A stretch of 64,000 bases of DNA from NCBI RefSeq assembly GCF_029962835.1, contig NC_080584.1, positions 83,356,862 to 83,420,861 on the forward strand, given 5' to 3'. Positions within the stretch are counted from its first letter, which is position 1; each line of letters starts with the position of its first letter. This document shows, one piece after another, positions 1 to 64,000 of this stretch. This DNA comes from Magnolia sinica. Taxonomy: Eukaryota; Streptophyta; Magnoliopsida; Magnoliales; Magnoliaceae. The notes beneath the pieces are model-generated. The model was given only the letters and a program-made list of their open reading frames with translations, had not been told where the DNA came from and made no database searches. The position numbers and the translations under genes were made by a program.

Positions 1-650
1 CAGAGTTGGAAATAATTGAAAGGCGAGTAGCAATCAATTGGATTTCTTCCTCCCAATTTCTCCAAAAAATGAATGTTCTGTACTACCCTCAATTCTTTCA
101 ACAGACTATCCCAGTTGCCTATCATAATCCTGTTAGAGGAGGCATTTCAACAGACTACGGAAAGCAGTTACCACTCCTTGCCTATCCACAGATCTTCCAA
201 GGATCTAACAAGTAACCTCCCAGTGCTACTCTTACATGAACACCATTTGGTCATCAAGTTACAAATTCCGGTTGAAATTTTGTACACTAAATCACCCAAA
301 TTCATTTCTAATCATTAATCAATGAATTAATTCATTTTATCTTCTACAATACTGCTTCTTCCCTAAAAGTTCAACTGTTCCTTTCCTTTCATAATCCAAT
401 AAACTGGAATCGGCTTTCCAGAGAATTGCCTTATCATGAAATTGGCCTCCCTACCATCCTTCAAACAACACTACAACAGTGAGTTGCTCTCTCAACAGAT
501 GCAAAGTGACTGATCACTCAGGACTATTTTGTTACAGACACAAACTGGAGACAAAGGAACTTGCTTCGCCGAATAAATAGTACAATCTGATTTTATTTCA
601 TTTTATTTTATTGAAGCGTAATGAATTTAATTTATTAACAAGTTGAATGA
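1..650. other. Unassigned intergenic sequence
   Basis: No gene or recognised repeat seen. Two short overlapping open frames near the left edge (6-215 and 73-318) have no recognisable motif. A T-rich stretch near 588-612 may be the A-rich tail of the minus-strand LINE relic that follows. Confidence 0.4.
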
Positions 651-725
651 CACCAGTCAAGCAGCAAATAATACGACCCCATCAAACTTACAATATACAT
701 CGAAGGTAGAAAATAAAAACAAACC

Positions 726-1225
726 CCCTTTACAATCCCAACATAGATATCAATTCCTTTGGATTTACATTTTTCATCCCTGATGCCCAAACCATAAAAT
801 CCCTCTTAGAAAACCATGCCCTTTCTTCCCATGGTCCTTGCTTGTTTAGGAAGCATCGCCGATTTTGCTCCCTCCGTATGTTCCAACACACTGCTAACAA
901 CACAAGCTGCCATATTTCTCGCTTTTCCTTTGGAAGATGGGTGTCATGCCAGGCCCAAAACATATCGAAAACCGACTAGGGCATCACCCATATGTTGCCA
1001 AAGGATGTTAAGAAGGTGATTCGCTCTCGTTGCGCAAAAGGCGTATGGATGAATAGATGATCTACCAATTCTGCTTCGTTCATGCACATGAGACATATTT
1101 GGGAGAATCAGACCTCTTTCGAAGATTGTCTATAGTTAAGATACGATTACATCGAACAAGCCAAGCAAAGGATGCCCGCTTCTCCCTCTTCGTATGTCTT
1201 CAAACCCCGTTCCAACTCAACACTT
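726..1225 (-). mobile_element. L1-type LINE relic, C-terminal zinc-finger (zf-RVT) region
   Basis: On the minus strand the translation contains KREKRASFAWLV, then RILTIDNLRKR, then CLMCMNEAELVDHLFIHTPF, then EKREIWQLVLLAVCWNIRRE and a terminal frame ending at 730. This order (W-rich basic block, NLxKR, CxxC finger, HLF, EIWxxxLxAVCWNIWxERN) is that of the zf-RVT domain at the end of plant L1 ORF2 proteins. The CxxC lies at about 1084-1095. The usual Cys after HLFIH is Thr here. There is a frameshift between NLRKR and CLMC and a stop at 976-978, so it is a dead fragment. The reverse transcriptase body is missing, as expected for a 5'-truncated LINE. Confidence 0.8.
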
Positions 1226-1740
1226 GAAGTCTGTTCATTTCCTCTGCCCCTTGCGACAAGAAGTCCTGCCTCAAATTTTCAAGCCTTGAGAGCACTGAAG
1301 CCAGACAGTTTCTTTGTAGGTGACAGGACCAGTTCCAATCACTAGTATTAGACTAGTGGCTGTCAGGACCAGTTCCCAAGGTCTTTGTTTCTTTGTAGGT
1401 GACAGTTTTACAGCTGTTGCAGCTCCAAATATAAGGAAATCACAAGCCAGTTAGCCCATTGATTTCCCATCGCATCAAATATATATTAGAGCAAATTCTG
1501 CACTTGGGAATTGAGGTTGTTCTCTTCTTCCTTTCTCTCTCTTCTTCTTCTTTTTTTCTCTTTTGGCCAAACTCTAAACCTGCTAAACCCTAGCCTTGGT
1601 ACTTTCCCCCATTCCAAAACCCTATATGCTAGCTGCCACCCCCTGCATCCCAAAGACCCTAGCTGCCACCTCAAACTTATAGAAACACTAGCAACCACCC
1701 TCTATTGCCCTAAATCTTACCACCCAATCCAAAACACTTA

Positions 1741-2897
1741 GGACCCATTTGGATGTAGCAAAAGCTTTGGCCACATAGTTGTCCAAGATAGCCTGTCAGG
1801 ACATTGTCCTGCTTGTTTGCAAACATCCTGGAATAGAGAAGGATTATATGCATATGTAAACTAGCAAATGCATGCTGATTTTAGATTGATGGTGGCACAT
1901 TCGGGCGCACCTAAAGATTGATGGTGGTGGAACATTTGGCTCATGTGGGGTGCTTGATGATGGACGATGGCACATGTAAACCATATATGTGTACATTGAA
2001 GACTCATTTGGATGGAACTAAAGTTGTCTCTTGGATTATCAGTCATTGGGAGCTCTATCCCTAGTTTGCCAATACCCATATTTGCACCATTGCAAAGAAA
2101 AGCTAGGATAGAGACTTCCTCAAAAAATAAGAATGGCCCATCATTAAAAGGGAGAGGATAGTAAGTCATGCTTAGTAGTTCTTTAAAGTACACACTACCG
2201 TTTGTTGTTTGGTATACAATAATCCTATGTACCACATGTGTCATCTTCAAGCTTCAAACACCTCACATCCACATGTGCCACATTCAACCTTCAAGTACCC
2301 CACATGTGTGACATGTCACATGTGTCAATGTAGACATGTGCCACATGTGGCCATCTTCAATCACTCAACAAATACCAGATGTGCCAACATCGATCTTCAA
2401 GGGTCCACAAGTGCCACCACTGATCTACAAGCAGCCCATATGTGCCACATTTGCTGATGTGACAATGCTCACATGTGCCAGATGATCCTTCTCTATTCAA
2501 AGGTGTTTAACAAAGAACATGCGGGACAAAGTGCCTATAGGAGGCTATCAAGACAGCTTTTATTGCAACCAAACCAGCCCTGACACATTGGCATGTGGGG
2601 CCCTTTAAAGGTGAGTGTGGCACATGCAGCAAATATGCAACACTTGAGGCTGACAGTGACAAATGCAACACATAGGCACATGTGATGCATGTGTACCAAA
2701 GAACATTCACCAATGTACCTTAATAAACTGCTACGTAAGACATGTTAAAGTCAACTTTTAAGAGGACTGGTTATCCTCACTTTTTGGGATAAGTTGTCAA
2801 ACTTTTCTTGGCATCAAACCAGCGATAGAGATCCCAAAGGTTAATTGTCCTAGATAGCCTATACGGGGCAAAACTTTTGTTGTATCCAAGCAAGCCC
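1741..2897. mobile_element. PIF/Harbinger-like non-autonomous DNA transposon
   Basis: The ends are imperfect inverted repeats: the left begins GGACCCATTTGGATGTAG and the reverse-complemented right end begins GGGCTTGCTTGGATACAA, both followed by a CAAAAG-TTTTG-CC block. The three bases TTA flank both sides (1738-1740 and 2898-2900), the target duplication expected of PIF/Harbinger elements. The interior codes for nothing recognisable. Its middle is filled with degenerate repeats around CACATGTG. Confidence 0.7.
1960..2700. repeat. Degenerate ACATGTG-rich tandem array inside the Harbinger-like element
   Basis: The palindromic core CACATGTG and its variants recur many times, often as ACATGTGCCACATT followed by CAACCTTCAAG or similar, at loose spacings of a few tens of bases. 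It is bounded by the element's ends, so it was probably amplified within the element or moved with it. Confidence 0.6.
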
Positions 2898-2900
2898 TTA

Positions 2901-3476
2901 GATCCATAACAAATACCAACCATACATATATACCAACTTTTTAGATTTACACCCCAAGGACCACATCAACACCTTTAGAGCCCTTGCATCCTACCCATAC
3001 ACATCACAAACCTTCATATTAGCTTTCTCTAACTCCAAACAATAACCCTAAACCCTTAGATCTTCACCAGACATACCCAAACTTTAAATCTAGAAAACTA
3101 AATAAGAAACATCCACTTCCCTAACCCTAACTCTGTATAGTCTACAGCCCAAAATCTTCACCCCTTGAACCTTAAATTCTTACATCAACCCCTCCACAAA
3201 AATCCAGCCCATCCAACACTAACAAATCTCAACCATACAACCTCTGAACCTTAAATCTAGAGCCATACATTAAAATGCTCCCCATACAACCCCATATTTT
3301 AGCCATAGGAACCCTTTAAAACTCTTAGACATGCCCTCTCAAACAAAATCTAGCCTTTATATCCCAACCATACACCCTCTAAGCCTAAAATTCTACGCCA
3401 TCTAAGCCCACATTAGCCTTTAAAGCCCAAACATTCAGCTAATAGCCTTTTTAAACCTATCCAGTCTCATTGTTGG
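2901..3476. repeat. G-poor, C/A/T-rich tract with degenerate CCCTAAA-like words
   Basis: The plus strand is strikingly low in G over more than 500 bases and repeats words such as ACCTTAAATCTAGA, CCATACAACC and AACCCTAAACCC. No coding frame is recognisable. The same C-rich style, including AACCCTAG and CCACCCCCTGC, precedes the Harbinger-like element at 1570-1740, so the element seems to have inserted into this tract. Confidence 0.55.
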
Positions 3477-3477
3477 G

Positions 3478-3651
3478 ATGTCATCAAGAGGAAGATATAA
3501 TGTTTCATACAATCATTCCAACCTGAACTCTCATCCTTATTGTGAGCATTCTTATTCATCACCTGATTCATATACGGATTACCATAACTATGACATTCGC
3601 ATTTGTTACCAGCCCCACCCTAGATTCTTATCCGCCTTCCAAAGTGTCTGA
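3478..3651 (+). other. Unrecognised 57-codon frame, Tyr/Ser/His-rich
   Basis: Starts MSSRGRYNVSYNHSNLNSH and is rich in Tyr, Ser, His and Asn. The sequence downstream (to about 4390) still looks weakly coding-like but is broken in every frame. I recognise no family. It may be a decayed retroelement or host-gene relic, or chance. Confidence 0.2.
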
Positions 3652-4569
3652 TGACAATCCATATCAATACCCCTCCCAGTATTACAAAAGAAAGCAGCAA
3701 TATGGTAGTTATTAAAAAACACTCCTATCAAAAGGAACTCTCGAATCTCACTGAAAGCAAAGAAGGTTAAGTTAGACATGGGAGGGGGAGGTAAGAAACC
3801 CAAGGAGGATATCAGAACACTAGAGGAGGTAATAGAGAAAATTGTCAAAAAAAAAAAAAAAAAAAACCTTGGACAAGTTCAACCAAACTTGGGTGGGGCA
3901 ACGACAATAAAACTAGAAAACAAGGAACCTCCCACTGATTAATGATTCTAAGGTCAGATCAACTGCGGGATCAGAGAAAGTTCCAACTGAATTATAAAAT
4001 CCGTTTACAAATGACACAGCAACAGGGACCAACAGATCAATGGATACAAATAACTCGATAGTTAAGGATATGGCTCGATTCTTAAACATACTTGCAAGCT
4101 CTATGGAGATCAACTCCCCTCTACCACCTCCACCGTGATCAGAGGAAATAATCAAAGGCCACCAGCAACCAAGACAATGTTACATTGACAGGAAGATGAT
4201 CGAAAATAGCAAATGAAACCAGGATCAACAATCAAACATTCAATGCCCATGAATCCACTGTTGCAGAAGAAGTGGGAGGTTGATGCACAGGATTCAGGAC
4301 ATGGAGGAACCCAAAGAAGTGAAAAGAGGAATGGCGTGATATATGGTGCCATGCTCTGAATGAGACACTGAGCTGATGCATAGGCCTTCACCATTGATTA
4401 TCACTGAAACCGAAGAACAGCTGCTACAAAGGTGGGGCCTTAAATTGATGGTGAGTTCTTTTTTAGAAATCTTTCAAAAAAAGAACAAAAAAGAAAAAGG
4501 AAAAAAAAAAAATTTCTTTTTTAGGCCGGCGGGAATTATGGCAAGTAGATCTCCTATGATCACATGAGT

Positions 4570-5822
4570 GATAGATTTAGAATTATCTTCATTCATTTTT
4601 AGTTTTGTCTCTTTGAATAATTAGAATTGACCAATCTACTCAACTAATGGCTTATTGTGAAAGCATTTTGGTCCTCCTACATCTCTCTTTGTACACGTAA
4701 CTCTTCTTTTGTATATTTATTCAATACAAGAAAGTGATTTTCTTTGAGGGTTTGCCATGTTTTCTTTCCAATCTAACGTGTTGATAGTTTGTATTTGAGA
4801 GGAGTGTGCGATCACTCTTGTTTTAGACTAGTGAATCCGTCTTCATTTCTTTGTCAGTCATTATTGTGCAACTGTTCTAGCTCTAGATTTGAGGAAAATC
4901 CCAATCTAAATCAGCCCATATATTACCAATTGTGTCAAAAGGGGGTTTAGCTAAATCGGCCCATCCACGTCAGCAGCAAATACTCTTTAGTCAAGCAGTT
5001 GAGTAGGGAACAATAGCTAAGAACCTAGGGAAGATGATCTCAAGACAAATGCAGGGGGAGTGGAGAGGCAAAAGTGGTGAAGGAAATAGGTGAAAGTGGA
5101 TGGGAAGTGGATTGGGTACAAAAATGAAAATGGAAGAAAATAGGTGAAAGTGGCACTCAAAAGTGTTGAAGGATGTGCAGGGAGGAAAACTTGATGGAAG
5201 CTTCTTGAAAACCATCAACAAAAGGTCAATCATCACTGAAATTTCAAAATGTATGGCGTACAGATGGAATCTGCTGGATGGTGAGTTCTCAAATAAATGT
5301 ACGAATCAATTAGATTAGTGGATTGAGTTGGCTTCTCATGCAACTGTGGCAAGGGTGTTAGCTGTCAGCAAGTCATGTTAAACCTAGCAAAGCTGGTATG
5401 CAAGGTCAATGGAGGGGAACAAGGTCATCTGGGTGAGGATTTAGGACCCCTCTTGAAGCAAAGGTTAGAGGAGGTGATGAAGTTTTCATCACCACCTTGG
5501 CGATCCTTCCATATACACCATATATCTAGTTTTAAACAGATCAGTCCATATCGAGTATTGACAATGTTGGGACTTGGGAGATATCCAAATCCATTTCCAC
5601 TAAACTTGCTCCAGTACGAAAATTGATACATGACAATAGCCAAATGGTCGAATTCTCAATCTCAATGCTTCAAGAACTGATAAATGCAATAATTTTGAAA
5701 TAAATGACTAGATTCCCAAATTTAGATCTTACTACACGAGCTGGATAATATTGCAAAATCCAATCATAATTAAGCATCGCACCAACCATACAATAATACA
5801 TAAAACATCACACCCTCATATA
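4570..5822. other. Unassigned intergenic sequence
   Basis: No recognisable gene, tandem repeat or terminal-repeat element. Open frames of 70-83 codons on both strands (for example 4991-5236 minus and 5375-5626 plus) lack any known motif. Confidence 0.4.
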
Positions 5823-5999
5823 TAGAACTGGGCATGTTTGACCCGATCCGGTGGATCCGACCCGAGCCGACAGCCTAGATCGGTGCGGATCGAGTTAGGC
5901 CATTCAGATCCAATGTTTTTCAAATCGAGTTCGGATCGTGGTCAATCCGGACCGATCCGATCCGGAGTGGATAAAGCACACACATCATGTCATGAGCCC

Positions 6000-6000
<1 letters not shown>

Positions 6001-6035
<35 letters not shown>
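6001..6035 (+). repeat. (CT)n microsatellite
   Basis: Uninterrupted CT repeat within the hAT-like element. Confidence 0.9.
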
Positions 6036-6038
<3 letters not shown>

Positions 6039-6452
6039 GTGAATGTAGGTGGGCTCATGTGAACAACAACATACCTTGCACCACGGGCTCACCTTTCACC
6101 ACCCCCACTCTCTTCTTACCTTTATTTATCCTACTCTTGCGAGTAGGATTCCAAATCCTACCCTCCCCACGCATCAATGTAGAATGTATACGGAGATCTG
6201 ATCCGTTGATCATGTGTACCCCCATCATGCATGCTCTATGGCATGAAAATAAGACCAGTCAGGGCATCATTTGAGCCACATGCACATCAAATACATACCA
6301 TCTGTCTACCTTTTAAACAGCTCATTTCATCTCACATGGGAGTAGCCAATTTGTTCCCCTATATAGCTACTGTAGGTACGTGTCGTGCGAAGACGAGCAT
6401 TGACGCTCCTCGAGCTCCGAGTTGTACGAACGGTTTAAAGGAGATCAAAGTT

Positions 6453-6730
6453 ATATGGGCCCCACAATGATGTATTTATTATATCTATACTGTTCATATA
6501 TTTTTAGAGATCATTATAGAGCATTATCCAAAAAATGAATAATATCCAAAGATCATCTGGACCACACCACAAATAGCAGCAGAGATAATGATTTTCACCG
6601 TTTAATAATTTGTGTGGTCCACTTGATAGTTAGATCTATCTTATTTTTCGTCTCAAGCCTTAAGACGAGCTCGCCAAATGGATGGATGGTTTGGATATAA
6701 CACATAACCCATGATCAGACCCACAGAACT
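6453..6730. mobile_element. MITE-1 (palindromic GGGCCCAC family), diverged copy
   Basis: Begins ATGGGCCCCACAATGATG and ends with a reversed, weaker match, with the family's central words CTGGACCACACCACA and GTGTGGTCCACTTGA. A second 5' half of the same subfamily follows at about 6765-6900, sharing the preceding words AAGTTGTACGAACGG. Confidence 0.6.
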
Positions 6731-7122
6731 TGCCAACGTTAATATGCAAAGTGCACGTCAACACAGCTAGCGGCCTCAAGCTCCAAGTTGTACGAACGGC
6801 TCAAATGAGAGCAAAATTACATGGGCCCCTCAATGATGTATTTATTATATCCATTTTTCGTGATCATTTTCGAGCATTTGAAAAAAAAGTTAAATCATAT
6901 CTAAAGCTCAAAGGGACCGAATCGTACCCAACCCGATCCGACTCAATTTCCCTGACCAAGTCGGACTCGGTTCGGGTCAGGCCAACCGTGCATCGGATCG
7001 GTTCGAGTCAGATGTCCCGGACTCGGTCCCGAATTGGATCGAGTTCGGGTCGGGCTATAAAGATTTCGGACCAAATCGAGTTGGACTGAATCCAATCCGA
7101 CTCAGTCCGATGCCCAGCTCTG

Positions 7123-8180
7123 AGCATAGCATCACACCATGCTTATATTAAGCATTGAAACTAGTAAGTTTTGAGGAATCACTCCCTCAGAGCGAGAGAG
7201 TCTCTCTCTACACTAGCACTTCTATTTTTCATGCAACATTCATGAAAGAGTCCTTTTCCATGTATATGCTCGCCCAAATCAAAAGGAACTCTAATACAAT
7301 TATATAACCCTTGCATTCATCAACTCTAATCCTAACTATCCATTTGAATAAAATATTAAAAATGATTAAAATATTCCTAAATCCCATCACAAACATACAG
7401 GCCTTTTGCAAATCAATAATAAGCTCATGACCCACTTAAATGATGTCCAAATTGCATGGTTTTGGGCTCATTTGAAAGCTAACTCAATACACTTTCTAAC
7501 GAAACCAATTTCATGACATTCAAATGTTGTTTGATACCATAAAAGTGACCAATGATATTAGGGACAGAAATACTATATGTAAAATTATTCGACACGTCAT
7601 GATATCTATTGCTCTAACAACCAATAGAATAATAAATCCTATGCAGTTGGAGACTAGTTTGACTGCATAATGTGTGGCTTCCACTAACAAAGCTGTGTGG
7701 GTTCCAAGAATCGATCAGATCATTATGAAGGGCCACAACTATGTAGACAAATTGTAGAGCCCCAATAACCCATTAGGAAAATCATGGGGCCCAATCTTCG
7801 ATCAAACATATTGTGGGGCAACTCCAAGGATTTCATGGGATCCACTCATAAGGCTTGCATTAAACTACTGGTGACATTTTTTTGAAAAGTAAAATACTTG
7901 TGACATTTAAGTCTCCTTCTTTTGAAATCTAAAAATGGGTTCTTAAATGACATTGAAAGTCTCCTTCAAGTCACACAACACACCATATTATTTATCACGA
8001 TTGTCATAAGAAAGGGTTATGAAAAGACTTTTGTCCTTCACATCATAATAAGCATCATCATGACACGGTTCAACCAAAACAATCTTGAATTTAATCAAAA
8101 GAATCACACATAACCGCATGAAGCAATTTTGATCATCAACAGCAGCTTCAAGGATCAAATGGTTCTTTTAGAAGGGAATT
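7123..8180. other. Unassigned AT-rich intergenic sequence
   Basis: No gene or repeat structure recognised. Short open frames at 7229-7435 (minus) and 7922-8113 (plus) show no family motif. Confidence 0.4.
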
Positions 8181-8182
8181 CA

Positions 8183-8333
8183 GAACCCTGGGGGTTGATC
8201 TTTGTATTCAATGAAATTAGATTCCTCAACTCTCAGTTAAACATTTCGTTTCCCATCTAGGCAGTGAGGCTAATTCCATTGCAGATGAACTGGTCAAGGC
8301 TAGTGTCAGCCTCTCATCTAAGTGTCAGCAATC
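8183..8333 (+). mobile_element. LINE relic, RNase H C-terminal fragment
   Basis: Two adjoining frames read PWGLIFVFNEIRFLNSQLN and then HFVSHLGSEANSIADELVKA. These match the end of the plant RNase H domain found in L1-type LINEs (pattern PW-I--IR-L--QL followed by HV-REANS-AD-LAK). A frameshift separates the two parts. Only this small piece survives; it is unrelated in position and strand to the LINE fragment at 726-1225. Confidence 0.65.
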
Positions 8334-8659
8334 TTATTTCCATCTTTTATCTTTTTTAATAAATATTTGCAATCTCACCAGCAATGCTATCATACGCAAT
8401 CATATGAGCACCTATGCCATCACATATGCCATTTTGGACCTGTGGACTGCCTATGTCACGGTAGCATGTGTGGTCATTGTGCCATTGAGGCTTATGCAGT
8501 CGCACCATAGTTATGCAGTTATGCCATTGTGTACATAGTATGCGATGGTATAAACTCCCAACGGTTAGATTTCTGACTGTTGAGACTTTTTTTTTGCTTC
8601 AATTTCTCTCACTTTTTGCCTATAGATAGGCTCTCTCACCAGGCACCCCCCCTGCTATT

Positions 8660-8663
8660 TTCA

Positions 8664-8704
<41 letters not shown>
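8660..8704 (+). repeat. (CT)n microsatellite
   Basis: Perfect CT run inside a pyrimidine-rich tract. Confidence 0.9.
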
Positions 8705-8709
<5 letters not shown>

Positions 8710-9510
8710 TGACATCAATAAAGCTATAATAAACAATTCCCAATACTTATAATCTTTTACATAATTTTTCATATATTTTTTCATTTTTCCTTGAATTTTC
8801 CTTTTTTATTCTTTTTTTTTTTAAAAAAAAGGGGTTGTGCGATTGCATAAGAGCATGGCCCCCTTGAGTCGAATGGGATCACTTATGCCATTTGACAACA
8901 TTGCTCACCACCCACCCACGAGTCCCACATAAGCGACATAAACAAGTTCAAAGATGAATTCTTAGCAATGATTATATGTTTCAGTAAACCCTAATTCAAG
9001 AACTTAATCACTAAATAGTTACCAGCAAAGAGGAATCATAGGGCCTTGAACCTCATCAACTGTAGAGTTTGCAAGGGCATAGGATTCTGTAAAGGTGGGC
9101 CTCATCTTTCAGGAATCCACTCCATTAATCTGATGTGCCCAACCACAGACATCAGATGCCCCAAGAATGTCACTGATGATAATATCACGACTTAAATCGT
9201 TGACCCATTGTCCACTGAATTCACACCACTGCCATATCCTTTTCACAAATTGAACGGCTAAGATCTTTCAATCTAGGAGATAAACAGGGAACCCCCATCA
9301 AATCCATGGTCCAGATCACCAAAGCATGGGCCCCACCTGTACTAAATCCTGAAATTTGTACTAAGCATCAGGAACCGGGAATCAATGAAAACGAAATCCC
9401 TATCGAGTAATCCTAACAAACGGTCACGATATCGGAAGGTCATTGAATCAATGTATGAAGCAGATCTAATCATATAAATCAAGACGAACAGCATAGATCG
9501 ACCGGAATAC

Positions 9511-9723
9511 CTTGAGATAGGAAAGCTTCATGCTTCCATAGACGAGACCGAAGGTGAAGGCCGAAGCACGAGCTACCTGCAGAGGAGGGGATAGGAATTG
9601 AGATGAAAAAACCAAGGAGGAAAAAGAAAAATGAAAATCGGAGAGGGAGTAGAATGTAAAAATCAGAAAGAAATATACCAGAGCGAGAGTGCTAGTGCCG
9701 GAATAAGGGCCTGGAGGTGCCAT
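9511..9723 (-). CDS. Mitochondrial ATP synthase subunit e-like protein, exons 1 and 2 (gene incomplete in window)
   Basis: Exon 1 (9679-9723) encodes MAPPGPYSGTSTLAL from the ATG at 9723. A 102 bp intron (9577-9678) has a GT donor, a pyrimidine-rich 3' part and CTGCAG acceptor. Exon 2 (9511-9576) encodes VARASAFTFGLVYGSMKLSY plus LK, followed by a GT donor. The joined 37 residues match the N-terminal region of the tiny plant F-ATP synthase e subunit, a protein of about 50-60 residues with one membrane segment (here the stretch ASAFTFGLVYGSM) that helps dimerise the enzyme in the inner mitochondrial membrane. A short basic Lys/Ala-rich tail exon should follow further left; I could not find it in the window, so the gene either has a long second intron or is a 5' fragment. 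Both reading frame and splice sites are intact, unlike every other coding relic here, which suggests it is live. Confidence 0.82.
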
Positions 9724-9807
9724 CGGAAGGTTTCGGTGTATGCGCGGCGGCGAAGATGAAGGAGAAGGGAAAAAGATGTGAGGGGAGAAAGGTCGCTGAA
9801 AAGCCCT

Positions 9808-9838
<31 letters not shown>

Positions 9839-9860
9839 GCTCTCTTTCAGTCTTACCTCC
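9724..9860 (-). promoter_or_regulatory. Probable 5' leader of the ATP synthase e-like gene, with a GA/CT microsatellite
   Basis: Directly upstream of the ATG lies purine-rich leader sequence (read on the minus strand) with a (GA)n run at 9811-9838. CT/GA runs close to the start site are common in plant housekeeping gene leaders. No clear TATA box was seen, and a MITE-1 begins at about 9924, so the promoter must be compact or partly MITE-derived. Confidence 0.4.
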
Positions 9861-9923
9861 TGGAAGTGTTGGACGCGGATTGCGGGAGCCCAACACCACG
9901 TAGATAGGTGGTGTCTGGATTTT

Positions 9924-10650
9924 ATGGGGCCCACCGTGATGAATGTGTTTTATCTGCGCCGTCCATTCGTTTTTACAGCTCATTTTAGGGCATGAGACCA
10001 AAATCGAAGCATTTTAAAACTTCAAGTGGACCATACTACAGCAAACGGTGGGGATAATGACATTAGTCGTTGAAACCTTCCTACGGCCGTACTGGTGTTT
10101 ACTTGATATCTAACCTCTTCGGAAGGCCACTACTGACTCAACCATGATACATGTTTCAAGCTCATCTTAGAGCATTACCCAAATAAAATCGGAGCATATC
10201 CAAAGCTCAGGTAAACCACACCACAAACTACATGAAATAGTGTGGATAATTACATCCACCGTTGAAACCTTCTTGAGATTTTTTTTCTTTTTTCATCCAC
10301 CTATTGGAGGAAAACACAAATACTATCTTGATTCAAAGCTTATGCAGCCTTAAGGATCCCTACTATTGCTCGGGTGGTAGACTCTCAGGAGTTTCAACAC
10401 CCGGTCAAGGGTTCAATTATCCATAGGTGGTGAAAAAGCATGAGTGTGTGGTGGTGTGTGTGTGTGCGTAACAAAAAAAAAAAACCTCATGCAGCCTTAA
10501 CGAGTTTTGAATGGTAAACATTTAATCCGTACTTCTTATGGTGTGGTCCATTTAAGCTTTGGATTTATTTTAATTTTGGGCTCAGATACTAAAATGAGCT
10601 GACAAAATGGATGAACAATGTAGATAAAACACATACACCATAGTGGGGTG
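9924..10650. mobile_element. MITE-1, composite copy split by a SINE
   Basis: Left end TGGGGCCCACCGTGATG with GCGCCGTCCATTCG; right end in inverted sense with ATAAAACACATACACCATAG. The centre contains more than one copy of the family's middle block (ACCACACCACA, CCACCGTTGAAACCTTC), so it is probably two elements fused. A SINE sits at 10354-10488. Confidence 0.65.
10354..10488 (+). mobile_element. tRNA-derived SINE (family 2) with 12 bp target duplication
   Basis: The 5' part resembles a tRNA gene with an A box-like GGTGGTAGACTCTCAGG and a B box-like GGGTTCAATTATCC, then a GT-rich body and a poly-A tail. The 12 bases ATGCAGCCTTAA occur at both sides (10342-10353 and 10489-10500), giving exact ends. 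It inserted into a MITE-1. Confidence 0.85.
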
Positions 10651-10978
10651 TTGGCGTCACACACAAAACCATGTCTAACATGATCTTAAACTTCTATAGC
10701 CTGAAAATGTTTTAAGCATAAGGAGTTCAATCCCCACTATTTCTTATAATATAGTCTACTTGAGCTTTAAATATGCTTCAATTTTAAGCACATATATACA
10801 TACGAATGATATGAATAAAATAAATACATCATGCTAGATTTAAAAGAGTATAAGTAGTGTTCTGGTGATGCGCAAACTACATCCAAAGAGTTATGGTAAC
10901 ACCAAGGAAAGTCGACTAAGAAGTCACTCACCATATGCCAACTTGGTAGAAGATGAGAGTTAGTCATTTGTTACACCA

Positions 10979-11455
10979 GTCTAGAAGTTAGTATTATTGT
11001 TAATTAAAAATTAGTATTGTTGTTAATTAAAAAGGATTTTTTATAAAATATTACTTAATTATTTTAGAAATTACATTTTGATGCCATTTTTAAAAATAAA
11101 ATTATTAATGTACCTTAATAATTAGGATAATTTTCATTTTAGTACCTTACTTTAAATTAAAGAAAGTCCCAAGTTTAACAGGTTGTATCATAAGTTATGA
11201 TCCACCCAGCAAATGACTCTCGACTTATTAGTCATTAGTTAGGCTAGTCTAGAAATGTTGATTAAAAAGATTTTTTTATAAAACACTATCTAATTATTTC
11301 AAATTTTACATTTTGATGTCATTTTTGGAAAATAAAAAATAAAAATCATTAATATACCTTAATAATTATGACAATTTTCATTTTAGCACCTTATATTAAA
11401 TTAAAGAAAGTCTCAAGTCCAACAAGTTGTACCATAAGTTATGATCCACCTACCC
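10979..11455 (+). repeat. Direct tandem duplication, AT-rich, unit about 210-265 bp
   Basis: Two diverged direct copies begin with TCTAGAA at about 10980 and 11248 and share GATTTTTTTATAAAA, TACATTTTGATG, TTAATAATTA, AATTTTCATTTTAG, AAATTAAAGAAAGTC and ATAAGTTATGATCCACC. Confidence 0.75.
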
Positions 11456-11946
11456 CACATGTTTATCTAGATAGCTGAGCTGGGTTGTCTATCTTTGTTC
11501 TACAACGTATTTAAGTCCTAGTGTAGAACATGTGTTTGATTTGTGGATCATTCATCTAGTTCTAGTTTAGGCAAGTTCCTAATTACTAGCTACATATGGA
11601 GGGGCCTACCTGATGAACAACTCAAATCGTACTCCTGCAATTGTACGTTGGCCCAACAGGCTTTTGTGCCTGGCCAACCTTGGGTCGGGCTTTGGCTGGA
11701 GTAGTAGGCCCGAGGGTTTGGTTCGGACTTAAAATTTCGGCCCGCTTCGTAATCGGACCGGGCTTCAACTTAGCCTTCTAAAAGGCTGGCCCGTTATTAT
11801 TTAAAAATTAAAATTAAAACCCCTTATTTTAAAAAATTCTCCTCCCTCTAGGAATTCAAAAATCAAAATCTCTCTTGCAAAAGCTACCTAACTGAATGTC
11901 CAGTCCTTATTACCAAAGCAGTTTGCTTAGTGGTGTGTTGATGTGG

Positions 11947-12385
11947 CAAAGTTCTGTGGGCTACCATGATGTATGTGTTCTGTCCACACCATCCATCCAT
12001 TTCACGAGATCATTTTAGAGCATAATCCTAAATATGAGGCTTATCCGAAGCTTAAGTGGACCATACCACATAAATCATTGGCAATTGAACTTTTACCGTT
12101 GAAGCCCTTTGGGGACCACAGAAGTTTTGGATCAAGCTCATATTTGTGTTTTCCCTTCATCCAAGTCTGTGTGACCTCATGAATAAGTTGGATGGCGAAT
12201 AAACATTATGGTGGGCCCTAAGAAGGTTTCAACAATAAGCATCATTGTCCAATTGCTTTTTATGGTGTGGTCCACTTGAACTTTGAACATGGCTCATTTT
12301 TTGGATCATTCCCTAAAATGATCTCACAAAATGGATGAATGGTGTGGATATACCACATACATCATGGTGGGCCCACAGAACTTTG
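11947..12385. mobile_element. MITE-1, complete copy with perfect 15 bp inverted ends
   Basis: CAAAGTTCTGTGGGC at the left is exactly inverted as GCCCACAGAACTTTG at the right. The interior follows the family order: TATGTGTTCTGTCCACACC, CATCCATTTC, TTTTAGAGCATAA, GTGGACCATACCACA, TTTTACCGTTGAA, a Gly-like centre, then the same words inverted. Absent from the homologous hAT copy at 46 kb, so it came in after the two copies separated. Confidence 0.8.
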
Positions 12386-12471
12386 TGGGAACTTTGAATG
12401 GCTTCCACTCTCATCTGCAGCAATGGCACTTTATTTTATGTGTTTCATCTCAAACTAGTTAAATAATGTAT

Positions 12472-13105
12472 ATTGTTCTAATAGTGGTGCTCCATGGGCT
12501 CCACTATAATGTATTTGTTTTATCCAAGCCGTCCATCCATTTCCGTATCATTTTAGGGCATAACCCAAAAAATGAGGCAGATCAAAATCTTAGACGGACC
12601 ACACCACCAGAAAAAGCAGTAATTCAACGCTTACCATTAAAGGCTTCCAAGGGCCACAAAAGGCTTCCAAGGGCCACAAAAACTTTGGATCAATAAGATA
12701 TTAGTGTTTTCCCTTCATCCACTTCTTTTTAACCTAATCAACAAGTTAGATGTCAAATAAACATTATAGTGGGCCCTAGGAAGTTTTCAATGGTAAGCTT
12801 TCAATCACCATTATTTTCCTGTGGTGTGGTCCACCCAAGATCAAAAGCTTTGGATCAATAAAATATTTGTGTTTTCCCTTCATCCACTTCTTTTTAATCT
12901 AATCAACAAGTTGGATGGCAAATAAACATTATAGTGAGCCTTAAGAAGCTATCAATGGTAAGAGTTCAATCACCATTATTTTCCTATGGTATGGTCCACC
13001 TGAGATTGAGATATGCATCTACCTCAATTTTGGCTTCAAGCCCAATAATGATCTAGAATAGATGGATGACATGATAAAACACATACATCACTGTGGAGCC
13101 CACAA
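12472..13105. mobile_element. MITE-1 copy with internal duplication, inside hAT copy A
   Basis: Left end GTGGTGCTCCATGGGCTCC; right end CACTGTGGAGCCCAC. The 3' half is partly duplicated (words CCCTTCATCCACTTCTTTTTAA and AACATTATAGTG occur twice). A single-length version sits at 46368-46790 in the other hAT copy. Confidence 0.7.
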
Positions 13106-13506
13106 ATCATTGCCTAGTAATAACATTGCTACTTATAATGTCCTCTAAATGACATTTCAATGACCATGAGGACAAACCTTTAGGTTCTGTCTAGAAAATG
13201 GGGTTTCTCCTTCCTTTTCACTATCACAACCATCAAGTTCTCAATGATAACCCGGCCATCGTCGGTGCCTGTGCCAACACTAACATTGTCGTTAGCATCA
13301 CCACTCTAATGATGACATTCTCTCTTCCAAGATTTAAAGGGCTCGATCATGGGTCTCCACCAACATCATCACGAATATCATCCGCATTGTCATTTATTCC
13401 AGTGAGAAGACCCTCATTGTCAACCTCCTCCTGGCCATGAAAAACATCCACCAAGCGCTCAAGTGAGCTAGGATCACCACTATCAAGGCTTGAAATTTTC
13501 AAATTT

Positions 13507-13510
<4 letters not shown>

Positions 13511-13537
<27 letters not shown>
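13511..13537 (+). repeat. (TA)n microsatellite
   Basis: Perfect TA run. In the homologous copy B, a MITE-2 sits at this position (46931-47446). Confidence 0.9.
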
Positions 13538-16500
13538 TGCGAAATTGCGAAATAATAATTATAGGAGGTTTAATTTCAGGCTTGGGCTCAAGCCAAGGCT
13601 TCTATAAACAACCCAAGTCAGGCCTTACATAACTAACCCGGGCCGGGCTCAGGCTCAGGCTGGAATATTTTGGCCCGTTACATGCCAAGCCTGGGCTCGG
13701 GCTTAGGTTGAAAAATGCAGGCCGGGCTTTGACATAGCTTGGCCCGTCGACACCCCTAACTAATACCTACAATTCAATAGTGCAGCCAAACAAATGCTGA
13801 ACTTTAACTAGGCTAGGCTATTTGGACCCCATTAAAGCAAGCCCTAGCCTAGACCAATTTGTTATTGGGCCAAAACTTTTAGGCATGAGCTAGAATGACG
13901 GGCGCAATGAAGCACGAACCTCAGCGGGCTAGTGCCTAGCTAGGACATCTTAAGTGTAACCCGAACGGGAACCATTGGTTAGCATTGGCCCATATATGGT
14001 CCGGGTTAGCACACATGTATAGATAAGGGACTTGGATGGTTGGACCATTTATAAGAGAGAGGTCCGTTATAGGTTTACTTATTTCCTTCGCCTGTATATG
14101 AGTCTCGGTCTTCACTTCAATCGATCACGTAGTGCAATCGGCATCGCATTGGTGTTCTGTAAGGATAGGTGGTTGGAAAGGAAGATTAGAATCATTTATC
14201 TATCATTATTTTCTCTTTTAAGCATGAATAATGGCTCTAACAAATTAGTGATCTAACTCATGTGTTCACGATGCTTGTGGTGCCCATGTCATAGCATTTT
14301 TTAGCACTAACACCATCAATCTGCATACTCATGGCCTCTCTATCCTAGCCCCTAACACTCTGTTCTTACTTTTGGCGCATTTCAGGAGAGAATCAAAGGA
14401 AGATCAAAGGATAAGATCAAGACCCATCTAGTCTCGAGCCGAGAGGCGAACCGGTGTTTGTTGGGGGTGATTGTCAGGGTGACTCATGGTGTTGAATTGA
14501 ATGCGGTCCGGTCGAATTGGAGTCAAGTGGAATGAATCACTGGGCAACTTTGTAACTTTTAAGTTTTAGAAAATGAGAGGCGGGACAATGAAATTGAGAT
14601 GTGACTTTGGCTAAGCCCATACTCATTTAATTCCTATCAAATGGATGGTTCAAAGTAAAATAGTGAGTTGTCCAAATTGTATAGGATAAAATTAGTATCA
14701 TATATTTTTTAGCTTTTAATTTTTTGAATAATAATCCATCCCCAACTGAGATAGTGATTTGGGTGGTCTAGATTGCCATTCAACTACGCTTTGCATATGG
14801 TTGGATTGCTCTACTATTTTGAAATAGTGATGAATTATCGTAATAGTTCGGCCCATAATAGAAATATCAACCATCACTTTCATCCATGGTAATGAAAATA
14901 AATTCTCTCCTTGCCCAAAACAAATTAGATAATGGTTTCCCACTCTTTAAAGTAATGAAATTGCCTCTCTCTCTCTAAACAAGCAACAACAGCCAAGAAA
15001 ATCACTTTCTATAAAAATGAAAATGTAGATGGATTTTTAGCACTTCTTACTAAAGGAAATAACATTGAGTGAAGAACAACCCAAAGAAAGTTAGTTTGCC
15101 CATACGAATCTATAATAAATCATGTATTTTGAGTGATGTGGGCCACCATGGTGTACATTGGAGATTATTCCCCGTGGCATTCCCTTAGGCATGATACAAG
15201 TCACTTAAGAAAGAAAAGAACCAACCAATAATCCCTACACCAGGGATTATTGGGGAAGATGGCCCCAATTCAATACAAGGGAATGGAAGAGAACCTTCCC
15301 TATACAGATACCACTTATGCATATATCCTTCATTGCATTCGTTGATATGGAAAAAAGGAAAAAAGAAAAAATAAAAAATAAAAAAAAATAAAATCCATAT
15401 ATCAATCCCAGTTAGGTGCTAGAGCTTCAAACCCATTGATGGCAAACTACTATCACGAAAATCCATGAATGCAAATCTGAAAAATAAATTGAAAAAATTA
15501 ATTATTTCCTCCTACTTAACATGTGATGATGCATCAGATAGTAGGGATGGTACAAGATTCGTGCACGATATATCAAGTAGTTCAACAGGTCAGTCCTCAC
15601 TAAGTAGGCCAAATATGTACGGTCCATAGTCCATCAAGCCACCAAAAAGACTTACGCGTGAATGCGTCCGAAGAAAATTTTGAAAAAAAGAAGGAAAGAA
15701 AAACAATAGTGGAGATTTGATTTCTATAGAAAATACATTTCTCCCTTTTTCACTTTTTTTTTTTTTTTTATTTCCTTTCAATTTCAATGAATTGAAATAA
15801 ACCTTAACGGAAAAATAATAAAAAAATAAAAAGAAAATTAGAAAGAGGATAAAGCAAAAGGGAAGGCTAACCATGTAAGTAATCTTTAGTTCGATTGATA
15901 GGATGGTGTCCATTAATGGTTTAGTTGCTAGGAATTTTCCTTTGGAGAGAACGTCATATCTAATAAAAGCTTAAAAAACCTAACAAAGACCTGCACCTCT
16001 ATTAGAGTTCATATGTAGCCAAGAGCCTAGAGTCAAAAATACAATTTTACAACTATAATGTACACTTTCAGAAGAATTAATTCTATGTGCTAGAGATTGG
16101 CCCACCTCAAAGTGAGAAATAATGATACAAAAACTCATCTTTCCCACCCATGAATTACATGTGCAGCTTAAGGAAACAATGTTAAGGGAGGTAATACATG
16201 GAGATCACATGGCGCAAAAATCAGCATTAAGCGAGCTTCGCTAGCTAATTCAGTCTGTATCAAGGCCAAATTGATCTCCACCATTGATCATTGAGCAACC
16301 CATGATAATGACACTTGGAGGCCTATATTTCAGCCATCGTGCTAGGAGGAAACCCACTCATATCACATGAGCACTTAATCCCATGATCTTAGTATTGAAA
16401 CAGAATCTATCCATCATTGGCACCGAGCCATAGAGTCGGATCCAATTCATTTATGTATGAATAGTGGGCCGTGAGTCCTATCTGAGAGACCCACTCAACA

Positions 16501-16710
16501 TAGTTTAATTCATTAGAGAGGTTTTAATCAAGTTTTTAATTATTTACATAAAATTCAAGTTTTCTTAAAATTTATATATATAACATATCTTTCAGCTCAC
16601 TTTTTAAGCCTAAATCAATATCATAACAATATGAAACAATTACTTATTAAATTTATTATCTTTCTAACGAGCTTAAGATCATACAATTTCAATAATATCA
16701 AGTCACTTGC

Positions 16711-17600
16711 AAATGTGTCTCTAGCAGTTAAACCAAGACATCCACAAAAGTGAGAACATGGGACGTGTGAGATCCAAGTCATTCATTACATATGAGCCCT
16801 ACTGTTCATGTGCCTAGCTAGCATGCTCATCAAGTGTAACTCCACGTAAGGTTTAGAAGAGAAATCTTCCATTTATTTCCATATGATAGACCTCTTGCAA
16901 GATTGATTGTTGCCATAAATCCTGGTGAAGCAAATCTGGCCATCAAAACTATTGGATTAATGAATGTTACAGTGGATCATCTAGTCAGTAATATTCAGCA
17001 CTCTAACTGAAGAATTGGGGCCCCAAGCAAGGATGCATCCTAGCTTTTGAGCATGCATTTACATAAGAAGATCCCAGTGGCTGATCTTTGGGCCTTTTCT
17101 TCATCTTTGAAAAAATAAAAATGCTTAATGTGGCCCCTTGTGTTTCTCTCCTTAACTCTCTGTAGGCCACAAATTAAAAAGTTAAGATTGTCCTATTGAG
17201 CAGAGCGGTGACCTGTCATTACTCAAATCCACAATAGATGTTGCATGTCTAATAATTTCTCACAAAGGAAACCCAAATAATAAGATAAGTGGTACCATTA
17301 AATGCCTGGTGGGATGACGTTTGTACCTTCAATGTCATAGGAAGGCAGGCAGCAAATGATTACTGACCAAAATGGGCCTAACCCAGAGACAATCAACGAG
17401 CAAGAAGCCGAAAATACAAGCCCTAAATGGGTAGGTGGCATGAATTAAGACCAAGATGAGTAGAGATTGATTCCAAGGGGGCAAGTACAACCATAGCCCC
17501 CTTGTGGTTGGCTGCAACGACATGCACTTTGACCTATTGGAAAGCAGCAATGACAGATTCTGGAAGAAGCGTACATTCCATGGTGGTCGGGTTACAAACA
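16711..17600. other. Unassigned intergenic sequence
   Basis: No repeat ends or coding motifs recognised. The minus frame 17335-17613 shows no known family. A small piece of MITE-2 right end and a (CA)n run follow at 17600-17710, and a partial MITE-1 at 17780-17970. Confidence 0.4.
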
Positions 17601-18361
17601 CAGTATATGACATCTGAACCCATCAAATGCACCATGTTGATGTTGGACACACATCATGGTGGGGCCCCACACAGCTCGACCTTGGCGCGCACACACACAC
17701 ACATATATAAAGAGAAACACTAGCTATGCACTGGTTTGCACGTCATTACTTGCAAACTTTTAGATTAGGTCTTACAGATGATGGAAATAAACAAATATCA
17801 GTTTGATCCAAAAATTTGGTAGCCCCAAGAAGTTTTTAATGGTGAGAGTTCAATCAACACTGTGTGGCTCACTTGAGATTTTGATCTAACTCAGTTTTGG
17901 GTTCATACCTTAAAATTATTTTTAAAAATGTATAGACGGCGTGGATTTATCATTAACATTTTGGTGGGACTCACCAAGCATCCCAGCGGAAAAATTTCAT
18001 GTGAAAAGGCTTCCACCGTATCCTTCAAAGAGTTAAGAATAGAGTGAAGAGGTATGCTAGAAAACGAAACTCGCTCTTTCAAACTCGCGCATAAGAGCGC
18101 CTTCATCCAGACCGTTTGCCTTATCCGATGGTTGATAGCAAAGTTTGTACGTAACTAGGTACGAACATGTGTAGCTGAGCATTTTTTCAAACACACACAC
18201 ACAAGGTGGCTTCCCTTGTAGGTTTGTTATGTTGAGGTGTAGGATAGGCACAAGATCTTTTTTGTCTTATCCAGCGCCTAAAGGATGTAAATTTCTCAAT
18301 AAAGAAAGTACCGTGGTAATATGCATTGCATATTGTCCCACATTACGTATGCCCTCACTGG

Positions 18362-18498
18362 GTTTTTTTTTGGGTTAGCTTGTTAGTGCACACCCACTAT
18401 CCGTACATACTCCACTGATAGCCACCCCCATTACGGAATGGATCTCAAGGCCTCAAGTGTTGAAACGAGGTGTCTCCACTAAGTCTACCAGTTAAGCT
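18362..18498 (-). mobile_element. tRNA-derived SINE (family 1), minus strand
   Basis: Reads in reverse as the same tRNA-like head as the SINE at 47944-48099: an A box within the complement of CTACCAGTTAAGCTAC, the complement of GTGTTGAAACGAGGTGTC, and a T-rich left side corresponding to the A-rich tail. The right side abuts a TA microsatellite, so the target duplication cannot be read. Confidence 0.65.
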
Positions 18499-18504
18499 AC
18501 ATGG

Positions 18505-18508
<4 letters not shown>

Positions 18509-18581
<73 letters not shown>
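18509..18581 (+). repeat. (TA)n microsatellite, about 70 bp
   Basis: Long perfect TA repeat beside the SINE. Confidence 0.95.
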
Positions 18582-18586
<5 letters not shown>

Positions 18587-18871
18587 GGAAGAGGAAAAAT
18601 AAATGTGACCAAAGCATCAGTGAGTCACATCAAGAGGAGATGCCCATGTTTAATTTGTAATGGGCCTGGCCAGAGGGTTAAACTGGCCTCCATGAAGATG
18701 TTTCAATAGGTATGGATTGCATTTGTGTGTACACAACATGGTTTGACTGCTCTCAGCACTGTGGCCCACCTGAGGAAAGGACCGTTATCATTTTTTGGCC
18801 CCTGGCCAAAAAGAGGGGGCCTGAGGTGGGAGGGGACGCCGTGCATAATTATGGCGGGAACCTTACGAGTG

Positions 18872-18876
<5 letters not shown>

Positions 18877-18918
<42 letters not shown>
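18877..18918 (+). repeat. (TA)n microsatellite at the left edge of the MITE-2 array
   Basis: Perfect TA run directly before the first MITE-2 unit. Confidence 0.95.
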
Positions 18919-18922
<4 letters not shown>

Positions 18923-20606
18923 TCTATGCAGTCGAGCTCATGGGAACTTCCCATGAGGTCGAGTTGTGTAGGCCCCACTTAGATGCGTGTCGAACATCAA
19001 CACCGTGCATTTGATGGGTCCCCTTTAAATTATGAGATATCCCAAAAATCAGCCGTATACAAAACTCAGGTGGGCCATACCATCTAAAATCATGTGAAGA
19101 CATGCCTAAAACATATAAAAGAACTTGTTCGGGCCCACCTGAAATTTGGATGCATTTGAAACTTGGTCTGACCTCTCATCCAAGTGGGACACACATAATG
19201 GATGGGCTGGATTTGTGAACCACATCTTGGTGGGCCCAACAAATGATTATGAATGTTTTAATGGAGGGTAACCCCTCTCAACTTTTGTATGTGGTGTGGC
19301 TCATACAAGTCACAGATTGACTTGATTTTTTAGCCCTAAGCCCACCATGGAATGGTGCATCTGACTAATGGGGTAGATGCTTGACACGCATCCAGGTGGG
19401 GCCCACACAGTTGAGCTCATGGGAACTTCCCATGAGGTCGAGCTGTGTGGGCCTCACCTGGATGCATGTCGAACATCAACACCGTGCATTTGATGGGTCC
19501 ACTTTAAATTATGAGATATCTCAAAAATCAGCCGTATACAGAACTCAAGTGGGTCATTCCATCTAAAATCATATGAAGACATGCCTAAAACATATAAAAG
19601 AACTTGGTGGGGCCCACCTGAAATTTGGATGCGTCTGAAACTTAGTCTGACCCCTCATCCAAGTGGGACACACATAATGGATGGGCTGAATTTGTGAACC
19701 ACATCTCGGTGGGCCCAACAAATGATTATGAATGTTTTATGGAGGGTAACCCCTCTCAACTTTTGTATGTGCACATTGACTTATTTTTAAGCCCTAGGCC
19801 CACCATGGAATGGTGCATCTGATTGATGGGGTAGATGTTTGACACACATCTAGGTGGGGCCCACACAGCTTGAGCTCATGGGAACTTCCCATGAGGTCAA
19901 GCTATGTGGGCCCCGCCTGGATGCGTGTCGAACATCAACACCGTGCATTTGATGGGTCCCCTTTAAATTATGAGATATCCCAAACATGAGCTGTATACGG
20001 AACTCAGGTGGGCCATACCATCTAAAATCATGTGAAGACATGCCTGAAATATATAAAAGAACTTGGTGGGGCCCACCCGAAATTTGGATGCGTCTTAAAC
20101 TTGGTCTGACCCCTCATCCAAGTGGGACACACATAATGAATAGGCTGGATTTGTGAACCACATCTCGGTGGGCCCAACAAATGATTATGAATGTTTTAAT
20201 GGAGGGTAACCCCTCTCAACTTTTGTATGTGGTGAGGCCCAAACAAGTCACAGATTGACTTGATTTTTAAGCCCTAGGCCCACCATGGAATGGTGCATCT
20301 GACTGATGGGGTAGATGTTTGACATGCATCTAGGTGGGGCCCACACAGCTTGAGCTCATGGGAAGTTCAAGTTCTATGTGGTCGAGCTCATGGGAACTTC
20401 CCATGAGGTCGAGCTGTGTAGGCCCCACTTGGATGTGTGTCGAACATCAACACCGTGCATTTGATGGGTCCCCTTTAAATTATGAGATATCCCAAAAATC
20501 AGCCATAAACGGAACTCAGGTGGGCCATACCATCTAAAATCATGTGAAGACATGTCTAAAACATATAAAAGAACTTAGTGGGGCCCACTTGAAATTTGGA
20601 TGCGTC
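18919..20606 (+). repeat. MITE-2 head-to-tail tandem array, three units and a half unit
   Basis: The hairpin GGGAACTTCCCATGAGGTC with its preceding GAGCTCAT recurs at about 18934, 19413, 19872 and 20384, so the units are about 480, 459 and 500 bp long. Each unit runs from the AACATCAACACCGTGCATTT block, through CATACCATCTAAAATCATG, to GATTGACTTGATTTTTAAGC and GGGGTAGATGTTTGACA. Neighbouring units share one hairpin instead of having two complete ends each. The first and the last units start with the fuller end TTCTATG-GTCGAGC. The last unit breaks off after GGATGCGTCTAAAA. Confidence 0.85.
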
Positions 20607-20785
20607 TAAAATGGTTGGGAGTGAATTTGACTACATTTTCCCAATATCTGAATAACGAATATACACAGAAGTTGGTGTTGCCATATCTTTACAATCACTG
20701 CTCAGGTGTTTGGCATTTCTCTAATAACAAATCTATTTGTGTAAGCAGTTTAGATGATGAATTATGGCAAACTTTCAAGGGATAA
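20600..20785 (+). other. Unrecognised 61-codon frame between MITE-2 copies
   Basis: Contains NLTTFSQYLNNEYTQKLVLP and ends SSLDDELWQTFKG. The amino acid mix looks more coding-like than that of its neighbours, and the stretch 20608-20970 is non-repetitive. No family recognised; it could be an exon fragment captured between repeats, or chance. Confidence 0.2.
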
Positions 20786-20971
20786 ACGCGAAAAACTAAA
20801 ATTACAAGCATGTGAAAATCATATAAAAGCAAAGACATCAGCATAAATGGAAAATTTTGAGGTATTTCCATACCAAACTAGGCCGTCTTTCCCATGTTGG
20901 TTCTGTAAGGCTCTTTTTATTTATGGAACTTCAGAACTTCCTATACGGTAGGCATCAACAATTTTAATACA

Positions 20972-21520
20972 GGGAAAAGGCACTATGCGCTCGAGCTGAT
21001 GGGACCGTCCCATGAGGTCAAGCTATGGGAACCACCGTGATGCGTTTCGAACATCTACCCCATCAGTCAGATACACCATTCCATCGTGGGCCTAGGTCTC
21101 AAAAATCAAGTCAATCCGTGACTTTTGTGGGCCACACCACATACAGAAGTGGGGAGGGGTCGTGCACCATTAAAACATTCATAATCATTTTTTGGGCCCA
21201 CCGAGATGTGGTTTGCAAATCCAGCCCATCCATTATGTGTGTCCCACTTGGATGGGGGTTCAGACCAAGTTTCAGCAACATTCAAAACTCAGGTGGGGCC
21301 CACCAAGTGCTTTTATATGTTTTTGGCATGTCTTCACATGATTTTAGATGGTATGGCCCACCTGAGTTCCGTATACGGCTGATTTTTGGGATATCCTATA
21401 ATTTAGAGGGGACCCATCAAATGCACGGTGTTGATGGTCGACACGCATCACGGTGGGGCCCACACAGCTCGACCTCACGGGAGCTTATCGTGAGGTCACG
21501 AGCGCATAGTACCTTTTCCC
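20972..21520 (-). mobile_element. MITE-2, complete copy, inverted relative to the array
   Basis: Terminal inverted repeats GGGAAAAGGCACTATGCGCT and AGCGCATAGTACCTTTTCCC mark exact ends, 549 bp apart. The interior is the reverse complement of the array unit at 18919-20606. A (TA)n run follows immediately at 21522-21549. Confidence 0.85.
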
Positions 21521-21521
21521 T

Positions 21522-21549
21522 TATATATATATATATATATATATATATT
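21522..21549 (+). repeat. (TA)n microsatellite flanking MITE-2
   Basis: Perfect TA run directly after the right end of the MITE-2. Confidence 0.9.
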
Positions 21550-22140
21550 AGGAATTGATTGTTCCCTTAATGCTTTGGTCTAAGAATCCTAAAAAAAAAA
21601 TAAAAAATGAATGACTTTCAGGCTCTGTTTGGATGGTGGAAAAAGAAAAGAGAAGAAAAAAAAATCCAATAGTTTTCCCCATGCCTCTCCAGATAAGTTG
21701 ATCTCCTATTACATTCTGATGCCAAATATATAAGTAATGTGAAGATATTTTATATGAGAAATGAAAAGGAAAAAACATATCCAGAGAGAAATGGAGAGAT
21801 AGAGCACAAATCAGGCATGAAAATTTAAATAGGTTATATGAAAGAATACTATTTATCTAACATTGAACTGTCCAAAATGAGATAATTTGAGCGATTTTCA
21901 TACCTTAAAAAACATACCATATCTATGTTTGGCCACATAAAAGTTCTTAAATGGTCAACTAATTATCTAACTCACGATAATAAGCTAAGCAAAAAGTAAT
22001 GTAATCCATACATATTATGCTAACTATCTAATGAACAATAATAAACTAAGCAAAAAAGCATTGTAATCCATACATATTAAGCTAATTATCTAATGCACAA
22101 TAATAAGCTAAGCAATAAGCCATGTGATTAGGTTTAGCCA
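21550..22140. other. Unassigned AT-rich sequence
   Basis: No gene seen. A Harbinger-like word GGCTCTGTTTGGATGG occurs near 21620, but I found no matching opposite end. Two diverged direct repeats near 21960-22115 share AATAAGCTAAGCAA and GTAATCCATACATATTA. Confidence 0.4.
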
Positions 22141-22149
22141 TTTAATTCT

Positions 22150-22268
22150 TAGGGATTAGGGATTAGGGTTTAAGGTTAGGGTTTAGGGGTTTAAGGATTA
22201 GGGTTTAAGCCTTTAGGGTTTAGGGATTAGGTTTAGGGTTTAAGTTTTAAGGTTTAGGGTTTAGGGAT
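22150..22268 (+). repeat. Degenerate telomere-like repeat (TTTAGGG variants)
   Basis: About 120 bases of GGGTTTAGGG, GGATTAGGG and GGTTTAAGG variants, the plant telomeric motif in interrupted form. It is interstitial, with ordinary repeat-rich DNA on both sides. Confidence 0.8.
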
Positions 22269-22282
22269 TTGCAGTGAAGGTA

Positions 22283-22466
22283 GTGAACACATGACAATCT
22301 CAACCTTTAATACATGATAACCTTGATCCTTAAAACAAGACAACCTTGACCCAAACAATCTTGAGCCGTAACATATGACAACCTTGAGCCTTAACATTTG
22401 ACAATCTCGACCTTGATAACCTCGACCCTCAACACATGACAACCTCGACCTTGGCCCTTAACACTA
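22283..22466 (+). repeat. Short minisatellite, unit about 20-27 bp
   Basis: Repeats of ACATGACAACCTCGACC and variants such as AACATATGACAACCTTGAGC, seven or so copies, immediately after the telomere-like tract. Confidence 0.75.
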
Positions 22467-22479
22467 TAAGGATATCGTC

Positions 22480-23280
22480 TTTGGTGTCCACCATCGCACA
22501 TGTGTAGAATCTACTCCATCCATTAACTTTATAATTTCATGAAAGGCTATAGTTGGAAGCATGATCAACATCCGTCAGGCACATTGACCGCATCACTAGA
22601 AAATTGTTCATATCAAATGAACACCATTATAAGTTATTAAGTTTTGTGGGCCACAAATATCACGTTAGCAAGTAGTTAGTATCTTTCCATATAAGTAAAT
22701 GACTACAAAGAAAATGAATGGATTTGATATATATTTCATAAGCCCAATAACAACTTCCATTCATGTCACTTTCTCAGGATGGAATACTACGTAACTTATT
22801 TTTCACTTAAAAACCGTACAACTACTGATCTATGAACAAGGGCAATTTGGTCTAAAAAACTGTTCAAAACTTGTCAAATGACTACCTTCAAAATATTTGA
22901 AATTTTCCTTCGATTTCAAGAATTTAACCATAACACAATGCTAGTACGGTTAAAATCCCTATGCCTGAAATACAAACCAGTACAACCCTATCTGTCCCTT
23001 CTCTACTCTCTAAAGTTCAAATAAAACTTGAGAGTAGGGAATATTAGAAAATGACTTCCTTTAACAAGTATCTCCCAAACACCTAATAATCCAACTAATC
23101 TCCAATTGTCAACATTAGCTCAACATTAGCATTCCCTTGCATCTCAGCATGGAAAACTCAAGTTCAGGCTAGACTAATGGCTTATTTGGCATCTCTACTC
23201 TAATTTAACAAGAACTTTTCAAATGAGAGCTACTCTAATAAACTCTTTTTGCTTTCGCTCTTGTTTTAAATAAGCTCATC
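22480..23280. other. Unassigned intergenic sequence
   Basis: No coding motif, tandem repeat or element end recognised. Confidence 0.35.
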
Positions 23281-23283
23281 AGC

Positions 23284-24135
<852 letters not shown>

Positions 24136-24216
24136 CCACAATGTTTCGAAGGGAGATTATATAGTGGACCTAAAGAACTGCAATAGGGTAGGGCCATCTA
24201 CCTTCGATACGCATAT

Positions 24217-27200
24217 TGTAACATCCTGGATTTTCACTGTTTTGGATTTTCAAAAATCCATCATTTTTTAAATTTAATTAACCTAAATATTACTTATTAA
24301 CCATTAGCACTCAATGTTAGTGTATATAAGGGTGGTACCAGTAAAGAACCGCACCAGTCCGATTAATCAGCCGTAGGAAGCCAATGAATCCGCCCGATCA
24401 CTTGAACATCAGGTGTAGTGTAATGTCCCGCCCAACTAGAATAGTGTCCTGGGGCGTCCACATAGGATTTGCCACGGGACCATTCGTTTAAGTCACTCGT
24501 AGTGAGGTATCACAAATAAATTAGACCAAGATTAGCCCAATTGAATAGACCAGACGGGTCCTGATAGAACCTGGTGCGGGCCTCCAAGCCAGATGACTGT
24601 TAACACCTAGCGACAGCCCGTGCAGGCTATACCGCGACACAGGAAGGTCAGAAAATTATAAAAATTTAGGGGAGCATAGATCTCACTGGGCTTGGGGACT
24701 ATCGCGGACCACGGACCCAGTGGACACCTAGAAGTGGAATCTGGCACTTGCCAGATGTGCCCCACCAATGCCAAAATTGGAATCTGACACGGGTAAATAA
24801 AACTGAGATTTCAGGCATTTCAGCCGTCGAATTTCTTCCAAATTTACGGTAAAGGTCTAATGTATTTTTCTACACCCGTCCACAAATTCTGGGACCCGAT
24901 TGTGGAACGGTGACCGTTGATCACAAATCAGACCCGTGCGATCAAACCCCATATCCGATCGACCTTAAATTTTGCATGGCCCTTCAACGGGCCATGGAGC
25001 ACCCATCCTATAAGTTTCATGGCCAGAGGGCCACCGTAAATGCTCCGATTTTCTAAACGAGATCTATACCGCTTGTTGGTGGGCCACTAGTTCTAAAACT
25101 ATAGAATAATGCCCGTCTCACTGGGCTTGACATCCATCATGGGAATCGGACCTGGGTACTGTCCAGAACCGGTCAATTTGAGCCGAAGGACGAGTGCATG
25201 AGAAGTGCAAATATCCTAAAGGAAGGAGTTGAAACTTAAGTGAATTGAGTCGTCCACTCTTATGCAAAGTTGAGGATTTCGGACTGTCGGTTTGTGACCA
25301 AACTTTACCCGTGGAGAAAGGATATTTTCCTTCTCATATCCATATAGCCGCGGCCCTGATCGACTATCGGTGACCGTTGAACAGACTTTTAATCATATCT
25401 GTCGATCGACGCGTCCAACTGGCAGGCCGATCATATTCATACGTAGATCATCATTAGGGCCAATTATCCAACGATGTATATCAACTTGTACAACCCATAG
25501 TGGGCCCTAGAGGCTAGAAAAACCCTCCCATAGGGTTAGTATAGTAAAAACCCAACACTTGGGGCCATTTCCACCAAATCTGGCATTATAAAAGGGCCTC
25601 ATTTGGGGCACCCTTCTCCCCATACGAAATTGCCCTAGAGAAGGGAGGAGAGAAGAGAGAAAAGGAAGAAGAGGAAGAGGAGAAAGGAGGAGAAAGAGAG
25701 AGGAAGAAGAAAGGAAATGAGTATGTGGTAGGAGGTGGGGTCCAAAGAAGTTCAACCTTGCAACTCTCTACCCATTCTCCAAGGAAACCTCTACCAAACC
25801 CACCCATACCATGAAGCGGAGATAAGAATGGTATATTTCCCTTCAATAGAGCAACTTAGTGTAGATTTCTAGACATTAATGTTGTCTTTCTTGATTTTGA
25901 TTTAGGAAATGGTGGTTTTACCCAAATTCCCAAACCCTAAGATATCAAAGAATGGAAATCTCTCCTTAAGGTGCAGACTAATATCCTTAGGTGGCCAAGC
26001 ACCAATTATAGTTGGAGTTTAATGATTTTGTTTGCTTGGTATGTTGTATGGAAGAATCTAGAGGAACCTAGGGATGACATATTGTTGGAATTGTATGAAT
26101 TGCATGTTTATTTCTCTTTGATGTTAATCTTGTCTCTCTCATGATCTAGTGTATGGATGATTACATGCTCATGTTTGGTTGATTTCTTCTTCTCATATGT
26201 GTTGCTTCATCTTGTGTATGATTCTTTTGCTCGTATGTATTTGATCCCTTGAGGTGTAGGAAGTGCTTAACTTCCTCACTAACCCACGCTACACACATAC
26301 ACCTTATTCATGTTATTAATAGTTTGCTTGCTAGAGAAATTTGAATTGTATGTTGAGCAATATGAGAACATGGGGTTGAATATGCTTGATGTTACATTGA
26401 TAGTTGACATGCTATGAGTCACTATTCCTACCCTTGGGTTGGTCAGGAACACGAGGAGAGCGAAGGTGGTTCCTTTAGTAGGACCACATTGAGGCTAAAC
26501 CCATGGGTTTGGGCGAGTACGTGTGGGCGACAGTAGTTAGCCTACATGGGTCACTTGTACCCGATGTTGTTCTGCTACATACTTGCCTAGGCTAGTACGG
26601 TTTAGTCCACTAGCTGACCCACCTAGTTTGTTAACCTTGTTTGCTCTCATATGTATGGAAACTGGAACACCCTACCACCGTTGTAGCCCATCGATACTAG
26701 ATGAAATATTGATCCACAGTCTTGTGAGCCGGGCATGGTGGAATGGGACACTGTGTCCGAGCTGTCGGCCTACGCTGGGGTGACGCGCCTCCCCGTAGTA
26801 ACCGCGAACGATCCCACATTCAGCACCCCCCATGTGTTTGAAGTCAGGGATGGGGAAAACCCGACGGGGTCAAGGATCGCGGGGTCTCGGCCTCACACAT
26901 TGGGGGGCCTTGGCCTCGCAACTAGTTCAGGGCATTTGATACGTGGGGTGTATCAGATTCCCAAATCTGCTGGATGAATGGACTTAACTAAGAACTCGGT
27001 TAACATCATCATTGCACGACATTAACTAGGTTGGCGACTTGGCAGTCGAGGTCGCTCTGAGGGAGTGTTGACATATGCAATCGTTAGATGGAGTCGCTCG
27101 AGGGAGAGTTGTGGCGAGGGCATACATCATGTCATCCACTATGCATGTGCATTAATAAGATTAGTTAGGTGTTTGTGAATGGTTGCTTTTCATTAAATTA

Positions 27201-27707
27201 TTATTATAATTGATGCTTATTACAACTTATGGCTAATAGCACCCACTGAGTTGATTACTCACTCCCACTCTGGGACGGTGTTTTAAAACACCAACCAGAC
27301 CCGTTCATAGATGCAGGTGATACAGATTTCGTAGAGCCTAGTGATGCGAGCCTCGAGGAGGAGGACGAGTTCTCTTACTTTCAGCTGATGGATGGTTCCC
27401 CGTCGGCCTAGTAGACAGGATTTGGATCGCTGAGTTGTGGACTCAGCTCTATTCTTTTGGACATGATATTCCTTTTGTGATTTTGTTGGGCAACGCCTGG
27501 TGCGACCCTTTTTATATCCTTTTGGACCTGTATAAAATGATCTATTTTCATTTCAGCTGACTTGTGTGATTGTGCTTCATGTTCCAGGAAATTTCAGAAT
27601 GCGCATTTAGACTAGATTAATCGCATATTAATGAAAACTGGTTATAAGTGACCCCGGGAACTGGGGAGTCAAGCGTATGCACGACCCCCGATTTCTAAGG
27701 TGTTACA
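24217..27707 (+). mobile_element. Solo LTR of a long-LTR Ty3/gypsy-type retrotransposon (fossil)
   Basis: Starts TGTAACATCC and ends GGTGTTACA, so the ends are TG...CA with short inverted repeats. The 5 bp CATAT flanks both sides (24212-24216 and 27708-27712). At 3491 bp with no internal gag-pol region it is a solo LTR left by recombination between two LTRs. The long LTR and TGTAACA ends fit the Tekay/Del chromovirus type, an inference from end sequence and length only. A TATAAAAG box lies near 25587, followed by a purine-rich leader-like tract. A second copy lies inverted at 55135-58182 and the start of a third at 63546-64000. The perfect target duplication suggests a moderately young insertion. 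Confidence 0.85.
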
Positions 27708-28009
27708 CATATGCTGGAATCATGTAATGAAAATCGGGCCCACTCACATGCAGGGCATAGCAGGAATGGTTTATATCTCAAAAATCAATACCCGTTAGAC
27801 CATCACACCCATTTGATCTGTGGCCATTAAAGTGATGGTACAAAATAGAAACATTTAATGGTATGCAACGGGTTTTAATTTTAAAACATATGCCATGGCA
27901 TATAAACAGTTTATCTGAGTAACAATTCGGTTTCAATGTCATATAAACATGCTCCAGGTGGGAAACGGATTGGCTACTGACCCTGCCACTAGCCAAGGGC
28001 TACTGGTGG

Positions 28010-28591
28010 GTGCTCTGTGGGCCCACCATGATGTATGTGTTTCATCCATTCTGTCTACCCATTCTTCCAGATCATTTTATGATATGGGCACAAAAATAAG
28101 GTTGATCCAAATATCAAGTGGACCGCACAATGTTGATTTTTTTTTTTAAAGCACACGCGCACACAAACCACCACACACTCACACCGTAGTAGGATTTCAC
28201 CACTTATGGGTACTCAAGCCCTTGACCAGGTGTTGAAACTCCTTAGAGTCTACCACTGGAGCAAGAGGAAGGACCCTCGCACAATGTTGATTGAACGCCC
28301 ACCATTAAAATCTTCCTGCGGGCCACAAAACTTTCATATCAAGATAATATATTGTTTTCCCTTCATCCATGTTGTATGACCTAATCAATAGGTTAGATGT
28401 CAAATAACCATTACAGTGGGCCCTAGGAGGTTTTTAATGGTGGACATTCAATTACTACTATTTTCCCATGGTGTGGTGCACCTTAGATTTATATATACCT
28501 AAATTTTGATATAAAGATCTAAAATTATGTTTCAAAATGGATGGACCGCATGGATAAAATACATACATCATGGTGGGGTCCACATAGCACC
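28010..28591. mobile_element. MITE-1 copy split by a SINE
   Basis: Left end GGTGCTCTGTGGGCCCACC and right end inverted as GGTGGGGTCCACATAGCACC. The standard interior blocks are present on both sides of the SINE at 28139-28277. Confidence 0.8.
28139..28277 (-). mobile_element. tRNA-derived SINE (family 2) with 15 bp target duplication
   Basis: Minus-strand insertion: a T run at the left (the poly-A tail), a CA-rich body, and a tRNA-like head at the right. CGCACAATGTTGATT occurs at 28124-28138 and 28278-28292. Same family as 10354-10488, and again inside a MITE-1. Confidence 0.88.
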
Positions 28592-28671
28592 GACCACTAG
28601 CCACCTGGCTGGTGGCAGCTTTGGTTTGGCTGGTATACCACACACTACCATGTGTTGATGTCACCAAGTTA

Positions 28672-29055
28672 TGTGGGCCCCACCATGAGATATGTATAAT
28701 ATCCAAACCATTCGTCCATTTGGAGAGATAGTTTTAATGCTTGAGCAAGAAAATAAGACAGTTTCAAAGATCAAGTGGACCACATTACTGAAAGTAATGG
28801 ATAAGTTTTGATCAATCTGATATTTTTATTTTCTCTTCATCCAGATCTGCGTGACCTTATGAATAGATTGGATGGAAAATAAACATTATGGTGCCCTAAG
28901 AATATTTTGAGGGTGGGAATCATTTTTCCTGATATCTGTGGTGTGGTCCACTTAAGCTTTAGATATGACTCATTTTTGGGATTACATACCAAAATAATCT
29001 GGCCAAATGGATGGCTTGTGTGGGTATAATATATACATCATCTTGGGGCCCACGT
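28672..29055. mobile_element. MITE-1 copy
   Basis: Left end ATGTGGGCCCCACCATGAG; right end inverted as TCTTGGGGCCCACGTAAC; CATTTGGAGAGATAGTTTTAATG and its inverted counterpart are seen inside. Slightly shortened in the 5' half. Confidence 0.7.
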
Positions 29056-29193
29056 AACTTTGATATCCTTTTAATCCAGGCTTGATGAGCTGACACGCTC
29101 GGCTGCAGCTCCACGTGCACACGAGTGAAGTCGGTGTTGTATGGTACACCAGCCAATTCGCTTCCCTACATGAAGTTCCTGCACTGGGAGGCT

Positions 29194-29611
29194 AGGTGGG
29201 ACCCTCTGTGATGTTTTTGAGAAATCAACCCTGTCCATCCATTTTTCCAGATCATTTTAGAACATGATAAAAAAAATAAGTGAGATTTAAAACACAACTC
29301 AGCCACACAAGAGGAACCAGTGGGGATTGAAAGATCACCGTTGAAACTTTATATGGCCACCGAAGTTTTGGATCATGCTAAGATTCTGTGTTTTTAGTTC
29401 ATCCCAGTGGAAATGACCTTATAAACGGTTCGGACAACATAGACACATAAATTAAGGTTTCAACGGATGATATTTGTTTCCGCACTTTTTCCCGTCGTGT
29501 GACCAGCTTAAGTTTTTTATTCACCTCATTTTTAGTACAGTATCCTAAAATGAGCAACAACAATGGATGGACAGGGTGAATTTATGAAAAACATCACGGT
29601 GGACCCCACCT
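29194..29611. mobile_element. MITE-1 subfamily copy spanning the left edge of the PEX7-like array
   Basis: Left end AGGTGGGACCCTCTGTGATG and right end, reverse complemented, AGGTGGGGTCCACCGTGATG, both followed by TTTTT-A-AAAT-ACCCTGTCCATCCA. This is the complete element; in each later array unit only its right part (from TGGGGATTGAAAGATCACC onward) is present, so one array breakpoint lies inside it at about 29321. Confidence 0.8.
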
Positions 29612-29750
29612 ATCAAAATGCACGTGTATGTATTATAATTTTTTGTAGGGTATTAAAAGATTCAATTCAAGAGAGGGAGGAAACGGTATTCTTGATGTTT
29701 AAAATTTTGAAAAAGAAGAGACCAAAAGTAATTTACCTTTCAAAAATCAA

Positions 29751-30214
29751 AACACATCCAAGATTCAATACATCATCGTCCTTAAATCAAAATACAAGAT
29801 CTTATCGAAGATTCAAGACATTATCGTCCTCAAATCAAAACACAAGAGCTTGTCTAAGATTCAATACATCATCATCCTCAAATCAAAATACAAGATCTTG
29901 TCCAAGATTCAAGACATCATCATCATCCTAAAAAAAAAAAAGAGCTTATCCAAGATTCAATACATCATCGTCCTCAAATCTAAACACAAGAGCTTGTCCA
30001 AGATTCAAAACATCATCGTTCTCAAATCAAAACACAAGAACTTGTCCAAGATTCAAGACATCATCATCCTCAAATCAAAAGACAAGAGCTTGTCTACAAT
30101 TCAATATAACATCGTCTTCAAATCAAAACACAAGAGCTTATCCACGGTTCAATACATCATCGTCCTCAAATAAAACATAAGATCTTATCCACAATTCAAT
30201 ACATCATCATCCTC
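29751..30214 (+). repeat. 48 bp minisatellite, array unit 1
   Basis: About 9-10 copies of a 48 bp repeat with the core words AAGATTCAATACATCATCG and TCCTCAAATCAAAACACAAG. Because 48 is a multiple of 3, frames stay open over long stretches (for example SKIQYIIVLKSKHKSL, 16 residues). Ends right at the position of the PEX7-like start codon. Confidence 0.9.
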
Positions 30215-31143
30215 ACGTCATTCTACTACGGAATGGGCTTCAATGGCGTAGCTGTGAAATTCCACCCGTCTGATCATCGGGTCGCTTTGGTTGTCAAAAA
30301 AGAAATTGCAGGTGCTTCTCTTATTGACACACATGACTTCCAATCAACCGACCACCCTCTCACAATATCAGAGATTATCCAAGATATCAATGATTTCTCA
30401 TGGTGCTCATCAAAACTGCATGATTCTTTGATCTCGGGTGCTAAAGATGGGACTGCATTCCTCTTAAATGTGAATAGTTCTAAACTAATTAAACGCTTCA
30501 ATGCACACATCTCCCGCATTACCTTCATTGATTTCAACCTCACAGATTACACTTTCAACACAGCGTCATGGGACAAGACTGTTAGGCTGTTGAAAATCGA
30601 TGAAGAAAACTGCAAACTAGTTACACACATCCTGATTGTATGAGGTCAGTTAAATGGAATCCCTATGAGAAAAGTCAGCATGCCAGCGCATCTCTTGATG
30701 GAATATAAAGGCTTTGGGATGTCAATGGGAATGCGGCTACACAAACCATCCATGCCGACAATTCGCCGATCATGTCCCTTGACTGGAACTGTTAAGGTTA
30801 ACAGATAGTCAATAACGCATCGGGAGAAAACTGTGCCGAGGTGTGGGACATCAGGTTGCTCAAAGACCCCTTTAAAGTCCTTAGTGGCAAACACACAAAC
30901 AACGTATGCCTGGTGAAGTTTTCGCGGCACAAGAAGTACCAAATCGTTTCTTGCATGTACGATGGGAAGATTGTTCTTTGGGATTATGGTCCAGGGAATC
31001 ATGATTCAAAGACGACAATGTACGATGATAATAAGGGTGTTGTGCGGGGCCTAGATATGAGCAGGATAGAGGACGGATTGTTGGCAAGCACCGGATCTGA
31101 CGGTCTTGTTCGCACATGAATCTACATTCCGCCAGATATTTGA
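30215..31143 (+). pseudogene. PEX7-like WD40 pseudogene, copy 1
   Basis: PEX7 is the WD40 receptor that carries PTS2-tagged enzymes into peroxisomes. This copy reads FNGVAVKFHPSDHR at the N terminus, LHDSLISGAKDGTAFLLNV, ASWDKTVRLLKI, then VWDIRLLKDPFKVLSG, YDGKIVLWDYGPG and GLLASTGSDGLVRT, in the order of the PEX7 blades. Full-length compared with the family (about 309 versus about 317 residues) and without introns. The start codon position is ACG (30215), with the next in-frame ATG at 30233. A one-base deletion near 30620 shifts the frame, and stops follow, including TAA near 30792 and TGA at 31117-31119 in place of the last conserved Trp. Confidence 0.85.
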
Positions 31144-31929
31144 AATTCGCTACATCTTCTTGTCTTTCTTAATCATCTTATACAAAGTACTACTTCTTCT
31201 CGTCTTTCTTAATATTCTTGTAAATAGCATATTCAACAATATTATTGTACATAGTATATTCTAATGGATTTCTAAAGGATTCAATGTTTTTCATTAGTGC
31301 AGAATATTTGTTTTTCATCTAAATGTAGTTAATAATAATTATGCATTGGCGATCTAGTTTATAAAAATTACAACTTTTCAAGACTAGTTTAAAATCTTAG
31401 CAAATTCTCCAATACATATTACTGTTAGATACAATGAGATGAAACTCATTTTCAATTAACAACTAGATGAGGTCTATGTTTGCTAATTCATCTAATTGGG
31501 GATTGAAAGATCACCGTTGAAACTTTGTATGGCCACCAAAGTTTTGGATCATGCTAAGATTCTTTGTATTTTCAGTTCATCCCAGTGGGGATGACCTTAA
31601 AAGCGGTTCAGACGACATATAACTATAAATTAAGGTTTCAACGGATGGTATTTCTTTCTGTACTTTTTCCCGTCGTGTGACCTGCTTAAGTTTTTGATTC
31701 GCCTCATTTTTAGTACAGTATCCTAAAACGAGCTACAACAATGGATGAACGGGGTTGATTTATGAAAAGCATCACGGTGGACCCCACCTATCAAAATGCA
31801 TATGCATGTATCATAATTTTGTATAGGGTATGAAAAGAATTGATTTGAGGGAGGGACGTCGCAACAGTATTCTTGATGTTTAAAATTTTGAAAAAGAAGA
31901 GACCAAATGTAATTTTCTTTTCAAAAATC

Positions 31930-32348
31930 AAAACACATCTAAGATTCAATACATCTTAGTCCTCAAATCAAAACACAAGAGCTTGTCGAAGTTTCAACAT
32001 ATCATTGTCTTCAAATCAAAACACAAGAGCTTGTCCAAGATTCAATACATCATCGTCCTCAAATCAAAACACAAGAGTGTGTACAAGATTCAAGATAGCA
32101 TTGTCCTCAAATTAAAACACAAGAGCTTGTCCACGATTCAATAAATCATCGTCCTCAAATCAAAATACAAGAGCTTGTCCAAGATTCAAGACATTTTCGT
32201 CCTTAAATCAAAACACAAGAACTTGTCCACGATTTAATACATCATTGTCCTCAAATCAAAATACAAGAGCTTATCCACGATTTCATACATCGTCGTCTCC
32301 AAATCAAAACATAAGATCTTATCCACGATTCAATACATCATCATCCTC
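31930..32348 (+). repeat. 48 bp minisatellite, array unit 2
   Basis: Nearly nine copies of the same 48 bp repeat, immediately upstream of PEX7-like copy 2. Confidence 0.88.
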
Positions 32349-33278
32349 ATGTCATTCTATTACGGAATGGGCTTCAATGGTGTAGCCGTGAAATTCCACC
32401 CGTCTAATCATCGGGTCACTGTGGTTGTCAAGAACGAAATTGCAGGTGCTTTTTTTATCGACACACATGACTTCGAATCAACCGACCACCCTCTCACAAC
32501 ATCAGAGATCATCCAGGATATCAATGATTTCTCATGGTACTCATCAAAACTATATGATTCTTTGATCTCAGGTGCTGAAGATGGGACTGCATTCCTCTTG
32601 AATGTGAATAGTTTTAACCCAATCAAACGCTTCAACGCACACATCTCCCGCATCACCTTTGTTGATTTCAACCTCACAGCTGACACTTTCATTACGGCGT
32701 CATAGGACAAAATTGTTAGGCTGTGGAAAGTCGTTGAATAAAACTGTAAATTAGTGTACACACATTCCGATTGTGTGAGCTCAATTAAATGGAATCCCCA
32801 TGAGAAAAGTCAGCATGCCAGCGCATCTTCCGATGGAATATTACGGCTTTGGGATGTTAACGGGAATGCGGCTACACAAACCATCCATGCCGACGATTCG
32901 CCGATCATGTCCCTTGATTGGAACTATTAAGGTTAACAGATAGTCACCACTGCATCGAAAGAAAACTGTGCCGAGGTGTGGGACATCAGGTTGTTTAAAG
33001 ATCCCTTTAAAGTTCTCAGTGACAAACACACAGACGAAGTATGCCTGGTGAAGTTTTCGCGGCACAAGAAGTACTAAATAGCATCTTACTCGTACGATGG
33101 GAAGATTGTTCTTTGGGATTATGGTCCAGGGGATCATAATTCAAAGACGACAATGTACGATGATCATAATGGTGTTTTGCAGGGCATGGATATGAGCACG
33201 ATAGAGGATGGCCTATTGGCAAGCACCGGATCTGATGGGCTTGTTCGCACATGGATTCACATTTCGCCGGATATGTGA
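32349..33278 (+). pseudogene. PEX7-like WD40 pseudogene, copy 2
   Basis: ATG at 32349, 310 codon positions with no net frameshift. Open as far as ITAS, where TAG at 32703-32705 replaces the Trp of the ASWDK motif. Further in-frame stops occur in the VDEEN, WNCQGQ and KKYQIAS segments, so at least four in all. The blades LHDSLISGAEDGTAFLLNV-like, FDGILRLWDVNGN-like and YDGKIVLWDYGPG are readable. Same layout as copy 1, 2134 bp downstream. Confidence 0.85.
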
Positions 33279-34064
33279 GATTCCTTACCTCTTCTTGTAT
33301 TTCTTAATCATCTTGTACAGAGTACTACTTCTTCTCGTCTTTCTTAATATTCTTATAAATAGCATATTCAACAATATTCTTTTACATAGCATATTCCAAT
33401 AGATTTTTAAAGGATTCAATGTTTTCCATTAGTACAGCATATTTCTTTTTCATATAAATATAGTTAACAATAATTATGCATTAGCAATCTTGTTTATAAA
33501 AATTACGACTTTTCAAGTCATGTTTAAAAACTTAGTAAATTCTCCAATACTTAGTTCTGTTAGCTACAATGAGATGAAACTCATTTTCAAGCAGCAACTA
33601 GATGAGGCCTATGTTTGATAATTCATCTAGTTGGGGATTGAAACATCACCATTAAAACTTTGTATGGCCACCGAAGTTTTGGATCATGCTAAGATTGTTT
33701 GTGTTTTCAGTTCATCCCAGTGGGGATGACCTTATAAACAATTCGAACCACATATAAACATAAATTAAGGTTTCAACGGATGGTATTTCTTTTCGTACTT
33801 TTTCCCATCGTGTGACCTGCTTATGTTTTTGATTCGCCTCATATTTAGTACAGTATCCAAAAACGAGCTACAACAATGGATGGACGGGGTGGATTTATGA
33901 AAAACATCACGGTGGACCCTACCTATCAAAATGCATGTGCATGTATCATAATTTTGTACAGGGTATGAAAAGATTTGATTTGAGGGAGGGAGGCAACAGT
34001 ATTCTTGATGTTTAAGATTTTGAAAAAAAAGATAGCAAATGTAATTTTTCTTTCAAAAATCAAA

Positions 34065-34480
34065 ACACATCCAAGATTCAATATATCCTCGTCATCAAAT
34101 CAAAACACAAGAGCTTGTCGAAGATTCAAGACATCATCGTCCTCAAATCAAAACACAAGAGCTTGTCCAAGATTTAACACATCATCGTCCTCAAATCAAA
34201 ACACAAGATCTTGTCCAAGATTTAAGACAACATCGTCCTCAAATTAAAACACAAGAGCTTATTCACGATTCAATTCATTATCGTCATCAAATCAAAACAC
34301 AAGATTTTGTCCAAGATTCAAGATATCATTGTCCTCAAATCAAAACACAAGAGTTTATCCACGATTCAATACATCATCGTCCTCAAATCAAAATACAAGA
34401 TCTTGTCCACGATTTAATACATCATTGTCCTTAAATCAAAACATAAGATCTTATCCACGATTCAATACATCATTATCCTC
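34065..34480 (+). repeat. 48 bp minisatellite, array unit 3
   Basis: Nearly nine copies of the 48 bp repeat before copy 3. Confidence 0.88.
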
Positions 34481-35410
34481 ATGTTATTCTATTACGGAAT
34501 GAGCTTCAATGGCGTAGCCGTGAAATTCTACCTGTCTGAACATCGGGTCGTTGTGGTTGTCAAGAAAGAAATTACAAGTGCTTCTCTTATCAACACACAC
34601 GACTTCCAATCAACTGACCACCCTCTCATAGCATCAGAGATCATCCAGGATATCAATGATTTCTCATGGTGCTCATCAAAACTGCATGATTCTTTGATCT
34701 CGAGTGCTAAAGATGGGACTACATTCCTCTAGGATGTGAATAGTTCTAACCCAATTAAACGCTTCAACACACACATCTCCCACATCACCTCGGTTGATTT
34801 CAACCTCACAGATGACACTTTCATCACAGCGTCGTGGGACCAAACTGTTAGGCTGGGGAAAGTCGATGAAGAAAACGGCAAATTAGTCTACACACATCTT
34901 GATTGTGTGAGCTCGATTAAATGGAATCCTGATGAGAAAAGTCGGCATGCCAGCGCATCTTTCGATGGAATATTACGGCTTTGGGATGTCAACGGGAATA
35001 CGGCTACACAAACCATCCATGCCGATGATTCGCCGATCATGTCCCTTAACTGTAACTGTCAAGGTCAATAGATAGTCACCACTGCATCGGGAGAAAACTA
35101 TGCTGAGATGTGGGACATCAGGTCGCTCAAAGACCCCTTTAAAGTCCTTAGTGGCAAATACACAGACAAAGTATGCCTGGTGAAGTTTTCACGGCACAAG
35201 GTGTACCAAATCACTTCTTGCTCGTACGATGGGAAGATTGTTCTTTGGGATTATGGTTTAGGGGATCATGATTCAAAGATGATAATGTACGATGATTATA
35301 AGGGTGTTGTACAGGGCCTGAATATGAGCAGGATAGAGGATGGCCTGTTGGCAAGCATCGGATCTGATGGGCTTGTTCGCATATGGATCCACATTCCGTC
35401 GGATATGTGA
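34481..35410 (+). pseudogene. PEX7-like WD40 pseudogene, copy 3 (two stops only)
   Basis: ATG at 34481 and stop at 35408-35410, one continuous frame of 310 codon positions. It is interrupted only by TAG at 34730-34732 (in place of the Trp of FLWNV) and TAG at 35069-35071 (CQGQ segment). Readable blades: KLHDSLISSAKDGTTFL, FITASWDQTVRLGKVDEENG, HASASFDGILRLWDVNGN, MWDIRSLKDPFKVLSGKY, SYDGKIVLWDYGLGDHD and LLASIGSDGLVRIWIHIP. With copy 6 it is the least damaged of the array. Confidence 0.88.
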
Positions 35411-36184
35411 GATTCCCTACCTCTTCTTGTCTTCCATAATCATCTTGTACAGAATACTACTTCTCGTCTTTCTTAATATTCTTGTAAATAACATATTCAA
35501 CAATATTCTTTTACATAGCATATTTCAATGAATTTTTAAAGGATTCAATGTTTTCCATTAGTGCAGCATATTTATTTTTCATGCAAATGCAGTTAACAAT
35601 AATTATGCATTGGCGATATAGTTTATAAAAATTATGAATTTCCAAGACTAGTTTAAAACTGTAGCAAATGCTCCAATACATATTACTGTTAGCTACAATG
35701 AGATGAAACTCATTTTCAATTAGCAACTAGATGAGGCCTATGTTTGCTAATTCATCTAGTTGGGGATTGAAAGATCACCGTTGAAACTTTGTATGGCCAT
35801 CGAAGTTTTGGATCATGCTAAGATTCTTTGTGTTTTCTGTTCATCCCAGCGGGGATGCCCTTATAAACGGTTCAGACGACATATAAACATAAATTAAGGT
35901 TTCAACAGATGGTATTTCTTTCCACACTTTTTTCCATCATGTGACCTGCTTAAGTTTTTTATTCGCCTCATTTTTAGTACAGTATCCTAAAACCAGCTAC
36001 AACAATGGATGGACGGGTGAATTTATGAAAAACATCACAGTAGACCCCACTTATCAAAATGCATGTGCATGTATCATAAATTTGTACAGGGTATGAAAAG
36101 ATTCGATTCGAGGGAAGGAGGCAACGGTATTCTTGATGTATAAAATTTAGAAAAAGAAGATACCAAATGTAATTTTTCTTTCAA

Positions 36185-36606
36185 AAATCAAAACACATTT
36201 AAGATTCAATGCATTATCGTCCTCAAATCGAAACACAAGATCTTGTCGAAGATTCAAGACATCAGTCTTTAAATCAATAGACAAGAGCTTGTCCAAGATT
36301 CAACACATCATCGTCCTCAAATAAAAACACAAGATCTTGTCCAAGATTAAAGACATCATCTTCCTCAAATCAAAACACAAGAGCTTATTCACGATTCAAT
36401 ACATCATCATCCTTAAATCAAAACACAAGATCTTGTCCAAGATTCAAGACATCATTGTCCTCAAATCAAAACACAAGAGCTTGTCCACGATTCAATACAT
36501 CATCGTCTTTAAATTAAAACACAAGATCTTGTCTACGATTTAATACATCACCGTCCTCAAATCAAAACATAAAATCTTGTCCACGATTCAATAAATCATT
36601 ATCTTC
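36185..36606 (+). repeat. 48 bp minisatellite, array unit 4
   Basis: Nearly nine copies of the 48 bp repeat before copy 4. One frame (36337-36543) is open through four repeats. Confidence 0.88.
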
Positions 36607-37535
36607 ATGTCATTCTACTACGGAATGGGCTTCAATGGTGTGGCCGTGAAATTCTACCCGTCTGAACATCGGGTCGTTGTGGTTGTTAAGAACGAAATTG
36701 CAGGTGCTTCTCTTATCGACATACATGACTTCCAATCAACTAACCACCCTCTCACAACATCAGAGATTATCGAGGATATCAATGATTTCTCATGGTGCTC
36801 ATCAAAACTACATGATTCTTTAATCTCGGGTGCTGAAGATGGGACTGCATTCCTGTAGGATGTGAATAGTTCTAACTCAATTAAACGCTTCAACGCACAC
36901 ATCTCCCACATCACCTCGGTTGATTTCAACCTCACAGATGACACTTTCATCATAGCGTCGTGGGACAAAAATGTTGGGCTGTGAAAAGTCGATGAAGAAA
37001 ACTACAAACTAGTCTACACACATCCCGATTGTGTGAGCTCGATTAAATGGAATCCCCATGAGAAAAGTCGGCATGCCAGCGCATCTTTCGATGGAATATT
37101 ACAGCTTTGGGATGTCAACGGGAATGCGATTATACAAACCATCTATGCCGACGATTCGCTGATCATGTCCCTTGATTGGAACTGTCAAGGTCAATAGATA
37201 GTCATGACTGCATCGGGAGAAAACTATGCCGAGGTGTGGGACATCAGGTCGCTTAACGACACCTTTAAAGTCATCAGTGGCAAACACACAGACAAGTATG
37301 ACTAGTAAAGTTTTCGCGGCACAAGAAGTACCAAATCGCATCTTGCTCGTACGATGAGAAGATTCTTCTTTGAGATTATGGTCCAGGGGATCATGATTCA
37401 AATACGACAATGTACGATGATCATAAGGGTGTTGTGCAGGGCTTGGATATGAGCAGGACAAAGGATAGCCTGTTGGCAAGCACCGGATCTAACGGGCTTG
37501 TTCGCACATGGATCTACATTCCGCCGGATATGTGA
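36607..37535 (+). pseudogene. PEX7-like WD40 pseudogene, copy 4
   Basis: ATG at 36607. First stop TAG at 36856-36858 is at the same codon as the first stop of copy 3, so the two copies share ancestry or gene conversion there. A second stop (TGA) replaces a Trp in the RLWKV position, and a one-base deletion in the HTDEVCLVKF segment shifts the frame (total length 929 bp). The C-terminal blade LLASTGSNGLVRTWIYIPPD is still readable. Confidence 0.85.
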
Positions 37536-38314
37536 GATTCGCTACCTCTTCTTGTCTTTCTTAATCATCTTGTACAGAGTACTACTTCTTTTCATCTTTC
37601 TTAATATTCTTGTAAATAGCATATTCAACAATATTCTTTTGCATAGAATATTCCAATGAATTTCTAAAGGATTCAATGTTTTCCATTAGTATAGCATATT
37701 TCTTTTTCATGTAAATGTAGTTAACAATAATTATGCATTGGCAATATAATTTATAAAAATTATGACTTTTCAAGATTATTTTAAAACCATAGCAAATTCT
37801 CTAATACATATTACTGTTAGCTACAATGAGATGAAACTCATTTTCAATTAACAACTAGATGAGGCCTATGTTTGGTAATTCATCTAGTTGGGGATGGAAA
37901 GATCACCATTGAAACTTTGTATGGCCACGGAAGTTTTGGATCATGCTAAGATTCTTTGTGTTTTCAGTTCATCCCATTGGGGATGACCTTATAAACGGTT
38001 CGAACAGTATATAAACAAAAATTAAGGTTTCAATGGATGGTATTTCTTTCCGCACTTTTCCCCGTCGTGTGACCTGCTTAAGTTTTTTATTCATCTCATT
38101 TTTAGTATAGTATCCTAAAACGAGCGACAACAATGGATGGACGGGGTGGATTTATGAAAAACATCACGGTGGACCTCACCTATCAAAATGCATGTGCATG
38201 TATCATAATTTTGTACATGGTATGAAAAGATTCGATTTGAGGGAGGGAGATAACGGTATTCTTGATGTTTAAAATTTTAAAAAAGAAGATACCAAATGTA
38301 ATTTTTCTTTCAAA

Positions 38315-38737
38315 AATCAAAACATATCCAAGATTCAATACATCAATGTCATCAAATCAAAACAGAAGAGCTTGTTGAAGATTCAAGACATCATCGTCCT
38401 CAAATCAAAATACAAGAGCTTGTCCAAGATTCAATACATCATCGTCCTCAAATCAAAACACAAGAGTTTATCAAAGATTCAAGACATCATCGTCCTCAAA
38501 TCAAAACACAAGAACTTATCCATGATTCAATACATCATCGTCCTAAAATTAAAACATAAAATCTTGTCTAATATTTAAGACATCATCGTCCTCAAATTAA
38601 AACACAAGAGCTTATCCACGATTCAATACACCATCGTTCTCAAATCAAAATACCCGAGCTTGTCCACGATATAATACATCATCGTCCTTAAATCAAAACA
38701 TAAGATATTATCCACGATTCAATACATTATCATCATC
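38315..38737 (+). repeat. 48 bp minisatellite, array unit 5
   Basis: Nearly nine copies of the 48 bp repeat before copy 5; the frame 38372-38578 stays open over four repeats. Confidence 0.88.
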
Positions 38738-39667
38738 ATGCCATTCTACTACGGAATGGGCTTCAATGGCGTAGCCGTGAAATTCCACCCGTCTGAACAT
38801 CGAGTCGCTGTGGTTGTTAAGGAAGAAATTGCAGGTGCTTCTCTTATTGACACACACGACTTCCAATCAACCGACCACCCTCTCAAATATTAAAGATTAT
38901 CCAGGATATCAATGATTTCTCATGGTGCTCATCAAAATTGCATGATTCTTTGATTTCGGGTGCTGAAGATGGGATTACATTCATCTGGAATGTGAATAGT
39001 TCTAACCCAATCAAATGCTGCAACGCACACATCTCCCGCATCACCTCCATTAATTTCAACCTCACAGATGACACTTTCATCACAACATCGTGAGATAAAA
39101 CTGTTAGGTTGTGGAAAGTCGATGTAGAAAACTGCAAACTAGTCTACACACATCTCGATTTGTGTGAGCTAAGTTAAATGAAATCCCCATGAGAAAAGTC
39201 AGCATGCCAGCGCATCTTTCGATGGAATATTACGGTTTTGGGATGTCAACGGGAATGCGGCTATACAAACCATCCATGTCGACGATTCGCCTATCTTGTC
39301 TCTTGACTGGAACTATTAAGGTCAACAGATAGTCATCACTACATCAGGAGAAAACTGTACCAAGGTGTGAAAAATCAGGCTGTTCAAAGACCCCTTTAAA
39401 GTCCTCAGTGACAAACACACAGACGAAGTATGCCTGGTGAAGTTTTCGCAGCACAAGAAGTACCAAATCATTTCTTGGTCGTACGATGGGAAGATTGTTC
39501 TTTGGGATTATGGTTCAGAGGATCATGATTCAAAGACGACAATGTACGATGGTCATAAGGGTGTTATGCAAGGCCTGAACATGAGTAGGATAGAGGATGG
39601 CCTGTTGGCATGCACTGGATCTGATGGGCTTATTCGCACATGGATCCACATTCCGTCGGATAAGTGA
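38738..39667 (+). pseudogene. PEX7-like WD40 pseudogene, copy 5
   Basis: ATG at 38738. A one-base loss near 38887 is balanced by a one-base gain near 39160, so the total length is still 930 bp but the middle is out of frame. Several stops are present, including TGA for the Trp of ASWDK. It keeps GITFIWNVNSSNPIK, with the blade Trp intact, and from 39437 an open C-terminal part with SYDGKIVLWDYGSEDHD and LLACTGSDGLIRTWIHIPSD. Confidence 0.85.
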
Positions 39668-40443
39668 GATTCATTACCTCTTCTTATCTTTCTTAATCAT
39701 CTTGTACAGAGCAATACTTCTTCTCGTCTTTCTTAATATTCTTATAAATAGCATATTCAACAATATTCTTTTACATAGCATATTCCAATGGATTTCTAAA
39801 GGATTTAATGTTTTCCATTAGTGCAACATATTTCTTTTTAATGTAAATGTAGTTAACAGTAATTATGTATTGGCGATCTAGTTTATAAAAATTACGACTT
39901 TTCATGACTATTTTAAAACCTTAGTAAATTCTCCAATACATATTACTGTTAGATACAATGAGATGAAACTCATTTTCAATTAGCAACTAGATGAGACCTA
40001 TGTTTGCTAATTCATCTAGTTGGAGATTGAAAGATCACCGTTGAAACTTTGTATGGCTGCCGAAGTTTTGGATCATGCTAAGATTCTTTGTGTTTTCAGT
40101 TCATCCCAGTGAGGATGACCTTATAAACGGTTCAGACGACATATAAACATAAATTAAGGTTTCAATGGAGGGTATTTCTTTCGGCACTTTTCTCCATCAT
40201 GTGACCTGCTTAAGTTTTTTATTCACCTCATTTTTAGTACAGTATCCTGAAACGAGTTACAACAATGGATGGTCGGGTGGATTTATGAAAAACTTCACGG
40301 TGGACCCCACCTATGAAAGTGCATGTGCATGTATCAAGATTTTGCACAGGCTATGAAAATATTCGATTCGAGGGAGGGAGGCAACGGTATTCTTGATATT
40401 TAAAATTTTAAAAAAGAAGATACCAAATGTAATTTTTCTTTCA

Positions 40444-40868
40444 AAAATCAAAACACATCCAAGATTCAATACATCATTATCCTCAAATCAAAATACCAGA
40501 GCTTGTCGAAGATTCAAGACATCATTGTCCTCAAATCAAAACACAAGAGCTTGTTCAAGTTTTAACACATCATCATCCTCAAATCAAAACACAAGAGCTT
40601 GTCCAATATTCAAGACATCATCGTCCTCAAATCAAAACATAAGAGCTTATCCATGATTCAATACATCATCCTCTTCAAATGAAAACACAAGATCTTGTCC
40701 AAGATTCAAGACTTCATCGTCCTCAAATCAAAACATAAGAGCTTGTCCACAATTTAATACATCATCGTCCTTAAATCAAAACACATGAGATTGTCCACGA
40801 TTCAAAACATCATCGTCCTCAAATCAAAACATAAGATCTTGTCCATGATTCAATACATCATCGTCATC
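40444..40868 (+). repeat. 48 bp minisatellite, array unit 6
   Basis: About nine copies of the 48 bp repeat. A frame starting at 40785 reads through the last repeats in phase with PEX7-like copy 6. Confidence 0.88.
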
Positions 40869-41795
40869 ATGTCATTCTATTTCGGAATGGGCTTCAATGG
40901 CGCAGCCGTGAAATTTCACCCGTCTAAACATTGGGTCGCTATGGTTGTCAAGAAAGAAATTGCAGTTGCTTTTCTTTTCGACACACACAACTTCCAATCA
41001 ACCGAACAACCTGCCACAACATCAAAGATCAACCAGGATATTAATGATTTCTCATGGTGCTCAAAACTGCATGATTCTTTGATCTTGGGAGCTGAAGATG
41101 GGACTGTATTCCTCTGGAATGTGAATAGTTCTAACCCCATCAAACGCTTCAAAGAACACATCTCCCGCATCACCTCCGTTGATTTCAACCCCACAGATGA
41201 CACTTTCATCACAGCATCGTGGGACAAAACAGTTAGGCTGTGGAATGTTGGTGAAGAAAACTGCAAACGAGTCCACGAACATGCCGATTGTGTGAGCTCA
41301 GCTAAATGGAATCCCCATGAGAAAAGTAAGCATGCCAGCAAATCTTTCGATGGAATATTACATTTTTGGGATGTCAATGGGAATGTGGTTACACAAACCA
41401 TCCATGCCGACGATTCGCCGATCATATCACTTGGCTGAAACTGTCAAGGTCAACAGATAGTCACCACCGCATCGGTAGAAAACTGTGCCAAGGTGTGGGA
41501 GATCAGGTCGCTCAAAGACGCCTTTAAAGTCCTCAGTGGCAAACACATAAACGAAGTATGCCCGGTGAAGTTTTGGCTTCATAAGAAGTACCAAATCGCT
41601 TCTTGGTCGTACGATGGGAAGATTGTTCTTTGGGATTATGGTCCAGGGGATCATGATTCAAAGACGACAATGTACGATGATCATAAGGGTGTTGTGTAAG
41701 GCCTGAATATGAGCAGGACAGAGGATGGCCTGTTGGCAAGCACCGGATCTGATGGGCTTGTTTGCACATGGATCCACATTCCGCTGGATTTGTGA
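40869..41795 (+). pseudogene. PEX7-like WD40 pseudogene, copy 6 (closest to the ancestral protein)
   Basis: ATG at 40869 and stop at 41793-41795: one frame of 309 codon positions, three bases shorter than copy 3 through loss of one Ser codon. It has two in-frame stops, TGA at 41436-41438 (Trp of the SLDWNC segment) and TAA at 41697-41699. It keeps WD40 residues lost in other copies: LHDSLILGAEDGTVFLWNV, RITSVDFNPTDDTFITASWD, KTVRLWNVGEENCKRVHEHA, DCVSSAKWNPHEKS and LHFWDVNGN. Compare PEX7 blades of the type HDSLLISAVADGSVKLWDL and FLTSSWDDTVKLW. It may be the founder-like end of the array, or simply the slowest to decay. Confidence 0.88.
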
Positions 41796-42144
41796 GATTC
41801 GCTACCTCTTCTTGTCTTCCTTAATCATCTTGTACAGAGTACTACTTCTCGTATTTCTTAATATTCTTGTAATAGCATATTCAACAATATTCTTTTACAT
41901 AACATATTCCAATGAATTTCTAAAGGATTTAATGTTTTCCATTAGTGCAGCATATTTCTTTTTCATGTAAATGTAGTTAACAGTAATTATGTATTGGAGA
42001 TCTAGTTTATAAAAATTATGACTTTTCAAGACTAGTTTAAAACCTTAACAAATTTTCCAATACATATTACTGTTAACTACAATGAGATGAAACTCATTTT
42101 CAATTACCAACTAGATGAGGCCTATGTTTGCTAATTCATCTAGT

Positions 42145-42694
42145 TGGGGATTGAAAGATCATCGTAGAAACCATGTATAGCCACCGAGGTTTTGGATTAT
42201 GCTAAGATTCTTTGTGTTTTTAGTTCATCCCAGTGGGGATGACCTTATAAACGGTTCAGACAGCATATCAACATAAATTAAGGTTTCAACGGATGGTTTT
42301 TCTTTCTGCACTTTTCCCCGTCGTGTGACCTGCTTAAGTTTTTGATTCGCCTCATTTTTAGTACAGTATCCTAAAACAAGCTACAACAATGGATGAATGG
42401 GGTGGATTTATGAAAAACATCACGGTGGACCCCACCTATTAAAATGCATGTGCATATATCATAATTTTGTACAGGGTATGAAAAGATTCGATTCAAGGGA
42501 GGGAGGCAACGGTATTCTTGATGTTTAAAATTTTGAAAAAGAAGATACCAAATGTAATTTTCCTTTCAAAAATCAAAACACATCCAAGATTCAATACATC
42601 ATCGTCCTCAAATCAAAACATAAGAGCTTATCGAAGATTGAAGACATTATCGTCCTCAAATTAAATCACAAGAGCTTGTCCAAGATTCAACACA
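42145..42694 (+). repeat. Truncated seventh array unit
   Basis: Repeats the MITE-1 right part, the spacer and about 2.5 minisatellite repeats (42570-42694), then stops abruptly within a repeat after CAAGATTCAACACAT. The sequence beyond is unrelated to the array. Confidence 0.9.
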
Positions 42695-45410
42695 TGAACG
42701 CTGGGAGATCAGCGCCCACGCTTTAGGTGATTTATTTTTGTCTTTGCTTTTTTTTTTTTTTGGTGTGGGGGATGTAACTTTTGATTGTAAATTTGGAGTC
42801 GCCACTAGCCACTTAATCTTCAAAATCCTATAGTTGGCTAGAACCTGTGAAATGTCTAAGGCAAGAGAGATCCGAAAATTCTCTTGCCTTATATTGACTC
42901 CTAGACTGCGATCCGGGATTCCGAGTAAGGGACCTCGGTTACAAAGAGGGAAGGTGTTAGGCACCCTCTTTGCCCATACGAATGTATGGTCTCTAGTTGG
43001 TGAAGTAAGAAATCTCAAGGGATGAATGATATGGTTAGAGTAAAACTAGGCACACATGGATGTCTGATGTAAAAAGATTCAGGATTCCGACGAGCCACAG
43101 AGCATACGTCCAAAAAAGTGTCTAGAAAGGCGGATATGATAATGCTTATGTAAATATAAAAAAAAGTGGACTAGATCACTAGAAATTTCTAGTATGACAG
43201 GATCTAATGTACGGCAAGTCACAGAGCATACATTCACTAGCAATCTAGAGAAGCAGAGGGGTTGAGAAAAGAAGAGATGTTATGATAAATGCTTGGATAA
43301 AGGAAAAATGAAATGATCTTTGGCTTGATCTCGAGTTGGCTAAGACAAAAACTACACTATAATCAATTCAGGCTAGACTTGTGGGTTGAGATGGTTGGGA
43401 GGAGGCTAAGGGGGTAGCTAAAAAAAATCAGATCTTGGAGGATTGGAGCTCATTCTCACCTTTACTCTCTTCCTCTATCTCCCTCTCTCTCACTCTCTCT
43501 CACTTGGAAATTTGGAATGAGATGTTGTTGTTGTGTGAAATGCGAAGAGGAGAGGGCTATTTATAGCCTTTTGGGATGACATTGTGGTAATTGTTGGGTT
43601 TGTGAAGGGTAAAAGCTGACATGGCAGCTTGGGATTGGTTGAGGAGAGAGAAATGTCATGTGGCATGCTCTTATGGGCTCTTGGGGGTAGGTAAAAGGGT
43701 AAATAGAGTGAACTACAGAGGTAATTTCATATGAAAGTTGACTTTGGGACGAGGGACAGCTGTGTGCCCAGAGGGGACACCTGTCGGATAAGGAGCGGCA
43801 GTCGAATTAAGGCCAGCGGTAGTCAGACTACCGTCCAGGCTGGGTTTGGTTCGGGATTTGGTCGGTGGGCTCTCTTTAATGTTTTGGCTCGACCCAAAGT
43901 CTTCTTTCTGGATTTTAGCTCAAAATGGTTGGGTGTATTTTCGAGGTTTGTACTGATTCGCATGTACGCTCTGGCTTGGGTGATGGTTTAGGGTTTGGGT
44001 TCGGGTTTGAGATAGGATAAGGCTAGGTTTGGGGTTATGGTTCAGGTTGGGTCTAGGCTAGGGTTATGGTTTAGGCTAGGTCTAGGGCTAGGGTTAGGGT
44101 TATGGTTCAAGCTGGGTCCCGCGATAGGGTTAGGGTTTAAGTTTATGATATGATCAGGATTTTCGGATTATTCTAGTTCTTTCGAGATACTAGCCTGGGT
44201 GGGATGTCTACGGATGCCACGACACCCCACCATTCTGGTCAGAAAAGGGTAGTGGTTCGAATCTGTTACCTGCCATTATATCGTTGTCAGTTGACTGTTT
44301 GGAAAAGAGATGACTCACACATAATGATGGTTGATGAAAACGTTGTGATTGTCCATGCGCGTTCTGCGGCATTACGGGTCACGAATCACAACCCTTTCAT
44401 GTCAGATTTATTAATAGCATTGGAAGGTAAGTATGAAGAGTAGGGCCTCTATGCGTCAATGCGGCTTCATGAGGATTGCTGTACTTTTTGTATCTTTCGT
44501 TTCCTTTGCTACGTAATCACTCTAGGAGTATTTGTTCCGTTTGATGGTCAAAGTGGTTAGCTACCCTATGTGTTGATGTGGCCTTAAGGGGAACTCACTA
44601 TGCCGACTTCGACTCGATCAAACTTTCCGAACATTCCGGACTAGATATGTGCGGGTAATCTTTTGTCATGGGTCTGCTAATTATGATACTTTGGTTACAA
44701 TGGATCTTCTTCACTTTGAGTTTGATTATTCTTACCAGAGATAGATCAAGTCACTTTCACTTGCCTTCGACTCGTATGATTGTCCAGATATGGAGATCGG
44801 GCCAATCGTACTTGTATCATATACGGATTCGATCATCCTCCGGGGAGACCGGAAGAGATCGAATCTTATTTTGCTGCTTATACTGACCGCAACTGGAGAA
44901 TATGGAAGATTCCTCAGTGTACTGCGTGCCACGTGCGTTTTTTGAAAATTTTTGTTTGAAAACTATTCTCTTTGGAACTAAATTCCGTAGGGATTTTATT
45001 GAAAATATTTTTGGATTTTTCAAAAAATATTTTTGAATTTTTTTTAAAAATATCCATTCGAACTCGCGGGTGGGTGTTGTCGTCCGATTTTTATTTGCGA
45101 AAATTAAGCAAACAGTTGCGTTGCCTCCACTAATGAACTTATGTAGCTAATGGTGTTTATTAGAGATATTTTTTGAGATTTTTGAAACATCCATCCGATC
45201 TCGCGGGAGGGCATCGTCATCCGGCTTTTATTTGCGGTTGATAAAACAGGTGTGTTGCCTCCATTGATGAACTAATGGGGCTCTAACCATGATTTATTGC
45301 ATTTTTTTATTTTTCTTTCCTTTTTTGCATTTTATCATCTCATTTTATCAAAGATTCTCAATTTCTCGTGAGATATTGGGATTATCTCATGAGAAGGATC
45401 CCCTTTTCTC
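42695..45410 (+). mobile_element. Fossil fragment of a Tat/Ogre-like Ty3/gypsy retrotransposon (LTR and leader sequence)
   Basis: The block TTTGGAGTCGCCACTAGCCA, GAGTAAGGGACCTCGGTTAC and GAGGGAAGGTGTTAGGCACC is a well-known signature of plant Tat/Ogre LTR-region sequence. A CTATTTATAGCC box (near 43556) and a run of GGGTTAGGG-like words (43985-44130) also fit. No gag-pol domains were seen and no matching second LTR or target duplication was found, so it looks like a broken, truncated piece. Its right limit is uncertain; it may reach about 45.8 kb. Confidence 0.55.
45050..45285 (+). repeat. Direct duplication of about 120 bp
   Basis: Two copies share TCGCGGG, GTCGTCCG/GTCATCCGG, TTTTATTTGCG, GTTGCCTCCA-T and GATGAACT. 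It lies within the Tat/Ogre-like fragment. Confidence 0.65.
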
Positions 45411-45830
45411 CTTTTTCGGCTTTTGTCCGCTGGTCCTGATGGTGATCCGACCGTCCCATCTATTCAAAGGGGACAGGCGTGCTGTCCCACACCCATCTGG
45501 TGGTGGGCGGTAGTCCGTCTACCACCTGACACCGGTTTGTCTAGTGGTCCGGCACCAGTGCTGGTCTGAGCATGGTGCCTACTCCCCTATTTCAGTTCTT
45601 CCTCCAATCTATCAAGGGACGCCATTGTTGCTCCCTGGAAGCTTCGTTGTGGTGGATTTATGCTCCTTTGAAGTCCTTTCCTTGTTCTACTCCTTCATCG
45701 ATCCTTCCAGGTGGCTTGTGTGCTCACTGGATTGAATTTTGTTTGTGTTTTTGCTGGATCATGCATGTGGAGTATTTGGAGGGTCCATTTGTGGCTTTGG
45801 ATCTTCTTCTTGGACATAGGAGGGTTGTGA
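45411..45830. other. Unassigned sequence right of the Tat/Ogre-like fragment
   Basis: Contains overlapping 60-90 codon frames on the plus strand (45544-45735 and 45572-45844) without known motifs. It could be more retrotransposon sequence or older host DNA. Confidence 0.3.
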
Positions 45831-45835
45831 TCAGG

Positions 45836-45913
45836 ACCCACTAGGAAATCAATACTAAGACCTCAGTGTTGAAACGAGGTATCTTTCACTCAGTCTACCA
45901 CTTGAGCTATGGA
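45836..45913 (-). mobile_element. SINE family 1, head fragment, minus strand
   Basis: Reverse complement of the tRNA-like head: AAGACCTCAGTGTTGAAACG, GTATCTTTCACTCAGTCTAC and TTGAGCTATGGAT. There is no T run at the left, so the tail part is missing. Confidence 0.6.
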
Positions 45914-46367
45914 TCAAGGTGTGAGTCAAGTCGTTCTTCGATCCAAGCAACTCATGTAATATATAGTATATATTCACGATAGAATTATATTGCTGTTATA
46001 CATTCCTTCAAGTCTAACTCAAAATCAACATACGAGCCAGGTGTGAAATTCTATAACCTTTTTCAGCCTTATATGACCAATACTAGGGCTGTCAATGGGC
46101 CTGGGCTGGCCCGACACCTTGGGTCGGGCTTAGGCTGGAGTAATAGGCCTGAGGGTCGGGTTCGAACTTAAAATTTTGGCTCGTTTCATAATTGGACTGG
46201 GCTTAGACTTGGCCTTCTAAAACCCAACACCCAGCTCGGCCAATATTTATTTAAAATTAAAATCCCTTATTTTAAAAAATTCCCCTCCCTCGTCCAAGAA
46301 TTCAAAAATCAAAATGTTTCTCTTCCCAAGAATTAAATTGAACCAGTGACACTGTCAGTAGTGGTGC

Positions 46368-46790
46368 TCCATGGGCTCCACTATAATATATTTGTTTTAT
46401 CCAAGCTATCCATCAATTTTCCATATCATTTTAGGGCATAACCCAAAAAATGAGGCCGATCAAAATCTTAGATGGACCACACCACTCAAAAAAGCAGTAA
46501 TTTAAGGCCTACCATTAAAAGCTTCCAAGGGCCACAAAAAGCTTGAATCAATAAGATATTTGTGTTTTCCCTTCATATATCCAATTCTTTCTAACCTAAT
46601 CAACAACTTGGATGGCAAATAAACATTGCAATCAATTGTAAGCGTTCAATCACCATTGTTTTCCTGTGGTGTGGTCCACCTGAGATTTGTATCTACCTTA
46701 TTTTTGGCCTCATGCCTAATAATGATCCAAAATGGATGGATGGCATGATAAAACACATACATCACTGTGGAGCCCAAAAATCATCGATCG
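46368..46790. mobile_element. MITE-1 copy inside hAT copy B
   Basis: GTGGTGCTCCATGGGCTCC at the left and CACTGTGGAGCCC at the right, as at 12472-13105 but without the internal duplication seen there. Confidence 0.7.
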
Positions 46791-46930
46791 CCCTGTAATA
46801 TCGTTGCTACTGACAATGTCCTCTAAATGCCATTTCAATGACCACGAGGACAACCTTCAGGTTCTTTCTCGAAAATGGGGTTTCTCCTTCCTTATCACTC
46901 TTCTCCCCTCTAATTTTCAATATATATTAC

Positions 46931-47443
46931 TTCTCGTGAGGTCGAGCTGTGTGGGCCCCATTGTACTGTCTCTCGGACATCAACACCGTGCAGTTGATGG
47001 GTACCCTTTAGTTTATAGGATATGCCAAAAATCAGCCATACAGGGAACTTCGGTGGGCCATACCATCTAAAATCATGTGGAAACATGCCTAAAATATATA
47101 AAAGTACTTGGTGGGGCCCACCTGAGTTTTGGATGCGGTTGAAACTTGATATGACCCCTCATTGAAGCGGGACACACACAATGGATGGTCTGGATTTGTG
47201 AACCACATCTCTGTAGGCCCGATAAATGATTGTGAATGTTTTAATGGGAGGGTAACCCCTCTCCACTGTTGTATGTGGTGTGACCCACCCAAGTCATGCA
47301 TTGACTTGATTTTTAATCCCGTGGCCCACCATAGAATGGTGGGTCTGATTGATTGGATAGATGTTCAACGTACACAACCATGGGGCCCACACAGCTCGAC
47401 CTCAGGGGAAGTTCCCATGAGGTCGACCTCATAGTACCATTTC

Positions 47444-47446
<3 letters not shown>
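46931..47446 (+). mobile_element. MITE-2 copy inside hAT copy B
   Basis: Carries the family blocks ACATCAACACCGTGCA, CATACCATCTAAAATCATG and GATTGACTTGATTTTTAA and ends AGTACCATTTCCC. Its left end is shortened (begins CTTCTCGTGAGGTCGAGC). A TA run lies on both sides (short at the left, long at 47447-47477). The equivalent place in copy A is just a TA microsatellite (13511-13537). Confidence 0.8.

Positions 47447-47477
<31 letters not shown>
47447..47477 (+). repeat. (TA)n microsatellite flanking MITE-2
   Basis: Perfect TA run immediately after the MITE-2 right end. Confidence 0.9.
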
Positions 47478-47482
<5 letters not shown>

Positions 47483-47943
47483 GCAAAACAATCATAATAG
47501 GAGGTTTAATTTTAGGCTTGGGCTCAAGCCTAGGCTTCTATAAACAACCCATGCCGGGCCTTGCATAACTAACCTAGGCTGGGCTTGGGCTTGGGCTCGG
47601 GCTGGACTATTTTGGTACACGCCTGGCTCGAGCTTGGGCTTAGGTTGAAAAGTGCAGGATAGGCTTCGACATAGCTTGGTCCGTTGACACCCTTAACCAA
47701 TACCTACAATTCAATAGTGCATCCCAACACATGCTAAACTTTAACTAGGCTAGGCTGTTGGACGCATTAAAGCAAGCCCAAGCCTAGACCAATTTATTAT
47801 TGGGGTTGAAATTTTATGCATGAACTAGAATGACAGGCCACAATGAAGCACGAAACCTCAGCGGGCTAGTGCCTAGCTAGGACATCTTAAGTGCAACCCG
47901 AAGGGGAACCATTGGTTAGCATATATGGGCTGGGTTAGCACAC

Positions 47944-48099
47944 CCTAATCCATAGCTCAGTGGTAGACTGAGTGAAAGATACCTCATTTCAACACTGAGG
48001 TCTTGGTATCGATTCCCTTGTGGGGGTGGCTAACAGTGAAGTGTGAACTGACCGTGGGTGTACTAACAAGCTAAAAAAAAAGAAAAAGAAGAGGGCCAA
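47944..48099 (+). mobile_element. tRNA-derived SINE (family 1) with target duplication and visible empty site
   Basis: The head has a perfect A box (TAGCTCAGTGG) and a B box-like GGTATCGATTCC spaced as in a tRNA gene; the tail is A-rich. GTTAGCACAC lies at 47934-47943 and again at 48100-48109. The duplicated copy A has this sequence once, uninterrupted, at 14005-14014. Confidence 0.92.
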
Positions 48100-49036
48100 G
48101 TTAGCACACATGTATAGATACGGGACTTGGATGGTTGGACCATTTAGAAGAGAGAGGTTGGTTATAGGTTTACTTATTTCCTTAGCCTATATATGAGTCT
48201 CGGTACTCAATCGACCGTGTAGTGCAATCGGCATCGCATTGGTGTTATGTAAGGATAGGTGATTGGAAAGGAATATTAGAATCGTTTATCTATCATTATT
48301 TTCTCTTTCAAGCATGAATAATGGCCCAAACAAATTAGTAATCTAAATAATGTGTTTTTGATGCTTGAGGTGCCCATATCATAGTATTTTTTTATCACCA
48401 ACACTATCACCCTCCATACACATGGACTCTATATCCTAGCCCCTAACACTTCATTCTTACTTTTGGAGCAATTCGAGAGAGAGAATGAAAGGAAGGATAA
48501 GATCAAGACCCATCTAGTCTTGAGTCGAGAGGCGGACTGGTCGTTGTTGGGGGTGATTGTCAGGGTGACTCATGGTGTCGAACTGAATCCGAGTCAACTC
48601 GAATGAATCACTGGGCACCTTTGTAACTTTATGTTTTAGAAAATGAGAGGCAAAACAATGAATTTGAGATGTGAATTTGGCTAAGCCCATACTCATTTAA
48701 TTCCTATCTAATGGATGGTTCAAAGTAAAATAGCAAGTTGTCCAAAGTCTAAAGGGTAAAATTAGTATCATATATTTTTCAGCTTTTAATTTTTTGAATA
48801 ATAATCCATCCACAACTGAGATAGTGATTTGGGTGGTCTAGAATATTGCCATACAACTACGCCTTGTATATGGTTGGATTGCTCGACTATTTTGAAATAG
48901 TGATGAACTATCGTAATGGTTTGGCCCATAATAGAAATATCAACCATCACTTCCATCAAAGGTAATAAAAATAAATTCTCTCCTTGCCCAAAACAAATTA
49001 GATAATGGCTTCCCACTCTTTTAAGTAATGAACTTG

Positions 49037-49070
<34 letters not shown>
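49037..49070 (+). repeat. (CT)n microsatellite
   Basis: Long in copy B, only a few repeats in copy A near 14966. Confidence 0.9.
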
Positions 49071-49397
49071 AGCAACAACAGCCAAGAAAATCACTTTCTA
49101 TAAAAATGAAAATATAGATGGTTTTCTAGCACTTCTTACTAAAGGAAATAACATTGAGTGAAGAACAACCCAAAGAGAGTTAGTTTGCTCATACGAATCT
49201 ATAATAAATCATGTATTTTGAGTGATGTGGACCACCATGGTGGACATTGGAGATTATTCCACGTGGCATTCCCTTAGGCATGATACAAATCACTTAAGAA
49301 AGAAAAGAACCAACCAATAATCCCCACACAAGGGATTATTGGGGAAGATGGCCCCAATTCAATACAAGGGAATAGAATGCAGATTCAGAACTTACCA

Positions 49398-49399
<2 letters not shown>

Positions 49400-49474
<75 letters not shown>

Positions 49475-49498
49475 TATATAGATATATATATATATATC
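49400..49498 (+). repeat. (TA)n microsatellite left of MITE-2
   Basis: About 100 bases of nearly pure TA, ending in an imperfect ATCATATATAGATA part. Confidence 0.95.
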
Positions 49499-49499
49499 T

Positions 49500-50027
49500 G
49501 GGAAAAGGTACTATGCGCTCGACCTCACGATAAGCTCCCATGATGTCGAGCTGTGTGGGCCCCACCTTGATGCGTGTCGACCATCAACACCGTGCATTTG
49601 ATGGTCCCCTTTAAATTATGGGATATCCCAAAAATCAGCCGTATATGGAAGTCAGGTGGGTCATACCATCTAAAATCATGTGAAGACACTGTTTAAACAT
49701 ATAAAAGCACTTGATGGGGCCCACCTAAAATTTGTATGCATCTGAAACTTGGTCTGAACCCTCATCCAAGTGGGACACACATAATGGATGGGCTGGATTT
49801 GCAAACCACATCTCGGTAGGCTCAAAAAATGAATATGAATGTTTTAATGGTGCATGGCCCCTCTCCATTTCTGTACGTGGTGTGGCCCAGACAAGTTACG
49901 GATTGACTTGATTTTTGAGACCTAGGCCCAAGATGGAATGGTGCATCTGATTGATGGGGTAGATGTTCGAAACGCATCACGGTGGGGCCCACACAGCTTG
50001 ACCTCATGGGACGTTCCCATTAGTGGA

Positions 50028-50029
<2 letters not shown>
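49500..50029 (+). mobile_element. MITE-2 copy between two TA microsatellites
   Basis: Intact left end GGGAAAAGGTACTATGCGCT; all interior blocks present; the right end is shortened after GGGACGTTCCCATTAG. Copy A of the segmental duplication lacks it: there ACCACTTATGCATATATCC is uninterrupted near 15308-15326. Confidence 0.85.

Positions 50030-50105
<76 letters not shown>
50030..50105 (+). repeat. (TA)n microsatellite right of MITE-2
   Basis: About 75 bases of perfect TA. Confidence 0.95.
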
Positions 50106-50109
<4 letters not shown>

Positions 50110-51084
50110 CGTTGCATTCGTTGACATGGAAAAAAAAAAAATGCATATATCAATCCCAGCTAGATGCTAGAGCTTCGAACCCATTGATGGCAAACTACTA
50201 TCATGAAAATCCATGAATGCAAATCTGAAAAATAAATTGAAAAAATTAATTATTTCCTCCTGCTTAACATGTGATGATGCATCAAGTAGTAGGGATGGTA
50301 CAAGATTCGTGCATGATATATCTAAGTACTTCAACAGGTCGGCCCTCGCTAAGTAGGCCAAGTCTGTACGGTCCATAGTCCATCAAGCCACCAAAAAGAC
50401 TTACGTGTAAATGCATCTGTGGAAAATTCCGAAAAAAAAAAAAGAGAGAAAGAAAAACAATAGTGGAGATTTGATTTCCATAGAAAATACATTTCTCCTT
50501 TTTTCGCTTTTTTTTTATCCTTTCAATTTCAATGAATTGAGATAAACCTTAACGAACAAATAAAAAAATAATAAATAAATAAATAAATAGAAAAATAAAA
50601 AGAGGATAAAGCAAAACAGAAGGCTGATCAGGTAAGTAATCTTTAGTTTGATTGGTAGGATGGTGTCCATTAATTGTTTAGTTGCTAGGAATTTTCCTTT
50701 AAAGAGAATGTCATATCTAATAAAAGCTTAAAAAACCTAACAAATAGAGTTCACATGTAGCCAAGAGCCTAGAGTCAAAATTACAATATTACAACTATAA
50801 TGTACACTTTCGGAAGAATTCCATGTGCTAGAGATTGGCTCACCTTAAGGTGAGAAATAATGATACACAAACTCATCTTTCCTGCCCATGAGTCACATGT
50901 GCAGCTTTAGGAAACAATGTTAAGGGAGGTAACACATGGAGATCACATGGTGCAAAAATCAGCATTAAATGAGCTTCACTAATTTAGTCTGTATCAAGGC
51001 CAAATTAATCTCCACCATTGATCATTGAGCAGCCTATGATAATGCAACACTTGGAGGCCTATATTTCAGCCATCGTGCGGGGAG

Positions 51085-51185
51085 CACGCGAGCGCACACA
51101 CACACACACACACACACACTCATACCACATGAGTGTTTGATCCCATGATCTCAATATTGAAACAGAGTTTATCCACCACTGACCC
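51085..51185 (-). mobile_element. Possible SINE relic with (CA)n, minus strand
   Basis: A (CA)n run is followed by TTTGATCCCATGATCTCAAT and ATTGAAACAGAGTTTATCCA, the same order as the minus-strand SINEs elsewhere in the window. The equivalent in copy A is 16346-16436, with a much shorter CA part. Diverged, so only tentative. Confidence 0.4.
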
Positions 51186-51429
51186 ATGGAATCAGCTCCA
51201 ACTCATTTATGTATGAATAGTGGGCAGTGAGTCCTATCTGAGAGATTGCCCACTCAACATAGTTTAATTCATTAGAGAGGTTTTAATCAAGTTTTTAGTT
51301 ATTTAGATAAAATTCAAGTTTTCTTAAAATTTATATAATAACATTAGTTGCTTTTAAAATTTATCATCTTTCCAACTACCTCAAGATCATACAATTTCAA
51401 TGATATTAAGCGGTTTACTGTTAATTTTA

Positions 51430-51690
51430 TAAATGCATTTAGGGCCTATTTGATAGATGCTTAACAATGATTTTTCTCATTTTAGTTAATAATAATTATG
51501 TACTAAAGATCTCTTTCCATAACTTTAAAAAAAATAATAATAAAAAAAAAAAAAACAAAAAAAAAACTATTTGGTAGACACCTAAAAATGAGTTTATCTC
51601 ATTTTAGTCAATAGTAATGACATATACTAATACAATATTACTGTTGAATGAAATGCGATAAACTCCATTAAATAGTTTCTTTGATAAATG
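51430..51690. repeat. Diverged MITE-like repeat resembling the 3' flank of the PEX7-like units
   Basis: Starts GGGCCTATTTGATAGATG, Harbinger-style. Its words TTAGTTAATAATAATTATG and ATATTACTGTTGAATGAAATG resemble the TAGTTAACAATAATTATGC and ATATTACTGTTAGCTACAATG found after each PEX7-like copy. It contains a long A-rich run. Confidence 0.45.
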
Positions 51691-52166
51691 TCAATAAATA
51701 TGAGATTTGAATTTTTCATAATATATAGTTGATTACTTTATTTGTCTTTTTAAGATTGAGTTCATATTACTTAAGTTTTCAGGCTATATGTTGAATGAAT
51801 TGATGAATAATCATGGGCCGTTTGTATTTGGATTTTGCCGATAGTCATTGAGCCACCCATGTATTGGCTCATAACCAAACCTTTCCTTACATACCCTTCA
51901 TGGAGAGTCACTTGAAGGATAAAGAGGTTGGGTTGCGTACACCATTTGCATTGCCGCTTCTGATGTCATGAAAGCGACACCCATGTGCATTGAGGAGTCA
52001 TTATAGGTGGGCCCACATAAATTGAAGTTATGAACATTTCCGTACGATAATTGAGTCAGATCGACATTACCAATAGAATGAGTGGACCTTAATAATCAAG
52101 AGCCAAAATGGTGAAATCAAAAGGGTAATTCTCCATAACATTTACTAAGTAAAGAAAGACTTAGTT

Positions 52167-52319
52167 TTTTTATTTTTTATTTTTTGTATTTTTTACGTGC
52201 ACCCGACACACACATGCATGCACGCCGTGGTGGGATTTTACCACCTATGGGTATCGAACCTAAGACCTCATGTTGAAACTCCCCAGAGTCTACCACTGAG
52301 GTAAGGACTTGAACCCAAC
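52167..52319 (-). mobile_element. tRNA-derived SINE (family 2) with 13 bp target duplication
   Basis: T-rich left side, CA-rich body and tRNA-like head in reverse (TATGGGTATCGAACCTAAG holds the B box complement). GAAAGACTTAGTT flanks it at 52154-52166 and 52320-52332. Confidence 0.88.
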
Positions 52320-52719
52320 GAAAGACTTAGTTCACCCCTCTGATTCTAGCAATGTAAATGATCACTAAAGTCATAGATGAATATAGCAGTTGGAATGCAT
52401 GAGAGAGAGATGGACCACTTGGATTGCACACACCCTAGATAAGATTGGAGAGCTAGCTTGTATAGACCTAGCCCATTAATATGGTCGACCCCTCTTGGGA
52501 CCATTAAAGGTGAAGACCATTCTCCCATGGACCATTAATGGTAAAGCTCCTTCTTCCATTACCTAATTCATTTCTCAATTGACTTCACTATTTAATTGGT
52601 GGCCCATTAATATTTCCTAATGCATTCACACATATCCATATGACATCTCATTAATATGATTTTAGAATTTTAGTAGGAATGCTGATTGCATGCTGATGTT
52701 AGCCCCTAGCAACCATTTT

Positions 52720-53157
52720 GCTTTGTGGGTCCCATCATGGTGTATATGTTTTATCTATGCCATCCATCCATTTCGAGTCATTATTTTAGGCCGCAAGCCC
52801 AAAAATGAGACAGATCCAAATATCATGTCGACCATGATATTAGAAAAAAAGGGTTATTGAACACCCACCATTAAAAACTTCCTAAGGGCTACTATAATGT
52901 TTATATACCATCCAACCTATTGATTTGGTCACACATACCGGGATGAAAGGATAACATAAATATTACCTTCATCCAAAACTTCTGTATCCCTCAAAAGTTT
53001 TTGAGAGTAGGCATTTAATCATTACCTTTTCTTGTAGTGTGGTCTACCTTAGATTTGGATCGGCCTCAATTTCGTGCTCATTCCCTTAAATGATTTGGAA
53101 AAATGGATGCATGGCATGGATAAAACAAATTCATCATGGTGGGGCCCATAGAGCACC
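52720..53157. mobile_element. MITE-1 copy
   Basis: Left end GCTTTGTGGGTCCCATCATG and right end inverted as CATGGTGGGGCCCATAGAGC, with the standard interior. Confidence 0.75.
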
Positions 53158-53620
53158 TCAAGCAGCAACTTGCTACTGATAAACTAGTGGTTGTCAAAAG
53201 TGGGCCCCATATGGCCCATTTCCAAGAGTGTGGCCCACCTAACTAGTAAATTCACTTAGTTTTCTTTCCATGTGATCTTTATGGCGAGCCTTACCTTTGG
53301 CATAGTTCAGATTCCTTGCACCTGTGACAAATTGTCAAGAAAGACGGCCCCATACGTGAAAACTTCCATGCATGGATGAGTTCATAATCAATCAAATGCA
53401 TCTAGTCTATGCTATACCATTTCAAACCTTGGACGGCATACTTGGCAATAAATGCAATTTGACCACTAGCTAGTGGGCCGTCATGGACCATGGATGGAAG
53501 GTCATGCTAATATTTCTAAAGTCCTCGTGCGGTATCGATCATATTTCAAAAATACAAAAACATGAATTTAGCCGAATCGGATTGCGTACTGATTTAACTC
53601 AGTACACTCTTATCATAGTA

Positions 53621-54041
53621 AGTAAACTCAATTGTGCCCACCTTGAATGTATGTAGTCTATCCACACCGTCCATCTGTTTTTCCATCTAATTTAAGTGGT
53701 TGAGCCCAAAATTTAAGCATATCCAAAGATCAAGTGGATCATAACACAGGAAACAGTTGGGATAATGATTTCCACCGTTGAAACCTTTCTATGCCCTACG
53801 GTGATGTTTATTTATCATCCAACCTGTTCATAAGATCATATAGACATGGATGAAGGGAGAACACAAATATAAGCTTGATCCAAAACTTCTGTGGGCTCAA
53901 GGAATTTTCAATGGTAGACATTCAATTCAACTGTTTTCTATGGTGTGGTCCACATTTTATATGCTTCATTTTTGGGCTAAAGCCCTAAAATTATGGAGCG
54001 GATATAATACATAAATCATGATGGACCTCACAGAGTTTACT
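53621..54041. mobile_element. MITE-1 copy
   Basis: AGTAAACTCAATTGTGCCCA at the left, inverted as CCTCACAGAGTTTACT at the right, with CCACACCGTCCATCTG and the other family blocks within. Confidence 0.75.
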
Positions 54042-54114
54042 CAGTATGCTGATGGTAGCGACTACACAATCCGCTTCCGAATTTAGCTAGCCTACGCTCA
54101 AATAAGCCACTTGA

Positions 54115-54345
54115 CTCGAATAAGGGTGGCAATGGGTTCGGTTTGGGCTGAATTGGGGTCAGTGTAAGATTGACCCATTACTGCACAGGCCAAGAATTCT
54201 TGTCCAAAAACCGAACCCATGGCCCATTACCCTCTGACCCAATTCAAGCCATTTCATGAAGCTTAACTGGGTCTATTTAATTGTAAATGGGTTTAGATTG
54301 ACCTGACCCAATGCAACGGATACGGTCATGTGTGTAGAGAGAGAA
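54115..54345. mobile_element. Possible hAT-like fragment
   Basis: Starts TAAGGGTGGCAATGGG, a usual hAT terminal sequence, followed by GGTTCGG, CTGACCCAATTC and TGGGTTTAG words. The opposite end is not recognisable. Confidence 0.35.
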
Positions 54346-54394
54346 AGAGTAATGCTATGCTGCAAACAGTAGAGGAGATATATGTGCACGGACG

Positions 54395-54775
54395 CGGTTT
54401 ATCCACGCTGTTCATTGCTTTTCGTAGATCATTTTAAGGTGTGATCCAAAAAATGGAGGTCCACAGCTCCAGTGGTCCACACTAAAGGAAGCTACAGTGA
54501 TAATGACATCCACCGTTGAAACCTTTCTGAGGGCCACCGTGATGTTGTTTTACCATCCAACCTATTCATAAGGTCATGTAGACGTGGATGAAGTGAAAAA
54601 ACAAATATCAGCTTGATCCGAAACTTCTCCAGCTCCCTAGAAGTTTTTAATGGTGGACATCCAATCCCCACTTTGTTGTCCACTTAAGCCCTATACCTTC
54701 CTCATTTTTTGGATCACACCTTAAAATGATCCGAGAAAAATGATGAACGGTGTGGATAAAACAATTACATTAGGT
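54395..54775. mobile_element. MITE-1 copy
   Basis: GGTTTATCCACGCTGTTCAT at the left and inverted ACGGTGTGGATAAAAC at the right, with CATCCACCGTTGAAACC and TTTTTAATGGTGGACAT inside. Its right part from 54513 begins the 1.8 kb duplication. Confidence 0.65.
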
Positions 54776-54824
54776 CCCTGCCTAGACGGATTAGGACGCA
54801 ATCCGCGTCCCATGTGCACACACC

Positions 54825-57800
54825 ATTGCCCTTGTGGCATTGATGTTGCGAGCCTCACCATGATGTACCGGTTATATTCAAACCATCCATCTATTTGGAG
54901 AGATTGTTTTAGGGTATGAGCTAAATTTGAGGCTAATCCATTGCTCAAGTGGACCACACCATAGAAAGCAGTGTGGATTGGATGCCGGCCATTGAAATCT
55001 TATGGGGGATGCAGAAGTTTTGAATCAAGCTGTTTTTTTTTTTTTTTTGGCGTGATCTTTTGAAGAAGTTCGATTGCAAATAAACATCATGGTGGACCCA
55101 AGGTTTCAATGGTAGTTGTCACTATCCCCGCTATTATAACACCCTGGAAATCGGAGGTCATGCATACACTCGACTCCCGAGTTCCCGAGTGTCACTTATA
55201 ACCGATTTTTCATTAATGTGCGTTTAGTCGAGTTTAATGCGCAGCCTGAAATTTCCTGAAACATAAAGCACAACCACACAAGTCTACTGAATTGAAAGAA
55301 ATCTAGTATATATACTGGTCTAAAAATTATAAATGGGTCGCACAAGGCATTGCCCAACAAAACCACAAAAAGAATGATATGTCCAAAAAGAATAGAGTTG
55401 AGCCTACTACTCAGCGATCCAAGTCCTCCCTATCAAGCCGATGGAGAGCCATCCATCAGTTGGAAGTAAGACAGCTCATCCTCTTCGTCGAAACTAACAT
55501 CATCCGACTCCTCGAACTCAACACTACCTGCAGCTATGGAAGAGTCTGGTTGGTGTTTTAAAACACCGTCCCAGAGTGGGAGTGAGTGATCAACTCAGTG
55601 GGTGCTATTAGTCTTAAGTTGTAATAAGCATCAGTTATATTATGAATTTAATGAAAAACAATCATTCACAAACACCTAACTAATCTTATTAATGCGCATG
55701 CATGACGGGTGATATGATGTATGCCCTAGCCACAACACTCCCTCGAGCGACTCCATCTAACGATTGCGTATAACCAACACTCCCTCAGAGCGACCTCGAC
55801 TGCCGAGTTGCCAACCTAACTAGTGTGATGCGATGATAATGTTAGTCAAGTTCTTATTTAAGTCCATTCATCCAGCAAGTTGAGGAATCTAATAGACCCC
55901 ACGTATCAATGTCCTCAACTAGTTGCAATGCCAAGGCCTCTCAATGCGCGAGGCCAGGGCACCACGATCCTTGATCCCATCGGGTTTCCCATCCCCGACT
56001 TCAAGCACATGGAGAGTGCTGAGAAAAAAGGATCGCTCGCGGTCACTACGGGGAACCGCGTCACCCTAACGTAGGCCGACAGCTCGGACATAGTGTCCCA
56101 TTCCACCATGCCCGGCTCACAAGGTGGTGGATCGGTTTCAATCTGATTATCAATGGGTTACAATAGTTGTAGGGTGTTCTAGGTTCCATACATCTATGAG
56201 CAAACAGGGAGTAACAATCAAGGTTGGTCAGTAAATAGGTTAGACCGCACGAGTTCAAGCAAGCACGTGACAGACGATATTGGGTACAAGTGACCTATGT
56301 AGTCTAACTACTGTCGCCCACATGCACCCGCCCAAATTCATGGGTTTAACTTCAGAATAGTCCTACCAACGGGACTACCTTTACTCTCCTTGTATTCCTG
56401 ACCAACCCAAGGATTTGGTGGTAATGTGTAGCATGCCGACTAACATGGGTTATCAACTAGCATAGGTAATAACATGCATTCATACTTTCCATCATAGAAT
56501 CCAGATTTTTGCAAGGCAAATGCTAACAATATCATAAAATAAAGGTGCAAGTGTTGTGTGGGTTAGTGTGGAAGGCAAGCATTTCATATATCTCCTAACA
56601 CCAAAATATACACAAAGGTTAGTGCATCAAACATGTTATGTGGAAAATATTATACATGAACCGAGCAATGAATGTACAAGAAATCATCATTAACATACCC
56701 AATTATATTTGAGAAACAACAAGCATTCCATCATCATTCCACATTAATTTGGGGGATCTAAAGTGTAAAGTCTTGTCTAAGTTTTACTAGATTACCCAAA
56801 TATATCATCCAACAAACAAAATCATTAGATTCATATTAAAATTGGTGCTAGGCCACCTAAGAATAATAGTCTGCACCTTAAGAGGAGATTTCCATTCTTT
56901 GAGATCTTAGCGTTTGGGGATTTGGGTAAACCGTCAATTTCTAAATCAAAATCAAGAAAGACAACATTAATGCCTAAAAATCTACATTAAGCTGCTCTAT
57001 TGAAGGGATAATATACCATTCTTACCTCCACTTCTTGGCATGGGTAGGTTTGGGGAAGGTTTTGTAGTAGCCACCGGTTTGGTTGAGGAAATACCAACCC
57101 TATAAGCTACAAGATTTCTCTCACCCACACAAACACTTTCTCCCTTCTTCACTCTCCCTTCCTCTCTTCTTCCTTTCTTCTTTCTCCCTTTTCTCTCTTC
57201 TCTCTCTCTCTCTTTCTTTTCTCTAAGGCAAAATCGTATGGGGAGAGGGGGTGCCCAAATGAGGCCCTTTTATAGTATCAGATTTGGTGTAAATGACCCC
57301 AATGACTAGGTTTTTACTATACTAGCCCTATGGGAGGGTCTTTCTAACCTCTAAGGCCCACTAGGGGGTATACATGTGGATATACACTGTAGGATAGTTA
57401 GCCCTAATGATGATCTACGTATGGACATGATCGATCCGTTATTTAGATGCGCTGATCGACAAATATGATTAAAAATCTATTCAACGGTCACTGATGGTCA
57501 ATCGGGGACGCGACTATACGGATATGAGTAGGGAAATATCTTTACTCCATGGGTAAAGTTTGGTCGTAAACTGACGGTCCGAAATCCTCAACTTTGCATA
57601 AGAGTGGACGACCCAATTCAATTAAGTTTCAGTTCATTCTTTTAGGGTATTTGCACTTCTCATGCACTCGTCCTTTAGCTCGAGTTGAGCGGTTCTGGAC
57701 AGCACCCATGTCCGACTCCCGCGATGGATATCAAGCCCAGTAAGACGGACATTGTCCTATAGTTTTGGAACTAGTGGCCCACTAACGAGAGGTCTAGAGC

Positions 57801-58315
57801 TTGTTCGGGAAATCGGGGCATTTCTGGAATGAATTAGGTATTGAGATTTCTCGTGGGTAATAATTAGGGTTTGTATTAATTATGTTCAGAGTGTGGCCTA
57901 TTTATAACTAGTGAAAGTGGAGATTAGGTCATGATTACTCTGAACCGTCGGTTTTGGGCTAAAGGAGTAACGGGGTTGATTTGGTCTATTATTCAAGATC
58001 CGGGCAGATTCGTTGGCTTCCTACGATTGATTAATTGGATTTGTGTGGTTCTTTACTGGTACCTCCCCTTTATAAACTAGCATTGAGTGCTAATGGTCAT
58101 TAAGTGGTATTATAAGTTAATTAATAAAAAAAAATTCAAGAATTTCTGAAAATCCAAAATAGTGAAAATCTAGGATATTATAGCTACTTTCAACGGTATA
58201 TTCCACTTGAGCTTTGGACTCGCCACATTTTTTTGATTCATGCCTTAAAATGATCTTGCCAAATGGTTGAGCGGTTTGGATATAACATACACATCAAGCC
58301 CCACAAACTTGATGA
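54825..58315. mobile_element. MITE-1 copy split by the inverted solo LTR
   Basis: The left part (54825-55134) begins GAGCCTCACCATGATGTACC; the right part (58183-58315) has TCAACGGTATATTCCAC and GCGGTTTGGATATAACATAC. The uninterrupted version is at 62025-62440. Confidence 0.75.
55135..58182 (-). mobile_element. Solo LTR, second copy of the long-LTR family (fossil, inverted)
   Basis: Reverse complement of 24217-27707 from end to end, but shorter (3048 bp) and more diverged. Flanked by GCTAT (55130-55134) and GCTAC (58183-58187), a target duplication with one difference. The duplicated segment at 62 kb has ACTAC once, uninterrupted (62325-62329). Older than the copy at 24 kb, judging by end decay and the mismatched duplication. 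Confidence 0.88.
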
Positions 58316-58329
58316 CGCCAAGTGTGGAT

Positions 58330-59012
58330 TGGGTATTACACATGTCATGACCTAGCTCTGTGCGGCTCATCCATTTTGAAAAATCATTTTAGAGCACGCG
58401 TAAAAATGAGGCAGATGAAATAATCTAGTGTACCACATCAAAAGAAATAGTAGAGATTAAATGCCTACTATTAAAAATAAAACACAATAAAATAATAAAA
58501 AACCATTACCATGGTAGTAGCTAGTAAAAAAGTCCAGTAGCCATATACAAATACTCATCTCCCAATTTCACTTCCCAACTTAGTTATGTTTATTTGAATA
58601 TAATTTTGTCAATATGTGTTATATCCACGTAATTCATCTATTTTGCAATATCATTTCATGGTTTTTTTTTTTCCCTCCCCATTGCTAGTTGTAGGGTGGT
58701 CCATTTCTACTTTATCTGCTTGATTTTTTTCTCATTCCATAAAATGATTAGGAATGAATTGTGTGAATATAATACATATACATAGTGGAGCCCACGAAAC
58801 TATACCATATAAATGCACATTGGCCCATCTACTATGCCATATAAATGCACATTGGCCCATCTATGTCTCCAGGTGACAGTGAAAGAATAAAGTAAGAATA
58901 AAATGATTTAATAAATTAATAATATTCAATTATAGGTAAGAAGTAATGATGTGAGTTTTCCATTCCATTCCACTAGGTAGTAGTCCATAAACCAAGCAGC
59001 TCAAGTCATATT
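58330..59012. other. AT-rich sequence with partial MITE-1-like segments
   Basis: Includes CATTTTGAAAAATCATTTTAG and GTGTACCACATCA, weak MITE-1 words, and a small direct repeat (ACTATGCCATATAAATGCAC, around 58800-58860). No gene seen. Confidence 0.45.
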
Positions 59013-59604
59013 TAGAGTTGTATACGAGCTAAACCGAATCGAGCTTGGTCACTAGCTGACCCCAATTCAAACTCGGCTCGGCCCATTCCTGATTGGCTGG
59101 CTCAGCTCGATTCAATCAGCAGCTCAGGCTAGTTCACGTAAAGCTTGGGTCAAGAATGAGCATGTGCGACAATTTTTCAAATACATTGAGTGCGCCTTTA
59201 ATTTTTCCCAGTATATAAAACAGTAGCAGCAATTTACAAATATTTCATCCAATAATCAGTAGACAACATCAAAATCTAGATAAAGGGTATTTGTTTCTTA
59301 TCCATACCTTCCTGCTGCTAGCCGACACTTAGTTGAGTCATTTCATCAAACACTTGTTGAGCAACATCAATATCAAAATAACTGAGTCACCAAACTGGTT
59401 CGATCTGAATTTGATTCGAGTTGGGGTTCGATCCTAATCGATTCGAGCCCGGACAAACTCGAACTCAGCTTAAATTTTTTACAAGCTCCAAAAATCAGCT
59501 CGACTCATCTTGAACTCAGTTTCAAACCGAGTCGAACCGAAATTTTTCGAGTCAGATCGAGCGGAGCGAGTTAACCGAGCTAACTTGGTTAGTGTACAGC
59601 TCTG
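59013..59604. mobile_element. hAT-like non-autonomous element, copy 1
   Basis: Begins TAGAGTTGTATACGAGCT and ends GTTAGTGTACAGCTCTG, an inverted pair. GTCATATT (59005-59012) and GTCAAATT (59605-59612) flank it, an 8 bp duplication with one difference. Subterminal parts are rich in CTCGGCTCGG and CGAGTCG words. Confidence 0.78.
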
Positions 59605-59619
59605 GTCAAATTTCTAGGA

Positions 59620-60410
59620 CGAACTTGGCACCGAACCTTACGTATAGCTCCGAGTTTTGCCAATGAGAAAAGATATCAAGTGAAGGAGGCGTGCGCATTT
59701 GGATTACTGAGCCACTTGATTAGACTTGAATGCATCCATCATGCCACGTGGCAACCCACCCACGAATACGATCACCCCAACTACCTATAATTTTGCTGAG
59801 ATCTTCTAGCCTTAGATTTCTCATTTCCTCAACCAAACGCTCCCAAACAAAATCCCTTGTTATTTCCCATCCAACCTTTTCCAGCTTCATTTATTTGCCA
59901 ATATGGCATCCCAACCGTTGGATTTCGATCGGTTTCAAAGGTGCTGATCCGAATAAGGGGGCCGTCCTGATTTTTGCCTCACGTGTGGATCGCCATTTGC
60001 ATGGCTTGGATGTCTTACAAGCACGAAAACATGACCTGCATTTTCGCTAATTGTATATTGGATTTCGATTCTGACGAGTGGGGTCCATGTTTCGGTAATC
60101 CAGACCGTTGGTATTGTTGGATCTCACGGTGGCTGGAGAACAGACTCAAAAACCTTGCATTGAAAGATCCCGGTTATTCAATTGGAGGTGGATCATTGTT
60201 GTCTTTCTGTTCTTGACCGTTGGTATTGTTGTATTTCTGTTATTCAGTGGGACAGAGCAGACGAACGGTCTGGATTACAGAACCGTGACCTCCAGTTATC
60301 AGATTTTTAAAAAGTGTAAAATATTCAGGCCCCATCGATCATATGTTTCCTTTCCTCTTTTGCCAGAATACATGTACACTGAATGTATGGGACTCGGATT
60401 CGGTGGCGAC
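59620..60410. other. Non-repetitive sequence with unrecognised open frames
   Basis: Frames of 106 (59730-60050), 80 (59974-60216) and 110 codons (60108-60440) overlap in different phases, and none has a known motif. A CACGTGGC G-box-like word lies near 59743. GACCGTTGGTATTGTTG occurs twice (about 60104 and 60217). It may be a promoter or transcribed non-coding region, but nothing proves it. Confidence 0.25.
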
Positions 60411-60413
60411 CCG

Positions 60414-60843
60414 GGCTCTGTGGGCCCCACCATTATGTAAGTGTTTTATCCACACCGTCCATCCATTTTCCAACTAATTTTAGGGTAGACCCAAAAAAAA
60501 TGAGATAGATCCAATTCTCAGGTGGATCACACCATAGGAAACAGTGATGATTGAACACCCACCGTTAAAAGATTTCCTAGGCCCACTGTAATATTTATTC
60601 GCCATCCAGCCCGTTGATTAGCTTAAACAGACCTGGATGAAAGTACAACATACATATCAGCTGGATCCAAAAGTTTCGTGGCCCACAGGAACTTTTTAAC
60701 ATCAGGCATTCAGTCACTACTCTTTCCTGTGGTGTGGTCCACCTGAAAATTATATGTGCCAAATTTTTGAGGTCATGTCCTAAAATGATCTGGAAAAATG
60801 GATGGACGGCGTGGATAAGGCACATACGTTATGGTGGGCCCAC
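60414..60843. mobile_element. MITE-1, well-preserved copy
   Basis: GCTCTGTGGGCCCCACCATT at the left and inverted CGTTATGGTGGGCCCACT at the right. All blocks are present in order: CCACACCGTCCATCCATTTT, TTTTAGGGTAGACCC, CAGGTGGATCACACCA, CACCCACCGTTAAAAG, a centre with GGATGAAAGTACAAC, and the inverted half with GTGGTGTGGTCCACCTGA and GGATGGACGGCGTGGATAAG. About 430 bp and nearly palindromic, so a transcript could fold into one long hairpin. Confidence 0.85.
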
Positions 60844-60949
60844 TTGGATGCATGCTGGGCTGATTCAAGCTGTCTGTCCAATGGACCACGGCCACATGCT
60901 AGTTATCAATCACTTGATCAATCACCATGAATAGAAAAACATTCATCAA

Positions 60950-61640
60950 TGGTTGGATTAAGATGTCCGATTAACACAATTTTTTTTTTTTATCAATGAT
61001 ACATCCGTTACAGACTTAACAGTTGGACGGTCTGGATCATCCAAAAATATATCCACGCGAGCCAGATCCAGTGATAGTAAGTTTGGGCGCATCTGATCCG
61101 CTCATAAGATGGCCCACCGTGCTAAAATGAATATAACCACACAATCAGGACAGTTGTCACAAATGGAGTCATCCAGATTTAGTTATGACTAAAAGAGGCT
61201 GATCTGATCATCTGGTGATCCACACGTTTACATAGAATCTAGATCAACGGTCAGTTTTTCTTAGCCGTTCATCTATTTTGTACACGAATGGCCCACCTGA
61301 TCATCATGTAGGACTGCATTTTGAGATATGGCATCAACCCAGTGAAGGATCATCTTTAACGATCTTGATATTGACACGTGTGCCTACTTCCCACGTGGGA
61401 TGCGAGTACACATTTAAACAGTGCAGTCGGACGAAGTACCCTTTGCAGTTCGCATTCAACCACCATTTATTTCTTTCCATTGTCGCTAGCAGGGAAGACT
61501 GGTCCGGTCGAAAGAGAAAAAAACCCTTACTACTCGGACAGGTGTGATAGTCCATACGCATGCACTGGGAAATCTAAGACAGAGAAAATTATTAGATCTA
61601 AACAAACCGTCAAAACGAGATTAGACTTATATAGATGATA
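60950..61640. other. Unassigned sequence with MITE-like words
   Basis: Words such as AACGGTCAG, GGCCCACCTGATC and GGATGGTC-like runs suggest decayed MITEs. ACACGTGTGCC and CCCACGTGGGA (61374-61400) are palindromic ACGT-core elements. No gene seen. Confidence 0.3.
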
Positions 61641-62024
61641 AAAAAATATACACCATATCATCACCTTAACCGTTGAAACCTTTCTAAGGGCCACTGTGAT
61701 GTTTTTTTTTTTTTAACCATCCAACCTATTCATAAAGTCATGTGGACATGGATGAAGTGAAAAAACAAATATCAACTTGATCCGAAACTTCTCCAGCTCC
61801 CAAGAAGTTTTTAATGGTGGACGTTCAATCCCCACTTTGTTGTCCACTTAAGCCCTGTACCTGCCTCATTTTATGGATCACACCTTAAAATGATCTGAGA
61901 AAAATGATGACCGGCGTGGATAAAACAATTACATTAGGGTGGGCCTCACAGATCCCTGCATGGACGGACTAGGCCGCAATCCGCGTCCTATGTGCACACA
62001 CCATTGCCCTTGGGGTATCGATGT

Positions 62025-62440
62025 TTTGAGCCTCACCATGATATATCTGTTATATTCAAACCATCCATCCATTTGAAGAGATAATTTTAGGGCATGAGAT
62101 AAAATATGAGGCTAATCCAATACTCAAGTGGACCATATCATAGAAGGCAGTGTGGATTGGATGCCTACCATTGAAATCTTCTTGGGGCTGCAGAAGTATT
62201 GAATCAGGTATTTGCTTCTTTTTTTTTCCCCTTAATCAAGGTTTTTGTGATCTTTTGAACAAGTTGGATTGCAAATAAACATCATGGTGGACCCAAGGTT
62301 TCAATGGTGGTTGGCATTATCCCCACTACTTTCAACGGTATATTCCACCTGAGCGTTGGACCTGCCCCCATTTTTTTGGTTCATGCCTTAAAATGATCTT
62401 GTCAAATGGATGAACGGTTTAGATATAACATACACATCAA
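62025..62440. mobile_element. MITE-1, uninterrupted counterpart of the LTR-split copy
   Basis: GAGCCTCACCATGATATATC at the left and inverted AACGGTTTAGATATAACATAC at the right, with CTTTCAACGGTATATTCCAC unbroken. Confidence 0.7.
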
Positions 62441-63241
62441 GCCCCATCAACTTGATGACGCCAAGCGTGGATTGTGTATTACCCGTGTCACGACCTAGCT
62501 TTGTGGGGCTCACCATGAGTATGTTTTTTTTATCCATGTCATTCGTACATTTTAAAAAATCATTTTAGGGCATGAGCTCAAAAATGAGGCAGATGAAATA
62601 ATCTAGTGTACCACATCACAAGAAATAATAGGGATTAAATGCCTACCATTAAAAATAAAACATAATAAAATAATAAAAACCATTACTATGGTGGTAGCAA
62701 GTAAAAAAGTGCAGCAGCCGTATACAAATACTCATCTCCCAATTTGGCTTCCCAACTTGGTTATGTTTATTTGAATATAATTTTGTCAGTATGTGTTATA
62801 TCCACATAATTCATCCATTTTGCAAAATCATTTCACGGATTTTCCAAAATATGAGGAAGATTAAAAGCTTAAGTGAATCATATTACCATCATTCAATCCC
62901 CATTGCTAGTTGTAGGGTGGTCCAATTCTACTTTATCTGCTTGATTTTTTTCTCATTCCATAAAATAATTAGGCAAGATGAATGAATAGTGTGAATATAA
63001 TACATATACATAGTGGAGCCCACGAAACTATGCCACATAAATGCACATTGGCCCATCTACTATGCCATATAAATGCACATTGGTCCATCTATGTCTCCAG
63101 GTGACAGTGAAAGAATAAAGTAAGAATAAAATGATTTAATAAATTAATAATATTCAATTATAGGTAAGATGTAATGATGTGAGTTTTCCATTCCACTCCA
63201 CTACGGTAGTAGTCCATAAACCAAGTAGCTCAAGTCATATT

Positions 63242-63545
63242 TAGAGTTGTATACGAGCTAAACCGAATCGAGCTTGGTCACTAGCTGACCCCAATTCAAA
63301 CTCGGCTCGGCCCATTCCTGATTGGCTGGCTCAGCTCGATTCAATCAGCAGCTCGGGCTAGTTCAAGTCAAGTTTGGGTCAAGAATGAGCATGTGCGACA
63401 ATTTTTCAAATATATTGAGTGCACCTTTAATTTTTCACAGTATATAAAACAGTAGCAGCAATTTACAAGTATTTCATCAAATACGCAGTAGACAACATCA
63501 AAATCTAGATAAAGGGTATTAGTTTCTTATCCATACATTCCTGCT
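63242..63545. mobile_element. hAT-like element, copy 2, interrupted by an LTR
   Basis: The first 304 bases match 59013-59316 closely (TAGAGTTGTATACGAGCT onward), then the LTR begins. Confidence 0.78.
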
Positions 63546-64000
63546 TGTAACATCCTGGATTTTCACTGTTTTGGATTTTCAAAATTCCTTAAAAAAAATT
63601 TTAAAAAATTTAATTAACTTATAATATTACTTATTAGCCATTAGCACTCAATGTTAGTATACAGGGGTGGTACCAGAAAAGAACCGCACCAGTCCGATTA
63701 ATCAGCCGTAAGAAGCCAATAAATCCGCCCGATCACTTGAACATCAGATATAGTGTAACGTCCCACCCAACTAGAACAGTGTCCTGGAGCGTCCACGTAG
63801 GATTTGCCACAGGACCGTTCGTTTAAGCCATGCATAGTGAGGTATCACAAATAAATTAGACCAAGATTAACTCAATTGAATAGACCAGACGAGCCTTGAT
63901 AGAACCTGGTGCGGGCCTCCAAGCCAGATGGCCGTTTACACTTAGCGACAGCCCGTGCGGTCTACACTGCGACATGGGAAGGTCAGAAAATTATAAAAAT
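63546..64000 (+). mobile_element. Third copy of the long-LTR family, 5' part (runs off the window)
   Basis: Begins TGTAACATCCTGGATTTTCA exactly like 24217 and follows that copy closely to the window end. CTGCT precedes it (63541-63545). It could be a solo LTR or the left LTR of a longer element; the window does not show which. Confidence 0.88.

Follow-up and report, generated by a model that had tools for sequence, protein, structure and literature searches.

Does tandem amplification itself kill genes? The question is raised by a 64,000-nucleotide stretch of Magnolia sinica DNA (hereafter the window), in which repeated copies of a frame related to PEX7, the PTS2 receptor and a conserved component of peroxisome import, stand head to tail as a natural case of gene copies multiplying and dying. 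We consider it likely that a PEX7-like paralogue without introns, which up to that point had been coding and selected, was amplified in a short burst, after which every copy decayed neutrally.

A self-comparison of the window resolved six full head-to-tail units (Table 1), pairwise 88.0–90.8% identical. Every unit has a PEX7-like frame of 309 codons without introns, a 48-bp minisatellite at the ATG, a part further upstream that derives from transposons, and a MITE-like repeat on the 3' side. The first-pass annotation had described six near-evenly spaced units of ~2.13 kb with full-length PEX7-like frames, and the 309-codon frames are indeed alignable throughout; the partial seventh unit, the minisatellite in every unit, and the transposon-derived ends were absent from that description. 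To the right of unit 7, there is no further unit similarity at 1e-3 except for transposon pieces. The near-constant spacing is what one would expect had the assembler duplicated a single unit, but the units diverge by 9–12% and, because every copy has 58–82 private substitutions, we regard such an artefact as vanishingly unlikely.

Table 1. Positions in the window of the array units and of the repeats associated with them.
Feature	Position	Strand	Remarks
Foldback transposon remnant	29193..29620	.	~400 bp, inverted arms, across the left edge of the array; from arm comparison
Unit 1	29321..31496	+	2176 bp; frame 30215–31143
Minisatellite, unit 1	29756..30215	+	48 bp, 9.6 copies, at start codon
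Unit 2	31497..33631	+	2135 bp; frame 32349–33278
Minisatellite, unit 2	31941..32349	+	48 bp, 8.5 copies
Unit 3	33632..35760	+	2129 bp; frame 34481–35410
Minisatellite, unit 3	34070..34481	+	48 bp, 8.6 copies
Unit 4	35761..37888	+	2128 bp; frame 36607–37535
Minisatellite, unit 4	36201..36599	+	48 bp, 8.4 copies
Unit 5	37889..40020	+	2132 bp; frame 38738–39667
Minisatellite, unit 5	38325..38738	+	48 bp, 8.6 copies
Unit 6	40021..42144	+	2124 bp; frame 40869–41795
Minisatellite, unit 6	40458..40869	+	48 bp, 8.6 copies
MITE-like foldback repeat	41961..42092	.	in unit 6, close to its 3' end; units 1–6 share the aligned stretch
Unit 7, partial	42145..42695	+	ends inside its own minisatellite; no frame remaining
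Minisatellite, unit 7	42582..42695	+	48 bp, cut at 2.4 copies
LTR-retrotransposon-like sequence	42696..46100	-	unrelated, adjoins the cut unit 7; read by eye, end uncertain

The foldback remnant pairs an inverted arm at 29193–29260 with unit position 227–294 (81%), and both arms are present in unit 1 plus its left flank, with only the right part in the other units. The unit 1 minisatellite carries one extra 48-bp repeat relative to units 2–6, seen as a 48-column indel in the alignment. Pieces similar to the MITE-like repeat, up to ~140 bp long, occur at a minimum of 31 other genome sites (40 of 151 candidates scored), and the LTR-retrotransposon-like flank has, by eye, a TATA box and a pyrimidine-rich leader on the minus strand. 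The window yielded nothing by Rfam at gathering scores and nothing by ARAGORN, and Pfam at its cut-offs gave no match in ten open frames (of 23) outside the array or running past its end; a viral-contig scan of the window returned a single 31-residue match, which we take as chance.

For comparisons, the founder was defined as the majority sequence of the six copies, with codon 194 set to CAA for tests, and was set against a panel of five WD40 sequences, including Arabidopsis PEX7 (the sequence used has yeast Pex7, 3w15, as its best PDB match). Residues 9–302 of the founder align with PEX7 8–308 as one colinear stretch. An origin from another WD40 family might be argued from the best Pfam model, a THOC3 propeller far under its cut-off (151.5 of 305 bits), from the lack of a PEX7-named model in the first 25 listed of 35 Pfam families, from PDB searches (founder and two ends) that gave other WD40 chains with no Pex7 in the best 60 of 621, 115 and 380, and from unit 6, which scores 86.0 bits against human PEX7, slightly below its 101.9 against WDR5. 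Against Arabidopsis PEX7, however, the founder scores 184.7 bits, end to end (WDR5 84.2, TEX1 43.8, MSI1 38.7), and unit 6 reaches 169.4 (TEX1 42.6, MSI1 32.8); genome-wide, the presumed first other WD40 gene (contig C16, E 5e-14) ranks below PEX7 (E 2.5e-45) and PEX7-like loci, and four loci of doubtful identity that precede it or lie close to it in rank (L042–L045) are likewise PEX7-like. By panel and ranking alike, the closest relative of the array frame among WD40 genes is PEX7, the label "PEX7-like" stands, and descent from another family is very improbable. AlphaFold gave no usable model for three read-through copies (mean pLDDT 29.3).

On contig C3, the same genome holds an intact PEX7, 78% identical to the Arabidopsis protein, whose 316 codons also form a single open frame. 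The first-pass annotation had allowed for either a retrocopy or an intronless parent; because this PEX7 is also intronless, the latter is favoured, and missing introns therefore say nothing about a retrocopy origin. The array is nevertheless not a copy of the housekeeping gene. Its founder, only 38% identical to the C3 PEX7, is a long-diverged paralogue, and the family to which it belongs has three or more further arrays. The frame shares with PEX7 (Arabidopsis; yeast 3w15) its length and colinear WD40 plan at 38–40% identity, whereas of the 76 residues that do not vary among Arabidopsis, human and yeast PEX7 the founder has changed 35 (41 kept, against 36 in unit 6 and 71 in the C3 gene), and no window copy has an intact frame. 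E108 of Arabidopsis (human E113), a PTS2-binding glutamate, is R in both the founder and unit 6, and eight PEX7-like sequences all lack E108, E194, F282, W301 and seven others. The founder was probably no longer a PTS2 receptor.

The founder was under selection before the burst. It has no stop in 309 codons (codon 194 read as CAA), whereas 60 simulated runs of neutral drift, each ending at 40% protein identity, accumulated 16.9 stops on average and never fewer than 8. Against an intact paralogue its omega is 0.34 (Fisher p 1.9e-12), in a comparison that is near saturation because dS is 1.63. It keeps 74 of the 131 residues common to Arabidopsis and human PEX7, and matches Arabidopsis at 49 of 168 other sites.

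All six descendants are broken. Read in the majority frame, they carry 23 stops (4, 5, 2, 5, 5 and 2 in units 1 to 6), with 1-bp indels in units 1, 4 and 5, and their longest open stretches span 83–189 codons, which upholds the first-pass view that every copy of an intronless, tandemly amplified gene had decayed. Unit 1 has stops at codons 165, 194, 196 and 302, a 1-bp deletion at 30622, and ACG as its first codon in place of the ATG of the other five (all six have ATG at codon 7). Stops fall at codons 119, 131, 194, 196 and 243 in unit 2, at 84 and 197 in unit 3, and at 84, 126, 197, 232 and 256 in unit 4, which also has a 1-bp deletion at 37294. Unit 5 combines stops at 119, 145, 148, 194 and 211 with a 1-bp deletion and a 1-bp insertion, and unit 6 has stops at 191 and 278 and an in-frame 3-bp deletion. 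None of the disabling changes, whether stop or frameshift, recurs in every one of the six copies; stops common to pairs (196 in units 1 and 2; 84 and 197 in units 3 and 4) indicate that decay and burst overlapped in part.

The substitutions follow neutral expectation. Frame singletons comprise 126 nonsynonymous, 54 synonymous and 13 stop changes against 128.4, 53.7 and 10.9 expected (overall omega 0.97), and no copy is significantly constrained (single-unit omega 0.54–1.92). The first-pass annotation had offered two readings: either function was already lost or being lost when the gene was amplified, or one member remained active. Neither holds up: with no disabler in all six copies and no significant constraint in any, amplification most likely preceded loss, some stops having arisen in the course of the burst.

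The tree is close to a star, with tips of 0.049–0.065 and inner branches of at most 0.009 (0.013 for the frame alone), although units 3 and 4 pair with support of 99/98. The nearest relative found outside the array, on contig C4, served as outgroup to polarise 341 derived states, of which 227 are confined to one copy. That relative is only 81–86% alike in pieces, below the identity among window units; the first-pass annotation had staked its reading on the copies being each other's closest relatives, and this comparison within the genome agrees. Perfect identity between two units extends over 75 bp at most. The pattern is that of a short burst without later homogenisation. It deviates slightly from a pure star, for which roughly 6–13 doubletons other than C-to-T would be expected in place of the 25 observed. 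Greater likeness of neighbouring units was considered and dropped, as 10% of unit orders reach it. The array shows no recent exchange between copies, and the decay of each is independent and mainly C-to-T: C-to-T and G-to-A make up 54% of singletons, and, per site, the rate of C-to-T is ~7 times that of the reverse change. Its rates in CG, CHG and CHH contexts are nearly equal (0.052, 0.052 and 0.041), and methylation is therefore not specifically supported. Taken together, broken frames without a common disabler, the near-star tree and neutrality indicate that a probably intact frame was multiplied in a short burst and its copies decayed afterwards.

The array belongs to a fast-evolving, PEX7-like family with at least four tandem arrays in the genome. 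Besides four full-length intact frames and a fifth without similarity to the N-terminal part of PEX7, the family includes three further arrays on contigs C4, C9 and C11, in which all 41 analysed copies are broken. Intact genes of the family lie at C11:61.31, C11:62.87 and C5:9.79. C9 behaves like the window array, in that the majority frame is open and all 12 analysed copies are broken (omega 1.07); at most 6 of the 12 may share a 1-bp deletion (alignment columns 531–540), and stops at codons 45 and 259 each occur in 4. Codons 54, 189 and 233 are each a stop in 8 of the 9 analysed C4 copies, and the C11 majority sequence shows two changes of frame, while four stops each recur in 13–14 of 20 C11 copies; these two arrays share disablers and therefore grew with or after decay. 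Parts of the literature searched (including PMC8172628, PMC12339391 and PMC4585086) contain no report that we found of tandem or dead PEX7 arrays or of a plant PEX7-like family.

Could the window array likewise have been dead on arrival, its founder already a recent pseudogene whose DNA was multiplied in a satellite-like manner? Like the shared disablers of C4 and C11, codon 194 would fit such a course, being TAA in three copies and in the C4 outgroup; codon 119 is likewise a stop in two copies and in that outgroup. The other three copies have CAA at codon 194, however, which we judge ancestral given the excess of C-to-T over its reverse; no disabler is found in all six, and the majority frame of C9 is open. 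We thus consider this course unlikely, even though one stop, at codon 194, may have been present already at the birth of the array.

Under our preferred reading, amplification of an intact gene, the founder would have been copied together with its transposon-derived upstream part, 5' minisatellite and 3' MITE-like repeat, one short burst giving at least seven head-to-tail units. Thereafter, selection would have acted detectably on no copy, each decaying separately, mainly by C-to-T. The founder was presumably expressed and functional, and the burst itself may have ended that function, for instance by repeat-triggered silencing; the loss could have been harmless because intact relatives or PEX7 remained. 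It is improbable that the array is kept for a non-coding role such as supplying small RNAs to silence PEX7-like relatives: four arrays exist in one genome and the C-to-T and G-to-A excess could be an effect of silencing, but all unit parts change at similar rates (0.027–0.035 per site and copy), so that no kept segment is visible, and a comparison at E 1e-8 finds no DNA common to the window unit and any of the other three arrays.

Birth-and-death tandem gene families are known in plants, and the array resembles them in its tandem copies, many pseudogenes and some intact relatives. It differs in its relation to a conserved import receptor, in the lack of recent exchange among window copies, and in that an open frame seems to have given rise to two of the arrays in short bursts, with every analysed copy dead. 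Macrosatellites such as D4Z4/DUX4 likewise have a kilobase tandem unit with one intronless frame each, whereas the window array has only 6.3 units, ~11% divergence, no intact frame and no recent inter-unit exchange. One intact PEX7 beside fast, non-canonical PEX7-like genes in at least four arrays amounts to a replicated natural experiment, with two arrays whose majority frame is open and whose copies are all broken set against two with shared disablers; a further question is which role the intact PEX7-like proteins have if they do not take part in PTS2 import. As a speculation that we hold to be rather doubtful, a copy of the import receptor may have become a fast intronless family that lost PTS2 reading and underwent recurrent arrays followed by shutdown, as in genetic conflict, with minisatellite-prone 5' leaders perhaps seeding the bursts. 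Kinship between the 48-bp minisatellites of the window (contig C12) and C4 was rejected, since 322 of 500 shuffles score equally high. Elsewhere in the family, 5' repeats measure 48–54 bp in C4 and 41 bp at one intact C11 gene.

The array at 29321-42695 consists of six units arranged head-to-tail, followed by a cut seventh (Tandem Repeats Finder and self-BLAST), so that the first-pass annotation, which had placed six decayed PEX7-like copies at 29321..42694, had its coordinates correct to one base. The units measure 2124-2176 bp, with a mutual identity of 88.0-90.8%, and share one order: a transposon-derived part, a 48-bp minisatellite, the frame, and a 3' part with a MITE-like repeat as terminal foldback. 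The first ~300 bp are 69-75% related to other transposon remnants inside the window. Units 2-7 begin within the transposon element whose two inverted arms are found at unit 1, so unit 1 is probably the original site and the repeat junction probably fell inside that element. The minisatellite (8-10 copies per unit, one 48-bp repeat extra in unit 1) ends at the start codon or at most 10 bp from it, and it must have pre-existed in the founder because every unit carries it in register. Pieces of the MITE-like repeat occur in at least 31 other places among the best 40 of 151 genome candidates scored. The array's right end lies within the minisatellite of unit 7, cut by an LTR-like sequence of which window self-comparison found no second copy. 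The 309-codon frame is broken in all six copies, by 23 stops in total and, in units 1, 4, and 5, also by 1-bp indels.

To name this frame, PDB and Pfam searches were by themselves insufficient among the matches listed. Against a phmmer panel of five sequences, the majority protein of the six copies (the founder) scores 184.7 bits with Arabidopsis PEX7, in a single end-to-end stretch at 40% identity, and 99.3, 84.2, 43.8, and 38.7 bits with human PEX7, WDR5, TEX1, and MSI1; unit 6 scores 169.4, 86.0, 101.9, 42.6, and 32.8 bits in the same order. The best PDB match of the panel's Arabidopsis PEX7 is yeast Pex7 (3w15). When the unit-6 read-through is ranked against the whole genome, PEX7 on contig C3 (E 2.5e-45) and the PEX7-like loci precede a locus on contig C16 (E 5e-14), which we take for the first WD40 gene of non-PEX7 type. 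Four less clear loci (L042-L045) also have PEX7-like proteins as best matches, with WDR5 and MSI1 far lower or unmatched.

Coordinates of the PEX7 gene, PEX7-like genes and arrays (contigs of the M. sinica assembly), and of two features bounding the array (window positions)
Feature	Location	Strand	Remarks
PEX7 proper	C3:120492398-120493342		one open frame, 316 codons
Long stop-free PEX7-like frames, five taken up	C11:61311176, C11:61315252, C11:62868642, C5:9786669, C5:9811735
C4 array	19.851-19.875 Mb		about 12 copies, one per 2.0-2.2 kb, grouped from match positions
C9 array	80.738-80.772 Mb		12 copies analysed; 4 shorter matches omitted
C11 array	83.370-83.407 Mb		20 copies analysed; 5 shorter omitted
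Transposon element with both inverted arms	29193-29260 and about 29545-29615		unit 1 and its left flank
LTR-like sequence with TATAAATA box, cutting unit 7	42696-46100	minus	judged by eye

In the assembly (1.84 Gb, 127 contigs; the window is C12:83356862-83420861), PEX7 proper is 78% identical to the panel's Arabidopsis protein and keeps the residue at 71 of the 76 positions that are invariant among plant, human, and yeast PEX7. Among the five PEX7-like frames, C11:61311176 and C11:61315252 share 76% protein identity (dS 0.50, dN 0.14) and, at an omega of 0.28 (p 4.9e-14), are under selection; in C5:9811735 the PEX7 match starts only at residue 51. We call the PEX7-like family fast because three array founders have branches of 0.97-1.12, versus 0.06 for the genome's own PEX7 and 0.2 for that of Arabidopsis, in a protein tree with most inner branches unresolved. 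The two C5 members share gaps with PEX7 that are absent from the C4, C9, C11, and C12 members. A loose group of PEX7-like pieces, on both strands and some of them open, lies at C5:9.61-9.86 Mb, and the fetched locus L032 (C5:9.783 Mb), close to a PEX7-like gene, opens with more than 1 kb of (AACCTA)-like repeats.

Before its amplification, the founder lineage was coding and constrained, though loosely, as three lines of evidence indicate. With codon 194 taken as CAA, the majority frame is stop-free; neutral simulations carried to 40% protein identity accumulate a mean of 16.9 stops and a minimum of 8 (60 runs). Of the 131 sites at which Arabidopsis and human PEX7 agree, 74 retain the shared residue; of the other 168, 49 are identical with Arabidopsis (p 2e-6). 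The comparison with an intact paralogue gives an omega of 0.34 (S 139/209, N 274/706), at a dS of 1.63 that is near saturation. The founder has nonetheless changed 35 of the 76 invariant residues. Y11, G32, E70, E104, E108, V109, E194, V213, A238, F282, and W301 are missing from all eight PEX7-like sequences (five genes and three array founders), except that window unit 6 carries E at position 104; 14 of the 76 are retained in all eight, e.g., W68, W134, D178, W220, D221, and W264. E108 corresponds to human E113, presumably one of the conserved residues of the groove for PTS2, the peroxisomal import signal bound by PEX7. In passages of two reports, PTS2 lies on the propeller's top face, within a groove lined by conserved residues (PMC12339391, PMC4585086).

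The tree of the window copies is close to a star, with strong support only for the pairing of units 3 and 4. Changes common to two copies are scattered across all pairs (79 of 104 are C-to-T), and recurrent hits on a star would yield 103, 63, or 125 such changes at gamma shapes of 1, 2.2, and 0.5, so that the observed sharing approximates the star expectation under strong rate variation. By a rough reckoning, shared changes other than C-to-T are in excess (25 versus 6-13 expected); the burst was therefore short, not instantaneous. The frame alignment contains no stop or frameshift common to all six copies, and stops are shared only in part: 196 in units 1-2, 84 and 197 in units 3-4, 194 in units 1, 2, and 5, and 119 in units 2 and 5. 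Frame singletons fit neutrality (N 126, S 54, and stop 13, versus 128.4, 53.7, and 10.9 expected), per-unit omega (0.54-1.92) is significant in none of the window units, and change rates are similar across all parts of the unit. C-to-T and G-to-A make up 54% of singletons, at a rate that in CG and CHG contexts exceeds that in CHH only slightly, a pattern that would neither prove nor exclude methylation. Identical runs between units reach at most 75 bp, and therefore longer tracts have not been converted recently.

The other arrays differ in the disabling changes that their copies share. In the C4 array (pairwise 90-98%, omega 0.97), eight of nine analysed copies carry a stop at codon 54, and the same count applies to codons 189 and 233; this array therefore grew, or was levelled, after death. 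The C11 array (identity 84-97%, mean 89.7%) has a majority sequence readable only in three successive frames and four stops each present in 13-14 of 20 copies. In the C9 array (pairwise 87-93%, omega 1.07), the majority frame is open over 309 codons, all 12 analysed copies are broken, and no disabler is common to the 12; a 1-bp deletion is possibly common to up to six copies, some stops occur in three or four, and some structure is visible inside the tree, with branches up to 0.017. The longest open stretch among the 41 copies analysed in these three arrays is 232 codons. Since the genome search scores best candidates only, each array has at least as many copies as counted here. The C9 and C11 arrays are closest to the gene C11:62868642 and distant from the panel's other WD40 proteins. 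No DNA similarity between the C12 unit and these arrays was found at E 1e-8; the closest relative found for this unit outside its own array, at C4:37.552-37.555 Mb, is decayed and carries a 1.4 kb insertion (81-86% in pieces). Gag/pol frames of an LTR-retrotransposon lie between C9 copies (fetched locus L036, 5746-9884).

The most likely course of events is that a PEX7-like gene that had probably already left the PTS2 role multiplied in one short burst, after which each copy decayed without selection; we infer that the burst caused the death of the copies, perhaps via silencing. Support for a recurrence of this sequence of events comes from the C9 array. Tip lengths are alike (about 0.06 in C12, median 0.056 in C9), and the C12 and C9 bursts may therefore date from a similar time. 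The C4 and C11 arrays show that growth from dead copies also occurs, or, for C4, levelling. Tandem gene birth and death is already known; a fast-evolving PEX7-like family that includes several dead-copy arrays was not found described in the literature searched.

Leaders upstream of the ATG are repeat-rich in several PEX7-like members. That of the C4 array (fetched locus L028, 1924-2370, and like places) contains a 48-54 bp minisatellite whose end lies about 87 bp upstream of the ATG and which is unrelated in sequence to that of the window, and the intact C11:62868642 gene has a 41 bp x3 repeat at the ATG; no ATG-proximal repeat was found in the C3 PEX7 leader. Compared with random 300-base pieces, four of 12 leaders fall below 5% (two C12 units, C4, and C11:62868642), and the remaining eight, PEX7 included, do not stand out.

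Elsewhere in the window, a ~500 bp repeat bordered by (TA)n runs (18934-20611, 20989-21548, 46929-47445, and 49458-50029), one copy of which is built of tandem 459-bp units, looks like an element inserting into (TA)n. Two pairs are probably transposon copies: 11677-16586 and 46116-51344 (~5 kb, direct, 81-89% in pieces), flanking the array on both sides, and 25038-27705 and 55137-57823 (inverted, 82%). Degenerate telomere-like TTAGGG(T) repeats occur at 22149-22269 and 43988-44137.
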